Assembly (NCBI RefSeq): GCF_002382885.1
Contig: NZ_NWVL01000006.1
Span: forward strand, 1 to 64,000
DNA from: Streptomyces sp. WZ.A104
GTDB lineage: Bacteria; Actinomycetota; Actinomycetes; Streptomycetales; Streptomycetaceae
Direction: 5' to 3'
DNA: 64,000 bases
Shown here one piece after another: positions 1 to 64,000 of the stretch (position 1 is its first letter; each line of letters begins with the position of its first letter). Made by a program: the position numbers and the translations under genes. The notes beneath the pieces were generated by a model that was given only the letters and a program-made list of their open reading frames with translations, searched no databases and was not told the origin of the DNA.

Positions 1-283
1 CGAGCTGCTGCGCCGGCTGGCCCGCGCCGGCCGCCGCCACGCCCCGGCCGACACCGGCCCGCGCGGCGGCACGCTGCGCTGGGCCCTGCCGCAGAACGCC
101 GCCGACCTCCCCGACGACGCAGTCGCCTTCGGCACGATGGGCAGCGGCAAGGCGCCCAGCGACGCCGACCGGATCCGGGCCGAGCTCACGGCCGAGGGCG
201 CCTCCTTCCGGGAGGAGACCGCGGTGCGCGGCGGCCGCGAGGTCACCGCGTTCCACATCGAGCGGCCGGAGACCGGCCGGTGA
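1..283 (+). CDS. 3' end of an unknown protein (partial)
   Basis: The window opens inside a reading frame that codes 93 residues, from position 2 to a TGA at 281-283. The visible part is rich in Arg, Ala and Glu and has no motif I recognise. A C-terminal stretch reads like a helix followed by two short strands (DADRIRAELTAEG, then REETAVRGGREVTAFHIE), which could be the end of a small winged or beta-rich domain. The stop overlaps the GTG of the next gene (GTGA), so the two are probably translated together. The 5' part lies outside the window, so no function is assigned. Confidence 0.6.
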   Translation, partial: ELLRRLARAGRRHAPADTGPRGGTLRWALPQNAADLPDDAVAFGTMGSGKAPSDADRIRAELTAEGASFREETAVRGGREVTAFHIERPETGR

Positions 284-486
284 CACCCCAACCCGACCCC
301 GCCGCCCGCCGCCGCCCGGCGCTGCCGCCCGCCCCGGCCGCGCCCGCCCGGCCCGTCGTCCTCTTCAGCGACGAGGCGTCCGCCGTGATGCGCACCGCCC
401 GGATCCCCGAGTGGGTGCGCACGACGCGCTCGCCGCTGGAGACCCTGACCTGGCAGGCCCCGCCCACCCCGTACGAGGAGCCGTAA
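280..486 (+). CDS. small Pro/Ala-rich hypothetical protein
   Basis: This 68-residue frame starts at a GTG overlapping the stop of the upstream gene and ends six bases before the integrase ATG. The N-terminal half is low complexity (Pro, Ala, Arg). The C-terminal half is more ordered and contains SDEASAVMRTARIPEWVR. There is no recognisable domain, signal peptide or membrane segment. Tight spacing on both sides argues that it is a genuine operon member between an unknown gene and the recombinase. It could be a small accessory protein of the recombinase, but nothing in the sequence demonstrates that. Confidence 0.5.
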   Translation: MTPQPDPAARRRPALPPAPAAPARPVVLFSDEASAVMRTARIPEWVRTTRSPLETLTWQAPPTPYEEP

Positions 487-491
487 CCCCG

Positions 492-1769
492 ATGGCGTCG
501 ACCGAACTCGTCCCCGCCGCCGGGCCCGCCCCGGCCGTCCGCCGCCGCCCCCGCGCCGAGGCCGACGTGCACCTGCCCGGCGGCGGACGCATCACCGCCT
601 CCGCCGCCCGCCGCCTGAACAACGCGGTGCCGCGCAACTCCCGCAGCGCCCGTGACTCGCGCTGGAACGCCTATCAGGACTGGTGCGACACCTACGGCTG
701 GGACACCGCCGAAGCCAACGCCGTGCTCTGCTTCCTCGACGACCTCGCCGACCGGGGCCACCCCGCCTCCACCCTGGACGCTCACTTCGGCACCCTGCGG
801 ATGCTGCGCGCCATGCACCGCACCCCGCTGGACAAGGTGGAGATCAAGAGCTGTCTCGCCATCATCTCCCAGCGCCGCGGCGAGGAGGCCGACGACCCGC
901 TGGTGGAGCCCGGTCCGCTGCAGGCCGACGGCGTCGACCTGAACGAACTCCGCCTGATGGTGCGGCAGTTGGACCGCACCACCGTGCGCGGCAAGCGGGA
1001 CGCGGCGGTGCTGCTGCTGGACTGGTGGATGGCCGGCCGAGCCTCCGAGCCCGCCCGCCTGAACCTCCACGACATCCACTTCACCACGGTCAAGGTCACC
1101 GACCCGGCCACCAGGAAGAAGACCCAGCGCCCGGCGCTGATCGTCAAGATCCGCCGCTCCAAGGCCGACCAGCAGGCCCGCGGCCAGGAGGTACGCATCC
1201 TCGCCCCGGACGACGAAGAGCTGTGCCCGCTGTTCGCGCTGCGCGCGTGGCTGGACGTGCTGGCCGACGACGGACAGCTCACCCCGGGCCCGCTGCTGCG
1301 CCGCATCGACCGGCACGGCAACATCGGCGCCAAGGCCGCCGGCCGCCACACCAAGGACGAAAGGCGGCGCGGCGGCATCACCGCCGACACCGTCAACGAC
1401 ATCGTCAAGGCCGCCGCCCGTGCCGCCGAACTCACCCCGGCCCCGACCCCCGAGGAGCGGGCGGCCGAGGCGCTGGCCGCGCGGGAGGCGAAGGAGGCGG
1501 CCGAGCAGGCGGCCACCGCCGAGGAGTCCAACGCCATCATGAAGGCGTGGCGCACCGCCCGCCGCGCCGCGCGGGCGGCGATCCGCCGGATCACCGGACA
1601 CTCCATGCGCCGCGGCTGCATCCAGGCCATGCTCGACGCCGGGAACCCGCCCGAGGCGGTCGCCGTCCACTCCCGGCACTCGCCGCGCTCCGCCGCGTTC
1701 GACGCCTACCGCAAGAAGAAGCTGACCTGGGACCAGAACCCCACCGCCGCCCTCGGGCTGGCGGCCTGA
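492..1769 (+). CDS. tyrosine recombinase / integrase
   Basis: The 425-residue product has the organisation of a phage-type integrase: an N-terminal SAM-like DNA-binding region (about residues 45-135) and a C-terminal catalytic domain. The catalytic set can be traced as R183 (AGRASEP), H370 and R373 (HSMRR), H396 (HSRHSPRS) and the nucleophile Y406 (DAYRK), so the enzyme looks intact. An Ala/Glu-rich helical insertion at about residues 315-355, just before the H-x-x-R box, is unusual. I chose the ATG at 492 because it follows the preceding stop closely and removes a low-complexity N-terminal extension. The protein would catalyse site-specific strand exchange. No attachment site is visible nearby, so its partner site and role (integration or resolution) are unknown. 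Confidence 0.85.
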   Translation: MASTELVPAAGPAPAVRRRPRAEADVHLPGGGRITASAARRLNNAVPRNSRSARDSRWNAYQDWCDTYGWDTAEANAVLCFLDDLADRGHPASTLDAHFGTLRMLRAMHRTPLDKVEIKSCLAIISQRRGEEADDPLVEPGPLQADGVDLNELRLMVRQLDRTTVRGKRDAAVLLLDWWMAGRASEPARLNLHDIHFTTVKVTDPATRKKTQRPALIVKIRRSKADQQARGQEVRILAPDDEELCPLFALRAWLDVLADDGQLTPGPLLRRIDRHGNIGAKAAGRHTKDERRRGGITADTVNDIVKAAARAAELTPAPTPEERAAEALAAREAKEAAEQAATAEESNAIMKAWRTARRAARAAIRRITGHSMRRGCIQAMLDAGNPPEAVAVHSRHSPRSAAFDAYRKKKLTWDQNPTAALGLAA

Positions 1770-1790
1770 CCCCGCGCACCGAGGAGAACC

Positions 1791-2072
1791 GTGCCCACCA
1801 CCTACCCCACCAGCCTGCCCGCCGTCCCCGAGAACCGGTGGGACGCCGAGAAGCTCGCCGACCGGGGGATCGAGCGGCCCGCCGAGGGGCGGCCGGTCGC
1901 GGTCGCCGACTTCGCCCTCGACGCCGGCACCGCCGAACAGGCCGAGCTGCGCCTGCTCGCCTACATCGACCGCGCGTACGAGGACGACCTGCGCGGCGCG
2001 ACGGCGACGGCGGCCGAGGAATCGGCGCCGGGTCGGTGGCGGGTGACCCTGCGCGTGCCGGGGGAGTTCTGA
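1791..2072 (+). CDS. hypothetical protein, 93 aa
   Basis: The frame starts at a GTG preceded by GAGGAGAA at good spacing, 21 bases after the integrase stop, so it is probably co-transcribed with the integrase. The protein is acidic and Ala-rich with no cysteines, no membrane segment and no motif that I recognise. Its C-terminus contains RWRVTLRVPGEF, which looks like a short beta hairpin. Small genes downstream of integrases are often excisionases or other accessory factors, but this one lacks an evident helix-turn-helix, so the role stays open. Confidence 0.6.
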   Translation: MPTTYPTSLPAVPENRWDAEKLADRGIERPAEGRPVAVADFALDAGTAEQAELRLLAYIDRAYEDDLRGATATAAEESAPGRWRVTLRVPGEF

Positions 2073-2206
2073 TCTGGCGTTGAGGTCCGGGCTTGTGTCT
2101 CTTCCTGCCGGGGCGCCCGGGATGCGGTCCGGGCGCAGTGACGTGATGGCGCCCCCGGCCTGGTGTTCATCCCTGGGTACCGGCAGGGGGCGGCGGGGCT
2201 GGCTGG

Positions 2207-3034
2207 TCATCGGCTCTTGTCCAGGAAGTCCTTGGCGCCCCGGAGCCTGGTACGCAGCCGGCGTTGCGTGACGCGGCTGTCGAGCCGGACGTCCAGGGCT
2301 TGCGGGAGGCGCGTGTCCGCCCGGCGGCCGGCGGGCAGCAGGGAGGGGTCGACTCCGTCGCGCTGGGCGATGAGCACACCCAGCTCGTAGCGGCTGAGGG
2401 CATCACGCCCCGCGAGATGGAAGACACCGGCCGCGTCGGACGTCGCAAGCTCCCAGAGGGCAGCCGCCAGGTCCGCGACATGCACGGGGCAGCGCACATC
2501 GTCCGTGAAGAGAGCCCCTTCCCGTCCACCGGTGGCCAGCTCGTGCACGATCCGTTCGTGGGCGGACCGGCCATCGCCGATGATCAGCGAGGTGCGGGCG
2601 ACCACCGCGGCAGGGTGAAGGAGACGCACCGCAGTCTCGGCGGCGGCCTTCGCCGCCCCGTAGGGGGTCACCGGGTCCGGGAAGGCCGTCTCGTCGTAGT
2701 TGACATCGGAACCGGAGAAAACGGCGTCGCTGGAGACGTGCACCAGACGGATCCCCCGCCGCTCGGTCGCCTGAGCGAGGCGGACGGGGCCGTCGGCGGT
2801 GACCGCCCAGTCGGCCTCCCCGCTGGACGCGTTGATCACCACACGGGGTGCCACCGTGTCGATGACCTCGTCGAGCCCACGGGGTTCCCTCAGATCCAGA
2901 CGGTGCCACGAGGCGCCGGGGGCGTCGCCAGGGCGGGAGTTGAACGTCGCGACCGTGACGCGACCGGCGGACGTCGCCTGGTGCACCAGCTCGGTCCCCA
3001 GGAACCCACTGCCGCCGATGATCAGCACCGTCAT
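2207..3034 (-). CDS. RmlD-like NAD(P)-dependent sugar-nucleotide reductase/epimerase
   Basis: This 275-residue protein is a short-chain dehydrogenase of the extended type. The N-terminal Rossmann motif is MTVLIIGGSGFLGTELV (GxxGxxG), and the catalytic YxxxK appears as YGAAKAAAE after an SSDAVFSG segment. That order and spacing match the dTDP-4-dehydrorhamnose reductase family (RmlD/StrL), which reduces 4-keto sugar nucleotides. The start at 3034 was chosen because the Rossmann strand begins there; the frame extends another 47 codons upstream through low-quality sequence. No other sugar-nucleotide genes are adjacent, so the substrate cannot be inferred. A more general NAD-dependent epimerase role is the alternative. 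Confidence 0.8.
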   Translation of the reverse strand: MTVLIIGGSGFLGTELVHQATSAGRVTVATFNSRPGDAPGASWHRLDLREPRGLDEVIDTVAPRVVINASSGEADWAVTADGPVRLAQATERRGIRLVHVSSDAVFSGSDVNYDETAFPDPVTPYGAAKAAAETAVRLLHPAAVVARTSLIIGDGRSAHERIVHELATGGREGALFTDDVRCPVHVADLAAALWELATSDAAGVFHLAGRDALSRYELGVLIAQRDGVDPSLLPAGRRADTRLPQALDVRLDSRVTQRRLRTRLRGAKDFLDKSR

Positions 3035-3235
3035 GCCGGTACACGGTAGCGGAACCGCATGCCACCCGCAGCGAAACGGGGAGGCCGGCCGACGGCAGGC
3101 ACCCCGCTCCGGCAGAAGGCTGGGCTCGGCCGTACACGCGGCCTCGCCCGAGGCCGCCACACCTGCCGGGGCCACCCGCGTACGGGTCCGGCCGAAACAG
3201 GGGACGGATCCTGGTCTTCCCCGACTGACGACGCC

Positions 3236-3703
3236 CTACTCCACCAGGCCGTGGTCGGCGACAGCCGCCAAGAACTCCTTCGTCTGCACCACCGGCGTTC
3301 CGCGCAACGGCGGACTCGACGCCGGCGCCGATCCATCCAGGCCCGAGTACCTCGCGGACACGCGGTCGACCGCAGCCCGCATCTGCCGCTGCCGGTGTTC
3401 CTCGACGGCCTTCGCGTACGGATCCGGGATCTCACGCTTGTCGTGGATGCCGATGAGCGTCGTCGAACCCTGACCGCCGCCGAACCCGTAGGTTCCGAAC
3501 TTCCAGTCGAGCTCGCGCGCTGCCTTCCGCAGCGCGGCCCGGATCAGATCCAGGCCGCCCAGCTGCTCAACGGTCTCGTGCGGCACGTGCACCTGGAACG
3601 TACCGCCGTACCCGCCGGCGCCTTCGGGCCCGCTGCGTTCCAGAAGCGGCACCAGCACCTTCGCCAGCGCGACACACCGCTCGTCCTTCGCGTACGACAC
3701 CAT
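3236..3703 (-). CDS. hypothetical protein, 155 aa
   Basis: This ATG-initiated frame codes a soluble protein with a helical N-terminus (SYAKDERCVALAKVLVPLLERS), a beta-rich middle (YGGTFQVHVPHETVEQLGG, then a Gly-rich FGTYGFGGGQGSTT) and a helical region rich in Arg and Gln (AVEEHRQRQMRAAVDRV). I do not recognise the family. It lies alone on the minus strand about 200 bp upstream of the reductase gene, with opposite-strand context giving no clue. The amphipathic pattern and normal codon use support a real gene. Confidence 0.6.
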   Translation of the reverse strand: MVSYAKDERCVALAKVLVPLLERSGPEGAGGYGGTFQVHVPHETVEQLGGLDLIRAALRKAARELDWKFGTYGFGGGQGSTTLIGIHDKREIPDPYAKAVEEHRQRQMRAAVDRVSARYSGLDGSAPASSPPLRGTPVVQTKEFLAAVADHGLVE

Positions 3704-3878
3704 GACGGCAAACCTACCGGCAACGCACAGCCCGGTTCACCAAGATCACCTGCTTGGTGTCAACCGGTGTTCCCCAAGACCGCACTCGGCCCGAGGGGGC
3801 AGCCCGAGCGGTGTCCAAGGCTTCACCCAGAGGTACTTGTCACCTGACAGCAGCTTCGGGAGTCGCGGCGGTCGGCGC

Positions 3879-4358
3879 TCATGAGCTGCCTGACGACCAA
3901 GGAGGCTGCTGGGGCCAGAGATGACTGCTGATTTCGGTCAACGGCCCGTAGTGGTGCAGCAGTTCCCCCCACTCGTGGACGACGAGGTGGGGCACCCCCC
4001 GGCGCTGGGAAACCGGCGACCAGACGTCGACCTCAAAGACGTCACCGTCCTCGACGACGTGACGGCGCTCCCACGCGCATCCGTCACAGTCAAGGACGCG
4101 ACGGGCTCGCCCCGCACTTGGAGTCCGCCGCTGGGCCGAAGCCCAAGTGCGCGGCGTGACCCACTCCGGGTCGGTGCTGTCCCAGGAGGCACGCCGGGCC
4201 GCAGTAAGAGCATGCCGCGCGGCTTCGCGGCGTCGAGCCGGCTCCGGAATGACTGCGACTTCGACCAAGACGAACATGTCGAGCACCGTGAGCTCCTGGG
4301 CTAAGGCCCGGTTGCCCAGGGATTCCACGGTTTCACTCAAGGCGGTCAGGTCGAGCAT
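3879..4358 (-). CDS. hypothetical protein, 159 aa
   Basis: The N-terminal 60 residues are strongly helical (MLDLTALSETVESLGNRALA onward, then VLVEVAVIPEPARRREAARH). The C-terminal half holds CDGCAWERRHVVEDGDVFEV, a two-Cys segment followed by beta strands, and ends with a Trp/Pro-rich tail. The start at 4358 is the internal ATG that precedes the conserved-looking helix; an upstream alternative would add 16 Arg-rich residues. I cannot name the family. The C-x2-C pair alone is not enough to claim a zinc site. Confidence 0.5.
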   Translation of the reverse strand: MLDLTALSETVESLGNRALAQELTVLDMFVLVEVAVIPEPARRREAARHALTAARRASWDSTDPEWVTPRTWASAQRRTPSAGRARRVLDCDGCAWERRHVVEDGDVFEVDVWSPVSQRRGVPHLVVHEWGELLHHYGPLTEISSHLWPQQPPWSSGSS

Positions 4359-4843
4359 GAGCGTGCGTCCTCGTCTCCTGGTCTGATCGGGGAATGCGGG
4401 CCGCACTCACCGGAGGCATCGCCGTGGCCGAGCTGTGACACGGAACTGCTCAACATGCCTGACTCGCCAATGAGTTAGTGCCGCACGTGGTGCATGTCCT
4501 CACGCTACCGGCGTGGGCTTCGGGACGGCGGCACAAGGCGGTCCATTCACCCGGCTGTGGTCGTCCGCCGAGCTGAGGGGGGGCATGCAGCGGAGCCCCG
4601 GAAGGTCCTGCCCTCCGGGAACATCCGGGCAGTGGCTGGCGGCGGGATGGATCTTGCCCTGTGGGGAACTCTCCCCGGCCCCTCAGTTTCGTTCGACGGT
4701 GAGCGGTACCCGCACCCACAACGCGCGCCCGCCCGTGATGATAGGTCTGGTCGAACCGCCGCAACACTCAGGTTCGGACGCCGAGTGCGCCGGAAGCGTT
4801 GGCTGCGTCGGATCCCGCCAGTCGCCGTGGTGAGGCCGCGTGC
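4359..4843. other. 485-bp stretch with no supported gene
   Basis: Reading frames in this interval are Arg/Pro-rich and show no domain, no ribosome-binding site at sensible spacing and no coupling with neighbours. It lies between the starts of one minus-strand gene and the end of another, so it should contain the terminator of the latter. I see no clear hairpin. Confidence 0.4.
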
Positions 4844-5833
4844 TCAGTCCTGGCGGCGCCGGGCGGCCTCGGCGAGCAGGTGGCGCAGTTCGGGTCCGTT
4901 GGTGGGGATCTTGACGCTGTGGATGACGGCGTCGCGCGGCTGGCCGACAGGATCGGTGGCGGACAACTGCACGTGGTCTGAATGGGTGAGGGCCTCGAGG
5001 GCGGGCGCGTACTCGTCGACGTCGAGAACGAGGGCCAGGGTCGTGTTCACGGGCTGGAGCCATTCGATCTCCAGCCGGATCAGGGTGGCTGCCGGTGCCG
5101 CGAAGGCCCGCCACCGGGTCGAGGTGTCCGCGCCCCCGGCCGGCGGGTCGGTTGCCAGCATCCGCAGCAGGTCGGCCACATCGGGGCGGGCCGCGAGATC
5201 CACGGTCAGAAACGCCGCCCCTCCCTTACCGCGCACGGAAGTCAGGACCCGCCGCAGCGGAACGGACTCGGTGAGGACCTTGCGGACCTCGTCCAGCAGG
5301 TACGTCTCCTCGTCCACCTCCTCGCGCTGCTGGTCCTCCAGGCCGAACCCCAGGTCTCCGGCGGGATAGCGCTCTTCGGCGGGTGCGGTGGCCAGCCGGT
5401 GAAGGCACTCGGCGAGCGCATCGCGGACCGGCTGGGTACCGGGCCGGTCGGCCGCGGCACTGACCAGGGCCTGCCCGGCCAGCAGGAGGAAGCACAGGGC
5501 GGGCTGGGGTGTGGAGGGGTCAAGGCGCAGGACAGGGTCGTGGCCGGCGATGCGGCCGCGCAGGAACCGCAGCATGGACAGGATCGTGGGCGCCAGGTCC
5601 ATGAAGACCGGCTCCTCCAGGAGCTCGGCGAACACCAGGTCACTGCTGGAACTGTGGCGTTCGGTCAGGAGGACGACGGCTTCGAGGGCTGCTGCCTCGG
5701 CGAACAGCATGGCCTCGACGGTCTGCAGAAGGCCCGGGTCCGTGGTGGGAGCGGTGCCCTCGGCGTAGGCGCGCAGTACGTTCTCTCCGGCCTCAGTGAT
5801 GGTAGAGGGAAGGTTGTCGTACACCTTGGACAC
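4844..5833 (-). CDS. hypothetical helical protein, 329 aa
   Basis: The protein begins with a GTG (SKVYDNLPSTITEAGENVLR) and is mostly alpha-helical with many Leu, Ala and Glu residues. It has no signal peptide or transmembrane segment. A segment at about residues 195-235 (RRVLTSVRGKGGAAFLTVDL and following) and the C-terminal VIHSVKIPTNGPELRHLLAE suggest an alternating alpha/beta fold near the end. I do not recognise it. It is followed, in transcription order, only by the non-coding gap at 4359-4843, and preceded 60 bp upstream by the GNAT-like gene, so the two may be one unit. Confidence 0.6.
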   Translation of the reverse strand: MSKVYDNLPSTITEAGENVLRAYAEGTAPTTDPGLLQTVEAMLFAEAAALEAVVLLTERHSSSSDLVFAELLEEPVFMDLAPTILSMLRFLRGRIAGHDPVLRLDPSTPQPALCFLLLAGQALVSAAADRPGTQPVRDALAECLHRLATAPAEERYPAGDLGFGLEDQQREEVDEETYLLDEVRKVLTESVPLRRVLTSVRGKGGAAFLTVDLAARPDVADLLRMLATDPPAGGADTSTRWRAFAAPAATLIRLEIEWLQPVNTTLALVLDVDEYAPALEALTHSDHVQLSATDPVGQPRDAVIHSVKIPTNGPELRHLLAEAARRRQD

Positions 5834-5893
5834 GGGGTTCTGCTTCCTGATCGGTTGGGCAACGTCTCGGGGCCGCTGTGTCGTGGGCCGGCC

Positions 5894-6679
5894 TCAGCCG
5901 CGCTGCCGCGCCGCTCGCCACTGGGTGCTCAGCTCACGGCTCGCCTTGCGCAGGGCGTACTGCTTGTTCTCCGGGTCGGCCCAGCAGGTCGCGAAGATCA
6001 TGTAGGGGGTCTCGCCGTACGGGACGAACCCCACCGTCGCCCACAGCTCGCGCAGACGATCGCGGGCGCGGGCCCACTCGTCCTTGCTCATGCCCGTCGC
6101 GTCGATCGGAGCGGGATGCACCATCACCGCGCGGCAGCCGGGCGCCAGGCGGCGCAACGCGTCCGCGGCGATCATCGGCCCCAGGCCGAAGCCCCGCCAC
6201 CCCTCGTCGAGCTCGGCCTTGTCGAGGACGAGCAGGTCCTCGCCCCAGGCCTCGGTGAGCTCCTCGAACTCCTCGGTGTAGCCGTCGTGCTCGTCGTTGA
6301 AGACGGTCTCGGCGATCTCGTAGAGGTTCTGCGATTCCTCTTCCATCGCCCAGAACGGGTTCTGCGAGCCGCCCCATCGGACCTTGACCAGTTCCAGCAC
6401 GCCGACATGGAGGCGGTGCGGGCAGTCCTCGTCCTCGTCGACGAACCCGCCTTCGTCCTCCGTCCGGTTCCACCTGGCGGTGCACTGGTCGCAGGGCGGG
6501 ATGGCTTCCAGACGGAAGCCGTCCTCGCCCAGGTGGGCGGTCACCCGCCACTTCTCCAGCGTGTCCTCGCGGTCGCTGTTGTCCAGCGACGCCTCCAGCT
6601 CGTACGACAACTGGATGTAGCCGGGATCGCAGGGCATGTCACTGAGCGGGCGCTTGAGGGCCGGCGGGGCGGAGGTCAC
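5894..6679 (-). CDS. GNAT-like acetyltransferase-fold protein
   Basis: The 261-residue protein has a pattern typical of the GNAT fold in its C-terminal half. LDEGWRGFGLGPMIAADALR has the R/Q-x-x-G-x-G/A-like pyrophosphate loop of an acetyl-CoA binder. A hydrophobic strand (CRAVMVHPAPID) and a late LRELWATVGFVPYGETPYMI follow, the latter resembling the usual 'Y-x-x-x-GF' end of GNATs. An N-terminal region of about 110 residues is acidic and contains two possible metal-binding cysteines (PPCDQCTARW). A GTG at 6679 gives this start; an ATG 14 codons later is an alternative. The substrate is unknown. The assignment rests on the motif pattern only. Confidence 0.6.
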   Translation of the reverse strand: MTSAPPALKRPLSDMPCDPGYIQLSYELEASLDNSDREDTLEKWRVTAHLGEDGFRLEAIPPCDQCTARWNRTEDEGGFVDEDEDCPHRLHVGVLELVKVRWGGSQNPFWAMEEESQNLYEIAETVFNDEHDGYTEEFEELTEAWGEDLLVLDKAELDEGWRGFGLGPMIAADALRRLAPGCRAVMVHPAPIDATGMSKDEWARARDRLRELWATVGFVPYGETPYMIFATCWADPENKQYALRKASRELSTQWRAARQRG

Positions 6680-6947
6680 CCAGCCAGCGTAGCGGCGACC
6701 CCGGGGCCCTGTGGCCGCGACAGCGGACGCGCAGTCATCGTCCCTCGCCGTACGCGGCCTCTCCCAGCGCCCGCATCAGGAGTTGAAGCTCTCTCTCATC
6801 GACCGCTGTGATGACCTGCTGGAGCTGGACAGCACCGGATCCCACGAGCCGCGCGTCCGCATTCCCCTCAACGCTCTTCCGGTCGGCGCCCCTTCAGCCG
6901 GGAGAGCCTCTAAGGGGCACACCGCCCAGCATGAATAGCGCCCCACG

Positions 6948-7478
6948 TCACGGGCGGGCGGCCGGCTCCGGGGCGGGGTCCCGCAGCGCGGGGACCTCGG
7001 GGTCGCTCCAGTCGATGTCGTATTCCACGTTGCTCGCCCAGCTGCGCCAGCCGTGGATCGAGGAGTCGAAGAAGGAGTGCAGGCTGACAGTCTTGATCGT
7101 GGCAGGGCGACGCTGCGCATCCCAGGCCAGAACATCGACGACCGGGCGGTCGGCGACGATCACCCACCCCGGGGCGGCGATCCGCCGCGGCCAATAGGTG
7201 GGGATGTCGATGATGAAGTAGGGCGGGGCGCCGCTCTCCACCTTCCATGTGAAGATCACCGCCGTTCGCTCCCCGGCCGGCACCTGCCGTGTCCTGACCA
7301 CGGCGGGCGGGACCTCCGGGGCCCGCGTCGCGTCGTAGGCGGGATGAAGCCGCCCCGGTCGGCTCCTGCGGTGCGCCCCACGGCCCTCGTTCAGTTCCTC
7401 GACATCGAGGCGGAATCCGGCGCTGATCTGCTGGGTGACCCATGCGGCGATGGCCTTGCGGGCTTCTTCAGTCCTCAC
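6948..7478 (-). CDS. hypothetical protein, 176 aa
   Basis: A GTG start gives a protein with a helical N-terminus (RTEEARKAIAAWVTQQISAG) followed by a beta-rich domain (AVIFTWKVESGAPPYFIIDI, then GWVIVADRPVVDVLAWD). The pattern of an amphipathic helix followed by alternating strands is convincing for a folded domain, but I do not recognise a family. It lies between the exonuclease gene and the GNAT-like gene, all on the minus strand with short gaps. Confidence 0.6.
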   Translation of the reverse strand: MRTEEARKAIAAWVTQQISAGFRLDVEELNEGRGAHRRSRPGRLHPAYDATRAPEVPPAVVRTRQVPAGERTAVIFTWKVESGAPPYFIIDIPTYWPRRIAAPGWVIVADRPVVDVLAWDAQRRPATIKTVSLHSFFDSSIHGWRSWASNVEYDIDWSDPEVPALRDPAPEPAARP

Positions 7479-7552
7479 CTACGCGAGGCTAGGGGAGACC
7501 CCGCGGGGGAACCAGGGCGCCTGGACGGAAGACACACGCCCCTCGGAGGAGA

Positions 7553-8365
7553 TCACCAGGGTGAGGTGGACGGTGTCGCGGCCATCTGATCGAGCTTCGC
7601 AATGAGGAGCCGCGCGTCGGCGACGGCGTCGTGCGGGCCGCCGAGCGCCTGGTTGCGGTAGGCGCCGCGCTTGACCGACCACAGACCGCGCCAGACCGCG
7701 TACGGCACCATCGCGTCCTCCCACCGGACCCGGCCCAGCCAGTCGCCGGTCGCCGCGGCGTCGCCGTCGTGGTGGCGGTCGAGCTCACGCTCGAAGACGC
7801 CGCGGTCGAAGTCCATCTTGTACGCGACCGCGACCCTGCCGTGGAAGACGTCGGTGAGGCAAGGCAGCAGATCCGCGAAGGCCGGGGCCTGGGCGAGACG
7901 GTCCGGGGTGATGCCGTGCACCGCAACGGCGGCCGGCTCCAGCGGGGCGTTCGGCTGGACGTACTCGTTGAAGACGACGGTGCCGCGGCGGTCGACGGCG
8001 GCGATCTGTACCGCGTACGCGTTCTCCAGCCCGGTCGTCTCCACATCGACCGCGATCAGCGTCTCGTCGGCGAGGAGGCGGCGGGCCCAGGCGGCGACCT
8101 GCTCGCGCTCGCGGGTCCACGACGACGGGCGCCGCAGGGAACGGATCGCGTCGTCCAGGTTGCGGTGGGCCTCGCGGCTGCCCTGCACCCGCCACAGCGG
8201 CCGGCCGCCGTCCCACTCGGCCGCCACGCTCCCGACGTACACGGCCGCCTCATACACCGCCCAGACAGGGCGGTCGGTGTCGGCGGGCCGTACGAACTGC
8301 ACCGGCTGTTCGTCGACGGTGCGGGTGAACAGGTCCTCCCACTGAGCCGGGTCCGCGATCGTCAC
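7553..8365 (-). CDS. DEDDh-family 3'-5' exonuclease
   Basis: The C-terminal 170 residues form a DnaQ/RNase T-type exonuclease domain. Motif Exo I is AVDVETTG (D107, E109), Exo II is the AYKMDFDRGVF block (D185 or D187) and Exo III is GGPHDAVADARLL (H245, D250), which supplies the complete DEDDh set of metal-binding and catalytic residues. The N-terminal ~95 residues form a separate domain rich in Trp and Arg. The GTG start is preceded by AAGGGGGCGG at suitable spacing. Such stand-alone proteins trim DNA or RNA 3' ends in repair or RNA turnover. Nothing nearby defines which. The catalytic call is firm and the biological role is not. Confidence 0.85.
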   Translation of the reverse strand: MTIADPAQWEDLFTRTVDEQPVQFVRPADTDRPVWAVYEAAVYVGSVAAEWDGGRPLWRVQGSREAHRNLDDAIRSLRRPSSWTREREQVAAWARRLLADETLIAVDVETTGLENAYAVQIAAVDRRGTVVFNEYVQPNAPLEPAAVAVHGITPDRLAQAPAFADLLPCLTDVFHGRVAVAYKMDFDRGVFERELDRHHDGDAAATGDWLGRVRWEDAMVPYAVWRGLWSVKRGAYRNQALGGPHDAVADARLLIAKLDQMAATPSTSPW

Positions 8366-8473
8366 CAGCCGCCCCCTTCTTCTCGTCCGAGCACCTTGGC
8401 CGAACCGGTGGCCGCGGCCACCGCCTCACGCGATCATGGCAGCGTCCGCCGTCTTTCAGGGAGGAATCCGCCC

Positions 8474-8686
8474 ATGTCGAATAAGACGAAGGTCCGCCGT
8501 CTCGCGCCCGGCCCGGACCGCGACAAGGTCGCGGCGGAGCTGAAGAAGAAGTACGACTCCGGGACGAGCATCCGGGCCCTGGCGCAGGAGACGGGCCGCT
8601 CGTACGGCGGCGTGCACCGCCTGCTCGCGGACGCCGGGGTTACCTTCCGCTCCCGGGGCGGAGACCGGCGCAGCGCCGAGTCCTGA
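8474..8686 (+). CDS. small helix-turn-helix protein, 70 aa
   Basis: The product is a basic 70-residue protein whose core reads as a helix-turn-helix (KYDSGTSIRALAQETGRSYG, then VHRLLADAGVTFRSRGG). This is the pattern of the small DNA-binding proteins related to resolvase-type HTH domains that are widespread in Streptomyces. The ATG at 8474 lies 5 bases after GGAATCC and about 10 after GGGAGG, which acts as the ribosome site. It is divergent from the exonuclease gene, sharing a 108-bp intergenic region, so it may regulate locally. The target is unknown. Confidence 0.75.
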   Translation: MSNKTKVRRLAPGPDRDKVAAELKKKYDSGTSIRALAQETGRSYGGVHRLLADAGVTFRSRGGDRRSAES

Positions 8687-8712
8687 CCGCACGGCGGGCG
8701 TACGGTGGGGAT

Positions 8713-9171
8713 ATGGCGAGGTGGGAGCCGAGCTACTTCCAGGCCCAGGACATCGCGGTCCGGCGCCTGATCTCCGCGCACCCCGACGAGTACGAGCACC
8801 TCCTCGACGAGGCGAAGGCCGACCTGCCTGCCGAGCCCTGCCCGGAGTGCGCGTACCTGGGCGCCGCGGCCCTTGAGCTGGCCGATCTCCTCGGCCACGA
8901 CCGGCAGGGCCACCAGGTGCAGCGGGCTCTGTGGTCGCACCAGATCCGCAGCGTGGCGGCCCTGCTCGCCGCCCTCGACGGCGACCTGGGCCTGTACTAC
9001 CTCCACGGCGACGGGCTCGGGGCCGGCGGCCTGGAGCGCGTCCACGACCGGCTGCGCCACCTGGAACGGCACCGGCCCGCGTCGGTCGGTCGGCGCCCTT
9101 CGCGAATCCCCATCGACGCCGGGCCGTCCCCTGCCGCTGGACTGCAAACGGCCAGGTCACGGGTGGTCTGA
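8713..9171 (+). CDS. hypothetical protein, 152 aa
   Basis: The gene follows the small HTH gene by 26 bp with a good ribosome site (GGTGGGG). The first ~110 residues are convincing: helices with CPECAYLGAAALELADLLGH in the middle, where the C-x2-C may bind a metal, and a regular pattern up to HDRLRHLERHRP. The last ~35 residues look like non-coding sequence and overlap the end of the minus-strand zinc-ribbon gene, so the natural C-terminus may differ. No family recognised. Confidence 0.55.
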   Translation: MARWEPSYFQAQDIAVRRLISAHPDEYEHLLDEAKADLPAEPCPECAYLGAAALELADLLGHDRQGHQVQRALWSHQIRSVAALLAALDGDLGLYYLHGDGLGAGGLERVHDRLRHLERHRPASVGRRPSRIPIDAGPSPAAGLQTARSRVV

Positions 9172-9605
9172 CGGTTCCACTCGACCAGCCCCGTGGCCGA
9201 CCCGACGTCACGGTCTCCTTCATGAGGCGACGGAGTGCTGGTCAGCGGCCTGCGACGGGGTTCTGGGGCGCTGTCCGGCATAACGGCTTCGCGTACCCTC
9301 TGCGCCGGGCGGCGGGCCCGAAACGCCCTCTGCCGGCACGAGTCGCGGTCGTAGATCTTGTCCCTGCGGTACGGGTGGCCGAGCGCGAAGCGGCGTCCGC
9401 ACACCGGGCAGCGCACGACCTGCTCGGGCTCCTCGCCCCACAGGAACGCCAGCCCGATCGCGAAGGCTTCTCGCTGGTGGCGGAGCCATCGTCGATGCGC
9501 CGCCCGGCACGCGCGCCCGCAGAACCGCCTGTCGCTGCGGGAACCCTCCGGCAGCGGCTTCGAGCACAGGACGTACGCGCACCGGCGTACTCGCTCGGCG
9601 GCCAT
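8997..9605 (-). CDS. Cys-rich zinc-ribbon-like protein
   Basis: The first ~105 residues are cysteine-rich in two clusters: CAYVLCSKPLP...FCGRACRAAHRR and CPVCGRRFALGH...DSCRQRAFRARR. Each cluster resembles a treble-clef or FCS-type zinc finger and ends with a basic Arg/Ala helix, a common arrangement in small nucleic-acid-binding proteins. The ATG at 9605 is chosen because upstream codons are low quality. Downstream of residue ~105 the frame becomes Pro/Arg-rich and runs antiparallel into the C-terminus of the plus-strand 152-residue gene, so the true 3' end is uncertain. Confidence 0.6.
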   Translation of the reverse strand: MAAERVRRCAYVLCSKPLPEGSRSDRRFCGRACRAAHRRWLRHQREAFAIGLAFLWGEEPEQVVRCPVCGRRFALGHPYRRDKIYDRDSCRQRAFRARRPAQRVREAVMPDSAPEPRRRPLTSTPSPHEGDRDVGSATGLVEWNRQTTRDLAVCSPAAGDGPASMGIREGRRPTDAGRCRSRWRSRSWTRSRPPAPSPSPWR

Positions 9606-9627
9606 GCTTTCACCGTACGCCCGGCGG

Positions 9628-9843
9628 CCACCCTCGCGGTCCTCGCCCCGCTGGTGGACCCGCTGGCCACGATCACGGCGGTCGCGGAGCGGAGTCTGCC
9701 GCACGCCCTCGTCGGCCACTGCCTCCGTGGTGCTGCCGTCGGAGCTGACCGGGACCACCCCGGATGTGGTGGGTCGCGGGGTGGCCGGGGACCTCATCGG
9801 CCAGGGGGCGAACGAGCTCCTCGCGGCGTCCCGTCGGGGCTGA
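9628..9843 (+). pseudogene. hemC: decayed C-terminal fragment of a second hemC
   Basis: The interval is clearly similar to the 3' part of the split hemC gene at 31795-32089. TLAVLAPLVDP and VAERS...HALVGHC correspond to AVLAPLVDP and VAERA...RALAGHC, and SELTGTTPDVVGRGVAGDLI corresponds to SELTGYTPEAVGRGVAEDLI, with a shared ending GANELLAASRR and stop. The two conserved parts are in different frames because roughly 80 bp are missing between the HC motif and SELTG. There is no N-terminal part upstream; the fragment abuts the zinc-ribbon gene start. It is therefore a relic of a porphobilinogen deaminase paralogue, not an active gene. Confidence 0.8.
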
Positions 9844-9865
9844 GGCTAGCCCGGTCCTGAGCGCG

Positions 9866-10720
9866 TCATCCGCTCAAGGCGCCGATCACCTGGCCGAGGG
9901 TCTCGACGACCGCCTGCACACCGGGGGCGGCGTTCAGCGCGGTCATGATCCGGTGTCCGGCGCGGCTGCGCACCTGGGGGTCCTGCTCGGTGTCCTCCAG
10001 GACCTCGACGTCCTCAAGGAACTCCTCCCGAGCCTGCTCCGGGACCTGCTGCACAAGTCCCCGCAGCTCGCGTACCAGGTCGGCCAGCTGATCGGGCTGG
10101 ACTCCGACGTTCTGGGTGACGTGGTACCCCTGGGCGGCGGTGCCGCCGTGGACGATCTGGGTGAACGTCGGTCCCGCCACGGGGGTGTTCTGGTCGCTCA
10201 CGTACTTTCTCACTTTCGTTCCGGACAGGGCGCAGTCTTCGCCGGCCGACGTCAGCGTCAGGGTCTCGGGCTGGCCGGCCGCGGGGGTGAGGACCGCCAG
10301 GCCGTGATCGTGCAGGTAGCGGGCGGCCCGCAGGACGACCGCGACTCCGAGGTGCTCGCCCAGGAAGAGCGTGGTCGCGACGAATGTCTGAAGGCGCACA
10401 GTAGCGTCCGGGGCGGCGAACGCCTGCTCCACCAACTGGTCGAGAGCGTGGCTGAGCCGGGCGCCGTGGTTGGCACGCTCAGCGGTGATCCGGTCTGCCT
10501 CGCGCAGGCCCTCGAAAGTGACTGATGCGCCGATCCAGCCCAGCGTCTCCAGGACGGAGACGTGACCGCGCTTCTCCAACAGACGAGCGGCCTCCTCAAC
10601 CTGCTCGACGCGGACGTCGTCGTCAGCGAATTCGGTCAGAGCTACGGATGCGTACGTATCGCGCTGAGTGCGATCGCTGAGCCCCATCAGCAAGACGCAC
10701 GCGAGGTCTTCCGTCGTCAC
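9866..10720 (-). CDS. winged-helix-like protein, member B of a paralogous pair
   Basis: This 284-residue protein starts with a GTG whose bases overlap the stop of the upstream gene (GTGA), so translation is coupled. Two successive helical blocks look like winged helices. They lead to a shared motif, DCALSGTKVRKYV, then IVHGGTAAQGYHVTQNVG. The upstream neighbour has the equivalent SCVMSGQPVRAYL and HIHAGGVGAQG segments, so the two are paralogues. This copy has an extra C-terminal helical, acidic tail of about 85 residues (QLADLVRELRGLVQQVPEQ and onward). No known family. The architecture suggests DNA or ligand binding plus oligomerisation, but this is inference. Confidence 0.7.
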   Translation of the reverse strand: MTTEDLACVLLMGLSDRTQRDTYASVALTEFADDDVRVEQVEEAARLLEKRGHVSVLETLGWIGASVTFEGLREADRITAERANHGARLSHALDQLVEQAFAAPDATVRLQTFVATTLFLGEHLGVAVVLRAARYLHDHGLAVLTPAAGQPETLTLTSAGEDCALSGTKVRKYVSDQNTPVAGPTFTQIVHGGTAAQGYHVTQNVGVQPDQLADLVRELRGLVQQVPEQAREEFLEDVEVLEDTEQDPQVRSRAGHRIMTALNAAPGVQAVVETLGQVIGALSG

Positions 10721-11373
10721 GAGACGCCGGTTCCCCGGTCGTCCAGCCGCTGGTGGGCGTTGACACCCTGCGCTCCCACGCCCCCTGCATGGATGTGCTG
10801 CTCCAGGTGGACCGACCTGTGCCGCTGCAGGTAGGCGCGTACCGGCTGGCCGGACATCACGCAGGAGGTGCCCTCCGGTTCCAGCCGTACGCCGGTCAGT
10901 GGTCCGCCCGTGGTGCTGAGCATCTTCAACCCGACCAGGTTCCGTGACGCCTCGTCGACCTCGTCCACGCTCAGCCGACTGCCGTAGAAGCAGTTCGCTG
11001 GCGAGCTGACGAAGTCCAACAGCTCTACGGGCCGGCTGGCCTCGGCCGTCTCGAACACCCAGGTGATCAGCGCGTTCTCGGCGTACGCCAGGCGCTCGCG
11101 TCGACTGGCGACCGCCGTACGGCGCCGCTCGCCTTCCCGCACCCCGGCGGGCGTCAGACGGAAGAAGACCACGTCACCGGCAGCGTTGCGGAACGCTCGC
11201 GCCCAGCCTTGGACTTCCAGGCCGGAGGCGGCCTGCTGCACCGCCTCCTCGTCCGGGAACGGGAGCCTGGAGGGATCGATCCCCGTGTGTGGGCCCAGGT
11301 CGCATGTGGTGTCGCCACCGCTCGCGTCCAGGGCCCAGAAGAGCAGCTCGTCGACGAGCCGGTCCTTCGTCAT
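10717..11373 (-). CDS. winged-helix-like protein, member A of a paralogous pair
   Basis: The 218-residue product starts at an ATG (MTKDRLVDELLFWALDASGG); the frame extends 20 more codons upstream without support. Residues ~1-80 look like a winged helix, with VVFFRLTPAGVREGERRR as the wing and following helix. A second helical block (LVDFV-type, then SVDEVDEASRNLVGLKML) precedes SCVMSGQPVRAYLQRHR and EQHIHAGGVGAQG, the features shared with the downstream paralogue. The C-terminus is short and ends just after the AQG motif. The pair is divergent from hemC, with about 130 bp between the starts. Confidence 0.7.
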   Translation of the reverse strand: MTKDRLVDELLFWALDASGGDTTCDLGPHTGIDPSRLPFPDEEAVQQAASGLEVQGWARAFRNAAGDVVFFRLTPAGVREGERRRTAVASRRERLAYAENALITWVFETAEASRPVELLDFVSSPANCFYGSRLSVDEVDEASRNLVGLKMLSTTGGPLTGVRLEPEGTSCVMSGQPVRAYLQRHRSVHLEQHIHAGGVGAQGVNAHQRLDDRGTGVS

Positions 11374-11504
11374 GCGCGTGAGTGTAAGTGCTCGGACCCG
11401 CACCGTGCGGCGATACAGCCCAGTCCAGGTCACGGTCGCGCCGGGCGGGAGGCGGACTCGGTGTCGGCATGAGCACGCCCCGGGCGGGCCTAGGGTCCGG
11501 GGGT

Positions 11505-12144
11505 ATGACGCAGCGCATCAGGATCGCGAGCAGGGCTTCGGCGATGGCCACCGCACAGGTGGAGTGGTTGATGGCGGAGATCGTCCGTACGACGCCCGGC
11601 GTGGCACCGGAGTTCGTTCCGGTGTCCACCGAGGGTGACCGGTGGGCCGGACCTCTGTCAGAGCTGGGTAAGAGCGGGAAGGGCGCGTTCATCAGCGCGG
11701 TGACGGACCGCGTCCTCCAGGGGGAGGCCGACCTCGCGCTCCACTGCCTCAAGGACATGCCCGGCGACGTGCCGGCGCCGAAGGGGCTGGTCTGCCTGTA
11801 CCCCGCGCGCGACGACCTCAACGACGTCCTGGTCCACCCCGGCGGCCTGAAGCTGGACGACCTCCCGCCCGGCACCCGCGTGGGCACGTCCGCTCCACGG
11901 CGCATCGCCCAGCTGACGGCCTCGCACCCCCACCTCGTGATCGTCCCCGTACGCGGGAACGCCGACACCCGCCTCCAACTCGCCTACAGCGGCCAGGTCG
12001 ACGCGGTGATCCTCGCCAACGCCGGGCTGCGCCGGATCGGACGGGAGGAGGAAGGGACAGAGATCCTCGGCGCGTACCGGATGATGCCGGCCCTCGGTGC
12101 TGGTCAGCTGGCGATGCAGGTCCACGAGGACGATGCGGCCACAT
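11505..12144 (+). pseudogene. hemC: hemC (porphobilinogen deaminase), 5' part interrupted by transposon
   Basis: The first 213 codons encode the N-terminal two thirds of hydroxymethylbilane synthase, which polymerises four porphobilinogen units in tetrapyrrole synthesis. Diagnostic segments are RIASRASAMATAQV, KGAFISAVTDRVLQGEADLA, HCLKDMPGDVP (HSxKDxP in most family members), TSAPRRIAQL and RGNADTRL. After ATT at residue 213 the frame enters the transposon inverted repeat and ends at 12257 in a 250-residue chimera that lacks the cofactor-binding domain. The missing domain is found intact at 31795-32089. The gene would therefore be inactive unless the element is excised. Confidence 0.92.
12140..12144. 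repeat. target-site duplication, left copy (CACAT)
   Basis: CACAT immediately precedes the left inverted repeat and is repeated directly after the right one. It falls inside hemC codons for Ala-Thr. Confidence 0.92.
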
Positions 12145-12194
12145 GGCCGTGTTCTCGTATAGCTACGGCCACCCGACAAGTAGCGCTGCGTAAC
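12145..12194 (+). repeat. left terminal inverted repeat (IRL) of the Tn3 element
   Basis: These 50 bp match the reverse complement of 31745-31794 at 48 positions; the differences are at positions 30 and 45 of the repeat. The repeat contains its own inner inverted repeat, GGCCGT at the tip and ACGGCC 14 bases further in. A 50-bp repeat is longer than the usual 38 bp. Confidence 0.93.
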
Positions 12195-12284
12195 CATCTG
12201 GCTTCGGTTTGGATTCCTTACCTCCACTCCCTCTGGTCGGTCGCCACGATGTGGTGATCCAACTGACTGGGCGAAGGAGTAAGG

Positions 12285-15200
12285 GTGCGGCAAGACTGGG
12301 AGCCGGAAGACCTCATTGAGGTCTGGACGCTGCTCGAAGACGACATGAAGCGGTTACGGAACAAGTCCGGGGCGAACCGGTTGGGCTTCGCGATGCTGCT
12401 GAAGTTCTTCGAGGTGGAAGCACGGTTCCCGGAGACCATCGGGGAGGTGCCGGCGGCCGCGGTGGGTTACGTGGCCCAGCAGGTGAAGGTGCCGGTGCAG
12501 GAGTGGGCGGCGTACGACTGGCAGGGCCGGACAGCGACCCGTCATCGGACGGAGATCCGGGAGGCGTTCGGCTTTCGGGCGAACACCGAAGAGGACCAGG
12601 AAAAGCTGGCCGAGTGGCTGACCGCGGAGCTGTGCGGGGTGGAGATGTCTCGCGATCGGCTGGCGGAGGCGGTGGTGGCCCGCTGTCGCAACGACCACAT
12701 CGAGCCGCCGGCGCCGGGGCAGGTCGGCCGGCTGGTGGGCAAGGCGGTCAAGGCCTTCGACGCGCAGTTCTGCCGCAATACCGTGGACCGGCTGTCCCGC
12801 GCGACGCGCTCGCGGCTGGAGGATCTGGTCGCGGGCAGTGAGGACGGCGACGAGGCGGCTGGGGGCCAGGCGGTGGCCGGGGGCGGGCGGTCGTTCTTCG
12901 CCGAGCTGAAGGCGGATCCGGGGGCGCCGGGGTTGGAGAGCTTGTTCGCGGAGGTGGACAAGCTCCAGCGGGTGCGGAAATTGGAGTTGCCGGCGGACCT
13001 GTTCGCGGACGTGTCGGAGAAGCAGGTGGAGGCCTGGCGGGCGAGGGCGGCGAAGGAGTACCCGGCGAACCTGGAGCGGATGAAGCCGCCGATGCGCCTG
13101 ACGTTGCTGGCCGCGCTGTGCCACGTGCGGCACGGGGAGATCACTGACTCGCTGGTGGAGCTGTTCATCCAACTGGTGCTGAAGATCAACACCCGGGCGG
13201 AGAAGAAGGTCGACAAGGAGCTGACGGGTGAGCTGAAGAAGGTGCGGGGCAAGGAGGCGATGATGCTGCGGGTCGCTGAGGCGGCCTTGTCCGAGCCGTC
13301 GGGCACGGTCCGCAGGGTGATCTACCCCGTCGTCGGCGGGGAGAAGACGCTCAAGGCCCTCGCTGCGGAGGCCGCCGCGAACGAGGCCAAGTACAAGGCG
13401 CGTGTGCGTACCGTGCTGCGGTCGGCGTACTCGGCGCACTGGCGGCGGATGCTCACCCCGCTGCTGAAGGCGTTGACGCTCAAGTGCAACAACACCGCCT
13501 ACCGGCCGGTGATGGACGCCATCGACCTGCTCCAGCGGTACCTGGACCAGCCCATCGCCAAGGAGGGCGCGTTCTTCGACGCGGCGGAGGCCGTGCCGCT
13601 GGAGGGTGTGGTGCCCGATCAGTGGCGGGCCGCGGTGGTGGACGAGCGTGGCCGCGTCGAGCGTATTCCCTACGAGCTGTGCGTGCTGGTCAGCCTGCGT
13701 GAGGCGTTGCGGCGCCGGGAGATCTGGGTGGTGGGCGCGAACCACTGGCGTAACCCGGAGGACGACCTCCCGCAGGACTTCGAGGACAACCGGGACGTCC
13801 ACTACGACGCGATCCAAAAGCCCCAGGACCCGGGCAAGTTCATCGAGGCCCTGAAGAAGAAGCACCGCGACGCGCTCGACCGGTTCGAGCAGGCGCTGAA
13901 GGACGACACCACCGGCGGGGTGGCCATCGTGAAGAAGAACGGCGAGCCGTGGATCAAGGTCTCGCCGCGTGCCAAGCAGGAGGAGCCGGAGAACCTGGTC
14001 GCGGTGAAGGCCGAGATCGAACGGCGCTGGGGAACCATCGACCTCCTGGACATATTGAAGTATGCCGAGTTCGACACCGACTTCATCGCCGAGTTCACCA
14101 CGGTGGCCACCCGCGAGAACCTGTCCCGGGAGGTCCTGCGCAGACGGCTGCTTCTGGTCCTGTTCGGTCTGGGCACGAACATGGGGATCAAGCGGGTCGC
14201 GGTGACCGGCAAGCACGGCGAGTCGGAGGCGACGCTTCGCCGGGTGCGGCACCTGTTCGTGAACCGGGCCAACCTGCGCGCGGCCCTGGTGAAGCTGGTC
14301 AACGCCACCTTCGCGGCCCGCGACGAGATGTGGTGGGGCACCGGGACGGCGTGCGCCTCCGACAGCCGCAAGTTCGGCGCCTGGTCCTCGAACCTGATGA
14401 CCGAGTGGCACCAGCGCTACCGAGGCCCCGGAGTGATGATCTACTGGCACGTGGAGCGCAAATCGGTCTGTATCTACTCACAGCTCAAGTCCTGTTCGGC
14501 CTCCGAGGTCGCCTCGATGATCGAGGGCGTGCTGCGGCACTGCACCGACATGGAGGTCGACCGGCAGTACACCGACACCCACGGTGCCTCCATCGTCGGG
14601 TTCGCGTTCGCGCACATGCTCGACTTCAAGCTGATGCCGAGGCTGAAGAACATCGGGCGGGCGAGGCTGTACCGGCCGGCCGCGGGCGAGGACAAGAACT
14701 GGCCGAACCTGGCCCCGGTGCTGTCCACCCGCACGATCGACTGGGACCTGATCGCCCAGCAGTACGACCAGATCGTGAAGTACACCACCGCCCTGCGCCT
14801 GGGTACCGCGGAGGCCGAGCAGGTCCTGCGCCGCTTCACCAAGGGCGGCCCCAAGCACCCGACCTACCAGGCGATCGAGGAGCTGGGGCGCGTGGTGCGC
14901 ACGGCGTTCATCTGCGACTACCTGTCGGATCCGGAGATGCGGAAGGAGATCGGCGAGGGCTTGCAGGTAGTGGAGAACTGGAACTCGGCGAACTCCGACC
15001 TGTTCTACGGCAAGGACGGCGACCTGACGGGTGCGGACAAGGAGAGCCAGGAGGTCTCCATGCTCGCCCTGCACCTTTTGCAGAGCAGTCTTGTTCATGT
15101 CAACACATTGCTCGTTCAGCAGGTTCTGGCCGACCCGAAGTGGGCGGACAAGCTCACCGCGGCGGACCGGCGGGGGCTGTCGCCGCTGTTCTGGACCCAC

Positions 15201-15323
15201 GTGAACCCGTACGGCCGGTTCGATCTGGATATGAACAGCCGTCTTGACCTGGACCTCACCGCGACGGTCATGGTGCCTGGCCCGCGCAGTCCACAAGGTG
15301 AGTCGGCCGGCGCTGCGAGCTGA
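12285..15323 (+). CDS. tnpA: Tn3-family transposase TnpA
   Basis: The 1012-residue protein has the length and organisation of Tn3-family DDE transposases. An N-terminal DNA-binding region ([20 protein letters not shown], then [17 protein letters not shown]) is followed by a long helical linker and a C-terminal catalytic domain. Likely catalytic acidic residues are the Asp in CASDSRKF (about residue 693), the Asp in QYTDTHG (about 764) and a Glu in the KESQEV segment (about 920). The GTG start follows GAAGGAG at good spacing, 90 bp inside the left inverted repeat. The frame is uninterrupted, so the element may still be mobile. It would bind the 50-bp ends and carry out replicative transposition. 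Confidence 0.95.
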
Positions 15324-15836
15324 GCTGGCAAGGACGGGGCGGCCCTCTCTCGGGCTGCTCTCTCTTTTTGCGCCCCGGCGTCCCTTGGGTGAGCGGCCCG
15401 CGCAGGGAAAAGTCGCACCGGACGCAGGCCCCGGCCGGTCGTTGACCAGCCTGGACGGTGCCCCTCTCGGGGCGTCGCGGCGAGAGGGTGGGCGCTATCG
15501 GGCCAGGTTGATCACGGTGCCTTCCGCTCAGGGCCTCGCCAGCAGGAGCCTCCGCTCCCCGCTCGGCTGCGGGCAGCGCCTCGCGGCGCCAGGTGACAGC
15601 GAGCCCCAGCTCGGCGCCAAGCGTCGCAACGAGAGACATCCGCAACTGTGCAGCAGGACGGGGCGTGGTCGTGCGGTGCTGAGTCACCGTGCCGGCCCCC
15701 GGGCTGGGTAGCCGTCAGACGTGCGCACAGGCGGCACAACGGACCCAAGGCTCAGTGTCGGCTTGGACGCGGGGCCTGCGGAACAGCGGACGCCTGTCCC
15801 CCGACTGCGCCCGGTGGAGCGGGGGTGGCTCAGATG
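15324..15836. other. 513-bp gap inside the transposon, no supported gene
   Basis: Between tnpA and the first cargo gene I find no convincing coding frame. A minus-strand frame contains MSLVATLGAELGLAVTW, which could be a remnant of a degraded gene, but the surrounding codons are Arg/Pro-rich noise. Confidence 0.35.
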
Positions 15837-16271
15837 TCAGTTGTTGCGGCGCATTATGCGGCGCCGAGCGGCGAGGCCCAGGCCCGCGGCAGCGCCAGCG
15901 GCGGAAAGGCCACCGACCAGCAGGACCGTTTCGGCGCGTACCCAACCGGTGGTCTCGGCGCCTACGGCGACGCCGCTGGGCGTGGCTGGCACCCGGGCGG
16001 CGCCGGGGGTAGTGCCGGGATCGGTGGTCGGCTGGGTGGTCGACCCAGTGGTGGGTTCAGTGGTGGGTGCGGGGCCCGGCTTGGCGGTGGAATTGAAGGT
16101 GGCGTCTCCCTGCGCGGTGCCGTCGCGCACGGACGACTCGCTGTGCACCATGAAAATGCCGTGCCTGGTTTCGGCTTCTCCCTCTGCGGCCTGTGCGGGA
16201 CTGCTCGCTATTACCGCCGAGATCGCGGCGCCGAGGAGCGCCACGCCTCCGCCCGTCCGGGAAGGCTTCAT
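15837..16271 (-). CDS. secreted/surface protein with Thr-Pro stalk and C-terminal anchor
   Basis: The 144-residue product has a signal peptide (positively charged start, hydrophobic LLGAAISAVIASS, then PAQAAEGE as a plausible cleavage site) and a short soluble part. A Thr/Pro-rich stalk (TTEPTTGSTTQPTTDPGTT) precedes a C-terminal hydrophobic segment (TVLLVGGLSAAGAAAGLGLA) ending in the basic tail RRRIMRRNN. It is therefore probably anchored in the membrane with the stalk outside. No LPXTG sortase motif is present. The ATG is preceded by AGGAGTCGCC. The function is not evident. Confidence 0.7.
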   Translation of the reverse strand: MKPSRTGGGVALLGAAISAVIASSPAQAAEGEAETRHGIFMVHSESSVRDGTAQGDATFNSTAKPGPAPTTEPTTGSTTQPTTDPGTTPGAARVPATPSGVAVGAETTGWVRAETVLLVGGLSAAGAAAGLGLAARRRIMRRNN

Positions 16272-16796
16272 GGCGACTCCTATTCCTTGGGCGTCGTGTA
16301 CTGCCGATCCGTTGATCGGCAGCGGAGAGCTGGTGGTCTGGGTCGTTCATGTGGGACACCCGTCCACCGTCGACGAGACCTGATTGCCAGCTGCCCCAAC
16401 GTCAGACATCCGGTACTCCTCCAGCACGGTGGTGGCCACGAAGGCGTCGGTCTCGTTAGAGTCCGCCACCGGCAGGTGCGGTGGGCCGTCGTGACGCCGG
16501 GCGACGTGGCATCCGGCTCCGGGAGTTCCTCGGCATGGCGCTGGTGGTGGATGGCCTCGGTCTGGCCGTCATCCGTCCTGAGCTCTGCGTTGCCGTGGTG
16601 CACACGCTCACCACGCAGGCCGTCGAACTGGCCCGAGCTCACCCCCTGTCGTCGTGAGCGTGTATCTCAGGCGAGCTTGTGCTGTCCGCCTCTGGCCGTC
16701 CCGGCGGGCAGGCAAGGGGCGGCGTGCCAGGGAGCATGCAGCCTGGCAGCTGCCGTTGCCCCTCGCCTTCAGGTGACGGGGCCCTGGCCGGGATCG
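16272..16796. other. 525-bp gap inside the transposon, possible degraded coding sequence
   Basis: A plus-strand frame ending at 16657 reads smoothly over about 45 residues (REFLGMALVVDGLGLAVIRP, then VVHTLTTQAVELARAHP) and is preceded in another frame by a similar-quality stretch. This could be a frameshifted relic of a small protein. It has no proper start and is not called as a gene. Confidence 0.3.
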
Positions 16797-17849
16797 TCAG
16801 TGGTCGTCGTCATCCAATGCTTCGTTCAGCAGAGCGCCGCCGACCAGGCCGGCCGCGCCGGCGCCGAGGACCGCGCCCATGCCGAAGCGGCGGTTGCCGC
16901 CCTGCTGCGGTTCTTGCGGGTAGCCCTGCTGCATCGGCTGCGCGTAGCCGTGTTGTTCGGGCTGCGGATAGCCCGCCTGCGGCGTGTAGTAGGGCGCGGG
17001 CGTGGTCTGTATGTGCTGGGCGCAGCCGCCGCACGTCTGGATCTGCCGGGGTACGCCCCAATGCGGGGACCACATCACCGGCATCGTGCCGGGGCCGTGG
17101 TGGGGGTCGAAGAAGCACGTCATGGTGGAACTCCCTGCTGATTGCGGTGGTGTGACGGTGGCGCCTTGCCCTGGGATCTCCTGGGCGGCGGTACCCGATG
17201 CCATGGCAGCGGGTGGTAGGGGGGACGGCGTGCGCGGCGGTGCTGCTTCGGGGGCCGGTGTCGGGTTCGGCCGCAGGACGTCGACGCCGTAGTCCTGCGC
17301 GATGCCGGCGAGCCCGGAGGCGTAGCCCTGGCCGATGGCGCGGAATTTCCAGTTCGTGCCATGGCGGTAGAGCTCGCCGAACACCATCGCGGTTTCGGCT
17401 GCGGCGTGGCCTCTGAGGTCGTAGCGTGCGATCTCGGTGCCGCTGTCCTGGTCGACGACGCGGATGTGGGCGCTGTGGACCTGGCCGAAGTTCTGGCCGC
17501 GCTGCTCGGCCTCGTAGAGGGAAACCGGGAAGACGATTTTCGCGACGCCGGCCGGGACCGTGCCGAGGTCGACCTCGATCTGCTCGCGGTCCCCGCCCCT
17601 GTTGGCCGTCAGACCATTCCCGGAGTGCCGCACCGAGCCATCCGGGCTGCGCAGGTTGTTGAAGAAGACGAAGTGCTCGTCGGAGAGGACCTTGCCGGAC
17701 GGGCCGCACAGCAGTGCACTGGCGTCGAGGTCACAGCCGGCCCCCGCGGCGGTTCCCGTCTGCCAGCCCAGCCCTACACGCACGCCGGTCAGACCGGGAG
17801 CCTGTTTGCTCAGCGACACATTGCCGCCCTTGGTCAGGTACGTACTCAT
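16797..17849 (-). CDS. TerD-family protein with long Cys/Gln-rich C-terminal extension
   Basis: Residues 1-190 form a complete TerD domain: [19 protein letters not shown], the Ca-binding [23 protein letters not shown] and the C-terminal [20 protein letters not shown]. TerD proteins bind calcium and belong to tellurite and stress-response modules. The remaining ~160 residues are unusual: a Pro/Ala linker, a segment with CFFDPHHGP and CGGCAQHI that could bind a metal, a Gln/Pro/Tyr/Gly-rich stretch, and a glycine-zipper-like hydrophobic end (GAVLGAGAAGLVGGALL) with an acidic tail. The start at 17849 follows GGAGGAAG. The extension suggests membrane association. It is upstream-adjacent to no TerC or TerB gene. 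Confidence 0.85.
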   Translation of the reverse strand: MSTYLTKGGNVSLSKQAPGLTGVRVGLGWQTGTAAGAGCDLDASALLCGPSGKVLSDEHFVFFNNLRSPDGSVRHSGNGLTANRGGDREQIEVDLGTVPAGVAKIVFPVSLYEAEQRGQNFGQVHSAHIRVVDQDSGTEIARYDLRGHAAAETAMVFGELYRHGTNWKFRAIGQGYASGLAGIAQDYGVDVLRPNPTPAPEAAPPRTPSPLPPAAMASGTAAQEIPGQGATVTPPQSAGSSTMTCFFDPHHGPGTMPVMWSPHWGVPRQIQTCGGCAQHIQTTPAPYYTPQAGYPQPEQHGYAQPMQQGYPQEPQQGGNRRFGMGAVLGAGAAGLVGGALLNEALDDDDH

Positions 17850-17924
17850 CTGCTTCCTCCACAACGGCGCTTGCGAAATGTGTGAAATGCGTGGCCCGGG
17901 CGGCAGGGGCTCCTCCGCTCGGGG

Positions 17925-19712
17925 TTACCGTGCCGGCGCCAGGAACTGGGTGGCGGCCAGGTGTGCGTACAGGCTGTCCTGGTCGAGGAGTTCTGTATGG
18001 GTGCCCGCCGCGCGTACGCGTCCTGCGTCCATCACCACGATCCGGTCGGCGTGGGTCACCGTTGAAAGGCGGTGTGCCACGACGAGGACGGTGGTCGATT
18101 GGGCGGCGTGCGTGATGACGTCGCGTACCGCGAGTTCGTTGACGGCGTCGAGCTGCGAGGTCGCCTCGTCCAGGAGCAGCAGCCGGGGTTTGCGCAGCAG
18201 GGCGCGGGCGATGGCGATGCGTTGTCGTTCACCGCCGGACAGTTTGGTGCCGCGGTGTCCGACGGGGGTGTCCAGGCCCTGCGGCAGGCGGTTGACCAGC
18301 GTGTCCAGCTTCGCTCGGACCAGGACGTCGTGGATGTCCTGGTCGGTGGTGTCGGGGGCCGCGAAGACCAGGTTCTCCCGCAGCGTCCCGGCCAGGACCG
18401 GAGCGTCCTGCTCCACGTATCCGATGGCGCCCCGCAGCTCGGGCAGAGACCAGTCCCGGACGTCCTTGCCGTCGATCAGGACCCGGCCTCCGGTTGTCTC
18501 GTAGAACCGCTCGATCAGGGCGAAGACCGTCGACTTGCCCGCTCCCGAGGGGCCGACGAAGGCCGTCATCCCGGCGCCCGGAATCTCGAAGTCGACCTGG
18601 TGGTGGACGGGTGGAAGGTCATCGCGGTAGCGGAAGCTCACGTCCTCGAAGCGGACCGACGCGGGGCCGTCGGCCGCCGCCGATGTCCCGGGACGCTCGG
18701 GGTGCTCCTGGGCCAGGGGCTCCATTTCAAGCCGCTCCACTGCGTCGATGCGGGTGATGGCCGCTGATCCCTCCTGATACGCGGAGGCCGACTGGACCAG
18801 TCTCTCCACCGGCTCGATGACGTAGAAGAGGTAGAGCAGGAAAGCGATCAGGGTGGATACGGGGATCTCTCCGGAGGCCACGCGTGCCCCGCCGACCCCG
18901 AGCACCGCGAGGAACGACAGCTGCATGGCCAGACCGACTGACCCCTCCGCCACCGCCTCCCACTTCGCACTTGTCACGCCGTGCCGCCACGACCGCTGCA
19001 GGGCCGCGTCGGCGACCGCGTTCTCGCGCTGTTCGGCACCTGACGCCTTGACCGTCCGTAGCGCGCCGAAGATCCGCTCGAGGACGGAGGAGACCTCTCC
19101 GACCGCCTCCTGCGCCCGTTCGGTGGCCTGCGCGATCCTGGGCATCACCAGGGCGACGGCTCCGCCGATCAGCACGCCCACACCCAGGGTGACGCCGAGT
19201 AGGACGGCGTCCATGAGGGCCATCATGACGATGGCCGCGACCAGGGTTATGGCGCCGGTGGCTCCGTTGACGAGCGCCTGGGTGGTGACGGCGCGCAGGA
19301 GCGTCGTGTCGGAGGTGACCCGGGACATGAGGTCGCCCGGCTGGTGCCGCTCGACCTCCGTGAGGCGCAGCCGCAGCAGCCGCCCGACCAGGGTGCGGCG
19401 GGCCGCCAGCACGACGGACTCCGCGGTCCGCTCCAGCACGTACGCGCCGAGCGCCTGGACCACAGCGCCCAGTAGTACGAGTGCGGTGAGGGCGAGGAGG
19501 ATCCTGCCGATCGTCTCACCGGAGCCCAGCCGGTCCACGAGGACCTTCGTGGCCAAGGGCTGGAGCAGTCCGCTTCCGGCCCCGATCAGGGTGAGCAGGG
19601 CGGCGAGCGCGACGGCCTTGCGGTGCGGTCGGAAATGGGCGTACAGCGCCTGGAACGTCTTCGGGGCGGTCAGGCGTGCGGTGTCGGCGGCCGACAGGTC
19701 GGTCGCGGTCAT
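17925..19712 (-). CDS. ABC transporter, fused permease and ATPase
   Basis: The 595-residue protein has an N-terminal six-helix ABC transmembrane domain (to about residue 330) and a C-terminal nucleotide-binding domain. Walker A is GPSGAGKST (about residue 387), the signature is LSGGERQRIAIARALL (about 490) and Walker B is LLLLDEAT, followed by an H-loop in VVAHRLSTV. This half-transporter layout is typical of homodimeric exporters of lipids, peptides or drugs (MsbA/LmrA type). The ATG follows AAGGGA. It sits among TerD and membrane-protein genes, all on the minus strand, so it may export a small molecule or peptide. The substrate cannot be told. Confidence 0.9.
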   Translation of the reverse strand: MTATDLSAADTARLTAPKTFQALYAHFRPHRKAVALAALLTLIGAGSGLLQPLATKVLVDRLGSGETIGRILLALTALVLLGAVVQALGAYVLERTAESVVLAARRTLVGRLLRLRLTEVERHQPGDLMSRVTSDTTLLRAVTTQALVNGATGAITLVAAIVMMALMDAVLLGVTLGVGVLIGGAVALVMPRIAQATERAQEAVGEVSSVLERIFGALRTVKASGAEQRENAVADAALQRSWRHGVTSAKWEAVAEGSVGLAMQLSFLAVLGVGGARVASGEIPVSTLIAFLLYLFYVIEPVERLVQSASAYQEGSAAITRIDAVERLEMEPLAQEHPERPGTSAAADGPASVRFEDVSFRYRDDLPPVHHQVDFEIPGAGMTAFVGPSGAGKSTVFALIERFYETTGGRVLIDGKDVRDWSLPELRGAIGYVEQDAPVLAGTLRENLVFAAPDTTDQDIHDVLVRAKLDTLVNRLPQGLDTPVGHRGTKLSGGERQRIAIARALLRKPRLLLLDEATSQLDAVNELAVRDVITHAAQSTTVLVVAHRLSTVTHADRIVVMDAGRVRAAGTHTELLDQDSLYAHLAATQFLAPAR

Positions 19713-19821
19713 GGTGGGTCCCTTTTGGTCGTCCGGTCGTCCGGGGCTTCCGGTCGTCCGGTCACTGCGGTCGCGGATCTGAGCACCGGGTCGTGCCGGT
19801 GTGTCATCGGGGGTCGGGTGT

Positions 19822-20091
19822 TCAGCCGGGCAGCCCGGTGAGGATCCCCCCGGCGTGGTGGACCAGGCCGGCGTACAGATCGGGCCGGAGGACCGCCAGG
19901 ATCCCGGCCGCAGCGAGGAAGACGAGGAGGCCGGCTTCCCGGCCGCCCCTGAGGTGTCCGTGCGACAGGCACCTGCCCGTCGCGCACCTCTTGCAGGGCG
20001 GCGCGGAAGGGGCGGCCGGGGCCTGTGCGCGGCCGTCGCGGTCCACTCGCTTGTCGTCCATGCGTCCAGGCTCGTCGAGGGGCCGACTCAT
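19822..20091 (-). CDS. small membrane protein with CxxC...C motif
   Basis: The product is 89 residues (or 79 from the ATG at 20061). A polar N-terminus contains PPCKRCATGRCLSHGH, with three Cys that could bind a metal. One hydrophobic segment follows (AGLLVFLAAAGILAVLRP), and the short tail is hydrophobic too (AGLVHHAGGIL). It lies between the ABC exporter gene (110 bp downstream) and the acyltransferase-like gene. Small single-span proteins in such settings are often accessory subunits, but there is no direct evidence here. Confidence 0.5.
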   Translation of the reverse strand: MSRPLDEPGRMDDKRVDRDGRAQAPAAPSAPPCKRCATGRCLSHGHLRGGREAGLLVFLAAAGILAVLRPDLYAGLVHHAGGILTGLPG

Positions 20092-20250
20092 GGGTATCCG
20101 GCAGTCATCCGGAGCGCATCCCCCAGGTGGCCGACGCAGACCCCCCAGGTGGCTGATGCGCCCACTGGGGAGGAAGGGGGTGCCGGCAGCGAGCCGCGCG
20201 GAATGTCCGGGCCGGGGTGGGGCACGAGGGCGAGCCACCCCGGCCGGACC

Positions 20251-21489
20251 TCATCGGATGTACTTCGCCGGCTTGGTGGCGGTGTTGAGCAGTGCCTCGA
20301 GCGGTCCGCGGCGGAAGAAGCGGGACCAGAGCGCAGCGAACACGCTCGCCCCGAGGATGAACATGAGCACGGGCGCCCAGGACACCTGGGTGCTTTCGCC
20401 AGCCGATACGCCGAGCATCGACTGTACGAGGAAGTGGCCGACGTAGGCCGTCAGGGACATGGTGCCCACGGCGATGACCGGCTTCGCCAGCCGCCGCAGG
20501 CGCGGAAGGCGGTCCATCAGCACCGTCGCGCCCACGATCACGAGGATGGCGACGCCGACGCTGCCGATGATGTCGAACGTGGTGCCGCTGTGCGGCCCGG
20601 CGGCGAGCAGTTCCGAGGCCTCCCTCCGGGGAGCCTCGAAGGATCCGCTGACGAAGGAAGACGCCTCCTCGGACCCGGCGGACGACTTCCCGCCCTCCGC
20701 CATGCTCCGCAGCGCGTCCTTACCCGCCAGCAGCGGGGACAGCCCGTACGCGCCCACGGTCAGGGCGGCACCGAGCGCGGCCAGGCGCCGCTGGACGGCG
20801 ACGGCCGACAGGTCGAGGCGGGCCAGCGCCATGCCGGCGACCACGAACGACATCCAGGTGATCGTCGGGTAGAAGCCGGTGAGCAGCAGGTCGAGCACGC
20901 CGACCTCGCTGAGCTTCTTGAGCGGGTCGTAGGCGTCGATGGTCTGCCGCACGGACTCGCTCACCTGCGAGTTCAGGACGAACGCCAGCTGCGGCGTGAC
21001 GAGGGCGAGCCCGGCCGCGGTGATCGCCAGGGCCTTGGCGGACAGCCGCAGCAGGGGCAGGGCGAAAAGGAAGTAGACACCGTAGAAGCCGAGGATGATC
21101 ACACCCCCGTACTCCGTCGCCAGCACGGTGCCCAGGGCCAGCAGGATGACGGCGCGGATCGCGATCCGGGCCTTCGCCTGCCGGCCGGCCAAGCCGGTCT
21201 TCGGCTCACGCCGTCCGGCGATCAGCATCAGCGAGAACCCGGCGAGGGTGGCGAAAAGGACCGACGAGTGCCCGTCGGCCAGGTACCGCACCCAGGCGCC
21301 GACGCCGGACGTCGCCGACAGCGCCGGGCCGATGTGGACGATGTACATGCCGAACACCGCCAACGCGCGGGCCAGGTCCACCCCGACGAGGCGTCCCATC
21401 GAGGGACCGCCCTGGGCCGGCACGGCGGACTTGGGCGGGGTTCGGGGCTCAGGAGGCGACGTCTCCTGGGGCGGCTGCATCTGTGTCAT
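20251..21489 (-). CDS. polytopic membrane protein (DUF418/DUF1624-like acyltransferase)
   Basis: The 412-residue protein has a Pro-rich cytoplasmic N-terminus, then about ten hydrophobic segments. The first is GRLVGVDLARALAVFGMYIV, with H in MYIVHIGP. This R/D-L-A-R-x-x-A-x-x-G-M-x-x-V-H pattern is typical of DUF418/DUF1624 family proteins, related to the heparan-alpha-glucosaminide N-acetyltransferase fold that moves acyl groups across membranes. A periplasmic Ser/Glu-rich loop lies at about residues 265-305. The start at 21489 removes about 100 codons of Arg/Pro noise. The substrate is unknown; modification of a cell-surface polymer is one possibility. Confidence 0.75.
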   Translation of the reverse strand: MTQMQPPQETSPPEPRTPPKSAVPAQGGPSMGRLVGVDLARALAVFGMYIVHIGPALSATSGVGAWVRYLADGHSSVLFATLAGFSLMLIAGRREPKTGLAGRQAKARIAIRAVILLALGTVLATEYGGVIILGFYGVYFLFALPLLRLSAKALAITAAGLALVTPQLAFVLNSQVSESVRQTIDAYDPLKKLSEVGVLDLLLTGFYPTITWMSFVVAGMALARLDLSAVAVQRRLAALGAALTVGAYGLSPLLAGKDALRSMAEGGKSSAGSEEASSFVSGSFEAPRREASELLAAGPHSGTTFDIIGSVGVAILVIVGATVLMDRLPRLRRLAKPVIAVGTMSLTAYVGHFLVQSMLGVSAGESTQVSWAPVLMFILGASVFAALWSRFFRRGPLEALLNTATKPAKYIR

Positions 21490-21828
21490 AGGGAGAATCT
21501 CGCGGTGACGCCAGGAGTCGGGCCATCCACCAGGCTTCGGTAACAGCCCCGCCGTTCGGCGGTGACCACCCCGCCGACCGGCGGGCCCGTGTCCCGACCG
21601 ATCCGGCAGGATCAGGCGGTCTCGGAGGTGTCGCCCGTGCAGGCCGGCGGGAGTGGGTGTCGCCCATGACAACCGTGTTGCTCGCCCAGTGGGTCCGGCC
21701 GAGCGCGGCCGTGTCCGCCCGGCCGAAGCCGTGGCCACCCCGGGAAAGGGGGCCAGTCGGCGGGGTGATGCGCAAGATGTGCGCATCACCCCGCCGGCCT
21801 TCAGCCCTCCAGCCCGTCTATCACGCCG
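21490..21828. other. 339-bp gap inside the transposon
   Basis: No coding frame is supported. The interval is upstream of the membrane-protein gene and downstream of a TerD gene, so it should hold a promoter and a terminator. I see no sequence that I could name with confidence. Confidence 0.35.
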
Positions 21829-22410
21829 TCACAGGTAGCTGTCGATGGCGGGCAGGAGCGCCTGGAAGGTTTCTCCGGACGCGGGTTCCCCGATGGCGAC
21901 CAGCATCCATCCCTCATCCAGTCGGGAGACCTTGGCCATGATCAGAGCGGTGTGGGAGCCGCCACCGGACAGGGTGTACCGGGCGAGTTCACTGCCCGTG
22001 GCCTCGTCCACCAGGCGGCAGTAGGCGTGTTCGACCTCGTCGAAGGTCACCCCGGTGAAGGAGTTGACGGTGAAGACGATCTGATCGACCTCCTGCGGGA
22101 TCCGCGTGAAGTCGACGGCTATGGTCTCGTCGTCACCCGGGCCATCACCGCCGGTGCGGTTGTCGCCGGAATGGGTCACCGCGCCGTAGGTGCTGACCAG
22201 GTCATTGAAGTAGACGACCTCGAGTACCTCACCGCCCGAATACAGCACTGCGGAGGCGTCGAGGTCGATCTCCTTGGGCCCGATCAGTTTTCCGAGGAAC
22301 CCCTTGCGCTGGGCTGCCTGCCAGCCCAGGCCCATGCGTACCCGGATGAGGGGGGTCGCGTCGGACTTGGCCAGACTGATCGTCTGGCCTTTGGTGAGGT
22401 TCACGGACAT
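21829..22410 (-). CDS. TerD-family protein (divergent)
   Basis: This 193-residue TerD-domain protein begins SVNLTKGQTISLAKSDATPL and keeps the calcium-binding IDLDASAVL and a related acidic loop (GDGPGDDETI). It diverges from the canonical TerD in the middle (VVYFNDLVSTYGAVTHSGD) and ends with MLVAIGEPASGETFQALLPA instead of the [12 protein letters not shown] segment. That ending is closer to the TerZ/TerA-side subfamily than to TerD proper. The start has a GGGAG ribosome site. It follows the canonical TerD gene by 131 bp in the same direction, so the two probably form one unit. Confidence 0.85.
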   Translation of the reverse strand: MSVNLTKGQTISLAKSDATPLIRVRMGLGWQAAQRKGFLGKLIGPKEIDLDASAVLYSGGEVLEVVYFNDLVSTYGAVTHSGDNRTGGDGPGDDETIAVDFTRIPQEVDQIVFTVNSFTGVTFDEVEHAYCRLVDEATGSELARYTLSGGGSHTALIMAKVSRLDEGWMLVAIGEPASGETFQALLPAIDSYL

Positions 22411-22541
22411 GAAGGCTCCCGGGATTGGATTGAGGGGGCTGGGGCCGGGCGAGTGCGGCGGCCCGGTGGGGCCCGCCGCCCGCACGTGGAAGGGGGCTTC
22501 CGCGTGGACGGCGCGGGCGGCGGGGGCTGGTTGCTCCGGCG

Positions 22542-23117
22542 TCAGAGATTGACACCGAAGTCCTGGGCGATACCGGCCAGGCCGGAGGCGTAGCCCTGGC
22601 CGACGGCGCGGAATTTCCACTCCGCGCCATTGCGGTACAGCTCGCCGAAGACCATCGCGGTCTCGGTGGCGGCGTCCTCGCTCAGGTCGTAGCGGGCGAG
22701 CTCGGCCCCGTCGTTCTCGTTCACCACCCGGATGTATGCCTGCCGCACCTGGCCGAAGTTCTGCGAGCGTGCGGTGGCGTCGTGGATGGAGACCGGGAAG
22801 ACGATCTTTGTCACCTCGGACGGAACGGCCGCGAGGTTCACCTTGATGACCTCGTCGTCGCCCTCGCCCTCACCGGTGAGGTTGTCGCCGGTGTGCTCGA
22901 CCGAACCGTCCGGGCTCTTGAGGTTGTTGTAGAAGACGAAGTGCGAGGAGGAGGGGGTCATGCCGCTCTCGTCGCACAGCAACGCGCTCGCGTCGAGGTC
23001 GTAGTCGGTACCGCTCGTGGTACGTACGTCCCAGCCGAGACCGACCAGCACCGCGGTCAGCCCCGGGGCCTCCTTGCTCAGCGATACGTTGCCGCCTTTG
23101 GACAGCGAAACACCCAT
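22542..23117 (-). CDS. terD: TerD-family tellurium-resistance/stress protein
   Basis: The 191-residue protein matches canonical TerD over its full length: [47 protein letters not shown], the acidic calcium loop GEGEGDDEV, and the C-terminal [19 protein letters not shown]. The start follows AAGGAGAGG. TerD binds Ca2+ and works with other Ter proteins at the membrane; in Streptomyces the family is linked to stress and development. Three members occur in this transposon but no TerB, TerC or TerF is visible, so a classical tellurite operon is not complete here. Confidence 0.92.
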
Positions 23118-23355
23118 GGGGTCCTCTCCTTGCTCTTGGTGGGATCCGGTCCGGCCCGACGGTGCGGGACGGTGCCGGTGGACACATCTGTGGGGCGGGT
23201 GGCGCCAGGTGCGTCACCACGTCCGGGGCTTCACGTGGCGGACGCGAAGGGGTCCGCTCGGCGGTATCCGACTCGCCGCCGTCGGTGGTGCGGCGGCCCC
23301 TGCCGCAGGAGATGACACGGGCGATAGCGATGGCGCCGGGGCCGGACGAAGGGGG

Positions 23356-23511
23356 TCAGGACAGGGGCAGACCGACCGCGCGGAGCTGGATACGGGCGTA
23401 GTCGTGGACGTAGGACCGGGCGCTGTCGCTCGTCAGCGCCAGGACGGCGACGAGGACGGCGATGGCCGCGGCGGCAGCACCGGCGAGCAGGGTGCGGGTG
23501 GTGATCGACAT
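23356..23511 (-). CDS. small single-span membrane protein, 51 aa
   Basis: The product starts SITTRTLLAGAAAAAIAVLV, continues AVLALTS and ends in a short polar tail. A GGAG six bases before the ATG supports the start at 23511. One hydrophobic segment near the N-terminus could be a signal peptide or a membrane anchor. It lies between the sigma-factor gene and terD on the same strand. The function is unknown. Confidence 0.5.
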   Translation of the reverse strand: MSITTRTLLAGAAAAAIAVLVAVLALTSDSARSYVHDYARIQLRAVGLPLS

Positions 23512-23790
23512 CGGGGGCTCCATGCTTCTGTGCTCGGCCGACGCGCCGGCCAGGTGTCGGGATGGGCGTCCGCCGGACGGTCCGCAACCGCCCTGGTGGG
23601 GGCCGGTCGTCCGGAATCTCTCCTCTTGCGGAACTCCAGACTCACGTGCCGCCCGGGGTGGCCGGTATCCCACAGGTGTCCGGTTCTCCCCGCCGACCGG
23701 CGGGTGCGCCACCCGTCACCCGGCGGGCCCGCGGCAGCAGGCAGGGGCCCAAGGACCGGGGGGCGGCCACGGTGTGATGGGCGGCCGAGG

Positions 23791-24369
23791 TCATGCCGCA
23801 GCGGACAGCGGCTTCTGACGGGGCCGAGCGATCCCTCTCCCCGGCGGGCAGGTACCGGCTGCGGCATAGAAGTCCCGCTCGCGCCGCTCAAGCTCTTCCC
23901 TGAGCTGGATCAGCGCCCGGTGCAGGGTGCTCTTGACCGTGCCCGTCGCAAGACCGAGGAGTTGCGCGGTCTCCTCGATGCTCAGTTGAACCCAGTGACG
24001 CAGTACGACGATGCTGCGCTGCCGGGGGGTCAGTATGCCCAGGACGTCGAGGAGCAGGGCGCGGTCGGTGTACCGGTCCGTGCTGTCCTGGACGCTGGTG
24101 TCGGGGACGTGTGCGGTGAGCACTTCCTCGAATTTGCGGGCCCGCCACCAATCCGTCCGGGTATTGATCATCGCCCTGCGCAGGTAGGCGTCCGCGAGGT
24201 TCTTGTCGGCGATCTGGTCCCAACGGACGAAGGTCTGCGTGAAGGCGCTCTGGAGCAGGTCCTGGGCGTCCACCGGGTCAGGAACCAGGCGGCGGGCCGT
24301 GCGCAGCAGCGCGTCCTGCCTGAGCCGTACGTACTCCTCGAAGCCCAGAGCCTCGTTGCCGCTGAACAC
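23791..24369 (-). CDS. SigE-family ECF RNA polymerase sigma factor
   Basis: The 192-residue protein has region 2 (EEYVRLRQDALLRTARRLVP, DAQDLLQSAFTQTFVRW, then AYLRRAMINTRTDWWRARK) and region 4 (ILTPRQRSIVVLRHWVQLSI, then the HTH ETAQLLGLATGTVKSTLHRA). It lacks region 3, as in ECF factors. The arrangement is that of actinobacterial SigE-family factors. The GTG at 24369 follows GAGGAGG, and upstream codons are unlikely to be coding. No anti-sigma gene is obvious beside it. It may direct transcription of the transposon's own stress cargo. Confidence 0.88.
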   Translation of the reverse strand: MFSGNEALGFEEYVRLRQDALLRTARRLVPDPVDAQDLLQSAFTQTFVRWDQIADKNLADAYLRRAMINTRTDWWRARKFEEVLTAHVPDTSVQDSTDRYTDRALLLDVLGILTPRQRSIVVLRHWVQLSIEETAQLLGLATGTVKSTLHRALIQLREELERRERDFYAAAGTCPPGRGIARPRQKPLSAAA

Positions 24370-24684
24370 GTCCGCGTCCTCCTCGTTCCGGGGCCGGCGT
24401 GCGCCCGCACCGGTGGAGGGAGAGCGGCCCGTGGCGGTCGGAGGTGCCGGGATACCTCCGCGTCCGGCGGGATACGGGCGTGGTCGTGCCCGGCTGTGCC
24501 CCGCCCTGCCGTGCAAGCCTCGGACACGATCAGGCCGTGGAAGTATCCGCCGGGCGTCTGGAGCCCTTCCCCCACCTGGCTGACCGCGCCCCGCCGGGTG
24601 GCGGTCCCAGGGGCCGGGGCACACGACCGGCCAGTGGCTGCGCCGGCTGGAGGAGAGGCAGGGCCCAGGCGCGCTGTCGCTGTC
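24370..24684. other. 315-bp gap inside the transposon
   Basis: I see no supported gene. The interval lies upstream of the sigma-factor gene and downstream of the antiporter stop, so it should contain the sigma-factor promoter. Confidence 0.35.
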
Positions 24685-25971
24685 TCAGTCTCGGCGCTGG
24701 GTCATGGCGTTGTCCGCTCCACAGTCGTGGCCTTGAGGGGAAGACGGAGCCGAGGGGCGCGTGAGCAGGCGGGCGATGGTGGTCGAGCCGGCGCCGTGGA
24801 GCAGGACGCTGCCGAGGACGGTGAGGGTCATGGCGTACAGGGCGGCATCTGCGTAGGGGCCGTCGGGGAGGGCGTTGAAGGCGATCAGTCCGAACACGAT
24901 TGAGGTGGTGCCGCGTGGTCCGAGGGCTCCCAGCATGAGCCGTTCGCGCCAGGTGAAGTCCGATCCGAGGAAGGCGAGCAGGATCGGAACGATGCGTACG
25001 ACGGTCAGTGCGGCGGCGCAGAGCACGACGGTGGGCCAGTCGATGCCGCCGTCCAGCGTGAGCACCACGGCGTTTCCGAAGAAGAACCACATGCACATGG
25101 TCATGATCGAGTTGGTGTCCTCGATCAGCCGGAAGTCCGAGGTGTCGGGGGCTTGGGCGTCGTGTCGCCGGGTGGGGGCCTGGCGGACGTAACGGAAGGC
25201 GATTCCGCAGACGAAGGAGGCCACGAAGCCGTTGCCGCCGACCGCCACGGTCACGGTGTAGGCGAGCAGGGGCGCGAGGAGCACGAGGATCCGGCGTGAC
25301 TGTGCGGTCATCCAGTTCCTTCGGCCAGCCGAGTTCATCAGCCACCCGAGCAGCGGCCCCAGCGCGATGCCGACGGCGATTGCCTTCGCCGCGGACGGAA
25401 CGGCCGTGCCCAGCGCCTGCATGGGGGTGTGGGCTTGTGAGGTCGAGCCGGCCAGGATCAGCGCGAACAGGAAGACGGGCGACACGATCCCGTCGTTGTA
25501 GCCGCTCTCCACGTTGAGGAGGTTGCGCACCCGTGTCGCGATGCGCGTGTCGCGTACCAGGGTCTCGGCCGGGGCGAAGTCGGTCGGGACGACGATGCAT
25601 GCGATCAGCAGCAGGAGCACCGCGGGCAGCCCGGGCAGCAGCAGCGAGCCGAGCAGGACCATCGCGGCCAGACTCAGGGGCAGCGCCACCAGCAGTGCCC
25701 GGGCGGCCGCGCCGCGATCGTGGCCGAACAGGCGGCCGCCCGGCAGTTCGGTCGCGTCGACGAACAGCAGGACCGCCAGGATGACTTCGGCCACGTGCTG
25801 GGCGACCTGGGAGTTCAAGGTGGCGGCGATCTCGCTGTGGGTGAACATCCCGGTGATGACCCCCGCGAGGACCAGCACCAGTGGGGCCCTGAGGTGCCGC
25901 TGCTCCAGCCACCCGGCCACGAGTGACCAACCGGCGGTCGCAGCAGTAATGACGATCAAGGTGGGGATCAT
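24685..25971 (-). CDS. CPA1-type cation/proton antiporter
   Basis: The 428-residue membrane protein has about twelve hydrophobic segments and the landmarks of CPA1 Na+(K+)/H+ exchangers: PLVLVLAGVITGMF near the N-terminus, the ion-binding region PTDFAPAETLVRD, the conserved NVESGYNDGIVSPVF (the ES-x-x-ND motif) and a late LGPRGTTSIVFGLIAF. The C-terminal tail is short and hydrophilic with no TrkA-type domain. It would exchange cations for protons across the cytoplasmic membrane. It lies downstream of the two-component system and may be under its control, though a 152-bp gap separates them. Confidence 0.9.
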   Translation of the reverse strand: MIPTLIVITAATAGWSLVAGWLEQRHLRAPLVLVLAGVITGMFTHSEIAATLNSQVAQHVAEVILAVLLFVDATELPGGRLFGHDRGAAARALLVALPLSLAAMVLLGSLLLPGLPAVLLLLIACIVVPTDFAPAETLVRDTRIATRVRNLLNVESGYNDGIVSPVFLFALILAGSTSQAHTPMQALGTAVPSAAKAIAVGIALGPLLGWLMNSAGRRNWMTAQSRRILVLLAPLLAYTVTVAVGGNGFVASFVCGIAFRYVRQAPTRRHDAQAPDTSDFRLIEDTNSIMTMCMWFFFGNAVVLTLDGGIDWPTVVLCAAALTVVRIVPILLAFLGSDFTWRERLMLGALGPRGTTSIVFGLIAFNALPDGPYADAALYAMTLTVLGSVLLHGAGSTTIARLLTRPSAPSSPQGHDCGADNAMTQRRD

Positions 25972-26123
25972 GTGGATTCCGGTTCGGGACAACGGCGAGA
26001 ACAGGGGGAGAGGGAGTCGGCCTGGGTTCGCGTCGGCGCGTCGAGCGGGCGGCCCCCGCACCGACCAGGGGGTTGCCGACTGCCGACGGACCTGACTGCC
26101 GGTGCGGGGGTGGGGTGCGCGCG

Positions 26124-27251
26124 TCAGTCCGTGCGGGAGGGGATGCGTATCCGTACCCGGTAGCCGCCCTCGCCGGTCGGGCCGGACTCGAAGGTGCCGT
26201 GCAGGATGTCGGCGCGCTCCTTGAGGCCCAGCAGGCCCTGGTGTGCGCCGGGCAGGGGCAGCGAGGGGCGGGACGGCGGGCTGTTGGTGACCGTCACGCC
26301 GACGGCGTCGCCGTCGTGCCACAGCTCTACGGTCGCCGTGGCTCCGGGGGCGTGTTTGCGGACGTTGGTCAGTGCTTCCTGCACCGTGCGGTACAGAGCG
26401 CGCTGGGCGGGCGTGCCCACAGTGGCGGGGAGATCGCCCGTCAGCTCCGCTTCGATGCCGCTGGACGCCACCAGTCTGCGCAGGTCGGCGAGGGTGGGCT
26501 GCGGGGTGAGTTCCGTCGCGGCTCCACCGGAGGCGCGCAGCAGCGTGACCATGGTGCGCAGTTCGTCGAGCGTGTCCACGCTCAGGGAGCGGATGGTGCG
26601 TGCCGCTTCCCTGCTGCCCGGGTCCTTGGCCGCGACTTGCATGGCTCCGGCCTGAATCGCGATCAGGCTGACCTGGTGGGAGACGACGTCGTGCATCTCG
26701 CGGGCCAGCTGGGCGCGTTCCCGGGCCAGGACTGCCTGCGCGTGCAGCTCGCGTTCGTGCTCCCGCGCATCCTCGATCTCCACCAGACGCCGTGCCAAGT
26801 CCCTGCGCGCCTGGACCAACTGGCCCAGCAGGACCGGAGCGGTGGCCGTCGCCAGGTTGTACAGCAAGTAGATCAGCGTCCAGGCCCGGCCGCTCGACGG
26901 GTCATCGTTCAGCGGAGAGTGCACCGCCATGGCGGCAGCGGACAAGAAGACGCATACGCCGAGCAGGCGACGGTCCCGCGTCCGTTCGGCAAGGGCGTAC
27001 AGGGCGGCGACCGGGGCGACCAGGATGTCCTGGACCAGGGTGGCCGGCAGGGTGAGCAGGAAGGCGGCCAGCGGGAACCGCCGACGCAGGGCCAGTGCGC
27101 CACACGCGATCGTGGCGAGTGCGATGCCGAGCGGGGTACCGTCCCCGAGGCTGAGCCATGCGTCCAGCGCGGCGAGGGCGACCAGAGCGGCATCCCGCGC
27201 AGGTGGCGGTACTCGGTTCCACAGCCGCTTCCCCTCAGGCATGGCGCTCAT
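26124..27251 (-). CDS. sensor histidine kinase (NarL/HisKA_3 type)
   Basis: The 375-residue protein has an N-terminal membrane domain with about five hydrophobic segments and a short coiled-coil linker (RRDLARRLVEIEDAREHERE). The HisKA_3 dimerisation box is REMHDVVSHQVSLIAIQAGA, with the phospho-accepting His. A C-terminal ATPase domain follows (EALTNVRKHAPGATATVEL, then GLLGLKERADIL). This is the layout of actinobacterial NarL-type kinases. Its ATG overlaps the stop of the response-regulator gene (ATGA), so the two are co-translated. The stimulus is unknown; the lack of an extracellular domain suggests sensing at the membrane. Confidence 0.92.
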   Translation of the reverse strand: MSAMPEGKRLWNRVPPPARDAALVALAALDAWLSLGDGTPLGIALATIACGALALRRRFPLAAFLLTLPATLVQDILVAPVAALYALAERTRDRRLLGVCVFLSAAAMAVHSPLNDDPSSGRAWTLIYLLYNLATATAPVLLGQLVQARRDLARRLVEIEDAREHERELHAQAVLARERAQLAREMHDVVSHQVSLIAIQAGAMQVAAKDPGSREAARTIRSLSVDTLDELRTMVTLLRASGGAATELTPQPTLADLRRLVASSGIEAELTGDLPATVGTPAQRALYRTVQEALTNVRKHAPGATATVELWHDGDAVGVTVTNSPPSRPSLPLPGAHQGLLGLKERADILHGTFESGPTGEGGYRVRIRIPSRTD

Positions 27252-27916
27252 CGGCCTTCCCGGCCGGCATCCAGCAGCCCGGCTCGCTGGGCGAGCAGCG
27301 CCGCCTGGACCCGGCCGGCCACCCGCAGTTTGGTGAGGATGGCGCTGACATGGTCCTTGACCGTGCCGGTGCCCAGATGCAGCCGGGTTCCGATATCGGC
27401 GTTGGACAAACCTTCCGCCAGCAGCACGAGCACGTCCCGCTCCCGGTCACTCAGCCGCTCCACGCGGGCCGCCTCCTCGTCCACGGCCGCAGGCCCCCCA
27501 GCAGCAGGATGCGTGCGCAGCAGGCTCCGGGAGGCCTTGGAGGACATCACCACTCCACCGTCGGCCAATGTCCTGACCAACTGGGGCAGGTGATCCGGTT
27601 CGGTGTCCTTGAGGAGGAAACCGGCCGCGCCCGAGTGGAGGGCCGTCAGAACGTACTCGTCCGTGTCGAAGGTGGTAAGCATCGCCACAACAGGGGGAGC
27701 GGGCAGGGCGCGCAGCTGAGCCAGAACCGTGAGGCCGTCCACGTCCGGCATCCGGATATCGAGGAGGACGACATCCGGACGGTGTTCCCGCACGGTGTCG
27801 AGGGCGTCCCCGCCCGACGCCGTGGCGACGACCTCGATGTCGTCCGCCGCTCCCAGGATGAGGCCGAAACCGGATCGGACCAGCGCCTCGTCATCCACCA
27901 CCACTACCCGAATCAC
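27248..27916 (-). CDS. LuxR/NarL-family response regulator
   Basis: The 222-residue protein has a receiver domain (VVVVDDEALVRSGFG, phosphorylation Asp in DVVLLDIRMPDVDG, the conserved Lys near FLLKDTEPD) and a C-terminal LuxR helix-turn-helix (LSDRERDVLVLLAEGLSNAD, then GTVKDHVSAILTKL). A GTG start gives VIRVVVVDDE. It is the cognate partner of the downstream kinase gene, with which it overlaps by four bases. Likely targets are cargo genes nearby such as the antiporter or the secreted protein, but no operator can be proposed from sequence alone. Confidence 0.92.
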   Translation of the reverse strand: MIRVVVVDDEALVRSGFGLILGAADDIEVVATASGGDALDTVREHRPDVVLLDIRMPDVDGLTVLAQLRALPAPPVVAMLTTFDTDEYVLTALHSGAAGFLLKDTEPDHLPQLVRTLADGGVVMSSKASRSLLRTHPAAGGPAAVDEEAARVERLSDRERDVLVLLAEGLSNADIGTRLHLGTGTVKDHVSAILTKLRVAGRVQAALLAQRAGLLDAGREGR

Positions 27917-28098
27917 GTGCGTCGCACCCCGTCGTCCATCGATCCCCTGTCCTGCTCGACCCTAAGGTCCCCCACCAGGTCCCACGAGGTTGCGAGCCCG
28001 GTTCCAGCCGGTCGGGGGGTCCGTTCCCGCCAGTCGGCGGAGGCATCGGTACCTGTCCGATACCGCGCCCGACCGGCAGGGTTCGGGTCAGACCCGGA

Positions 28099-28719
28099 TC
28101 AGGCGATGCGGGTGGCTACCGTCGCGGTGTTGTTGCCGGTGTTCGACTCGGCAGAGGTGGTCGTGACCTTGGCAGTGAGCTGGACGTTGCCGCCGCCGTA
28201 GGAAGGTCCGCGACCGGCGATCTGGAGGATCACACTCTCGCCGGGCTCGAGGGCACCGACGGCGACCTGGATGCGGCCGTCAGCGGCCCGCTCGGCAGTG
28301 GCATCGCCCTGGGAGATGCGGTGCGCGCGGTAACCGATGCCGTTCGGCAGCGTGACCTCCGCGCGCACCTGCTGGGCAGTGGCCTTGCCCAAGTTGGTGA
28401 CCTTCACCTCCCACAGCTGCTCTTCGTTGTGATCGATGTTCGCGGGGCCGGACGCGGTCACGGCGACGTCGGCCTTGGCGACCGGTACGTCGGGGACGCC
28501 ACCGCCCCAGGGCTTGCCGTGGTTCTTGTTGTAGGCGTCGGTCCAGTTCTTGGCGTAGTCAGGGTTGGCGTAGCGGTCCACCCAGCTCTTGGCGTAGTCG
28601 CCGCCGTAGGCTGCGGACGCCGGGGCTGCCACGGCGAGCGAGACACCTCCGACGGCGCTCGCGGCAAGGAGAGCGGCGGCAGCACGGCGACGCAGAGTGC
28701 GGGTCGGCTTGAGATACAT
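28099..28719 (-). CDS. secreted protein with DUF11-like repeat domain
   Basis: The 206-residue product has a signal peptide: basic LKPTRTLRRRAAA, hydrophobic ALLAASAVGGVSLAVA, and cleavage likely after APASA. Two imperfect Tyr/Trp repeats follow (GDYAKSWVDRYANP and PDYAKNWTDAYNKN). The C-terminal ~125 residues form an Ig-like DUF11 domain (ADVAVTASGPANIDHNEEQL, EVKVTNLGKATAQQVRAEVT, and a terminal AESNTGNNTATVATRI). The ATG is preceded by GAGAGG. It is probably a cell-wall-associated or extracellular protein. The role on a transposon is unclear. Confidence 0.85.
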   Translation of the reverse strand: MYLKPTRTLRRRAAAALLAASAVGGVSLAVAAPASAAYGGDYAKSWVDRYANPDYAKNWTDAYNKNHGKPWGGGVPDVPVAKADVAVTASGPANIDHNEEQLWEVKVTNLGKATAQQVRAEVTLPNGIGYRAHRISQGDATAERAADGRIQVAVGALEPGESVILQIAGRGPSYGGGNVQLTAKVTTTSAESNTGNNTATVATRIA

Positions 28720-29251
28720 GAAGCAGAAAACCTCTCGGAGGGTGGAAACAACGACGTGCCGCCCACAGCGCGGAACGGCACCCGCCAAGCCTCGCCCAGG
28801 CTTCGCACCTCACCCCTTCGGCACAGGACCCTACTCAGCAGGTCCTTCGGCCCGCCGCGCCGCAACGCAGCCTCGTCCGGAAGTACGAGACAGCCCCTTC
28901 AACGAGTCTTTTCAACCCCACGTTCACACGTGGTTCGAAGAACAGGGACGGCCTTCACGAAGCCCCGGGTGACGTCCCGTGAGGCGCTAATGGGGATGGG
29001 CGCCCGCCGGTGGGCACACTTCCCGACCCTTCCCAAAAGTGCCCGCGAGTGGGTCTTTCGACCTCGTCTGGTGCGTGGTGCGGGGCTCTGCCAGGGAGCC
29101 CCGCCCTCCAAAGCCAGAGAGGCACTGAGAGGGGCCGATGTCGACAGAGCGGGTGGAGGGCGGCGACCCGATACGCATGCCGCCCGTGGAGTCAACTGGT
29201 CAAAGAATCAACGACGTTGGTGTTGACGTGTCCGGGTCTACGCGCGTCATT
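28720..29251. other. 532-bp gap between divergent secreted-protein genes
   Basis: The interval separates the minus-strand DUF11-like gene from the plus-strand RNase gene and must contain both promoters. I see no coding frame with a ribosome site and no repeat that I can define. Confidence 0.4.
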
Positions 29252-29260
29252 ATGTGCTCC

Positions 29261-29665
29261 ATGAAGATTCCCCCACGCCTTCTGGCCCTCGGTGGTGCCG
29301 CCGCCGTCGCGGCCGCCCTCCTCGTCGGGCCCACCGCCACCGCGGCCCCCACATCCACGGCCTCCGTCTCCATCAAGGCCGTTGGAAGCATCTGCCACTC
29401 CGCGCTGCCCTCCCAGGCGCACGACACCCTGAAACTCATCGACGCCGGCGGCCCCTTCCCGTACCGGCAGGACGGCACCGTCTTCCAGAACCGCGAGCGC
29501 GTGCTGCCCAGCCAGAACAGGGGCTACTACCACGAGTACACGGTCAAAACCCCAGGCTCCTCGACCCGCGGCGCGCGCCGTATCGTCACCGGCCGGCAGA
29601 GTCAGGAGGACTACTACACGGCCGACCACTACGCCACGTTCAAGCGGATCAACTTCAGCTGCTAA
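29261..29665 (+). CDS. secreted guanyl-specific ribonuclease (RNase Sa family)
   Basis: The 134-residue precursor has a signal peptide (LALGGAAAVAAALLVGP, cleavage near ATAAP) and a mature part closely similar to RNase Sa of Streptomyces aureofaciens. Shared blocks include SALPSQAHDTLKLI, GPFPYRQDG, VFQNRE and GYYHEYTV. The catalytic residues of RNase Sa (E54, R69, H85) correspond to E92, R107 and H123, and the disulphide Cys pair to C45 and C134. It would cleave RNA outside the cell after G residues. An ATG three codons upstream (29252) is an alternative start. No barstar-like inhibitor gene is visible nearby, which fits a secreted enzyme. Confidence 0.95.
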   Translation: MKIPPRLLALGGAAAVAAALLVGPTATAAPTSTASVSIKAVGSICHSALPSQAHDTLKLIDAGGPFPYRQDGTVFQNRERVLPSQNRGYYHEYTVKTPGSSTRGARRIVTGRQSQEDYYTADHYATFKRINFSC

Positions 29666-29927
29666 GCCGGGCAGCTGGTCCAGTCTGCGGCACGACGGCC
29701 TGCCCGCCCCCCAGGGAGCAGGCCGCCGATGCACCACCCCCCAGCCGACTCCCGACAACTGCCCCTACGCGGAGCGCCGGGCCCGGTGGGCGAGGCACGC
29801 CCGCTTCCCACCGGTCCCCTCCTGAGGACGGCTTCCAGCCCCTTCACTCGTCCCCGTCCCCGCACAGATGACCGACCGAGGCCACCGAACACGCGCTGCG
29901 CACCGCATAGCGGGGGCAGGCTGGGGA

Positions 29928-30536
29928 TCACCCGCCTGCGCCGTCCGGCTGGGCGGGCACCCGGCCATCGGCCGCAGCCACAGCGGGCAGACGGGGCATG
30001 TTGCGCAGGGCCTTGGTGATGGTGCTGCGGGCGTATCCGGTGCGCTCGGCGATCTCGGTGGGGCCGATCCCGGCCAGCCGGGCGAGGTGCAGGGCCTTGC
30101 GCAGGGACACTTCGGCGTCGTCGGCGGCCTCGTTGGCCTTCGCGCGGTCCGCCGCGGCGGTGGCCAGCGCCCGGTGGGCAGCGGCGCGGTGTTCGTCGAG
30201 GCTGTTCATCACCCCGGGCCGCCACACGATCGCCGAGTCGGGAAAGCGCCGCTTCAGCTCGGCCTGGAGGTCGACGGCGCCGACCGGGCTGTCCACGGGA
30301 TACGCGGAAAGGTCGGCGGGCTCCTCACCGAGACCGTCGTCAGCCCAGTCGAGCAGGGTGCCGTCCTCGGTGCGTACCTCGATACGCCACTGTCCGAGGG
30401 TGTCGATCCCGAAGTCGACCCGCTGCGGCTTGGGAACGTCAGCGAGCGGGACCGTGCCGGGCACGGTCTTGTCGCCCATGAACCTGGTGTAGTCGATACC
30501 GCCCACGGGCGACCTCTGACTCTCCTCGGACACCAC
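29928..30536 (-). CDS. HTH-containing protein next to the resolvase
   Basis: The product is 202 residues from a double GTG (30536/30533) preceded by GAAGGGAGA. A beta-rich middle section (RVDFGIDTLGQWRIEVRTED) is followed by helices (HRAAAHRALATAAADRAKAN) and a C-terminal helix-turn-helix of the form LARLAGIGPTEIAERTGYAR, then STITKALRNM. That HTH resembles the 'sigma-like' HTH found in many short actinobacterial proteins. It is divergent from the resolvase gene with a 240-bp intergenic region rich in inverted repeats, so it could repress transposition genes. This is inference. Confidence 0.75.
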   Translation of the reverse strand: MVSEESQRSPVGGIDYTRFMGDKTVPGTVPLADVPKPQRVDFGIDTLGQWRIEVRTEDGTLLDWADDGLGEEPADLSAYPVDSPVGAVDLQAELKRRFPDSAIVWRPGVMNSLDEHRAAAHRALATAAADRAKANEAADDAEVSLRKALHLARLAGIGPTEIAERTGYARSTITKALRNMPRLPAVAAADGRVPAQPDGAGG

Positions 30537-30776
30537 GTGTCTCCCTTCTTCGAAGTGGTGGCCACCGTACGGCGGGGGCCGTCGACCCCGGACGCGAACG
30601 CGTCGATGCCATCCGTTCGAGGAGGATGCGGTTCTCAGAAACGAACCTTTCCCGGAGCAAGATCGAAAACAGTCGACGGGAACGCTCCGAATCCCGGATT
30701 CACTGTCACAACTCGTTCTCACTCAAAAGTGGAACCAGGTACGTTCTGGGAATTGTTTGTGACAGCATTCGGGGTC
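30537..30776. promoter_or_regulatory. putative res site / divergent promoter region of the Tn3 element
   Basis: In Tn3-family elements the resolution site lies beside the resolvase gene. Here the arms TGTCACAA (30704-30711) and TTGTGACA (30757-30764) form an inverted repeat, and GGTTCTC...GAACC around 30630 forms another. I infer that resolvase binds in this interval to resolve cointegrates and also represses its own promoter. Confidence 0.5.
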
Positions 30777-31745
30777 ATGACGGACCCTCAAACCGCACTC
30801 GCGTCCGAAGCGGACGACGTCGAGCGCCACCCCTGCCCACGCTGTCATGCAGCGCCAGGCTCACCCTGCCGCTCGCGCGCCGGCGCGGTCGCCGGGACTT
30901 ATCACACCGGCCGCTTCACGAAGGTGCCCCGGCTTGCGAAGCTCCTGCGGGTGCCGACCCCGGCCGACCGGGGTCCGGGGCAGCCATGGCGGCCCGGCAC
31001 CCCCGCGCCGGCTCCGGTGGACACAGACACCCCGAGCGCGGACATCCGCATCGGATACGCCCGCTGTTCGACCCTGACCCAGGAACTCCAGAGCCAGCTG
31101 GACGCGCTCGCCGCCAAGAGCATCCCCCGGGACAAGATCTTCGCCGAGAAGATCAGCACCCGCGTGCGGGTCCGCCCGAAGTTCGAGGCCGCGCTCGCCG
31201 CCGCCCGCGAGATCAAGGCCCACGCCCCGCACTGCCGGGTCATCTTCACCGTGTACGAGATGAAGCGCCTCGGCCGGGACGCCGCCGAGCTGACCGCGCT
31301 CGCCGACCACCTCGCCGCCCACGGCCTGGTCCTGGAGATGCTCGCCGGGCCGCTGGCCGGGATCTACGACCCCACCGGGCACGGCCGTCTGCTGTTCGCG
31401 TTCTTCGCCGCGATGGCCGAAACCGAACGGGAGAACATCCGCGAGTCGACCCTGGAAGGGCTCGACACCGCGGCCCGCAAGGGCAAGCACGGCGGCCGGC
31501 CCCCGGTCATCACCGACGACATGCTCCACACCGTCCTGCGCCGCCGCACCGGCGGCGAGAGCGTCGAGCAGATCCAGCCCGACCTGATCATCCCCACCGG
31601 CAAGCGCAAGGGCCACAACCCGAGCCTGTCGAGCATCTACCGGGCCCTGGCCGAGCATGAGAAGCGGCAGTCATACCCTGAGGCCGTCACCGCGGCACAC
31701 GCCGACTTCGCCGCCCTCCGTCAGGGCGACCGCAGCCCCGTGTAG
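30777..31745 (+). CDS. tnpR: serine resolvase with N-terminal zinc-ribbon-like domain
   Basis: Residues ~88-225 form a serine recombinase catalytic domain: IRIGYARCSTLTQELQSQLD, with the nucleophilic Ser at residue 98, then YEMKRLGRDAAELTALADHL and a late AETERENIRESTLEGLD. The C-terminal part contains RKGKHGGRPPVITDDMLHTV and a helix-turn-helix-like end. The N-terminus is unusual: a Cys/His cluster (CPRCHAAPGSPCRSR, then TYHTGR) typical of a small actinobacterial zinc-binding domain. It is 322 residues, longer than Tn3 resolvase (about 185). A GTG at 30759 is an alternative start. The stop touches the right inverted repeat. The protein resolves cointegrates. Confidence 0.92.
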   Translation: MTDPQTALASEADDVERHPCPRCHAAPGSPCRSRAGAVAGTYHTGRFTKVPRLAKLLRVPTPADRGPGQPWRPGTPAPAPVDTDTPSADIRIGYARCSTLTQELQSQLDALAAKSIPRDKIFAEKISTRVRVRPKFEAALAAAREIKAHAPHCRVIFTVYEMKRLGRDAAELTALADHLAAHGLVLEMLAGPLAGIYDPTGHGRLLFAFFAAMAETERENIRESTLEGLDTAARKGKHGGRPPVITDDMLHTVLRRRTGGESVEQIQPDLIIPTGKRKGHNPSLSSIYRALAEHEKRQSYPEAVTAAHADFAALRQGDRSPV

Positions 31746-31794
31746 TTACTCAGCGCTACTTGTCTGGTGGCCGTAGCTATACGAGAACACGGCC
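31745..31794 (-). repeat. right terminal inverted repeat (IRR) of the Tn3 element
   Basis: This is the partner of 12145-12194. The last base of the resolvase stop codon (TAG, 31743-31745) is the innermost base of the repeat, so the resolvase gene is packed directly against the end of the transposon. Confidence 0.93.
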
Positions 31795-31799
31795 CACAT
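31795..31799. repeat. target-site duplication, right copy (CACAT)
   Basis: CACAT immediately follows the right inverted repeat. Joining 12144 to 31800 restores the hemC reading frame (DDAATCAVLAPLVD). Confidence 0.92.
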
Positions 31800-32089
31800 G
31801 CGCGGTTCTCGCGCCGCTGGTGGACCCGCGAGCCACCCGGGCGGCGGTCGCAGAGCGAGCGCTGCTGCGTGCCCTCGCCGGGCACTGCCACGCACCGATC
31901 GCCGGGCACGCGCTCGCCGACGAGTCCGGGGCGGTGCGCCTGGCGGGCCGCGTCTACGCCCCCGACGGCTCCGTGGCGCTGTCGTCCGAGCTGACGGGGT
32001 ACACCCCGGAGGCAGTGGGCCGCGGTGTGGCCGAGGACCTCATCGGCCAAGGTGCGAACGAGCTCCTCGCCGCGTCCCGACGAGCGTGA
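31795..32089 (+). pseudogene. hemC: hemC 3' part, separated by the transposon
   Basis: These ~97 codons encode the C-terminal domain of porphobilinogen deaminase. They include AVLAPLVDPRATRAAVAERA and ALAGHCHAPIAGHALADESG, where the Cys corresponds to the residue that binds the dipyrromethane cofactor. ELTGYTPEAVGRGVAEDLIG follows, and the end is GANELLAASRRA. It continues the frame that breaks at 12144, using the single CACAT. Without its own start it should not be expressed as a functional enzyme. Confidence 0.92.
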
Positions 32090-32207
32090 CGTCCGGCTGG
32101 GAGAGGAGCCTAGGGCGCGCGTTCCGAACCACTGACGTGGGACTTGTCACAGCGTGTAACGGGGTCACGGTTGGCATCCGGTGGAAACCGCTCGGCATCA
32201 TCGAGGG

Positions 32208-32684
32208 GTGTTCGCCAAGCTCCGCCGCCGTCGCCCCACCACACCGGCGCCTCCCCTTCCCCCTACCCCGCCCCCCGCGCCGACGGCAGATCCTGAGGTG
32301 CCGGCCCGGGTCGCTCGTCTCAGTACGGCGCTGCTCCAAGCCGGATTCGACCTCGCCGAGCGCAGCGCTCCGGAACCGGCGTGGTTCTCCACCCTCCGCG
32401 CGGGCAACACCATCAGCCTCAGCGAGCTTCAGCAGCAGGAACTAACCGACCACCTGGCAGGAATCGCGGCGGCGAACGCTCTCGACGATGTCGCCTGCGC
32501 CCGGGCCCTCGACAAGATCGAGGCGATCGTCGTGCTCGGCGAACTGCGGGCCGAGGGCATAGTTTTCGGGTGTTCCTCTGCGTCGATCATCAGGGAGACC
32601 TCTGCCGCCAATCTGCGTCACCTGGCTGCCCTCGCACGCGAAGCCGGCGAGGACGGTGCACCACCACCTCGTCCCGGGGCCTGA
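32208..32684 (+). CDS. hypothetical protein, 158 aa
   Basis: A GTG preceded by GAGGGG gives a protein with a basic, Pro-rich N-terminus (FAKLRRRRPTTPAPPLPPTP) and a helical remainder (RVARLSTALLQAGFDLAERS, then ITDHLA-like helices and a C-terminal ANLRHLAALAREAGED). There is no membrane segment or known motif. It follows the hemC 3' fragment by about 120 bp and is probably independently transcribed. Confidence 0.5.
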   Translation: MFAKLRRRRPTTPAPPLPPTPPPAPTADPEVPARVARLSTALLQAGFDLAERSAPEPAWFSTLRAGNTISLSELQQQELTDHLAGIAAANALDDVACARALDKIEAIVVLGELRAEGIVFGCSSASIIRETSAANLRHLAALAREAGEDGAPPPRPGA

Positions 32685-32734
32685 AAGCCGAGGTGGTGCG
32701 GACGGTGAGGCAGCGGCTGCCCGCGATGCGGAGA

Positions 32735-33085
32735 TCAGCCTGTCCAGAGCTCCGAGGCCGGCACGATCGTCCAGTCCCATTCCTTGTTGTCGTCGACGCC
32801 AGGGACGAGGACCAGGTCCTCCTTGCCGTCACGAGCCTGGGTGCGGGCTTCTCCGAGCTTGACCAGGAGAGCAAGGTGGAAGTCCTCGGGCAGCGATGGC
32901 AGTGGCTCCGGCACCCCGAGTCCGAAGGCGTCCTTGTGGACCAGCGTCACCGCGTCGTCGGAGCCGATCCGGGACGCAGTGACCTTGTCCACGGTGGCGC
33001 TCAGGTGGGTGATGGCGTCGGCACGGACGAGCTGTCCGCTCCGGCGCTCGTGCTGCGTCGTGCCCAGGACCCAGATGTCGGGCAT
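32735..33085 (-). CDS. hypothetical protein, 116 aa
   Basis: The ATG at 33085 follows GGGAGGAATCGC, a strong ribosome site. The product (PDIWVLGTTQHERRSGQLVR) has alternating beta strands in the first half, a short helical middle (EDFHLALLVKLGEARTQARD) and the end DDNKEWDWTIVPASELW. I do not recognise a family. It is the last gene of a minus-strand run that begins with the large putative nuclease gene, 75 bp after the previous one. Confidence 0.6.
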   Translation of the reverse strand: MPDIWVLGTTQHERRSGQLVRADAITHLSATVDKVTASRIGSDDAVTLVHKDAFGLGVPEPLPSLPEDFHLALLVKLGEARTQARDGKEDLVLVPGVDDNKEWDWTIVPASELWTG

Positions 33086-33159
33086 GCGATTCCTCCCCAA
33101 GTGGATGATCCTCTTCCCGCCATCCTCGCTGATGGCACCGACAAGCGTTCGGTTGCCTG

Positions 33160-33624
33160 TCAGGCCTGAGCGGGGATGAGCCCGTCAGGCCCTGCGGAGG
33201 TGCGGGCCAGGCTGGTGCAGCCCGCGGCCCCACGGAACCAGGTCTCCTGACTGAAGGCGGGCAGGCACGAAAGCGAGATCAGGCCGGTGGCGAGGCCTTG
33301 GACGTGCTCTTCCCAGACCTGTACGAGGGCGATGGCCACCGTCTCGGCTTCCGCGGGCAGGACCTCGGACGGCTGGAACCAGATCCGGGCGAACAGCGTG
33401 CCGTGCTCCTCGGCGGCTGCGGCCAGACCTTGCTGCTCGCCGAGGGCTTGGGCTTGGGCAGCGATGTCCGCGGGCATCGGGTGCGTGCCGATCACAGCGG
33501 CGGCTGGCACGGGCAGGTGGACCACGGCGTCGGCGAGCCTCTGGGCGACGGTCTCCGGAGCGGTGCCTGGCAGCAGTCCCACGCCCACGTGGAGGAGTGC
33601 TTCCGCCGCGTGCGCGCCGTTCAC
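33160..33624 (-). CDS. hypothetical protein, 154 aa
   Basis: The GTG start overlaps the stop of the upstream gene (GTGA), so it is translationally coupled. The protein is helical and Ala-rich (VNGAHAAEALLHVGVGLLPG, then AIALVQVWEEHVQGLATGLI). It has two Cys and no evident signal peptide. The family is not known to me. Coupling with the upstream genes implies a shared function with the large PD-(D/E)XK-like protein. Confidence 0.6.
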   Translation of the reverse strand: MNGAHAAEALLHVGVGLLPGTAPETVAQRLADAVVHLPVPAAAVIGTHPMPADIAAQAQALGEQQGLAAAAEEHGTLFARIWFQPSEVLPAEAETVAIALVQVWEEHVQGLATGLISLSCLPAFSQETWFRGAAGCTSLARTSAGPDGLIPAQA

Positions 33625-34355
33625 CCCTTGCCGCCGGCTCGGTCGGCGGGCCAGTTCGTAAGTGGGGCGTGGCGGAAGGCGAGAAGGTGCCAAGGCAGAA
33701 CGGTGTCGGGTTCTCTGCCGCTCCCGGCCTGGATCCAGGCGCCGCTGGCCCGGCGGCGCCACGGCCTACCCGCGCCGTCGGTGACCGCTGCGACGGGAGC
33801 CTTCACCTCCTCCTGGTCCAGGGGGCCGTACGTCATCAGGTCGGGTCGCTGGGTACGGCGAAGAGCCGTCGTCCGCAGCTGGACGGTGAAGTGCTGGCGG
33901 AAGCCGGGGACGCGCCCGGCTTCCGTGGGGTCGAGCACGCAGTCGTCCGTGACCGCGAGGCCTGCCTGGCTCCGGGCAAGCGCGCGGGCGGGCCCTGGAG
34001 CCGGGGGCGCCGGAGGACGGTGGCCGGGCCAGTCCAACCCGTCGTCGTCGCCGTCCAGCAGCAGCTCGTAGGTGCGGGGCTCCTCGTGTTCGCCGTCAGC
34101 GTGTCCCAGGGGCTTCCCGCAGTAGTGCATCGTCCAGTCGTCCCGCGTCATCCACCGTACTGGGCAGAGGGCGCTGCCGGGCCCGTAGCGCACGCGCAGC
34201 ACGGTACGCGGATCGCGGTCGGGGATCACGACCGCCGATCTTCCGATGGCGGCCAGCGCCGCCGTGGAGGCCCGGACTGCAGGATGGTCCGGCTGGCAGA
34301 CGAGGGTAAGCGTGCCGCCCAGGACGGGGTCGCTCGAGAAGCTCGCCCCGTTCAC
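33621..34355 (-). CDS. hypothetical protein, downstream half of a probably frameshifted gene
   Basis: From the GTG at 34355 the frame codes 244 residues, including CQPDHPAVRASTAALAAIGR, a VVIPDRDPRTVLRVRYG strand, DDWTMHYCGKPLGHADGEHE and a Trp-containing C-terminus. The same strand upstream carries a coding-quality frame shifted by one base. Dropping one base from the CCCCC run at 34365-34369 (minus-strand reading) joins them as ...ARRIPDDLVNGASFSSDPVL, one protein of about 345 residues. The GTG here has only a distant AAGGA, so independent translation is doubtful. The function is unknown. Confidence 0.55.
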   Translation of the reverse strand: MNGASFSSDPVLGGTLTLVCQPDHPAVRASTAALAAIGRSAVVIPDRDPRTVLRVRYGPGSALCPVRWMTRDDWTMHYCGKPLGHADGEHEEPRTYELLLDGDDDGLDWPGHRPPAPPAPGPARALARSQAGLAVTDDCVLDPTEAGRVPGFRQHFTVQLRTTALRRTQRPDLMTYGPLDQEEVKAPVAAVTDGAGRPWRRRASGAWIQAGSGREPDTVLPWHLLAFRHAPLTNWPADRAGGKG

Positions 34356-34656
34356 CAGGTCGTCGGGGGATCCTTCGGGCGGTCAGCGCGGCTCGCACGA
34401 CGTCGGCCAGGTGGCGCGACGCCTCGGCACGGACGTACCCGGACCGGGCGTAACGGCGGCGGGCCGGGTCGTACGTAGCCTCGTGGAGCCGGGCGGAGGG
34501 GATGGTGCGTGGCCGACGGCCGGTGTAGGCGTCGACGACAACGGATTCACTCGGGCCAGGGGCGGTGATCATCAGACGGGTCGGCCGGCGCTCCAGGGCA
34601 CACGGCCGGAGCGATTCGTAGATCGCGCCGGCGACGGGTGGGAGAGTGCCGGTCAC
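34096..34656 (-). CDS. hypothetical protein, upstream half of a probably frameshifted gene
   Basis: The frame begins with a GTG overlapping the stop of the 498-residue gene (GTGA) and reads VTGTLPPVAGAIYESLRPCA, then ESVVVDAYTGRRPRTIPSAR and RHLADVVRAALTARRIP. About the first 96 residues look genuine. Past the CCCCC run the codons turn Arg/Pro-rich and overlap the next gene, as expected if a one-base shift has moved the true continuation into the other frame. It is annotated as seen; the product may be a truncated protein if the shift is real in the cell. Confidence 0.5.
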   Translation of the reverse strand: MTGTLPPVAGAIYESLRPCALERRPTRLMITAPGPSESVVVDAYTGRRPRTIPSARLHEATYDPARRRYARSGYVRAEASRHLADVVRAALTARRIPRRPGERGELLERPRPGRHAYPRLPAGPSCSPGLHGGAGRHRKIGGRDPRPRSAYRAARALRARQRPLPSTVDDAGRLDDALLREAPGTR

Positions 34657-36149
34657 GGTGCCGCCACAGCGTCGGTCTCGAAGTTGCGCGGCTTTGTCCA
34701 GGGGTAGGCCGCCCAGGCCTCGTCCAAGATCGGGTTGATGGCGGGCCGCCCGTCGGCGAGGGCTCGTAGCGACCATCCTGCGGGCGTGGGCTGCTCGATC
34801 TGGGCAAGCAGCGCCTGTTCCAGACCGGGGTCGGTCGCGATGACGGCGTCCTCGAGCTCGCTCGCCGGGGCGACCAGCGTGGGCACGTCCGTGGTCGGCA
34901 GGGTGTCCCGGAAGTCGGGGGTATTGACGAGGTGGTACGGCTCCATGGTGACCACGATGCCGAACATCGGGCGGTCGGTGGGGATATGGGTGAACTTCGC
35001 GTGCCGGTCACGGATCAGCTTCGCGGTGGTAGTGATCTGCTTCCCTATGGCCTTACCCAGCTTCTTGTCCAGCTCGTCAGCGAACTCCTGCTGAGGGCCG
35101 AGCCGCAGCTTGGCGGTGGGCCGGACCGACTTGACTTCGACCAGCAGCACGAGGCCGGGCAGGACCACGATCCAGTCGACGCTCTTCTCTCCGTTCTTCC
35201 CGTAGACGATCTCCGGAAAGACCTCGGCGCCGGGCAGAAGGCGGAGGTGCCGGCCGACGTACTGCTCGAACAGCTCGGCAAGATCCCTCGTGAACGCCAA
35301 GAACGTCTTGTCGTCCGTGTAGTGGTCGCGGCCGGTGTAGAACAGGCCCATGGGGCTGACCTTGCCCAGTACAGCGGGCGTGACCGGGATGAGGTAGTCA
35401 CATCCGTAGCCGCGGACTAGCGGGCGGGCTCGCAGCGGGTTGGGGGTGTAGCGCCGCAGCAGGGGATCGGAAGTCAGCAGGCCGGCCTCGACGCGGGCAC
35501 GCTCCTCTGTGGCGCTGGTAGCGAAGTGCCGTTCCACCACGGTCTTGATCGCCGCCCGGCTGGTCATGGCCTCGAAGACGGAAAGCTCGTTCTCAGGCAG
35601 CCAGGCAAGGTCGAACCGGCCCTGCCGGGCGGTCGCCACGGTGTACAGCAACAGCCCCAGCCCCACGTAGTCAGCCAGTGGGCAGCCGAGCAGGTCCTGC
35701 TCCCATCCGGCGGTGAGCACCTCCAGCGGTCTGGACGGCCTGGTCTGAACAAGCACGGCGAGGCTGCGCGCGAGTTCGGAGAAGTCGTCTTCCTGCCAGG
35801 TGAACTGCTGGCCCGCGACCCGGAGCAGGAACCCTTCCAGGCGCTCGCCGACGGGCAGGTGCCGCAGCGGGTCGTCCAAGGCCACGTACTGGGCGAGGAT
35901 CTCGCGCAGGTCGTTCTCGGTGGCTGCCTTCTGCCGGTGCTCGTTACCGTGGGCCAGCGACACCCAGGCCGCGTCCGCAAGGCCCCAAGGCCTGTACAGC
36001 CCGGTGCGGTCGGTGGTCCACCGTTCCTTCGTCGGCCAATGCGCGCTCGTTCGCGCGATCAGCGGCAGGAGGGAGCTGGGCGGGTGCCGGCGGACTCTCT
36101 GGACGTACTCGCGGTCGGCGACAGGGGAGCGGAAGAACAAGCGGGGCAT
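34653..36149 (-). CDS. large protein with PD-(D/E)XK-like nuclease motif
   Basis: The 498-residue protein has a helical N-terminal region (PRLFFRSPVADREYVQRVRR) and a long middle with no motif I recognise. Near residues 320-345 comes KSVDWIVVLPGLVLLVEVKS, i.e. D about 325, then E about 338 and K about 340 in the order D-x(n)-E-x-K on adjacent strands. That is the hallmark of the PD-(D/E)XK nuclease fold, as in NERD-like and restriction-type proteins. A strong ribosome site (AGGAG) supports the ATG at 36149. It heads an overlapping operon of unknown genes, so a DNA-directed function, possibly defence, is likely but unproven. Confidence 0.65.
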   Translation of the reverse strand: MPRLFFRSPVADREYVQRVRRHPPSSLLPLIARTSAHWPTKERWTTDRTGLYRPWGLADAAWVSLAHGNEHRQKAATENDLREILAQYVALDDPLRHLPVGERLEGFLLRVAGQQFTWQEDDFSELARSLAVLVQTRPSRPLEVLTAGWEQDLLGCPLADYVGLGLLLYTVATARQGRFDLAWLPENELSVFEAMTSRAAIKTVVERHFATSATEERARVEAGLLTSDPLLRRYTPNPLRARPLVRGYGCDYLIPVTPAVLGKVSPMGLFYTGRDHYTDDKTFLAFTRDLAELFEQYVGRHLRLLPGAEVFPEIVYGKNGEKSVDWIVVLPGLVLLVEVKSVRPTAKLRLGPQQEFADELDKKLGKAIGKQITTTAKLIRDRHAKFTHIPTDRPMFGIVVTMEPYHLVNTPDFRDTLPTTDVPTLVAPASELEDAVIATDPGLEQALLAQIEQPTPAGWSLRALADGRPAINPILDEAWAAYPWTKPRNFETDAVAAP

Positions 36150-36339
36150 GCTCCTGATTGTTCCCTGCGGGCCGTACCGAACGGGCCTGAATTTCACGTT
36201 GCTTGAGTGCACTTCAGGTTCCAGCACATTGAGGCTGAGCGCGTAGCGGTCGGATCCATGGCGAGAGGGGTACGCCTGGGACCCGACCGCTGCGGGCTAC
36301 CGTACGCCAGGACAGACCGCCAGCAGCATTACTTTTCGA

Positions 36340-36714
36340 TCATGTTGTCCAGGTTCGCAGGAGCGCGGCGATTCTCTCTGCCGTGCACTCTTCGTTCCGG
36401 AGTTCGATGGCCAGGGCGCTGACCTTGGGCTGGTCAAGTTTGACCAGGAGGTCGCAGCCGAGGAGGTAGCCGTAGGCGACGGCGATGGCGACGCGGACGT
36501 TGGAGCGTTCGAGCCAGCGGAGCCGGCCGAGGGTGTGGGCGAGCGCGGCCGCCCGGACGAAGGGGCCGTCGTAGACGGTGATCTCGGCCCAGATCGCTCG
36601 ATGCCGCTCGACGGCGGCGATGGCGACCCCGTAGTCGAGGATCGCAGGGTCCTCGTGGCCGGCCTCCCGAGCCACGTCGAGGATCCAGGACAGGTCGATG
36701 CTCAGCTGCTTCAC
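36340..36714 (-). CDS. Doc/Fic-like toxin component
   Basis: The 124-residue protein is helical and resembles the proteins often annotated as Fic-family toxin components in Streptomyces. It reads KQLSIDLSWILDVAREAG, AILDYGVAIAAVERHRA, a central ALAHTLGRLRWLERSNVRVA, then AVAYGYLLGCDLLV. The canonical Doc motif H-x-F-x-D-x-N-K-R is not present; at its place is the degenerate RLRWLERSNVRVA. Catalysis may therefore be altered or lost. The ATG overlaps the stop of the upstream antitoxin gene (ATGA), the usual toxin-antitoxin arrangement. A Doc-type toxin would modify EF-Tu; here that is inference. Confidence 0.7.
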   Translation of the reverse strand: MKQLSIDLSWILDVAREAGHEDPAILDYGVAIAAVERHRAIWAEITVYDGPFVRAAALAHTLGRLRWLERSNVRVAIAVAYGYLLGCDLLVKLDQPKVSALAIELRNEECTAERIAALLRTWTT

Positions 36715-36956
36715 GCCGCGGCTTCTCCGACCGCCTCATCGATGACGTCTCCGAAGTCCATGAGGACCTCTCGGGCGCCCGTCATGAACCGCTCGCGGGC
36801 GTCGACGGTGCTGTCCTCACGGTCGACGGTGCTGTCCTCACGCACGAGCTCGCCCACGTAGTCGTCGACGGACATGTGCCTCTGGTCAGCCCGCTCACGC
36901 ACGAGGGCTGCGGTCTCCCCGACGATCTGGACCGGGGTCTGCTGTGTGTCGGCCAT
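36711..36956 (-). CDS. antitoxin with duplicated REDSTVD motif
   Basis: The 81-residue protein precedes the toxin gene and overlaps it. It reads ADTQQTPVQIVGETAALVRE, then DDYVGELVREDSTVDREDST and a C-terminal amphipathic helix (REVLMDFGDVIDEAVGEAA), consistent with a DNA-binding N-terminal half and a toxin-wrapping C-terminal half. A tandem duplication of 21 bp repeats REDSTVD in the middle. It would neutralise the toxin and repress the operon. Confidence 0.7.
   Translation of the reverse strand: MADTQQTPVQIVGETAALVRERADQRHMSVDDYVGELVREDSTVDREDSTVDARERFMTGAREVLMDFGDVIDEAVGEAAA
36801..36842. repeat. 21-bp perfect tandem duplication inside the antitoxin gene
   Basis: GTCGACGGTGCTGTCCTCAC plus one G occurs twice in a row (36801-36821 and 36822-36842), keeping frame and adding seven residues to the linker of the antitoxin. 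It looks like a recent slippage event. Confidence 0.9.
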
Positions 36957-37003
36957 GCCCTTGAAGGTACCGGGCCGGGCTGTCCTGTGGGAGACGTTCC
37001 TGA

Positions 37004-39154
37004 CTAGGCCCCGATCAGCTCCTCGACGAGGAGGCGCGCGGCCTCGGAGTGGTCTGGGGACCCGCAGGTCCGTCGTGGGAAGCGGCGGCCGCCACTGCTG
37101 TCTCCGTCGACCTTGATGCAGGTCTGCTCGGCCGGCGCCCTGCGGGCCTTCTTCTTCTCTTCCTTGGACAGCCGCATCCACTCCACGTCGTCCTGGAACC
37201 AGCGCCAGACGATGCGGTCGATCACGTGGCGTGCCGCCCGGGCTTCCCTGATCCCGGCTGTGGAGCACCGCTGCGCGGCCTCGTCAAGCGTCCTCCCCGT
37301 CCTGGTCCACCCCACGCTGGGGTCTCCGGTGACGAGCCCGGCGCGGCTGAATTCACGCATGTGGCGAATGACGGTACGCTTCCCGAATCCAGTCTCCTGG
37401 ATAAGACGGTCCAGGGATAGAAGGCCCTGTGCCGTCTCCATGATCATCCAGGTGTGGGCGCCGTGGTGTCCGAGCCTCCCGCCGTGGGCGAACAGGTCGC
37501 TGGCCAGCAGCTCGAGGAGCCACTCAACATGATCACGAAGCGCGGACCTGGATCCCTCGATCCCTCCTGAGGGTCCCCCCAGCACCCCCCGGCGCCCGTT
37601 CCGGGCTTGTGTCAGACCTGTGTCTGGTGCTTCTGAAGTGACAGCAGGCCGGTGGAGGAGCTCTCCGAGCAGGCTCTGCGGGAGGGTGACCCGCCGGTTC
37701 CCGTACTTCGGGTCCCGATCCAGTTCTTCCAGGTGGCCGGCGTCCACCGCGCGGGTCAGGGCGACGTTGCACGTCTCGTGGCTGAAGCCTGTGGCGTCCG
37801 AGCAGCGGCGGGAGCCCAGGGAGACGTCCAGGCGGGCTGCCGCGAGCATCTGGAGGCCGGCGAAGAAGGCGACGGCGAGATGGGACTGGCGGCCCTTCTG
37901 GCTCCAGTAGGCGGGCCCCAGGTCGGAGAGGAACTCCAGGAAGACGCCGACGGCCATGGTGACCTCCGGAGCGGGGTCCGCGGTCTCCGCGTGCCCTTCA
38001 GGGCGACGGGCTTCGACTTCGGCGGCGAGCATCCACTGACGGATGAAGATCTTCTGGGCGTCGGCCTCGGACCGCTGACGGCGCTTCGTGCTGCCGGCGA
38101 CCCGCTCGGTGGTGATGTAGGCGAGGCCCGGGTACATGCCCGACCATGCGGTCTTCCAGCCCTCGTCGTGGGAGAAGCGCGCGCGTACGAGGCCTCGTAC
38201 GCAGGAGAACATCCGGTCGGAGTGCTGCTGGTGCGGCTCCAGGGGAGTGTGCAGGGCTGCACGGGCTCGTTCGTCCAGGGCGCGCCGCTGGCCGGGGAGC
38301 TTCAGGTGGCCGTTCTCGTCGGTCTCAAGAGGACGGACGCGGTCCGCACCGTGCACGTCCACCACGCTCGGGGGGAGCCCCCCGCCGCTGGGTGCGGGTT
38401 TCCGGCTTTCATGATCGTTTTCCGCATAGGGCCTTCTATCCCCGGCCGGGGTGTGCTCGTTCTCGGCCTGGGGGAGGAAAGGGAGTTCCTCCTCGAGCCA
38501 CTGCGTGAGCATCTCGAACTGCGCGGGGGTGGCGCCGGCCTTGAGGCGGTCGATGGCTTCGTCGACGGTGACGCCGTCGAGGACGGAGTGTCCGCCGTCC
38601 CGGTGCGGAGAGCCTGGCGGCCGGAGTGCGCCGTAGCCGGACAGGTTGCTCAGGGGGAGCGGGTCGAAGGTGGGGAAGATCAGGTTGGCCGCGTGCGCGA
38701 AGCGACGGACGAGTTCGCCAGGGACTCCGGCCGGGACGGCGAACCAGACGTGCCGGCCTCCGCTGGGGCCGGAGATCGCTCGTACGTAGGGGATGCCGGC
38801 TGCGTCGAGGTAGGCCCCCAGCAGGTAGGCGTCGTTTGCTGCGAGGGCGATGCTGTGGTGCTTGGCGTCGAAGTCGCAGCCGATCCGGGTGAAGGGGGGA
38901 TCGGTGTGACGCCCCTTCTTGGGGGTGAGGTAGACGACCACGGGCCGGCCGGCCACGGCTGCGGCCTGGTCGACGGTGATCTCTTCCTCGTAGTACGTGG
39001 ACCAGCTACCCGTCTTCTCGTCCCGGGCCAGGGCGCGCATGTCGCGCCGCGGTGAAAGGGAGGACAGAAAGCGGATGAGGGTAGCCCTATTGGGGCATTC
39101 GTCTTCTGGGACGGGGCCGTTGAGGCTTTCACCGGACACGCCGGGGAAAGGCAA
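37004..39154 (-). CDS. plasmid replication protein, primase-polymerase (AEP) type
   Basis: The 716-residue protein has an N-terminal archaeo-eukaryotic primase-like domain. The metal-binding DFD (RIGCDFDAKHH, residues 94-96) and the SGGRHVWFAV block (131-140) occur in the order and spacing of AEP primases. A central region follows, with AWSGMYPGLAYITTERVAG and SQKGRQSHLAVAFFAGLQML. Two winged-helix-like segments come last (FSHETCNVALTRAVDAGHLE and ETGFGKRTVIRHMREFSRAG). Proteins of this type start replication of actinobacterial plasmids and integrative elements. The TTG at 39154 gives this start; GTG at 39139 is equally possible, and neither has a strong ribosome site. It is the best evidence for a replicon here. 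Confidence 0.75.
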   Translation of the reverse strand: MPFPGVSGESLNGPVPEDECPNRATLIRFLSSLSPRRDMRALARDEKTGSWSTYYEEEITVDQAAAVAGRPVVVYLTPKKGRHTDPPFTRIGCDFDAKHHSIALAANDAYLLGAYLDAAGIPYVRAISGPSGGRHVWFAVPAGVPGELVRRFAHAANLIFPTFDPLPLSNLSGYGALRPPGSPHRDGGHSVLDGVTVDEAIDRLKAGATPAQFEMLTQWLEEELPFLPQAENEHTPAGDRRPYAENDHESRKPAPSGGGLPPSVVDVHGADRVRPLETDENGHLKLPGQRRALDERARAALHTPLEPHQQHSDRMFSCVRGLVRARFSHDEGWKTAWSGMYPGLAYITTERVAGSTKRRQRSEADAQKIFIRQWMLAAEVEARRPEGHAETADPAPEVTMAVGVFLEFLSDLGPAYWSQKGRQSHLAVAFFAGLQMLAAARLDVSLGSRRCSDATGFSHETCNVALTRAVDAGHLEELDRDPKYGNRRVTLPQSLLGELLHRPAVTSEAPDTGLTQARNGRRGVLGGPSGGIEGSRSALRDHVEWLLELLASDLFAHGGRLGHHGAHTWMIMETAQGLLSLDRLIQETGFGKRTVIRHMREFSRAGLVTGDPSVGWTRTGRTLDEAAQRCSTAGIREARAARHVIDRIVWRWFQDDVEWMRLSKEEKKKARRAPAEQTCIKVDGDSSGGRRFPRRTCGSPDHSEAARLLVEELIGA

Positions 39155-39434
39155 GGGGGTGCCGTCCCGGGGGGTCGTTGCTACTATGACAACGTCCTCT
39201 CGGGTCAGAGAAGGACAGCAGTGAGCCCGGCCCGGCGGTTGGTCCCCGACAGGTTGGTCTCGCTACAGGTCGATATGGAGCGGGTCTCAGTGGTCGCCGT
39301 AGGAAGCAGCTGAGATCCCGGAGCAGAACTTTTTAGGGGAGGTAGCGGGGGAGCTGGCGTTCATCACGGGAAGCCTCTGTTGGTCTAGGACAGGGGCGTT
39401 TTCGTGTGTCTGGACGCCTTCCACCGCGGTCAGA

Positions 39435-39761
39435 TCACCCGGTCATCGGCAGCTCCTCCTGAGTGGCAGCGTGCTCTGCCGCAGGCCAGTCCTTCGTGAT
39501 CTTCCGCAGGGCGGCCTCCAGGCTGGCCGGGGTCAGCGGCTCGCCTTCGGGTGCCTTGGTCTTCAGCAGCAGGTCGATCACGACGTTGATGACGGTCGCG
39601 GCGGAGAGGTCCGGGTGGACCTGCTTGATCAGGCCCACGATGAACTCGGCGTTGTCCGGGTCGAAGGACAACGTCGTTCGCCAGGGGAGGCCGGATCCCG
39701 CGACGTACTCCACGGGACGGCCGCGCCGGCGGCGCGTTATGGGTGTCCCAGGTGTGGTCAT
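39435..39761 (-). CDS. small basic protein, possible ribbon-helix-helix
   Basis: The 108-residue product starts TTPGTPITRRRRGRPVEYVA, then PWRTTLSFDPDNAEFIVGLI, which reads as a beta strand followed by helices (HPDLSAATVINVVIDLLLK), as in ribbon-helix-helix or small partition proteins. It ends in an acidic helix. It lies 280 bp upstream of the replication gene on the same strand, with the likely origin between them. A role in copy control or partition fits the place but is not shown. Confidence 0.6.
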   Translation of the reverse strand: MTTPGTPITRRRRGRPVEYVAGSGLPWRTTLSFDPDNAEFIVGLIKQVHPDLSAATVINVVIDLLLKTKAPEGEPLTPASLEAALRKITKDWPAAEHAATQEELPMTG

Positions 39762-39949
39762 GGCGATCATCCTATGCGTCTCGACTAGTGATGTGCATCA
39801 ATTCAGCCGCGTGTGTCGGCGAATTTTCTCGTGATCTCGGCCCGGGGCCAACCGCTGCACAGCCGTCCGGGGCTGCGTACCCTGGACTCTACGGCCTTCT
39901 ATCCATCGTCACGGGTCAGGTGACGGGCTCATCGGAGGTGCTGGACCGC

Positions 39950-40909
39950 ATGTCTGAGCAGACGCTTCACCCCGCCGTCGCGCGGATGTCCATGCTGGTC
40001 GAGACCTTGATCCGCCAGGAGCAGGCGGAGAAGAAGCGCGCCGCCAACCTCCGCTGGGTGGTGAAGGACGTCCAGGCCGCGGCCGAGCTCGACGAGTTCC
40101 CAGAGAAGGCCAGGACGTCCTTCGACGATCTGTTGACGCTGTCCACCTGGGGGGTGTACTCGGACCTGGCCGGCGCGGGACTCACACGAGAACGCCACCG
40201 GCATCCCGACCACGAGGTACAGGTGCCGGCCAGCAACAGCAGCATGCGCACCCGGGCGACCGCCTGGAACGCCGTCGCGAAGTTCCTCGGGCGCCCCGTC
40301 CGGTTCCCCCTCGCGCCGAAGGACCCGCCGAAGGCAACCGTCGCCGACCGGCAGCGCCGCGCCTTGACCCGGGAGCTGTCCCGGCCCGCCCATACCCCCA
40401 TGTCCGAGGCGGGGCGCGTGCGGACCCTCGCGATGTACGGAGTCATCCTCGACACCCGGGCTCGCTCCGGCGAGCTCGTCGAGATGACGACCCATGCCCT
40501 CGCTCCGGACCTGTCGACCATCTCGTTGATCCGGCGCCCCCAGGGCGTGGGGGAGGCGGCTCTGCCGATCGTCGAGACGATCCGCCTCAGCCAGTTCACC
40601 CGGGCGGCGCTGAGGGCATGGCTCGACATCCGCGCCGAGAGGATCGAGTTCGTCGAGGGCACCAAGGACGCTCTCTGGGTGTCGCTCCGGAACAACCACT
40701 CCGGTCAAGGGCGTGGGATGCGCCGGCGCCCGTCCGGCATGCCGCTGCAGATCCGCGGCCTGGAGCGGGCCTACAGCCGCGCGATCTCGCAGCTCAACCG
40801 GGACATGCCCGAGAAGGAGTCGGCCTGGACGCCGCTCCCGAAGACGGTCGAGCAGTTGCGGCGGTCCGTGAAGAAGATCGAGATCGTCCGCCTCGATCTG
40901 GCGGCCTAG
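39950..40909 (+). CDS. tyrosine-recombinase-like protein lacking the catalytic tail
   Basis: The 319-residue protein has the N-terminal helical domain and much of the catalytic domain of a tyrosine recombinase. RTLAMYGVILDTRARSGELV contains the first catalytic Arg in its usual setting (R-x-x-E-L). The C-terminal part ends soon after TVEQLRRSVKKI, a possible form of the H-x-L-R-R block without its His, and there is no Tyr nucleophile beyond it. It may be a truncated relic, an inactive DNA-binding protein or one that acts with a partner. The ATG follows GGAGGTG. The large integrase at 492-1769 is a different subfamily. Confidence 0.6.
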   Translation: MSEQTLHPAVARMSMLVETLIRQEQAEKKRAANLRWVVKDVQAAAELDEFPEKARTSFDDLLTLSTWGVYSDLAGAGLTRERHRHPDHEVQVPASNSSMRTRATAWNAVAKFLGRPVRFPLAPKDPPKATVADRQRRALTRELSRPAHTPMSEAGRVRTLAMYGVILDTRARSGELVEMTTHALAPDLSTISLIRRPQGVGEAALPIVETIRLSQFTRAALRAWLDIRAERIEFVEGTKDALWVSLRNNHSGQGRGMRRRPSGMPLQIRGLERAYSRAISQLNRDMPEKESAWTPLPKTVEQLRRSVKKIEIVRLDLAA

Positions 40910-41137
40910 GGTGTGGCTGGCCCTCACTTTGTCCCGTAAGACCGACCGAGAGCACCCAGGCGCAGGACGGCCCGGCTGGGTCACGAGTGGGTGCCCCGTA
41001 ACCCCTTGACCGGCTGTTCGTTGTCCAGGGTGGAAGGGAAGTCTCCCGGGCTCCCCTGTCTGCTCGCTCAGTCGAGCAGGTTCTTTCGGCTGACCGTACG
41101 CCAAACCCCCAGGAGGGGGCGGCAGCCCAAAGAACCT

Positions 41138-41179
41138 CGACGAAGAGCTCGCACCTGAGAGGGTGCGAGCTCTTCGTCG
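41138..41179. terminator. perfect inverted repeat with 18-bp stem, probable terminator
   Basis: Arms 41138-41155 (CGACGAAGAGCTCGCACC) and 41162-41179 are exact reverse complements with a six-base loop. No T-run follows, which is common in Streptomyces terminators. It could instead be a recombination site, given the recombinase-like gene just upstream. Confidence 0.6.
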
Positions 41180-41202
41180 TGCCACTACCTCGCCGGGTAA
41201 CA

Positions 41203-41216
41203 AAAACGGCCGTTTT
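41203..41216. promoter_or_regulatory. AAAACG-N2-CGTTTT palindrome, copy 1
   Basis: The site reads AAAACGGCCGTTTT and lies about 190 bp upstream of the first XRE regulator. Its flank GGTAAC is shared (inverted) with copy 2, so the conserved sequence is longer than the palindrome. Confidence 0.7.
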
Positions 41217-41401
41217 GGCTGCCCGCTCGGTGTCGGTCGGGCAGCTGCCGAAGTCCTCTGCTCCTGGGGCTCGTTGGGTTCGTACACGTATCGGACCTGG
41301 CATATTCGCTTTGGCTGGTTCCGTGTGGCTACTGTGTCGCGGCAAAGCCCATGTGGTCCCGTAGAGGGGCCCGACCCGCGATCGGCGTTAGCCGCCCGAG
41401 G

Positions 41402-42550
41402 ATGAGCACGGAGCCCGCGATTGGCCATGCGAGCACCCTGGTGACGCAGGAGATGGACAGCGGCGGCCCCACCCCTGTTGGCCGTCGCCTCACCGACTGG
41501 CGAATACGCCGAGGCCTCGGCGTTGCCGGTTTGGCGACGCGCGCTGGCGTCCCGGGGCAACTGATTGAGGACCTGGAGGCGGGGGAGGAGTGGGTCGACC
41601 AAGGCCGCGTGCTGAGCTCGCTTGCCGCCGGTCTCCGGCTGGATCCGGCCGAGCTGACGGGCCAGCCCTACATGCCGTGCGGGCCCGGCCACTCCACCGT
41701 GCACTCGGTCGGGTGGTTCGCACGTCGGCATCTGGCGCGCATGCTCTCCGCGGACGGCGTCGGGGGAGAGGCTGACGAGATTCGACTGGCCGAGCTCGTC
41801 GACGGAGTGAGGGCGGCGGCCGACGACGGTGAGCTCGCTTCCGCCGCCCAGATGGTTCCGGGGCTGCTGGAAGTGATCGGCCCGCCGCGTCCTGGAAACA
41901 CCGACCGCGGGGTCGCCGCACTTCGCGCGGTCGCGCACGTGGCCGTGAGTCGGCTCCTGCGCCGCCTCGGGTACCGAGATCTCGCCTGGAGCCTGCTGTC
42001 CTACGCGTGCCCCCCGCCGGAGGCCCGCCCTGCGGTGCTCGGGGAAGAGGTGTGGCTGCTGCTCGACATGGGCCAGGCCGAACTCGCGGTCGCCCGGACT
42101 GTGCGGGGGGAGGCCGATGTCCCAGACGAGGTTCTACTGCCGCTGGCCGTCGCGCACGCGGCGCTCGGGCAGGAGGCGGAGAGTGAGCGCCTGCTCGCAT
42201 CTGCTCAGGAGAAGGCCATCAGCGCGCGGCAGCGAGCCCAGGTCGCGTCCGCCTGGGCCTTTGCGGCAGCGGAGGGCGCTGCCTACGACGACGTGCTCAC
42301 CCGGGCGGAGGGGGCGACCTGCCTTCCGGCCGGCGACCGCTCCACCCTTCTTGTGCTCACCGCGTCCGCCCGAGCCAGGCTCGGCCAGTACGGGGCGGCG
42401 GTCGAGGATCTGGCGGCAGCGGAATCCCTCGCGCCGTTGCACACCCGGCTGGACCCGCTGGCTCGCGAGCTTGTGAGCGTGCTCCCCGCCCGCGCCCAGG
42501 AACATGCCGAGGTGCTGGGCGGGATCGCGGCGCGGCTCGGCATGAAGTGA
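41402..42550 (+). CDS. XRE-family regulator with helical C-terminal domain
   Basis: The 382-residue protein has an N-terminal helix-turn-helix (TPVGRRLTDWRIRRGLGVAG, then LATRAGVPGQLIEDLEAGEE) followed by a ~290-residue Ala/Leu/Arg-rich helical region resembling TPR-like repeats (EVWLLLDMGQAELAVARTVR; ERLLASAQEKAISARQRAQV). This layout is common for Streptomyces regulators of accessory and antibiotic genes. The start at 41402 is tentative; an ATG at 41453 is the alternative. It is the first of two such regulators ahead of the biosynthetic operon. Confidence 0.8.
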   Translation: MSTEPAIGHASTLVTQEMDSGGPTPVGRRLTDWRIRRGLGVAGLATRAGVPGQLIEDLEAGEEWVDQGRVLSSLAAGLRLDPAELTGQPYMPCGPGHSTVHSVGWFARRHLARMLSADGVGGEADEIRLAELVDGVRAAADDGELASAAQMVPGLLEVIGPPRPGNTDRGVAALRAVAHVAVSRLLRRLGYRDLAWSLLSYACPPPEARPAVLGEEVWLLLDMGQAELAVARTVRGEADVPDEVLLPLAVAHAALGQEAESERLLASAQEKAISARQRAQVASAWAFAAAEGAAYDDVLTRAEGATCLPAGDRSTLLVLTASARARLGQYGAAVEDLAAAESLAPLHTRLDPLARELVSVLPARAQEHAEVLGGIAARLGMK

Positions 42551-42636
42551 TCTTGGCCTGTTCGGGGAATGCCGGGTTGCGGCGGCCACACCTGGCCTAA
42601 CCTACGCATGATCCCAGGGGAGTTGGGCAGGCGATC

Positions 42637-43884
42637 ATGGACGAACGGCAGCAGGAGCTGGCCAAGCAGATCGGCAAGAGAGTGCGGACGCTCCGCGGCA
42701 AGAGGGGCTTGACTCTCCGTGAGCTGGCCGGCCTCGCGGGTGTCTCGAACAGCTACCTGTCGATGATCGAGGGAGGGAAGCGCCTCCTGAAGGACTCCTC
42801 CTACATCAGCGCGCTCGCCGACGCGCTGAAGGTCGCGCCGGCGGAGCTACTCGGGCAGCCCTTCCTTCCTACGGACCCGCACGCCACGGAGGCCGATGCC
42901 GCGATCCCGGCACTGCGGCTGACGTTGATGGGCATGACTCTGGGGAGCCCGCCGGACCGTCGCCCACCGGCGGAGCCCGTCACGCGGCTGGCGGCGCGGG
43001 TGCGGCGGGCGAACCGTCTGTACCACTCGGCGGAGTACGGCGCACTGGCGGTGCGGCTTCCGGAACTGTTGGCGGACCTCCAGGCGGCGGCCGCGGCAAG
43101 CGAGGGCCGTACGCGGCTGAGGGTGCTGCGGCTGCTGGCGGACGCCTACCACCCGGCGTGCACCCTGATGCTCAAGTCGCTCGGTTACACGGATCTGGCC
43201 TTCATCGCGGTCACCCGGGCCAGCGAAGCCATTGCCGAGCTCGAGGACCCAGTCTACACCGCTCTGAGCGGCTTCTTCGCGACGCACATCCTCATGGCAG
43301 CCGGGAGCCCCCAGCAGGCGCTGTCCAAGGCGACAGCCACGGTGAACCTGCTGGAACGCCACCTCGATCTCCCCAATGCCGAGGCGCTGCTCGGCGAGCT
43401 CCACCTGATCTCGGCCACGACCATCACCAAGGACCCGAACCGACCCGCTGGTGACCGCACGGCCGACGTCCGCTCCCACCTGACCGAGGCGACGCGCCTA
43501 GCGGCCGGGATCGGTGAGACGCGCGCGTTCCATCTCAACTTCGGACCCACGAACGTCCAGATCCACCGGGTCAGCCTCAACACGGATCTCGGACACCACG
43601 GCGACGCGGTCACGGCGGGGACCGGCGTGCATCCCGAGATCATCAACGCGCCCGGCCGGCAGGCGGCCTACCACTCCGATCTAGGACGGGCGCTCGTTCA
43701 CGTCCGCGGGCAGGAGTCGGCCGCCGCCGAGCGATTCCTCCGGGCGGAGCTGATCGCCCCCCAACGGGTCCACGCCGACGCACTGATCGGAGACTCCGTC
43801 AGCTACCTCCTCGGCAAGCGGCTTCCCTCCCATGTTCAGCGCGACCTTGCCGGTCTGGCGCACCGGATGGGCATCAGCCGGTAG
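42637..43884 (+). CDS. XRE-family regulator with TPR-like C-terminal domain
   Basis: This 415-residue protein has a canonical XRE helix-turn-helix at residues ~11-65 (IGKRVRTLRGKRGLTLRELA, then GLAGVSNSYLSMIEGGKRLL). A long helical C-terminal domain follows (RLAARVRRANRLYHSAEYGA; EAIAELEDPVYTALSGFFAT), probably TPR-like and probably ligand- or peptide-binding. It ends 258 bp before the radical-SAM-like gene. The ATG follows GGGGAG at a longer than ideal distance. The pair of regulators in front of one operon suggests a control cascade. Confidence 0.88.
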   Translation: MDERQQELAKQIGKRVRTLRGKRGLTLRELAGLAGVSNSYLSMIEGGKRLLKDSSYISALADALKVAPAELLGQPFLPTDPHATEADAAIPALRLTLMGMTLGSPPDRRPPAEPVTRLAARVRRANRLYHSAEYGALAVRLPELLADLQAAAAASEGRTRLRVLRLLADAYHPACTLMLKSLGYTDLAFIAVTRASEAIAELEDPVYTALSGFFATHILMAAGSPQQALSKATATVNLLERHLDLPNAEALLGELHLISATTITKDPNRPAGDRTADVRSHLTEATRLAAGIGETRAFHLNFGPTNVQIHRVSLNTDLGHHGDAVTAGTGVHPEIINAPGRQAAYHSDLGRALVHVRGQESAAAERFLRAELIAPQRVHADALIGDSVSYLLGKRLPSHVQRDLAGLAHRMGISR

Positions 43885-43939
43885 CCCTCCTGTAGTTCGC
43901 AGTGACAGCGGCCGCGTACCTCTTTCACCACCCGAGCCG

Positions 43940-43953
43940 AAAACGTCCGTTTT
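43940..43953. promoter_or_regulatory. AAAACG-N2-CGTTTT palindrome, copy 2
   Basis: The site reads AAAACGTCCGTTTT and lies about 190 bp upstream of the radical-SAM-like gene, with the flank GGTTAC on its right. Read on the opposite strand it matches copy 1 beyond the palindrome itself. Confidence 0.7.
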
Positions 43954-44141
43954 TGGTTACCTGCTGGCGGCGGGTGGTTGCAGGTATCTGCATGTTCACG
44001 GCTGTGAGCAAACAGGGGGGTGTCTCCGCCTACGGTCTGGCTCCGGCTTCGCGGGGAGGTCTTCGCCCGAAGCCGCGACGCACGACTCCGACGGGTGCCG
44101 GCTTTCCGGTGCCCGGCTCCGTAGGCGAGAGAGGGAAGCCG

Positions 44142-45206
44142 ATGCTCGAATCCGTCCGCCACCTGGAAGAGGTGGCCCGCGAGTGGAAGATCAACCCCGA
44201 GGACGTGCTGCTCATCGCGCTGAACAGCTGCGGGGCGCGTTCGCCGCTGGACAAGCCGCGGATGCGGTTCCAGCTCTCGCTGGACTCGCGGCCGGCCGAC
44301 CCGTCGTACCTGATCCTCTCGCTGGGCCGCGAGGACTCGCCGTTCGAGATCGACGAGCACGAGCTGCGGCTGCACGGCGAGCGGGTCGGCGCGGTCGCCG
44401 GCATCGAGGACGACGACGCCGTGCTGGGGTACTGGCGCAACGGCACGAAGATGCTCACCCTCAACTCGAACCAGCGTTCCCAGTGCGTGGGGTGCACGTT
44501 CTGCCCGAACACCCTGGAGGGGGCCTCGGACCCGGCGATCCGCGAGCTCGACCTGCCGGGCTACTTCGCCGCCCTCGCGGCGAACTCCGGCGTGCCGGAC
44601 CTGTCGGGGGTCGAGACCGTGACGGTGTGCACCGGCTGCTTCCTGTACGAGCACCTGGCCCTGGAGCACCTGGAGGGCGTGCGCGCCGCGATGCGCAGCA
44701 CCGGCTGCGAGGGGACGCTGCACTTCCTGTCGTCGGTGCTCACCAGCGAGGCGGGCCTGGACCGGGCCGCCGAGCTCGGGCCCTTCCACCTGACCCTGAC
44801 GGTGGAGTGCTTCACCAACCGGGCGGACATCCTCAAGCAGTCCAAGGCCGCGCTGACGGTTGACCAGATGGTCGCCACGCTCGGAGCGGCGAAGGAGCGG
44901 GGCATCACCACGGACTTCACCTACATCGTGGGCCTGGACCCGATCGAGGAGGCCGTGGAGAACTTGAAGCGGCTGGTGCCGGTGACGACGACGTTCCCGC
45001 GGTTCCAGACGTTCCAGGCGCACAACCCGTACATGGACGTCTACCGCACGCCGGGGTCGGACACGATCGAGTGGAACCTGACGATGCGCCGCGCGGTCGA
45101 GGAGCTGTTCGCGGAGACGGGGCTGCGGCCGCAGTGGTGGCAGAACTACCGCTCGCCGTGGGCGTACACGTTCGCCGGGGAGCAGCTGACCGGGGCGCGG
45201 ATCTGA
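44142..45206 (+). CDS. radical-SAM-like enzyme with non-canonical CX2CX2C motif
   Basis: The 354-residue protein has an N-terminal ~110-residue region and then SQCVGCTFCPNTLEG, where C115, C118 and C121 are spaced CX2CX2C, not the canonical CX3CX2C of radical SAM enzymes. The rest has the repeated beta/alpha pattern expected of the radical SAM barrel (VETVTVCTGCFLYEHLALEH; GPFHLTLTVECFTNRADILK; TTDFTYIVGLDPIEEAVENL). The ATG follows GAGGGAAG. It opens the seven-gene operon, its stop overlapping the next start (TGATG). It probably performs a radical transformation of the pathway intermediate. The reaction is unknown. Confidence 0.75.
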   Translation: MLESVRHLEEVAREWKINPEDVLLIALNSCGARSPLDKPRMRFQLSLDSRPADPSYLILSLGREDSPFEIDEHELRLHGERVGAVAGIEDDDAVLGYWRNGTKMLTLNSNQRSQCVGCTFCPNTLEGASDPAIRELDLPGYFAALAANSGVPDLSGVETVTVCTGCFLYEHLALEHLEGVRAAMRSTGCEGTLHFLSSVLTSEAGLDRAAELGPFHLTLTVECFTNRADILKQSKAALTVDQMVATLGAAKERGITTDFTYIVGLDPIEEAVENLKRLVPVTTTFPRFQTFQAHNPYMDVYRTPGSDTIEWNLTMRRAVEELFAETGLRPQWWQNYRSPWAYTFAGEQLTGARI

Positions 45207-46369
45207 TGGCCGGGCGGGACGGCGGGGCCGTGACTGTGGTGCGGGCGGTGCGGATCTGGCCGGTGGCCGGGCAGCCGGCCGGTCTGCCGGAGGGGTTACC
45301 GGACGCGGTGGCCGCGGTGGCGGTCGCGCCGGCGGGGCCGTCGTGGGCGGAGCACCGGACGCGGTTCGCGATCGAGGTGGTCGGTGACGGGGTCTCGGGC
45401 TGGCACGCGCCGGTCGGGGAGGGTGTGGCGCGGCTCGTCGTGGACGCCCTCGCCGACGGGCTGGTCGGGCACGATGCGGCGGCGCCGCGCAAGCTCGGCT
45501 ACCGGCCGCGGACCGGGCGGCACCAGCAGGGGGCGCACGCCCGGCAGGCCGTCTCGGCGGTCGAGCTGGCGTGCTGGGATCTGGCGTCGCGGGCCTCGGG
45601 TCGGTCAGTGCCAGAGCTGCTGGGCGGCACGGTGCGGGAGCGGGTGCCGGCGTACGCGTCCGCGCTCGGCCTGGACCCGGCACGTCCGGAGGCGGTGAAG
45701 GCGGCGGCGTGGATCACCGAGCAGGGGTTCTGGGGGCAGAAGTGGCCGCTCACCAAGGAGCTGCTGCGCCAGGGGCCGCGGACCGTTGCCCGGGTGCTGG
45801 GGGCGCTGCGGGAGGCGGCGGGCGAGGGCCGGTTCATGGTCGACGGGTTGCGCCGGTGCCGGCTGGACGAGGCGCTCGCCCTGCTGCCCGTGCTGGCCGA
45901 CCTGGAGGTCGCGTTCGCCGAGGAGCTGCTGGAACCGGGCGGCTTCGCCTGGGGCCGGGTGCGGGCGGCCGGGGCCGGGGTGCCGATGGCGGCCGGGGAG
46001 CACGCGGTCGACGAGCACGAGCAGATGCGGCTGCTGACCGGCGGGTCGGTGGACGTGTGGCAGACCGACCCGGGCTGGTCGGGCGGGCTGGCCCGCTCCC
46101 TGCACACCACCGAGGTCGCCGCGGACCTGGGCATGGCGACGTTCCCGCACGGCGACCGGCTGTGGGCAGCGCTCGCGCTGGCCGGCGCGTGCTGCCGGGA
46201 CAAGGTCCCGGCGGTGGAGTGGCACCTGACGCTGGAGCCGCTGCGGCAGCAGGTGTTCGCCGAACCCGCCGAGGTGGAGGCGGGGATGCTGCCGTCCGGG
46301 CCCGGCGCCGGGCTCGCCCCGCTGCCGGTCACCTCCTCGCCGCTCCCGGCGTGGGAGATCGGGTCATGA
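45206..46369 (+). CDS. enolase-superfamily enzyme (mandelate racemase/muconate-lactonizing type)
   Basis: The 387-residue protein has the N-terminal capping domain and C-terminal barrel of the MR/MLE group. Metal ligands appear at D213 (FMVDGLRR), E239 (FAEELLEP) and E265 (AAGEHAVDE), spaced 26 residues apart. A Lys at about 179 lies in GFWGQKWPL, and a D...H pair follows (VWQTDPGWSGG; ATFPHGDRL). This pattern is seen in sugar-acid dehydratases such as rhamnonate or galactonate dehydratase. It would abstract a proton alpha to a carboxylate. ATG overlaps the upstream stop. The substrate is unknown; a sugar acid is the best guess. Confidence 0.85.
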   Translation: MAGRDGGAVTVVRAVRIWPVAGQPAGLPEGLPDAVAAVAVAPAGPSWAEHRTRFAIEVVGDGVSGWHAPVGEGVARLVVDALADGLVGHDAAAPRKLGYRPRTGRHQQGAHARQAVSAVELACWDLASRASGRSVPELLGGTVRERVPAYASALGLDPARPEAVKAAAWITEQGFWGQKWPLTKELLRQGPRTVARVLGALREAAGEGRFMVDGLRRCRLDEALALLPVLADLEVAFAEELLEPGGFAWGRVRAAGAGVPMAAGEHAVDEHEQMRLLTGGSVDVWQTDPGWSGGLARSLHTTEVAADLGMATFPHGDRLWAALALAGACCRDKVPAVEWHLTLEPLRQQVFAEPAEVEAGMLPSGPGAGLAPLPVTSSPLPAWEIGS

Positions 46370-47073
46370 GCGGCCGGACGTGGTCCGGGGTGCGGGCGGT
46401 CTGCTTCGACATGGGCGGCACGCTGGTGCGCCCGGAGCCGGTGGCGACGACCGGCCAGGTCGCCGAGGTCCTCGGCATCTCCTTGGAGGAGGCCCGCGCC
46501 TTCATGGGCAGGGGCGCCAAGCGGCGTCTGGTCTCCCCGCAGGGCCTCGCCCAGGAGATCGCGGCCGACTTCGGGCGGCCCGCGGTCACCGGCGTGCTCA
46601 CCGAGGTGCTGGAGCGGGCCCGGCGCCGGGCCGAGGACCCGCAGTTGTACCCGGACGTGCCGGACACCCTGGCCGCGCTGCGCGCGCGGGGCTTCGCCCT
46701 GTACGCGATGACCAACGCGCTCGGCTCCTCGGTGCCCGAGCAGGAGCCCACCGTGTTCCGTGAGCTGCTGGACAGCGTCTTCTACTCGGCGCGCACCGGC
46801 GCGATCAAGCCGGAGCCGGAGGCCTTCGCGGCCGTCGAGCGGGCCAGCGGGCTGCGGCCGCAGGAACTGCTGCACGTCGGCGACTCGGTGAACGCCGACG
46901 TACGCGGGGCCGCGACGGCCGGTTGGCACACGGCCTGGGTGGACCGGCACCACACGACCGGCCCCCTGATGCCGGCCGCGTCCACGCTGCGCCTGCACTC
47001 CCTCAACACCCTCCTCCTGCTGCTGCCCGCCCGGGCGGCGGCGGAGGCGATCACATCGGAGGTGGCCGGCTGA
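46366..47073 (+). CDS. HAD-superfamily hydrolase-like protein
   Basis: The 235-residue protein has the HAD core: motif I AVCFDMGGTLVRPEP (D15), motif II in LYAMTNALGSS, the Lys in GAIKPEPEAF (motif III) and motif IV LLHVGDSVNADVRGA. Motif I reads D-M-G-G-T, so the second Asp usual in phosphatases (DxDGT) is replaced by Gly at residue 17. Helical cap residues lie between motifs I and II. It may therefore be a dehalogenase-like or altered phosphatase. The start ATG overlaps the previous stop (ATGA), fixing co-translation in the operon. A sugar phosphate is a plausible substrate. Confidence 0.85.
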   Translation: MSGRTWSGVRAVCFDMGGTLVRPEPVATTGQVAEVLGISLEEARAFMGRGAKRRLVSPQGLAQEIAADFGRPAVTGVLTEVLERARRRAEDPQLYPDVPDTLAALRARGFALYAMTNALGSSVPEQEPTVFRELLDSVFYSARTGAIKPEPEAFAAVERASGLRPQELLHVGDSVNADVRGAATAGWHTAWVDRHHTTGPLMPAASTLRLHSLNTLLLLLPARAAAEAITSEVAG

Positions 47074-48236
47074 TGGAGCCGTCCCGTACGTCCCGCCCGG
47101 CAACGCCCCCTGTTCCCGATCCGCTGATCGCATCCGTGCCGCTGTTCGACCCCAGTCGGCTGCCGCTGCGCACGTGGTGCGAGGGCAGCCGGGAGGACGC
47201 AGTCACCGGTCTGGTCGCTTTCCCGGACTTCCACAGCCACATCCCGCGCTGCCTGGCCGCCGCCCTGGAGGCGGGGCGGCTGGTGGCGCTGGCGATCGGG
47301 GACGTCGACGGGCTGAAGGACCACGTGGAGCGCACGAACTCCACCGACCCGACCTCCTACGGGCACCTGGCCGGCAACGAGGTCATGGCGACCGTGGGGG
47401 CCACGACCCGCGCGTGGTTCCGCGAGCAGCCCTTCGACTCCGGCTGCGCGGCGACGTTCGGCGGCGACGAGGTGATCCTCGCCGCGGTCGTGGACGACGC
47501 CGGCCAGTTCCACCAGGCCCTCGGGGTCCTGCGGGACCGGCTCGGCGCCGCGCTGCCGGTGACGGTCTCCTTCGGCCTGATGTTCGTCACCGCCGGGGAC
47601 CTGCCCAGCGAACGGGAGAGGGGGTGGAAGCACGACTTCACCAACACCCTGCTCGCGACGGTGGACCGGACGCTGTTCACGCACAAGGCTGCGCGGCGTG
47701 CCGGGGGCGGCCCCGGCGGCATCATCGCCGTCACCCGCCCTCCCCAGCTCACCGAACCCGTTCCGGCCGGCCCGGACCCGATGGTCCTGCTGCCGCTGCC
47801 GGCCGCTGCCGACATCGCGCATGTGGTGGCGCGGCCGGAGCGGATCGGCGGCCGGGACTTCCTGCTGCTGCCCTGCCGCGGACCGGTCGGCCAGCGCGGC
47901 GCCCAGCTGCGCGTCACCTTCCCCACCGGCAGCTCCAAGACCGTCGTGGCCTACGCGCTGCGGGGGCAGGCCGCGGTGCCGTACGCGGCCGTCACGGACG
48001 GCGTGACCGGTGTGCCGCTGACGGTGCAGGGCGTGCGGGACCGCACCCCGCGCAGCGTGCCCGAGGACCTGGCCGCCGCCCTGGAGCGGGCCGGGCTGGA
48101 CTGGGCGGCGGTGCCCGCCCACGAGCAGGCGCAGATCCTCCACCTGGTCACCGAGGCCGGCACCGAGGAGATCCGGGCCGGGCGGATCACTGCCGCCGTG
48201 GACGCGGTCGCCGCGCGGAAAGGAACGGCACGGTGA
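47073..48236 (+). CDS. GGDEF-like nucleotidyl cyclase-fold protein in biosynthetic operon
   Basis: The 387-residue protein shows a GGDEF-type domain in residues ~55-205: AIGDVDGLKDHVERTNS (metal site region), YGHLAGNEVMATVGATTRAW and FGGDEVILAAVVDD (GGDEV at about 130-134). The sequence then continues through VTVSFGLMFVTAGDLPSERE. The C-terminal ~170 residues are a separate domain with RDFLLLPCRGPVGQRGAQLR, unknown to me. Such domains normally make cyclic di-GMP or related nucleotides, or bind them. Finding it inside a metabolic operon, overlapped by both neighbours (TGATG and GTGA), is unusual. It could regulate or act in the pathway; activity is not shown. Confidence 0.7.
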   Translation: MEPSRTSRPATPPVPDPLIASVPLFDPSRLPLRTWCEGSREDAVTGLVAFPDFHSHIPRCLAAALEAGRLVALAIGDVDGLKDHVERTNSTDPTSYGHLAGNEVMATVGATTRAWFREQPFDSGCAATFGGDEVILAAVVDDAGQFHQALGVLRDRLGAALPVTVSFGLMFVTAGDLPSERERGWKHDFTNTLLATVDRTLFTHKAARRAGGGPGGIIAVTRPPQLTEPVPAGPDPMVLLPLPAAADIAHVVARPERIGGRDFLLLPCRGPVGQRGAQLRVTFPTGSSKTVVAYALRGQAAVPYAAVTDGVTGVPLTVQGVRDRTPRSVPEDLAAALERAGLDWAAVPAHEQAQILHLVTEAGTEEIRAGRITAAVDAVAARKGTAR

Positions 48237-50392
48237 GCGAGACCGTCATGGCTCCCGGGCCCGCCGCGACCGCGGGCCCGGGGGACTTCCCCGACTGGAG
48301 CCAGGCCGCCGCGCACGCCGCGGCGCGCGTGCCGGACGCGGCCGTCACGGCCGCGTGGCGGGCGATGAACTACCTGTGCGCCGCGCAGCTGTACCTGACC
48401 GACAACGTGCTGCCCACCCGGCCGCTGCGGGTGGAGGACGTGAAGAAGGCGCCGAGCGGACACTGGGGAGTGTGCCCGCCGGTGAACTTCATGCTCGCGC
48501 ACCTGGGGCCGCTCACCGCATGGCGGCCCCCGGGCAGCGAGGTCCTCGTCGTCCACGGCGCCGGACACGCCGGCCCGTCGGCACTCGCCCACGCCTACCT
48601 GACCAAGACCCTCACGCTGACCGGCAACGGACCGGGCTGGTCGGCGGCCAGCATGCGCACGCTGGCCGCGGGCTTCCCGCACACCCGCGCCTACGGCGGG
48701 GAGATCACCCCGCTGATCCCCGGCGTGCGCTACACCGGCGGCCAGCTCGGGCCGGCGCTCGCCGTCGCGCAGGGCATGGTCCTGGACGCCCCGCACCGCC
48801 TGGTGGTCGCACTGCTCGGCGACGGGGAGCTGGAGACCGGCGCCGCCGCGGCGGCGTGGACGGCCCGGCGGGCGCTGCTCGGCTCGGGGCTGCACGGCGC
48901 GGTGCTGCCCGTCGTGCTGGCCAACGGCCTTCGGATGGGCGGCCCCTCCGTCCTGGCCGGGCTCGACGAGGCCGAGCTGCGCGCGTACTTCACCGGCCTG
49001 GGGTACGAACCGTTCCTCCACGACGGCTCCGACACGGCCGGCTTCCGTACGGTCCTGGCCGAGGTGTTCGCCCGGCTGCGACCGCTCGGAGTCGCCCGTC
49101 CCCAGCCGGTGCTCGTCCTGACCATGCCCAAGGGCGCGACCGGGCCCGAGGAGGTCGCCGGCCGCCGGATCGCCGGAACCCCGGCCGTCCACAAGACCCC
49201 GCTGAAGGACCCCGCCCACAACCGGGAGGAGTTCGACGCCCTCACCGCGTGGCTGACCTCGTACGCGCCCGCCACGCTGTTCACCGACCAGGGGAAGCCG
49301 TCCGACCTCGTACGGCAGGCACTGCCGCACTCGCCGCCCCGGCCCCGCCCGGCCCCGCCGGTGGCCCCGCTCGCCGTCCGCGGCGCGGAAGCGTGGCCGC
49401 TGCTCAGCGCGGTGATCCGCGAGCGCGCCGCCGCCGGCGCCTTCCGGCTGTTCAGCCCGGACGAGGCCGCCTCCAACCGGCTCCGCCTGGCCGACGGCCC
49501 GGACGGCGGGATGCCGGCGTGGGCGAGCGAGATCCTCAACGAGGAGATCTGCCACGCCTGGCTGCAGGGCTACACCGAGACCGGCCGCGACGCGCTGCTG
49601 GCCACGTACGAGGCGTTCGCCGCGGTCAACACCAGCCTGCTCGTCCAGCACCTCAAGCACCGCAGCGCGCGGACCGCGACCGGTGCGGGCGGGCTGGCGA
49701 ACATCAACTACCTGATCACCTCGCTGGGCTGGCGCAACACCTACACCCACCAGAACCCCGGGCTCGTCTCCGCGATGCTGGAGACCGAGAACCCCACCGT
49801 GCACGTCTACACCCCGGCCGACGCCACCCGCGCGGCCGCCGTCCTCTCGGTCATGCTCACCGGGCGGGACCGGGCGAACTTCCTGATCGCCGACAAGCAC
49901 CACACGCTCACCTTCCCCCCGGACACCTTCCGCGAGGAGCTGACCTGCGGCGCCGCGATCTGGCCCCACCTCAGTACCCCCGGCCCCGGAAGCCCGGACA
50001 TCGTCCTGGCCTCCGCCGGGGACGTCGCGGCGCGCGAGCTGTCCGCCGCGGCCGGCCGGCTCGCCGCTGCCCGCCCGGACGCCCGCATCCGCTACGTGCA
50101 CGTCAACGACCTCACCGCCCTCGGCCACCCGAACACCTGGCCCGCCGCCCTGCCCGCCGCCACCTTCGCCCGCCTGTTCCCGACCGGAGTCCCGGTGCTA
50201 TTGGCCACCGTCACGCAGGCCCCGGCCGTACGAGCCCTGCTCGCCGGCCGCGGCGAAGCCGCCCGCGTCCGCGTCGTCGGCTACCGCGACCCCGGCCGTC
50301 CCCTTCCCTCCGCCGATCTGCTGGAGCACTGCGGCATGTCCGCCGCCGCGCTCACCGCCCAGGCGCTCACGATGCTCAAGGAGCCGCGATGA
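48233..50392 (+). CDS. phosphoketolase-family ThDP enzyme
   Basis: The 719-residue protein follows the phosphoketolase (XFP) layout. Motifs are GHWGVCPPVNFMLAHL (canonical GHWG, H77), VHGAGHAGPSALAHAYL, the ThDP-binding LGDGELETG, FRLFSPDEAASNRL, EICHAWLQGYTETGRDALLA and WRNTYTHQNPGL. Phosphoketolases are usually ~790-830 residues and split xylulose-5-phosphate or fructose-6-phosphate into acetyl phosphate and an aldose phosphate. This one is shorter and divergent (CPPVN for TTPGLN; HQNPGL for HQDPGF), so the substrate may differ. A GTG overlaps the preceding stop. In the operon it could shorten a carbon chain or supply acetyl phosphate. Confidence 0.88.
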   Translation: MSETVMAPGPAATAGPGDFPDWSQAAAHAAARVPDAAVTAAWRAMNYLCAAQLYLTDNVLPTRPLRVEDVKKAPSGHWGVCPPVNFMLAHLGPLTAWRPPGSEVLVVHGAGHAGPSALAHAYLTKTLTLTGNGPGWSAASMRTLAAGFPHTRAYGGEITPLIPGVRYTGGQLGPALAVAQGMVLDAPHRLVVALLGDGELETGAAAAAWTARRALLGSGLHGAVLPVVLANGLRMGGPSVLAGLDEAELRAYFTGLGYEPFLHDGSDTAGFRTVLAEVFARLRPLGVARPQPVLVLTMPKGATGPEEVAGRRIAGTPAVHKTPLKDPAHNREEFDALTAWLTSYAPATLFTDQGKPSDLVRQALPHSPPRPRPAPPVAPLAVRGAEAWPLLSAVIRERAAAGAFRLFSPDEAASNRLRLADGPDGGMPAWASEILNEEICHAWLQGYTETGRDALLATYEAFAAVNTSLLVQHLKHRSARTATGAGGLANINYLITSLGWRNTYTHQNPGLVSAMLETENPTVHVYTPADATRAAAVLSVMLTGRDRANFLIADKHHTLTFPPDTFREELTCGAAIWPHLSTPGPGSPDIVLASAGDVAARELSAAAGRLAAARPDARIRYVHVNDLTALGHPNTWPAALPAATFARLFPTGVPVLLATVTQAPAVRALLAGRGEAARVRVVGYRDPGRPLPSADLLEHCGMSAAALTAQALTMLKEPR

Positions 50393-51237
50393 CCACCCCG
50401 CTCGCACCCGCCCCGGAGCAGCTGGCCGCCTTCGACCGCGACGGGCTCCTCATCCTGCGCGGCGCCCTCGCCCCCGAGGTACGCGACCGCGCGGCCGAGG
50501 CCGCCGTACGGCTCCTGGCCACCGACCGGACCGAGGGCCGAGACCGCTCCGTCGACGGCAAGGACGGCTTCCGCGGCGTCGTCGCCCTCGACGACGCCTT
50601 CCTCCCGCTCCTCGCCAACCCGGCCGTGCTGCCCACGCTCGTCGGCCTGCTCAGCCCCAACATCCACCTGACGTCAAGCAACCTGATCTCCATGCCGTCC
50701 CTGCCGGACGAGCAGCGCACCATCCGCGTGCCGTCCCGGCACGGATGGCACCGCGACATGTCCTCCACCGTCGCCGACCTCGGCGTCGAGCACACACCCC
50801 GCCTGGCGATCAAGGTGGCGTACTTCCTCACCGACCCGGGCCCGGATGCCGGGCTCACGATGTTCGTGCCCGGCAGCCACACCCGCACCGGGCCCGTCAC
50901 CGTCCCGCAGGGGGACACCGACCCGCCCGGTGCGATCACCCCGGACATCGGCCCCCACGACGTGGTGCTCTTCGAGAACCGCACCTGGCACGCTGGCGGC
51001 CTCAACCGCTCCGGCCACGACCGGCTGGCAGTGATGATGCAGTACGGCTACCGGTGGCTCAACGCCGTCGACGACCCCGCCCCCGGCCTCCTCGACCGGC
51101 CGAACCTGGACGACGTCGAGCGGCAGCTCCTCGGCGTCCGCGACCGCCACCCCGACGGCTCCGTCGCCCGCGAGGGCTCCGGCGCCCGCCCACTCACCGC
51201 GTGGTGGGAGCACCTGAACGCGGTTCCGGCTCGTTGA
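50389..51237 (+). CDS. phytanoyl-CoA dioxygenase (PhyH) family Fe(II)/2-oxoglutarate enzyme
   Basis: The 282-residue protein has the PhyH double-stranded beta-helix. The iron triad is H121 and D123 (RHGWHRDMSS) with distal H201 (TWHAGGLNRSGHDR), where the Arg after it probably binds 2-oxoglutarate. The N-terminus (LAAFDRDGLLILRGALAPEV) matches the family start. Such enzymes hydroxylate or otherwise oxidise natural products. The ATG overlaps the stop of the phosphoketolase gene (ATGA). In this operon it is a candidate tailoring enzyme. Confidence 0.88.
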   Translation: MTTPLAPAPEQLAAFDRDGLLILRGALAPEVRDRAAEAAVRLLATDRTEGRDRSVDGKDGFRGVVALDDAFLPLLANPAVLPTLVGLLSPNIHLTSSNLISMPSLPDEQRTIRVPSRHGWHRDMSSTVADLGVEHTPRLAIKVAYFLTDPGPDAGLTMFVPGSHTRTGPVTVPQGDTDPPGAITPDIGPHDVVLFENRTWHAGGLNRSGHDRLAVMMQYGYRWLNAVDDPAPGLLDRPNLDDVERQLLGVRDRHPDGSVAREGSGARPLTAWWEHLNAVPAR

Positions 51238-51281
51238 CCGAACGCCCGACCCTGACCGCACCCCCGCGAGAGACTGGACCC

Positions 51282-52094
51282 GTGACCTCCTCCACCCCCT
51301 CGTACACGCCCGACGAACTGTTCGCGTCCACCGCGCCGTACTACGCCGCCTTCCGGCCCCGCTACGCGCCCGAGTTCTACACCCTGCTCGCCGACCGCTT
51401 CGGCCTCGACGGCACCCAGCGCGTCCTCGACCTCGGCGCCGGCCCCGGCATCATCGCCCTCGACCTCGCACCGCTCGTCGGCGAGGTCATCGCCGTCGAC
51501 CCCGAGAAGGGCATGCTCGAAGAGGGCCGCCGCCTCGCCGCCGAGCAGGGCGTCACCAACATCGACTGGCGCGAGGGGGACTCCACCACCCTCCCGGCGA
51601 TGGGCCTCGGGCCCGTCCTGCTGACCGTCATGGGCGCGGCCTACCACTGGATGGACCGCGACAAGGTCGCCCGGGACCTCGACCGGATCATCGAGCCGGG
51701 CGGAGCGATCGTCCTCGCCTCCGGCGGCGCCCCCGGTGACCTCGAGCCCGCCGACTGGCGCCACGTCGTGGACGAGGTCCGCACCCGCTACCTCGGCCCC
51801 GAGCGCCGCGCCGGCTCCGGCACCTACTCCCACCCCAAGGAACGCCACCAGGACGTCCTCGCGCGCTCCCCGTTCTCCCAGGTCGATACCGCGCGCTGGG
51901 ACCACACCCTGACCCGCACCGTGGACGAGGTCATCGGCTGGGTCTTCAGTCTCTCCTACTCCAGCCCCGCCCAGCTCGGCGAGCAGAAGGACGCCTTCGA
52001 GCAGGACCTGCGCGCAGTGCTCCTCGCCTTCAACCCCTCCGGGCGGTTCGACGAGGTGATCCGCACCGAGGCGATCATCGCCACCAGGCCGTAG
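51282..52094 (+). CDS. SAM-dependent methyltransferase
   Basis: The 270-residue protein has the class I methyltransferase motif I (VLDLGAGPGIIALDLAPLVG), acidic loop VIAVDPEKGMLEEGRRLA and motif-like REGDSTTLPAMGLGPVLLTV. Helices follow, and the C-terminal part contains WVFSLSYSSPAQLGEQK. Start is a GTG at 51282, 44 bases after the PhyH stop, with a weak GAGA ribosome site. It is the last gene of the operon and would methylate O, N or C of the product. Confidence 0.88.
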   Translation: MTSSTPSYTPDELFASTAPYYAAFRPRYAPEFYTLLADRFGLDGTQRVLDLGAGPGIIALDLAPLVGEVIAVDPEKGMLEEGRRLAAEQGVTNIDWREGDSTTLPAMGLGPVLLTVMGAAYHWMDRDKVARDLDRIIEPGGAIVLASGGAPGDLEPADWRHVVDEVRTRYLGPERRAGSGTYSHPKERHQDVLARSPFSQVDTARWDHTLTRTVDEVIGWVFSLSYSSPAQLGEQKDAFEQDLRAVLLAFNPSGRFDEVIRTEAIIATRP

Positions 52095-52165
52095 CCTGGC
52101 CGGCGCCGGCTCGGGCAGCCCGCGTGACAGTGTCCAGGATCGGCAACGTGGCGGGGCTGGGCCAC

Positions 52166-53320
52166 TTAGGCGTGCACGGCCCCCGTTCGGAGGGCGAACT
52201 CGCGCAGGCCCGCCATGCGTGCCGGGCCGTAGAGCAGGTTCGATGTCAGTGCCTGCACCGCTGGCCGGCGGACTTCTTGCACTGCCTCCTGCTCGACGCG
52301 GCGCAGGGCGACGAACGCCTGTTGGCCGTTGCCGAGGGCATGCCACATGCGGGCGGTGTCGGTCCAGGCGCGAGCACGCCGTTCGGCGGTCGGCATGAGG
52401 CTGACGTTCAGGTCCCGGACGATCTGTACGCCCTCGTCCGGGGTGCCGAGGGTGGTGTGAACTCCGATGCGGTAGACGGCGACCTGGGTCCTGGTGGCAT
52501 CGACGGTGAAAAGCCCGCGGGAGGCCTGCGGGTGGCGCTCGACGGTCGCGTCGGCCTCGTCGAGCAGAGCGAGCGCCGTCGTACGGTCGCCTCCGGCTGC
52601 GGCGGAGTACGCCGCGGTGAGCAGCAGGCTGGTGCGCACGGCTCCGGTGCGCGCTTCGGCGGGATCGAGCTGGTCGGCTTCGTGGGTGAGGAGGCGGACG
52701 GCGGAGGAGGCGTGGCCGGAGCGACGCATGGTGATGGCGAGCACGCGGGAGGCTTCTCCGATGGGGATTGGCATCCCGCTGGCCCGCGCGGCGGCCAGGG
52801 CGTGATTGGCCGCGGCCCATGCGGTGTCTGAGTGCTGCTTCGCGGCGAGTTCGGCGGCGAGAATGTAGCCGCGGGCGAGGACGGCACTGGCCTGCTGGCG
52901 AGCCCGGCCGGTTGAGGCGTCCCTCGTCGCCTCAACGGCGGAGAGCAGAGTGGGAAGGGCGTTCGCGAGCTCGTTGTAGCGGGCAGCGGTGAACGCCTCG
53001 CGTGCGGCGGCCGTCCCGGAAACCAGTGCCCGTAGTGGCGCGGGCTCGGCGCCCGGGAAGCGGAACAGCATGTCGTCCGGGCTCAAGAGCGAGGAGGGCT
53101 GCCCCACCGCGGTGCCCGTGCCGATGGCGACGGTCGACGCCCCGGCGGTCAGCGCAACCAGTACTGTCCTGCGACGCACCGCGTCCTCCTCGCCCGGCAT
53201 CGGTACGCCCCCCACGGTAGCGATCGTAGGGTCCGCTGGGCAGGGAACCCGCTGACCCACTCGGGCCAGGGCGTCGCGCGTGTTGCGGAAGATCTTCCCT
53301 AAGTCACTGCTCGGGCTCAC
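52166..53320 (-). CDS. regulator-like protein with TPR-type helical C-terminus
   Basis: The protein is about 384 residues from a GTG at 53320, or 344 from the ATG at 53200. A short N-terminal segment (DLGKIFRNTRDALARVGQRV) could be a remnant of a DNA-binding domain. Then comes VRRRTVLVALTAGASTVAIG, a hydrophobic stretch, and a long Ala/Leu/Arg helical region (VLARGYILAAELAAKQHSDT; EADATVERHPQASRGLFTVD) like those of Streptomyces XRE-type regulators. It runs convergently against the biosynthetic operon. A -10-like TATAGT lies at 53513-53518 on the minus strand. It may be a regulator that has lost most of its HTH. Confidence 0.6.
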   Translation of the reverse strand: MSPSSDLGKIFRNTRDALARVGQRVPCPADPTIATVGGVPMPGEEDAVRRRTVLVALTAGASTVAIGTGTAVGQPSSLLSPDDMLFRFPGAEPAPLRALVSGTAAAREAFTAARYNELANALPTLLSAVEATRDASTGRARQQASAVLARGYILAAELAAKQHSDTAWAAANHALAAARASGMPIPIGEASRVLAITMRRSGHASSAVRLLTHEADQLDPAEARTGAVRTSLLLTAAYSAAAGGDRTTALALLDEADATVERHPQASRGLFTVDATRTQVAVYRIGVHTTLGTPDEGVQIVRDLNVSLMPTAERRARAWTDTARMWHALGNGQQAFVALRRVEQEAVQEVRRPAVQALTSNLLYGPARMAGLREFALRTGAVHA

Positions 53321-53583
53321 AGGAGCTGCAGCTGGGCGAGCACTCGCCGGCACCGGAAATGAGTCGGGGCCAGACGACACGGATCCGAGGATCCGTACCG
53401 GCCTCGGAGGACCGGCTTGGGCAAAATCGTCTGGCCCCTCACCACAAACCACCTCGCAGGGTTCCTCAAACTCGAAGAGCGAGGTCACCCACAAGGAGAT
53501 TCGTAGGAGTAACTATAGCCAGCGGCGGAGGGCGGCTGACGCGTTCGGCCGGCGCCGGCCGTCCCCGGCACCGGCCGCTGTGC
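53321..53583. other. 263-bp intergenic region
   Basis: The interval holds the putative promoter of the preceding minus-strand gene (TATAGT at 53513-53518, weak -35) and the end of the RDF-like gene. I see nothing else that I can name. Confidence 0.4.
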
Positions 53584-54735
53584 TCAGGCGGCGGCCTCGC
53601 GCAGGTCGGCGAGGAAGCGGCGGAGCTGGGTGGCCTCTGCCGAGTCGGGAGCGACTCCGCCGTTGCGAGCGGCGAACTGCCTGGCGAGCTGGTCTGCGCT
53701 CCAGCCGCGTTCCCCGGCCTCGCTGACGATCTCGAACCAGATCACCTCCGGGTCGTCGTCCTCGACGATCTCGGCGTCGATCGGCTCCTCTTCGGCGGCG
53801 TTCGCCGCGTTCATGTTCTTCCCTCCGGTCTTCGTGGAGTTCGCCGCCTTGGCCTCGGCGGTGCGCTTCGCCGTGCCGATGGCGACCAGCTCCGCCTTGA
53901 GTTCGTCGGTCATGTCACCAGCGGCTTCCGCTTCCCGGTAGATCTTCAGCGCTGCGTCCGCCGTTGCGGCCCTTCGGGCCTCGGCCGCGTAGTCGCGGGT
54001 GCTCCCTTCGAGCGCGAGGTGGGCGGGCGGGACGGGGCTGAGTTCGGCGCCGGGGATGGTGCCGGTGAGTGCCTGCCGTGCAGTGGCCCTGACCTCCACG
54101 ACGACGACGGGGAACTTCTTGGTCTTGCCCTCGGCGAGGCGCTGACGCTGCTCGATTCGCATGCCGACGGGGATGACGCCGCGACCACCGGTGCCGGAGA
54201 GCACCATGTCGACGACGCCCGGCCACTCGTTGGCGGCGTAGAACCCGTGCGTCTCCGCTCTCCAGACGCCGATCCCCGGCAGGTCGGGAAGGTAGACCTT
54301 GATCCTGCTGGTCGCCCGGCACACTTGCTGGGGGCCGAGCAGGTACCAGTTCTCTCCATGCCGGTCGAGGCAGATGCAGGGCTTCTTGGACAGTTTCTCG
54401 GTGATGCCGTCGCAGCGGCGCGCGCAGCCGCCGCCCGTCCACATCTCGTTGTACTGGGACAGCGGGTCGCCGGGTGGGAAGAGGGCTTCGATGGTGGTCG
54501 CCTCGGTGATGACCCTCCACTGGTCGGGATGGTTGCCCTGCGGGCTCCAGCGTTCGACCTTGCCGCCCCACATCTCGGCGGCGGCATCGACTCGTGAGCG
54601 GTCGTGGCTGGAGACGATCCATGTCTCGGACTTGACGGGTCGGTTCCGGCCCTTGTCGGTGGGCACGCTCCAGCCGGTGCGAAGGCGTCCGAGTTCGGCG
54701 GCCTGCCGTTGGAGGTTCAGAAGTCGTCCGGCCAT
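53584..54735 (-). CDS. RDF-like / 'hydrolase or metal-binding' mobile-element protein
   Basis: The 383-residue protein begins AGRLLNLQRQAAELGRLRTG, has WIVSSHDRSRVDAAAEMWGG and a Cys-rich segment MWTGGGCARRCDG followed by KKPCICLDRHGENWYL. This pattern is that of proteins in actinophages and plasmids annotated as recombination directionality factors or metal-binding proteins. C-terminal helices follow (EARRAATADAALKIYREAEA; ERGWSADQLARQFAARNGG). The start overlaps the stop of the nuclease gene (TGATG). It may control integrase direction or act in DNA metabolism with the nuclease. The assignment rests on remembered similarity. Confidence 0.6.
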   Translation of the reverse strand: MAGRLLNLQRQAAELGRLRTGWSVPTDKGRNRPVKSETWIVSSHDRSRVDAAAEMWGGKVERWSPQGNHPDQWRVITEATTIEALFPPGDPLSQYNEMWTGGGCARRCDGITEKLSKKPCICLDRHGENWYLLGPQQVCRATSRIKVYLPDLPGIGVWRAETHGFYAANEWPGVVDMVLSGTGGRGVIPVGMRIEQRQRLAEGKTKKFPVVVVEVRATARQALTGTIPGAELSPVPPAHLALEGSTRDYAAEARRAATADAALKIYREAEAAGDMTDELKAELVAIGTAKRTAEAKAANSTKTGGKNMNAANAAEEEPIDAEIVEDDDPEVIWFEIVSEAGERGWSADQLARQFAARNGGVAPDSAEATQLRRFLADLREAAA

Positions 54736-55583
54736 CAGGCAGCCCTCCTCAGGGTCGTGGGGTCGAGGTCGGTGGGTGGGGTGAGCGGGATGAACTTGGT
54801 CTTGTCGATGTGCTGGAGGTGCTTGGCCACGGTCAGAGCCGAGCGGAAGGCGGCAAAGGACGCCCGGTTCGCCTGCATCGGGACGAGGTTGACGCGACGG
54901 CGGCGGAGGTTGAGGATCGCGGCTCCGGCGACCTTGGGCATCGGGATGTCCGTGCCGTCCGGCGCCCAGATCACCGGCGCGTACCGGTAGGCCGCCAGCT
55001 GCATGTCGTACTCGGGCCACACGGTGGTGGACGCCTGCGTCTCGCTCGTCTTGATGTCGATGAGCCAGAGCTGCCGTCGGCGCTTCCGCGTCGCCCCGGT
55101 GGGCAGGTGCAGGAGCATGTCCATGGTCCCGGCGTAGCCCAGTTCCCGGTGTGCGACGGTCGCCTCAGCAGCGACCAAGTCCCGGTCAGGGGCGATTCCC
55201 CAGACATCGAGGAACTTCAGAAACTGGTTGAAGTACGGCGTGACTTCGGGGTCTTCCTCGTCCGGCACTGGGGCGCGTAGGAGGTGCGCCTCGGCGCGGT
55301 TGTGGACTCTGGAGCCGCGGTCCGCCGCCGCGTCACGCATGAGGGCCGGCTGCTGTTTGATCTCCTTCAGGATGCCTTCGGGGTCCTTACGGGCCTGGGA
55401 GACGACCCGCGGAAGGTTGCCGAGCACGTAGTTGGCCACGACCTTGGAGGCCCAGGGGATGAGGATCGGCTTACCGACCGAGTGGTCGAGCACGTTCGTC
55501 ACCGAGATGAGGTCCGGGCCGCCTTGGGGGTCTTCGTAGTACCGTCCCTGGTCGGTGGCTCTGGCCTGTTGCGGATTGGTCAT
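54735..55583 (-). CDS. RecB/Cas4-like PD-(D/E)XK exonuclease
   Basis: The 282-residue protein has the RecB-family motifs: HRELGYAGTMDMLLHL (G-x-x-D) and LWLIDIKTSETQASTTVWPE (D-x-K), then YDMQLAAYRYAPVIW (Q-x-x-x-Y). It carries an upstream ISVTNVLDHSVGKPILIPWA that is typical of phage and plasmid exonucleases related to Cas4. It is expected to degrade or process DNA ends. The ATG overlaps the stop of a 27-codon leader frame. It belongs to the transcription unit that starts at the first promoter repeat. Confidence 0.85.
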   Translation of the reverse strand: MTNPQQARATDQGRYYEDPQGGPDLISVTNVLDHSVGKPILIPWASKVVANYVLGNLPRVVSQARKDPEGILKEIKQQPALMRDAAADRGSRVHNRAEAHLLRAPVPDEEDPEVTPYFNQFLKFLDVWGIAPDRDLVAAEATVAHRELGYAGTMDMLLHLPTGATRKRRRQLWLIDIKTSETQASTTVWPEYDMQLAAYRYAPVIWAPDGTDIPMPKVAGAAILNLRRRRVNLVPMQANRASFAAFRSALTVAKHLQHIDKTKFIPLTPPTDLDPTTLRRAA

Positions 55584-55663
55584 GGGGCCGCCCCCGGTGG
55601 CACGGGGGCGGCAGCGGGTCGCGCCGGAGAGGCTCCGGCTTCGACCGTAGTGCGCATGGTCAC
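55580..55663 (-). CDS. possible 27-residue leader peptide upstream of the nuclease gene
   Basis: A short frame from GTG 55663 (AAGGA six bases before) reads VTMRTTVEAGASPARPAAAP and ends with a TGA that overlaps the nuclease ATG (CCATGA). The product is Ala/Pro-rich with no domain. The overlap suggests translational coupling, so it may serve to couple or regulate translation of the nuclease gene rather than to make a functional protein. Confidence 0.45.
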   Translation of the reverse strand: MTMRTTVEAGASPARPAAAPVPPGAAP

Positions 55664-55680
55664 GTGGGGTCCTTGTCACT

Positions 55681-55761
55681 GTGGTCTGTGGCGGCCGATC
55701 CAGGGTTTGCCCTCCCTGTTTCGACATTGACTAGTCTACCCGACTAGGGAAGGGCGGTCAA
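55681..55761 (-). promoter_or_regulatory. promoter with repeated leader, copy A (nuclease/RDF unit)
   Basis: On the minus strand a -35 TTGACC (55756-55761) and a -10 TAGACT (55733-55738) are separated by 17 bp. The transcript would begin in the 53-bp repeat at 55681-55733, which is identical but for one base to copy B (57938-57990) and similar to copy C (62299-62350). Confidence 0.8.
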
Positions 55762-55828
55762 GTCCTCCCCGGCTCCATTCAGCGACATTTGCCCAGGTGA
55801 GGCGGCGCGCGCGGCGGCAGGGGCCAGC

Positions 55829-56392
55829 TCAGGGAACCTTCAGCGCGGCTGCGACGGCCAGGCTGAGCGTTGCCGCTGTGGCGCGGGCGTCACACTCCAG
55901 GCCGGACAGCGCCAAGCGGATGGCGGAGCGCCTGGACGAGGGCGGTGCCGCCGCGGCGGTTCGCCAGGCGGCCGTCACCTGCGCGCGAACCTCTCCATGA
56001 ACGCGTACCTGCTGCTGGGTGTGTTCGATATCGGCGGCCGTCGCCGCCCCCCGGCCGAAGAAGGCGTTCGCCTTGGAGGTGGCCTCCAGCACGGTGACGG
56101 CGTCCACCTGGTTCGGCGCGAGCAGATCCAGATCGGGGATGCCGTCATCGGTCAACTGTTCAGGAAGGCACCGCTCCTGAACTCCGGTGAGGAGGACCGT
56201 GGCCAGGTCGAGTGTCCCGTGGGGATACCGATGCTGGAGGGCGATGACGATCCCGATCGCCTCCCTGTTGATCAGCCCTTCCCGGGTGGCCTTGACGAAG
56301 CCGGTGGCCGCGCGGGCTACGAGGTCCCAGTAGGCAGGGGAGTCGGGAGGCGGAAGGGCGGCGTCGGCGCCGCGCCCGAAGGGGGAGGTCAT
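55829..56392 (-). CDS. hypothetical protein, 187 aa
   Basis: The helical, Ala-rich protein starts TSPFGRGADAALPPPDSPAY, then WDLVARAATGFVKATREGLI. The C-terminal helical region (EVRAQVTAAWRTAAAAPPSS) resembles the tails of many plasmid proteins. No motif I recognise. Its ATG overlaps the stop of the small Cys-rich gene (ATGA), so they are coupled, and both follow the PP-loop gene in the same direction. Confidence 0.6.
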   Translation of the reverse strand: MTSPFGRGADAALPPPDSPAYWDLVARAATGFVKATREGLINREAIGIVIALQHRYPHGTLDLATVLLTGVQERCLPEQLTDDGIPDLDLLAPNQVDAVTVLEATSKANAFFGRGAATAADIEHTQQQVRVHGEVRAQVTAAWRTAAAAPPSSRRSAIRLALSGLECDARATAATLSLAVAAALKVP

Positions 56393-56637
56393 CGGCGGTT
56401 CCCGGTGTCGTTGGTGCGGTGAGTGAGGAGGTGGCGCTTGCGTTCCTCGTTGACGTACAACTTCGACCCAGCGCGGCAGGTGAAGCTGCCGCAGCTGCAC
56501 GTCGCCTCGTGGTACGCCCGCCCTGGGCAGCCAGGCGTGAGGGGCTTTCCGCTGGTCGTGTAGCGGTGGTCGGGTGGGCAGACTGTGTTGTCCGGGTCGG
56601 CATGGTGGGCCCGGAGGTGGGCGGTGTGACGGTGCAT
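56389..56637 (-). CDS. small Cys/His-rich protein, 82 aa
   Basis: The product contains TVCPPDHRYTTSGKPLTPGC, then YHEATCSCGSFTCRAGSK with C-S-C-x3-C spacing, and several His. It ends with a basic helix (NEERKRHLLTHRTND). This looks like a small zinc-binding protein. It is translated ahead of, and overlaps, the 187-residue gene. The partner is unknown. Confidence 0.65.
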   Translation of the reverse strand: MHRHTAHLRAHHADPDNTVCPPDHRYTTSGKPLTPGCPGRAYHEATCSCGSFTCRAGSKLYVNEERKRHLLTHRTNDTGNRR

Positions 56638-56692
56638 CGGGCGGTTTCACTTTCAACAGGGGGGCGGCGGGCTCGCCGGCCGCCCCAGGGAC

Positions 56693-57919
56693 TCAGGCGG
56701 CGGCCGGAACGGGCCGCGCGTGTCGAGCGGCGAGAGAGGTCTCGCCGCCGGTGATCTCGGCGTAGACGTCGTCGAAGTTGTCCCTGGCCTTGGCCGGGGC
56801 GAGAGCGGGTCCGACGGCGAGGAAGTGTTCAGCGGTGGGGTACGACGGGCCGACCGTGCGCAGGTGGGCGCGGGTGATGCCGTGCTCGTCGACGGTGACG
56901 CGGGCGTCGTGCTCGGCGGCGAGGCTGGAGAGTACGGCGGTCATCGCCGCACGCGAGCCGGTCTCCAGCGGCAGGACGCTTCGGTAGGCGTGGCCCTTGA
57001 GCCGGGGGTCGCCGTCGCGGGCGTGGAAGATGCGACGAACCTCGTACACGCTCCAGTCGGCGCGTTCGAGCCGGTCGTGGTGACGTTCGAGCAGGTGGTG
57101 GAGGCCCGCGTCTCGTACTACTTCGTAGGCGGCGTGGCGGCCGAAGAGTCTGGCCTTGGGGTTCATCACGAGGGCGTTGTGCTCGATCAGCAGGGATCGG
57201 AGCGCCGCCTCGGGTTCGGTGCGCCAGTTCTCAACGAGGGCTTCGTGTCCGTTCTTTCCGTTTTGGAAGGGGCAGAAGAAGCAGCACGAGCGACCGAACT
57301 CCCGCCCGAGGTTGGTGCGGAGGTACGCGGAGGCCGTATCACGGCCCCAGTTCCACCTGATGAGCGGGAAGTCCGGGAGCCGGTGCCCCTTGTTGTGGTC
57401 CAGGTCGCGCTCGGCCCGCTTGGTCTCGTCGGCGTTGTAGCCGATGCAGTGCACGAAGGGCGCGTGCCCGACGTTGGCGGCCAGCCAGGAGTCCAGTGCG
57501 AAGTGCTTGATCCAGTCACTGCAGGAACGGCGGGTCGAGCTGACCTGGGGCACCGTGCTGGCGTCCAGCATGCGCTCGCCCAGGGTCACGGGGACGTCGG
57601 TGACGAGCCGGGCGGGGGTGCGTGTGTCGTCGAGGACGACGTAGCCGTCGGCCGCCGTCTGACCGGCTCTCGCGATCTGTACCGTCCGTACGCGGTGCTT
57701 GGCGACGAGGGGGAAGAGGGCCTGCTCCATGGCGTCCTTGGTGTGCTGGTACTCCTCTCCGACGCTGGCGATGAGGATGGTGAGCTGGTCGAGGTCGAAT
57801 CCGCGGGTCTGCGGTTCGAGGAGCCAGCGGGCGACGATGGCGGAGCTGTCGACGCCCATGCCGACGTTGGCGATGACGGGGCAGTCCGCAGGGATGCGGA
57901 AGTCGACGTGCGGAGGCAC
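56693..57919 (-). CDS. PP-loop (PAPS-reductase-like) protein 1
   Basis: The 408-residue protein has an N-terminal PP-loop ATP-binding motif NVGMGVDSSAIVARWL (residues ~18-33). ILIASVGEEYQHTKDAMEQA follows, as in the phosphoadenosine phosphosulfate reductase/DndC superfamily. A Cys block (RRSCSDWIKHF and GRSCCFFCPFQNG) could bind an iron-sulphur or zinc centre. The GTG follows GGGAGAA. Such proteins activate sulphur or nucleobases; in DNA-modification modules they act on phosphorothioate or base changes. Promoter copy B lies just upstream. Confidence 0.82.
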   Translation of the reverse strand: MPPHVDFRIPADCPVIANVGMGVDSSAIVARWLLEPQTRGFDLDQLTILIASVGEEYQHTKDAMEQALFPLVAKHRVRTVQIARAGQTAADGYVVLDDTRTPARLVTDVPVTLGERMLDASTVPQVSSTRRSCSDWIKHFALDSWLAANVGHAPFVHCIGYNADETKRAERDLDHNKGHRLPDFPLIRWNWGRDTASAYLRTNLGREFGRSCCFFCPFQNGKNGHEALVENWRTEPEAALRSLLIEHNALVMNPKARLFGRHAAYEVVRDAGLHHLLERHHDRLERADWSVYEVRRIFHARDGDPRLKGHAYRSVLPLETGSRAAMTAVLSSLAAEHDARVTVDEHGITRAHLRTVGPSYPTAEHFLAVGPALAPAKARDNFDDVYAEITGGETSLAARHARPVPAAA

Positions 57920-57937
57920 GGGTTCTCCCTGGAAGTG

Positions 57938-57998
57938 GTGGTCTGTGGCGGCCGACCCAGGGTTTGCCCTCCCTGTTTCGACATTGACTACTTTACCA
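57938..57998 (-). promoter_or_regulatory. promoter with repeated leader, copy B (PP-loop unit)
   Basis: The minus-strand -10 is TAAAGT (57990-57995); no clear -35 is found 17 bp upstream. The repeat at 57938-57990 matches copy A over 53 bp with one mismatch and ends 18 bases before the GTG of the PP-loop gene. Confidence 0.75.
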
Positions 57999-58023
57999 TA
58001 AGGCGGTGGGCCTACACTCCGGT

Positions 58024-59025
58024 TCAGCAGGCGGCGTGCTCGTCGTGGAGCACAGCGGCCTTCTTCCACCACGCCTCGCGCACGTCGGCGTCCTCTCGGG
58101 CTCGCGCACACTGGCCGCGCTGGTCACCCATGCCGCCGGCCAGCGGCGCGTACAGGTGCGGAACGGACGGAAGCAGCAGCGCGGCGTAGTCCTGACCGCC
58201 AAGGAAGACGACGTCCGCGTCGTCGAGGCCGAGGCGCGCCGCTTGCCAGCCGATCTTCTCCGGCGTGATGGCCCTCTCGTCCCGGAGGGTGACGTCGTAG
58301 GGGCGCAGACGCCGGTCGAGCGGGACGAGACCGTGGAGCGCGGAGGCAATGAAGATCAACTTCTGGTCGGTCAGGGCGTCCGCCGCCCCGCGCAGGGACC
58401 GGTGGTAGTCGCCGATGTAGAGCTCGCCAGCGGGGTAGCCGGGGAGCGGGTGGCCGTACTCGTCGACGCCGGGGTCCGGCAACTTCTTCTCCCCGCAGGC
58501 GATGACGACGACGCGCCGCCGGCGAACGTCGATGTTCCCCCGCTGCCGGGCGTACTCCCGGCCGGCCTCCGTGAGGTAGAGAGGGCGGCCCGTTTCCTCC
58601 CACGTCGCCGGGCCCTGGTCGTACGGCTCGGGCCGGATGGCTGCGTAGCCGATCGCGGCGATCTTCCGCAGGGTGGAGCTGCGGAACCAGGTTTCCCCTG
58701 CCCAGTAGGCCGGGTCGTCGCGGCCGGGGACGTTCTGGTCGGGGCGCCGCGCGGCGGTGAGCACCGCGTCGTGCTGACGAGCGGGCAGCTTCGGCGGGAC
58801 GCTCGGAAGTTCGGGTAGCGGGCTGCGCCCTGGGGTCGCCTGCCGCCAAGCCTCCAGGGCTTCCCATCCGTCCTCGGTCATCCGGTGGGTGCCACCGTCG
58901 CCGTCGTGTGGGACGACGAGACCGTCGGCCTCCAGCTTGGCGAGCGCAGCGGCGTGCCCGGCAACGACACCGTCGTCGTTGGTGTTGAGGATTCTTGCCC
59001 CGGTGGGGCTGAGCCCGTGACTCAT
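58024..59025 (-). CDS. DUF6884 domain protein
   Basis: The 333-residue protein has an N-terminal part with a winged-helix-like pattern (SPTGARILNTNDDGVVAGHA) and a C-terminal domain (residues ~170-320) of DUF6884 type. Its landmarks are RRRVVVIACGEKKLPDPG, GELYIGDYHRSLRGAADAL, KLIFIASALHGLVPLDRRL and RPYDVTL. DUF6884 has no firmly known role and occurs in actinobacterial mobile elements. The ATG overlaps the stop of the Mom-like gene (ATGA). It completes a three-gene unit with the Mom-like and second PP-loop genes. Confidence 0.8.
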   Translation of the reverse strand: MSHGLSPTGARILNTNDDGVVAGHAAALAKLEADGLVVPHDGDGGTHRMTEDGWEALEAWRQATPGRSPLPELPSVPPKLPARQHDAVLTAARRPDQNVPGRDDPAYWAGETWFRSSTLRKIAAIGYAAIRPEPYDQGPATWEETGRPLYLTEAGREYARQRGNIDVRRRRVVVIACGEKKLPDPGVDEYGHPLPGYPAGELYIGDYHRSLRGAADALTDQKLIFIASALHGLVPLDRRLRPYDVTLRDERAITPEKIGWQAARLGLDDADVVFLGGQDYAALLLPSVPHLYAPLAGGMGDQRGQCARAREDADVREAWWKKAAVLHDEHAAC

Positions 59026-59948
59026 CTGATGGTTCCTTCGTTTCGCTTGGTAAACGGTGGGAGAGGCGCCACCCCGTACCGGGGGGCTGGATAGGTGGGG
59101 CCGGCCAGTCGAAGCCGGGTGCGGTGTGGGCCGATGGTTCGGGCGTACTTGTGGCAGCCGCCGTGGCGCAGCGTCGTCGCCCCGACTTCCTCGAGCGCCC
59201 GACAGAGCCAGCGAGCACCGTCCTCATCGGCTCGGCGGGCTGTTGCCCCGAGCGCGACGAGGCGACGCTCGACTGCCGCGTGCCCGGTCTCGTCTTGGCG
59301 GACCTTGGCCGCAGCACGGTCGCTCAGCACAGTGGCGTCAGGCAGTACGACCAGGCGTCGCGCGCGGGTCCGGCCGAGGTAGGCGAAGCCCTGGCCGTGG
59401 CCGTAGACGTGGCCGATGTGCCCCGGCATCACCGGCACGGGGCCGCTCTCCGTGTTCCTGACCCGCGGGACTGGGTCGGCGTGTGCGATCACCCCCCGGA
59501 TTCCCTTGGCGGCCGCGTCCTGGAACGCCTTCGCGCACGCCCACGACTCGCCGTTCGAAGCCACGGAATCCAGGAGGCACATGCGCGATAGCTCAAGCGA
59601 TTCCTTCAGCGGCGTAAGATCCGGGAACACGTTGAGGACGGCGGTGTTCATCGGCACCCCGAGTGCGAGCACCCCGACCAGGCGGCCGCCTTCGGGCTCA
59701 CCGGGCCTGGGGTGCTGGTCGATGCGCTGAAGGCCGTAGGCGAGACGCACGACCGGCCAGCTCGCGCTGTAGTGGTGGGCGACGACGAAGCGTTTCGCCG
59801 GCGCCTCGGGGATCCGGACGACGCGGTGGACCTCCGGATCGAAGCCACCGTCCCGAGTCCGCTTCCACGTCGGCTCCCGGTGGTTCCACCTCTGGCACCA
59901 GGTGTCGGCACCCGGCTGCTGCAGTTCGAGCTGCTGGGCGAGGATCAT
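59022..59948 (-). CDS. Mom-like acyltransferase (DNA adenine modification family)
   Basis: The 308-residue protein resembles the Mom family, which converts adenine in DNA to a methylcarbamoyl form. Landmarks are AKRFVVAHHYSASWPVVRLA (residues ~51-70, with the HHYS block), GGRLVGVLALGVPMNTAVLN, a GNAT-like KESLELSRMCLLDSVASNGE and PGHIGHVYGHGQGFAYLGR. The start overlaps the stop of the PP-loop gene and the end overlaps the DUF6884 start, so three genes are translated as one chain. Alternatively it is another GNAT-type enzyme acting on a nucleobase or small molecule. Confidence 0.75.
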   Translation of the reverse strand: MILAQQLELQQPGADTWCQRWNHREPTWKRTRDGGFDPEVHRVVRIPEAPAKRFVVAHHYSASWPVVRLAYGLQRIDQHPRPGEPEGGRLVGVLALGVPMNTAVLNVFPDLTPLKESLELSRMCLLDSVASNGESWACAKAFQDAAAKGIRGVIAHADPVPRVRNTESGPVPVMPGHIGHVYGHGQGFAYLGRTRARRLVVLPDATVLSDRAAAKVRQDETGHAAVERRLVALGATARRADEDGARWLCRALEEVGATTLRHGGCHKYARTIGPHRTRLRLAGPTYPAPRYGVAPLPPFTKRNEGTIR

Positions 59949-60706
59949 GCCGCCCTCGCCATGGTGCGCTCGACGCGGCCGCCGGCCTTCTGCGCCTGGA
60001 GACGCCGTCGGTGTTCGGCCAGGGTCAGCGGGCGTGACACCCCGCCGCGGCGCTCACGCAGGATCGCGACGTCTTTCCCGAGGTGGGCGCGGAGCCGGGC
60101 TTCACGGCGCTCAGCCTCCGCGTACCGCTCCGGCTCGTGCTCCAGGAGCTTCGCCCAGTGCTTCTGCCCGCCCCTGACGCACATCCCCGCGCAGTTGTTG
60201 TGGTCGGCCCAGGCGTAGAGCCGCGGGGGGTCGATGCCGATGTCGCGCGCCCACTGGAGCATCTGCTCCTTGGACATGGTCGGCTCCTCGCACATGGGGA
60301 ACTCGACGCGCCACGGCGCCCACCCTCGCGTCGTCCCGGGAATCCGTCGGATCTCCGTGTGGTCGAACCCGACGTAGAGGATCGAGTCGTCCGGGTCGGC
60401 GTTCGCTTCGACCCAGCGCCGGCACGGCAGCTGCTTGAGGTGAACCGAGCAGGGGGCCAGGCGGCTGTTGCCCAGGAACCTGACGTCGTGGAACACCTGC
60501 CATGGGTCCCTGCCATCCGCGACGATCACGGGCTCCACGGTCAGGTAGCGGGCCGTCTCCTCGACGAATCTCCACAGGTCTTCGTCCTCGGCCCGGGAGT
60601 CGGCGACGAGGAGGACCAGGTCGTCGACTCCGTGCCGCTCGGCCACGCGCATGGCGGCGGCCCAGGACCCGATCCCGCCGCTGTACTGGACGATGTGCTG
60701 GGTCAT
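59945..60706 (-). CDS. PP-loop (PAPS-reductase-like) protein 2
   Basis: The 253-residue protein begins TQHIVQYSGGIGSWAAAMRV with a typical PP-loop SGGIGS (residues 9-14). VLLVADSRAEDEDLWRFVEE follows, then two Cys clusters (CSVHLKQLPCRRW; HNNCAGMCVRGGQKHW). It is shorter than and only distantly similar to PP-loop protein 1. The ATG at 60706 avoids a TTG-led extension. It is the first gene of the overlapping PP-loop/Mom/DUF6884 unit and the palindrome at 60768-60781 lies in its promoter. Confidence 0.82.
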   Translation of the reverse strand: MTQHIVQYSGGIGSWAAAMRVAERHGVDDLVLLVADSRAEDEDLWRFVEETARYLTVEPVIVADGRDPWQVFHDVRFLGNSRLAPCSVHLKQLPCRRWVEANADPDDSILYVGFDHTEIRRIPGTTRGWAPWRVEFPMCEEPTMSKEQMLQWARDIGIDPPRLYAWADHNNCAGMCVRGGQKHWAKLLEHEPERYAEAERREARLRAHLGKDVAILRERRGGVSRPLTLAEHRRRLQAQKAGGRVERTMARAA

Positions 60707-60762
60707 GCCCGCCTCCACGGGCCGGATGAGCGATTCATGTCTGCTTCCTGTCTGCTTCCTCA

Positions 60763-60791
60763 ATGCAAAAACGGACGTTTTTGTTTGTCAG
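60763..60791 (-). promoter_or_regulatory. promoter with AAAACG-N2-CGTTTT palindrome, copy 3
   Basis: The palindrome AAAACGGACGTTTT (60768-60781) lies in the 17-bp spacer between a minus-strand -35 CTGACA (60786-60791) and -10 TTGCAT (60763-60768). A repressor bound there would block RNA polymerase. The promoter points into the PP-loop 2 gene. Confidence 0.7.
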
Positions 60792-61231
60792 ATGGTGGGG
60801 GCGGGCAGGCAGAGCGCGGCAGGGGCCGCCTTGAACGAGGTGTCGCGCTGGATGAGCTGGGGTGCCTCCGGCTGGCCTCGGTGGCGTCCGTCGGCGGTCC
60901 GGACGAATGCCTCGAGCTCGCCGAGGATGAAGTCGCCCCACTCCCCGTACGGTCCTCCCGCCCGGAGCCAGCCGAAGGCCTGGCCGGTCGCGGGGTCGAG
61001 CTCCGCCACGTACCAGTCGAACTGCTCCGCCGGAATGGAGTAGTGGATGTGCAGGGTCCTGGCGGGCGGCGGAACGCTTGCGGTGCTGCCCAGTGCCGGG
61101 ATGCCGGCCAGGTCGGGGAACGGCGGGTAGAAGTCGTGGCCGCGGATGTCACGGTGGACGTCGGGGAGGACTTCCCACGCGCCGGTGGGGAGAAGGACGC
61201 GTCCTTCGACGATGCGGACGATGGGGTTCAT
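60788..61231 (-). CDS. DUF2958-like protein, 147 aa
   Basis: The product contains RTLHIHYSIPAEQFDWYVAE, then LDPATGQAFGWLRAGGPYGE and WGDFILGELEAF, the H-Y/W-x-x-E-x-D...FG pattern of DUF2958 proteins that are frequent on plasmids and conjugative elements. The family has no known biochemical role. It lies 82 bp upstream of the PP-loop 2 gene and 120 bp downstream of the 77-residue gene, all on the minus strand. Confidence 0.65.
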   Translation of the reverse strand: MNPIVRIVEGRVLLPTGAWEVLPDVHRDIRGHDFYPPFPDLAGIPALGSTASVPPPARTLHIHYSIPAEQFDWYVAELDPATGQAFGWLRAGGPYGEWGDFILGELEAFVRTADGRHRGQPEAPQLIQRDTSFKAAPAALCLPAPTI

Positions 61232-61351
61232 TGGGGACAGTGCTTTCTCCTGGTGGATGAGTGTTTCGGCTGATCAGGTGCCCTCCTGCTGCGATGCGGA
61301 TGACCGGTCCCCGGGGCCGGGGCAGCTGACGTCGTTCCGAATCGGCCGCGC

Positions 61352-61585
61352 TCAGCGCGCGCCCGGGAAGAAGACGCGCTCGGCGCACCAGATCCGATGA
61401 CCGTCGGGGGTCCGTTGATGCACTTCGAGGCGCAGCCGAATGCCGCTGGAGCCCTCGGCGTTGGCGGCGAGCTGCCGCGCGAAGCTCTCGCATGCGTCGT
61501 CCAGGGCGGGGATGACGTCGTCGATCGTGTCGCAGGTCGCGATGAGTCGGCCGGTGGCTGCGTCGGTGATCTCGAAGTCCTGCAT
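61352..61585 (-). CDS. small hypothetical protein, 77 aa
   Basis: The product is QDFEITDAATGRLIATCDTI, then DDVIPALDDACESFARQLAA and a beta-like end (IRLRLEVHQRTPDGHRIWCA). It looks like a small alpha/beta protein. An ATG start is present. No family recognised. It is on the same strand as the modification genes. Confidence 0.6.
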   Translation of the reverse strand: MQDFEITDAATGRLIATCDTIDDVIPALDDACESFARQLAANAEGSSGIRLRLEVHQRTPDGHRIWCAERVFFPGAR

Positions 61586-61714
61586 GGGCTTTCTGGATGA
61601 TCTTGAAGGCGGGCCCTGCCGCAGGCCGATCCGGTTCGGCGGCAGGCAGCGACTCGCTGCCGCCCGCGGCGGGAGGCGCCGGGTTCGAGTTCGGCCCGCG
61701 ATCGGGGCGGTCGG

Positions 61715-62272
61715 TCAGGCTGCCGGTGCGAGCGCGAGGCGGTCGCGGAGGGCCGCGACGCACCTGTCTCCCCGTGCGATGTCGTCGATGGTCTGTTCCA
61801 GCTGGGGCAGTTCACTCCAGATCGAGGAGCCGAGCTTGTACGCGCGGGTCCACAGGGCCAGCTGGTCCTGGAAGGAGGCGAGGTCGCCCGTGGTGATGGC
61901 CAGGGGGCCGGCCTGGACGCGGACTTCACCGGCGCCGCTCAGGCTGACCGCGGCAGCGCGGGCGTCCACCTGGGGGCCGGGAACTGGGCCACTGAAGCTG
62001 ATGTGGGCGGCGGCTTCGGAGTCGGTGCGCGGCGGGGCGCTGTGAGGAACGACGGTCGCACTGAACGTCTTGCGGGCCAGCCGCTCGGCCTCGTACCAAC
62101 CGGTGACCGCCGCGTAGAGGGCCTGCGGGTGCTTGATGCGAATCCTGGCTGAAGGCATGGTGATCAGCAGGGACTGGGCCATCTGAACGGCCTGCGTGGT
62201 GTGGCGGCCGACCAGGTACACGGCGAAGTTCGCCCGGTGGCCAGACGTGCGGGAAGCGGTGATGTGAGCCAT
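61715..62272 (-). CDS. hypothetical protein, 185 aa
   Basis: The protein starts AHITASRTSGHRANFAVYLV and is alpha/beta with helices in the middle (QALYAAVTGWYEAERLARKT) and C-terminus (DQLALWTRAYKLGSSIWSEL). No known motif. The ATG follows AAGGAGAGG and lies 27 bases downstream of promoter repeat copy C, so it is the first gene of a unit that may include the next two minus-strand genes. Confidence 0.65.
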   Translation of the reverse strand: MAHITASRTSGHRANFAVYLVGRHTTQAVQMAQSLLITMPSARIRIKHPQALYAAVTGWYEAERLARKTFSATVVPHSAPPRTDSEAAAHISFSGPVPGPQVDARAAAVSLSGAGEVRVQAGPLAITTGDLASFQDQLALWTRAYKLGSSIWSELPQLEQTIDDIARGDRCVAALRDRLALAPAA

Positions 62273-62298
62273 GACGGCCTCTCCTTGTCGGGGGTTCG

Positions 62299-62371
62299 CG
62301 GCGGCCGATCCGGGGTTTGCCCTCCCCTGATCGACATTTACTAATCTACCTCAAATGAAGCATGGTGACAA
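62299..62371 (-). promoter_or_regulatory. promoter with repeated leader, copy C
   Basis: Minus-strand -35 TTGTCA (62366-62371) and -10 TAGATT (62343-62348) are 17 bp apart. The leader at 62299-62350 shares the core of copies A and B (GGCGGCCGAYCC, then GGGTTTGCCCTCCC and CGACATT, in plus-strand reading). Confidence 0.8.
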
Positions 62372-62412
62372 GGCCGGGGCGGAGGTATCGCGCTCCGCCC
62401 CGGCCTTGGTGG

Positions 62413-64000
62413 TCACGCTGCCAGGGAGAGGCTGACCTCGGCTTCGTGGTCCGAGGGGTCCTCCAGCGGGGAGGCCTCGTTCTGACCGGCCTCGTCCTGG
62501 CAGCCCTCGGCCTCGTCGGCGGCGATGCCACGCTCGGTGTCGGGGGCCGGCTGGGTGTCGGAATCGGCCGGGTGGGCGTGCTCCGGCTTGTCCTCCTGGG
62601 GATCGGTCTCGATCTCGTCGTCTTCCTCGTCCTCTTCGTACTCGTCGTACTCGTCCTCCGTCGCCGGGGCAGGGTTGTCCCGCTCCTCTCGGCGCTGGCG
62701 CAGTTCCGCGATCAGCTCCTCCTCCGGGTTGGTGAGCGTGTAGCCGTAGCGAGCGAGCAGTTCCAGCCACTCGATGGCGAAGTCGAGGTCGAGGCCCCAG
62801 CGGCCGTACTCGACCCTGCGCATGTTCGCCTCGGCGTAGACGGCGAGCTGGGCGAACAGGACGAGGGGGAGCTTGTGCTCGGGGGTCCGCTCGACGCGGC
62901 GGCGCATGGCCTCCTCCAGGGGCACGTCCTTCGCGGGGCTGGCCCCCAACAGGGTGAACACATCGTGGAGGCGGGCGGTCTCGACGCTGCTGGTCAGGCC
63001 GTGGCCGAAGAGGTGCGTGACGACCGCCTTGTAGAGGCCCTTCGGGGTCTTGTTTGCGCGCGCCATCTCCGTGACGTGCTCGCGGCGCACCTGGGCGGCG
63101 GTGGCGAGGGCTTCCTTCCGCTCGGCCTCCCTGGCTTCGGCGGCTTCCTTCTCCGCGCGCTCCTCGTCGCTGAGGTGCTTGTAGTAGCCGAGGATCTGGT
63201 GGCCGTACTTCTTCGGCTCCCGGCAGACGTAGGTGATGTAGCCGGTCTCATCGAGGTAGGCGGCGTGGCCGGGGCACTTCGCGTGGGTCTCTTCCGTGTA
63301 GGTGTCGCCCGCCGCGTCCCGCATGTCGCGCAGGTTGAGCGGCACCGAGCCCCAGCTCGGCTTGGGAATGACGGTGACTCCGGCGAGCAGCAGCTCGGCC
63401 TTCGCCTTGGCCTTGGCCTCGCGGTTCTTCTTCCGGCGACGCTCGGTCTCCAGGGCGTACTTGAGGTGGCCGCCGTCCTTGATGACCTTGAGGAGCCGGT
63501 TGTACACCTTGGGCTCGTTCTCGAACTCCGCGATCTGCATGGACTGCTCCAAGTCGAGCTGTCCCGCGTCCGCCGCGTCCCGGGCTTCCTTCGGCATCTG
63601 GTGGAGCCGGAGAGAGGCGGCGACCTTCTGCTTGTCCTGGGAGACCTGGCGTGCGATCTCCTCCACATCCAGCCCTTCGAGGGCGAGCTGGTCGTACGCG
63701 GCGGCGATGTCACTGGGCCGCATCTCCGTACGGTGGATGTTCTCGGTGAGCTGGTCGATGATCTTGGCGGCGGTGGTGCTGATGTCGTTACGCACGATGG
63801 CGGGGATGAGCGCGCGCTCCGCCTCGATCGCGGCGGCGTGCCGGTGGAATCCGAAGACGAGGGAGTAGCCGGAGAACTCGTCGCCGACCACGGTGACGGG
63901 CTCCAGAACGCCACGCTCACGGATCGAACCGACGAAGTCGGGGTCCAGATCCACGGGCCGGATGTTGCGCCCGGCCTGAATGGCCTTGGGATCGAGCCAG
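62413..64000 (-). CDS. ParB-like nuclease-domain protein (5' end outside window)
   Basis: The visible 529 residues begin in WLDPKAIQAGRNIRPVDLD. Then come FVGSIRERGVLEPVTVVGDE and the arginine-rich YSLVFGFHRHAAAIEAERAL, i.e. the ParB/Srx-type fold with the G-x-R/H-R-x-x-A box. The HTH region follows (PSDIAAAYDQLALEGLDVEE; IARQVSQDKQKVAASLRLHQ). A middle Cys motif (KCPGHAAYLDETGYITYVC) and a long acidic C-terminus (EDEYDEYEEDEEDDEIETD) are added. ParB proteins bind CTP and parS sites to partition replicons; the same fold is frequent in DNA-modification modules. Which role applies here is open. The start codon lies beyond position 64000. Confidence 0.85.
   Translation of the reverse strand, partial: WLDPKAIQAGRNIRPVDLDPDFVGSIRERGVLEPVTVVGDEFSGYSLVFGFHRHAAAIEAERALIPAIVRNDISTTAAKIIDQLTENIHRTEMRPSDIAAAYDQLALEGLDVEEIARQVSQDKQKVAASLRLHQMPKEARDAADAGQLDLEQSMQIAEFENEPKVYNRLLKVIKDGGHLKYALETERRRKKNREAKAKAKAELLLAGVTVIPKPSWGSVPLNLRDMRDAAGDTYTEETHAKCPGHAAYLDETGYITYVCREPKKYGHQILGYYKHLSDEERAEKEAAEAREAERKEALATAAQVRREHVTEMARANKTPKGLYKAVVTHLFGHGLTSSVETARLHDVFTLLGASPAKDVPLEEAMRRRVERTPEHKLPLVLFAQLAVYAEANMRRVEYGRWGLDLDFAIEWLELLARYGYTLTNPEEELIAELRQRREERDNPAPATEDEYDEYEEDEEDDEIETDPQEDKPEHAHPADSDTQPAPDTERGIAADEAEGCQDEAGQNEASPLEDPSDHEAEVSLSLAA

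Follow-up and report, generated by a model that had tools for sequence, protein, structure and literature searches.

The usual cluster motif of radical-SAM enzymes is CxxxCxxC, and other spacings exist. In an ArfA/ArfB-like route, a GTP cyclohydrolase III is combined with a creatininase-type deformylase. In canonical phosphoketolase, PMC6435721 gives H97 as the dehydration donor, places H64, Tyr501 and Asn549 in the phosphate site, and says that H142 speeds dehydration; in PMC10547157, H142N and Q321A change substrate use. In the Hypr GGDEF protein GacA, Ser348 replaces Asp at the base-recognition position, according to PMC6456294. Relatives of radical-SAM enzymes, phosphoketolase and GGDEF proteins are brought together in a seven-gene operon of Streptomyces sp. 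WZ.A104, which lies in a window (the whole stretch of DNA analysed) of 64,000 nucleotides. Cluster-directed literature searches, judged by title and start of abstract, found no described cluster of this composition; an earlier interpretation of the DNA letters (hereafter the sequence-only reading) could not match the operon to a known cluster either.

Operon structure and gene models

Seven intact ORFs, all on the + strand, occupy positions 44142-52094, with overlaps of 1, 4, 1, 4 and 4 bp followed by a 44-bp gap. They and the features just upstream are as follows.

41402..42550, + strand: HTH regulator with a long C-terminal part (HTH_31 3e-06; start uncertain, longest ORF from 41351)
42637..43884, + strand: HTH regulator, perhaps pathway-specific (HTH_31/HTH_3)
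43994..44009, no strand assigned: imperfect dyad GTTCAC-GGCT-GTGAGC, a weak candidate operator
44142-45206, + strand: gene 1, radical-SAM fold enzyme (predicted) with its own N-terminal domain
45206-46369, + strand: gene 2, MR-subgroup enolase-superfamily enzyme, dehydratase-like (MR_MLE_C 1.1e-27)
46366-47073, + strand: gene 3, HAD hydrolase (Pfam Hydrolase 4.5e-21)
47073-48236, + strand: gene 4, GGDEF domain (residues 38-221) and OmdA-like C-terminal domain
48233-50392, + strand: gene 5, divergent phosphoketolase (ThDP; XFP_N 2.9e-63; active-site residues compared below)
50389-51237, + strand: gene 6, PhyH-type Fe/2-oxoglutarate oxygenase (PhyH 3.3e-14)
51282-52094, + strand: gene 7, class I SAM-dependent methyltransferase (Methyltransf_25 3.3e-14)

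The ORFs reproduce exactly the overlap layout claimed in the sequence-only reading, and its phosphoketolase, enolase-type, radical-SAM-like, PhyH, HAD and methyltransferase calls agree with domain search and fold prediction. Pfam matches above cut-off among the operon proteins are to MR_MLE, HAD, XFP, PhyH and methyltransferase families. The sequence-only reading had left gene 4 unnamed and had missed the changed pocket of the phosphoketolase, the mobility of the operon and the existence of a family of related operons. Only genes 1, 2 and 4 have frames that pass a strict codon-position filter. A gene caller recovers all seven genes, although not independently, since its training set consisted partly of the operon genes themselves. 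Independent support for the gene models comes from the annotation of plasmid NZ_CP108678.1, in which the same seven genes have equal lengths except for gene 7. Conserved order and co-occurrence support the earlier proposal that the seven genes form a single transcription unit and, very likely, a single pathway.

Distribution and mobility

Streptomyces, Actinomadura, Nocardia and Mycobacterium all have versions of the gene set, some of them on plasmids. A neighbourhood search with the phosphoketolase and radical-SAM pair had been suggested as a check, and the pair does co-occur: phosphoketolase is present at 28 of the 34 loci that carry the radical-SAM gene, the other six being truncated or damaged (four) or ending at a contig edge (two). 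At 12 of the 16 type-A loci all seven genes were detected, among them loci in Actinomadura and in a further genus of the Streptomycetaceae; these 12 also include L022 and L023, with one truncated gene each. Of the remaining type-A loci, two run into a contig end and the other two are damaged. Locus counts are without duplicates (L034, the same record as L030; L035, as L022; L027, as L056), and several counted loci are near-copies.

The GGDEF protein is found in one lineage (type A, 16 loci) and a YrdC-like protein in others (13 loci), and no locus has both. The comparison found no GGDEF in types B, C and D, no PhyH in the versions from Nocardia and Mycobacterium, and no OmdA-like domain in type D. 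Creatininase is present in types C and D only. An MFS transporter adjoins a Mycobacterium plasmid version. Within Streptomyces, the family phosphoketolase is found in 11 of 242 genomes (402 bits or more; the next-best score is 335.7) and the radical-SAM gene in 14 of 246 sampled genomes (about 6%, E<1e-60). Ten genomes have both (hypergeometric about 7e-14, which presumes that both draws are of the same genomes and ignores genome kinship). The operon set is rare and seems to move horizontally between soil and related bacteria.

Weak gene-1 matches were seen in genomes G070 and G026, and the matches also include H45, a third plasmid of N. farcinica. The PyrF and nucleoside hydrolase of N. farcinica were considered as linked to the operon and rejected, as they were seen on just the two plasmids read from Nocardia. 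Phage origin was likewise rejected, as gene 1 has no match in 50,697 phage records.

The distribution is patchy, partly on plasmids and decayed in several genomes, as might be expected if this were not a metabolite pathway but an anti-phage or plasmid-conflict system carried by mobile elements, and there is one methyltransferase-domain match to PADLOC mads_2. However, for six of the seven proteins PADLOC has no matching model at E 0.001, nuclease and toxin families are absent among the operon Pfam matches, and the gene composition is biosynthetic, making a defence role very improbable.

The divergent phosphoketolase

Gene 5 (719 aa) matches XFP_N, XFP and XFP_C at 214, 108 and 78 bits, all above cut-offs, and is about 33-40% identical to lower-scoring phosphoketolases. 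It is not the sole copy, since the same genome holds a separate phosphoketolase (XFP_N 545 bits). Gene 5 shares with Bifidobacterium XFPK (3ahc) the three XFP domains, the ThDP/Mg motif GDGE...NG and nine active-site equivalents (H64, H97, H320, S440, R442, Y501, N549, H553 and K605), which are kept in 23/23 family rows. It differs from 3ahc in H142->E, Q321->K and deletion of R545-Q546-D547, all fixed in 23/23 family rows versus 4/4 canonical rows. The 23 rows exclude L022 (truncated gene), L061 and the Mycobacterium protein, which, read by eye, has Arg at the Q321 site versus Lys in the family. The active-site set H64, H97, H142, H320, H553 and E479 is therefore incomplete, H142 being Glu in all 23 rows; the Glu479 equivalent is absent in one family member (L043) and kept in the other rows.

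As aligned, the gene-5 family differs from canonical phosphoketolases at three pocket sites and keeps the ThDP, dehydration-donor and phosphate residues. Formation of an acyl phosphate is not certain, since the dehydration-speeding H142 of the canonical enzyme is lost, and transketolase-like transfer is possible. The sugar-phosphate remodelling suggested in the sequence-only reading is plausible, given the kept Ser440, Arg442 and Lys605 equivalents and the relationship of gene 2 to sugar-acid dehydratases. A literature search on the phosphoketolase loop was a dead end.

The other metabolic enzymes

Gene 1 scores 24.4 bits against Pfam Radical_SAM, below the cut-off of 29.5. Its AF2 model (mean pLDDT 86.6, with the cysteine loop itself low) matches lipoyl synthase 4u0p (Z 15.2, rmsd 3.8, 239 aligned), supporting a TIM-barrel radical-SAM fold. 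The model resembles lipoyl synthase, MqnE and viperin in its barrel and in the cysteine loop after strand 104-108; however, it has CxxCxxC for CxxxCxxC and an N-terminal part of its own. The motif, CxGCxxCPN, is invariant in 30/30 gene-1 rows. As alternative spacings exist, this one lowers the case for radical-SAM membership, but does not exclude it. A gene-1 sequence search of the PDB and a literature search on the CxxCxxC motif were both dead ends.

Gene 2 has invariant K179, D213, E239, E265, D288, H315 and E338 (21 rows). Like the MR-subgroup galactonate and L-rhamnonate dehydratases, it conserves the metal ligands and His-Asp dyad expected of acid-sugar dehydratases, and it has sequence similarity to solved members. 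Unlike them, it has an extra invariant EPxRQ near the C-terminus, and its best NCBIfam matches, to galactonate and L-rhamnonate dehydratases, are all far below cut-off. In gene 3, the motif is D-x-G-G-T, without the second Asp that is usual in phosphatases; D-x-G is present in 26/26 readable rows, a set that excludes L020, and L055, unreadable at HAD motif I, and has no type D rows. HxD...H is present in gene 6, and methyltransferase motif I is kept in gene 7.

Dehydratases, HAD enzymes and phosphoketolases also occur as catabolic enzyme types, and the operon could in principle support growth by degrading a sugar acid or phosphorylated sugar of an unusual kind. However, a radical-SAM enzyme, a methyltransferase, PhyH and GGDEF would be out of the ordinary in catabolism, and no sugar transporter or kinase family was seen among 20 window proteins scanned, so that a catabolic role is unlikely. 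The scan covered the operon and its neighbours, with window 1-33 kb outside, and 7 of the 10 proteins of the neighbour batch match no Pfam family. Polyketide, peptide and terpene synthases were not seen among the same 20 proteins either; the sequence-only reading had likewise noted none. A RiPP or polyketide assignment was rejected, such genes being absent from this set, and nothing in the operon gives a product-class marker.

The GGDEF-OmdA protein

The AF2 model of gene 4 (mean pLDDT 77.5) matches SiaD 7e6g (Z 17.8, rmsd 2.2, 153 aligned). The fold matches listed cover almost only the GGDEF part, and the OmdA-like assignment is a sequence match that is weak and below the Pfam cut-off. GGDE and GHLAGN are found in 15/15 gene-4 rows. 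Gene 4 shares with the diguanylate cyclases SiaD and SadC the fold, the metal Asp, GGDE and K205. It differs from them in GGDEV, an insert of about 8 residues, the OmdA-like fusion, its location in a metabolic operon, and Asn in place of the guanine-recognition Asp (Asn102 of GHLAGN in 15/15 rows, the position being placed by alignment). GacA is changed at the same site, to Ser rather than Asn. Family scores are below cut-off, both for gene 4 (TIGR00254, 18 bits versus 37.4) and for a Nocardia homologue (PF00990, 21.8 versus 23.8). An ArfA/ArfB-like start from GTP was rejected: creatininase and GGDEF do not pair, since GGDEF was not found in the creatininase-bearing types C and D.

With GGDEF fold and catalytic residues intact, and HTH regulators upstream, the protein might be a true second-messenger cyclase. 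The operon would then make a nucleotide or nucleotide-linked signal and be regulatory instead of a secreted-metabolite pathway, the other enzymes making or modifying the partner of the cyclase or responding to it; NUDIX and HD proteins next to the type-C locus L039 fit such a role. However, it is the metabolic enzymes that are the constant part, while no GGDEF was found in types B, C and D. Further, no I-site RxxD is visible by eye in gene 4, and EAL and PilZ are absent among the operon Pfam matches. A signalling system thus appears improbable.

A more speculative role within a pathway can be proposed tentatively. GGDEF may be a recruited biosynthetic enzyme with altered base recognition, catalysing nucleotide transfer to, or cyclisation of, an intermediate made by a phosphoketolase with shifted substrate. 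A YrdC-type adenylate-forming protein would replace it in sister lineages, and the operons would be a new class of mobile nucleotide-activated-metabolite pathways.

Upstream regulators

The two HTH regulators just upstream perhaps control the operon. The first resembles the second and lies within the block in common with NZ_CP108678.1. Relatives of the second are found upstream of type-A loci L020, L023, L024, L029, L030 and L037, and L054 has a regulator pair of the same sequence cluster; none was seen at L019, L021, L022, L026, L028 and L036. The dyad is kept in the window, L020 and L030, and is absent from 12 other aligned upstream regions. An operator common to the operons was ruled out, the upstream region being conserved among near relatives only.

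Proposed pathway and significance

On the conserved gene set and order, the families and folds, the catalytic residues and the presence on plasmids, the operon is probably a horizontally moving specialised-metabolism pathway that converts a phosphorylated keto substrate, via an acyl phosphate, into a small methylated product. The radical-SAM enzyme and MR-type dehydratase would reshape a phosphorylated, oxygen-rich substrate. The phosphoketolase would bind a phosphorylated keto compound, presumably other than fructose-6-P or xylulose-5-P, through ThDP, cleave it, dehydrate the fragment and release an acyl phosphate. The HAD enzyme would take off phosphate, and the GGDEF-OmdA protein may use an NTP in the pathway, either nucleotidylating an intermediate or controlling it. 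Hydroxylation by PhyH and methylation would finish a small polar product.

Cluster-directed literature searches, at title and abstract level, found neither the logic of a substrate-shifted phosphoketolase nor a GGDEF in a metabolic operon. As the radical-SAM marker gene occurs in about 6% of sampled Streptomyces genomes (14/246), the product could be found, and as the changes are fixed at known phosphoketolase specificity sites, the enzyme is directly testable. If the proposed pathway is true, it would introduce a biosynthetic logic in which a substrate-shifted phosphoketolase supplies the central C-C cleavage and a metabolic operon includes a GGDEF protein.

Operon layout and surroundings

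A sequence-only reading had proposed an unassigned seven-gene biosynthetic operon at 44142-52094, and the gene arrangement it described is borne out: the interval holds seven intact plus-strand genes (genes 1-7: radical-SAM fold, MR-type, HAD, GGDEF-OmdA, phosphoketolase, PhyH and methyltransferase). Successive genes from 1 to 6 overlap by 1, 4, 1, 4 and 4 bases, and 44 bases separate gene 6 from gene 7. A strict codon-position filter retained reading frames for three of them alone, genes 1, 2 and 4. All seven were recovered by a gene caller, which was partly trained on the same genes and hence is not independent. Independent support for the gene models comes from NZ_CP108678.1, a Streptomyces sp. 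NBC_01216 linear plasmid whose public annotation lists these seven genes as well, with identical lengths for six.

Features flanking the operon in the window

about 41402-42550, HTH regulator, 5' of the operon
42637-43884, HTH regulator, 5' of the operon
53584-54735, Gp3-like recombination directionality factor, near the operon
62413-63954, ParB protein, near the operon

The two regulators and seven genes together (41295-52149) are 91.2% identical to one block of NZ_CP108678.1. As this block spans both and similarity ends on either side of it, regulators and enzymes may move together; the regulators are absent from the stretch examined in several loci with the window's form of the operon (type A). 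The Gp3-like factor and the ParB protein hint that the window lies within a mobile or plasmid region. Elsewhere in the window, pieces of 14001-39000 match 116 plasmid records, where the underlying annotations include a Tn3-family transposase, a recombinase and an ABC-transporter.

Distribution and linkage

GTDB contigs yielded 11 homologous loci. Within the window's genus, 246 genomes gave 18 matches (14 at E<1e-60); within the class, 394 genomes gave 5, two of which the genus search had also found. With gene 4 as query, 101 genomes gave 4 matches, only two of them new, and among plasmids 8 of 72,556 records matched. The stretches examined numbered 37: 34 with at least 85% of gene 1 plus three relics. 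Of the 34 loci with gene 1, 28 have the phosphoketolase; near-copies are counted separately, so that these are not 34 independent events.

Loci with gene 1 and without phosphoketolase

L020, internal deletion
L037, interrupted
L038, phosphoketolase gene missing, dehydratase short
L046, gene 1 alone, incomplete
L040 and L056, each running off a contig end

In the reciprocal search of 242 genus genomes, the family phosphoketolase (the gene 5 homologue) was found in 11 at 402 bits or more; the next best match scored 335.7 bits, and matches at or below this value were classed as canonical by this gap in score and not by their motifs. Gene 1 is also present in ten of these 11 genomes, and the eleventh (G075) holds a decayed remnant (L065). 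The hypergeometric chance of this overlap is about 7e-14, if both draws are from the same genomes and with genome kinship ignored. Decayed operon remnants (L065, L066 and L067), consisting of pieces of genes 4/5 or a stump of gene 1, occur in three genus genomes.

Operon types

Type A is found in 16 loci. In type N, from two Nocardia farcinica plasmids, the GGDEF and OmdA-like proteins are separate genes and two additional radical-SAM genes are present; in L031 these lie at 17871-19971 along with another methyltransferase gene. In type M, from a Mycobacterium intracellulare plasmid, GGDEF is separate and HAD is fused to the OmdA-like domain; an MFS transporter on the opposite strand, a possible exporter, adjoins the operon (L068, 17265-18728). 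Types B, C and D comprise 14 loci, in which GGDEF was not detected. Thirteen of them have both a YrdC-like protein and an additional PhyH, the remaining one (L040) ending early; a creatininase-family protein occurs in 8 of the 9 type-C loci and in the one type-D locus. Overall, GGDEF is found in 16 loci, YrdC in 13, neither in five and both in none. In YrdC-like cluster 11 (e.g. L039, 5264-5914), VPTxRWYM replaces the usual Thr-site motif in 11/11 rows, and KxRP is kept. An aminoglycoside-phosphotransferase-family gene directly follows the type-C operon on two Streptomyces plasmids (L033, 19125-20117; L069, 18168-19154).

The gene 1 tree joins types A, N and M in one group (97/93) and B with C in another (100/99). 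The outgroup is D, a single long branch, and because M and D are long branched, neither the root nor the position of M is certain. The locus of Actinomadura sp. CNU-125 (L026) falls within the Streptomyces loci, consistent with horizontal transfer. The OmdA-like domain has GGDEF as its fusion partner in A and HAD in M, forms a separate protein in N, B and C, and went undetected in the single D locus; this shuffling between fusion partners and a free form supports a functional link. In Streptomyces sp. WM6378 (L024, 9995-17975), identity to the window is about 77-78% for genes 1-3 and 82-88% for genes 4-7, a difference suggesting that this operon is a mosaic formed by recombination within it.

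Enzymes of the operon

The radical SAM Pfam score of gene 1 is 24.4 bits, under the 29.5-bit cut-off. Its predicted structure is a radical-SAM barrel (mean pLDDT 86.6), with lipoyl synthase as best structural match (Z 15.2, rmsd 3.8, 239 aligned); the cysteine loop is modelled with low confidence, and its CxGCxxCPN motif, with CxxCxxC spacing, is found in 30/30 rows. Gene 2 encodes an enolase-superfamily protein of the MR subgroup whose metal and dyad residues are invariant (21 rows), gene 3 a HAD protein with motif I D-x-G in 26/26 readable rows, gene 6 a PhyH oxygenase with the HxD...H triad, and gene 7 a methyltransferase.

Gene 4 was unnamed in the earlier reading. Its residues 38-221 fold as a GGDEF domain (model pLDDT 77.5; structural match Z 17.8, rmsd 2.2, 153 aligned), followed by a weakly scoring OmdA-like C-terminal domain (22.6 bits, cut-off 25.6). 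All 15 GGDEF rows retain the metal Asp, GGDE and a conserved Lys, and inspection of the domain by eye showed no I-site. The residue following GHLAG is Asn in 15/15 rows, whereas PMC6456294 gives Asp for canonical and Ser for Hypr domains at this base-reading position; base choice is therefore probably altered. The domain could make a signal, make a nucleotidylated intermediate or act only as a regulator.

For the phosphoketolase, 23 family members were aligned with four canonical rows, one being the other phosphoketolase encoded by the genome that the window comes from; the residue numbering was checked. All 23 have the metal motif and equivalents of H64, H97, H320, S440, R442, Y501, N549, H553 and K605, and 22 have that of Glu479. 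In every one of the 23, H142 is replaced by Glu and Q321 by Lys, and three residues, R545-Q546-D547, are missing. According to PMC6435721, H97 donates the proton for dehydration, assisted by H142 and G155, and the phosphate site consists of H64, Tyr501 and Asn549; PMC10547157 reports altered substrate use for H142N and Q321A. The family thus retains the acyl-phosphate machinery, H142 excepted, in a changed pocket. It likely acts on a different substrate; a transketolase-like reaction is also conceivable.

Likely role

All the enzymes fall into known superfamilies, but the way they are combined and several of the active-site changes are new to us. In full-text searches aimed at such a cluster, none of the papers listed describes one, judged by title and start of abstract, and the claim of novelty extends to these searches only. 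What the data show directly is the gene set, the folds, the residues, the linkage and the presence on plasmids; the substrates, step order and product we infer. The operon most likely encodes a mobile pathway to a specialised metabolite, by which a phosphorylated keto substrate would be reshaped and cleaved to an acyl phosphate, and dephosphorylation, hydroxylation and methylation would follow.
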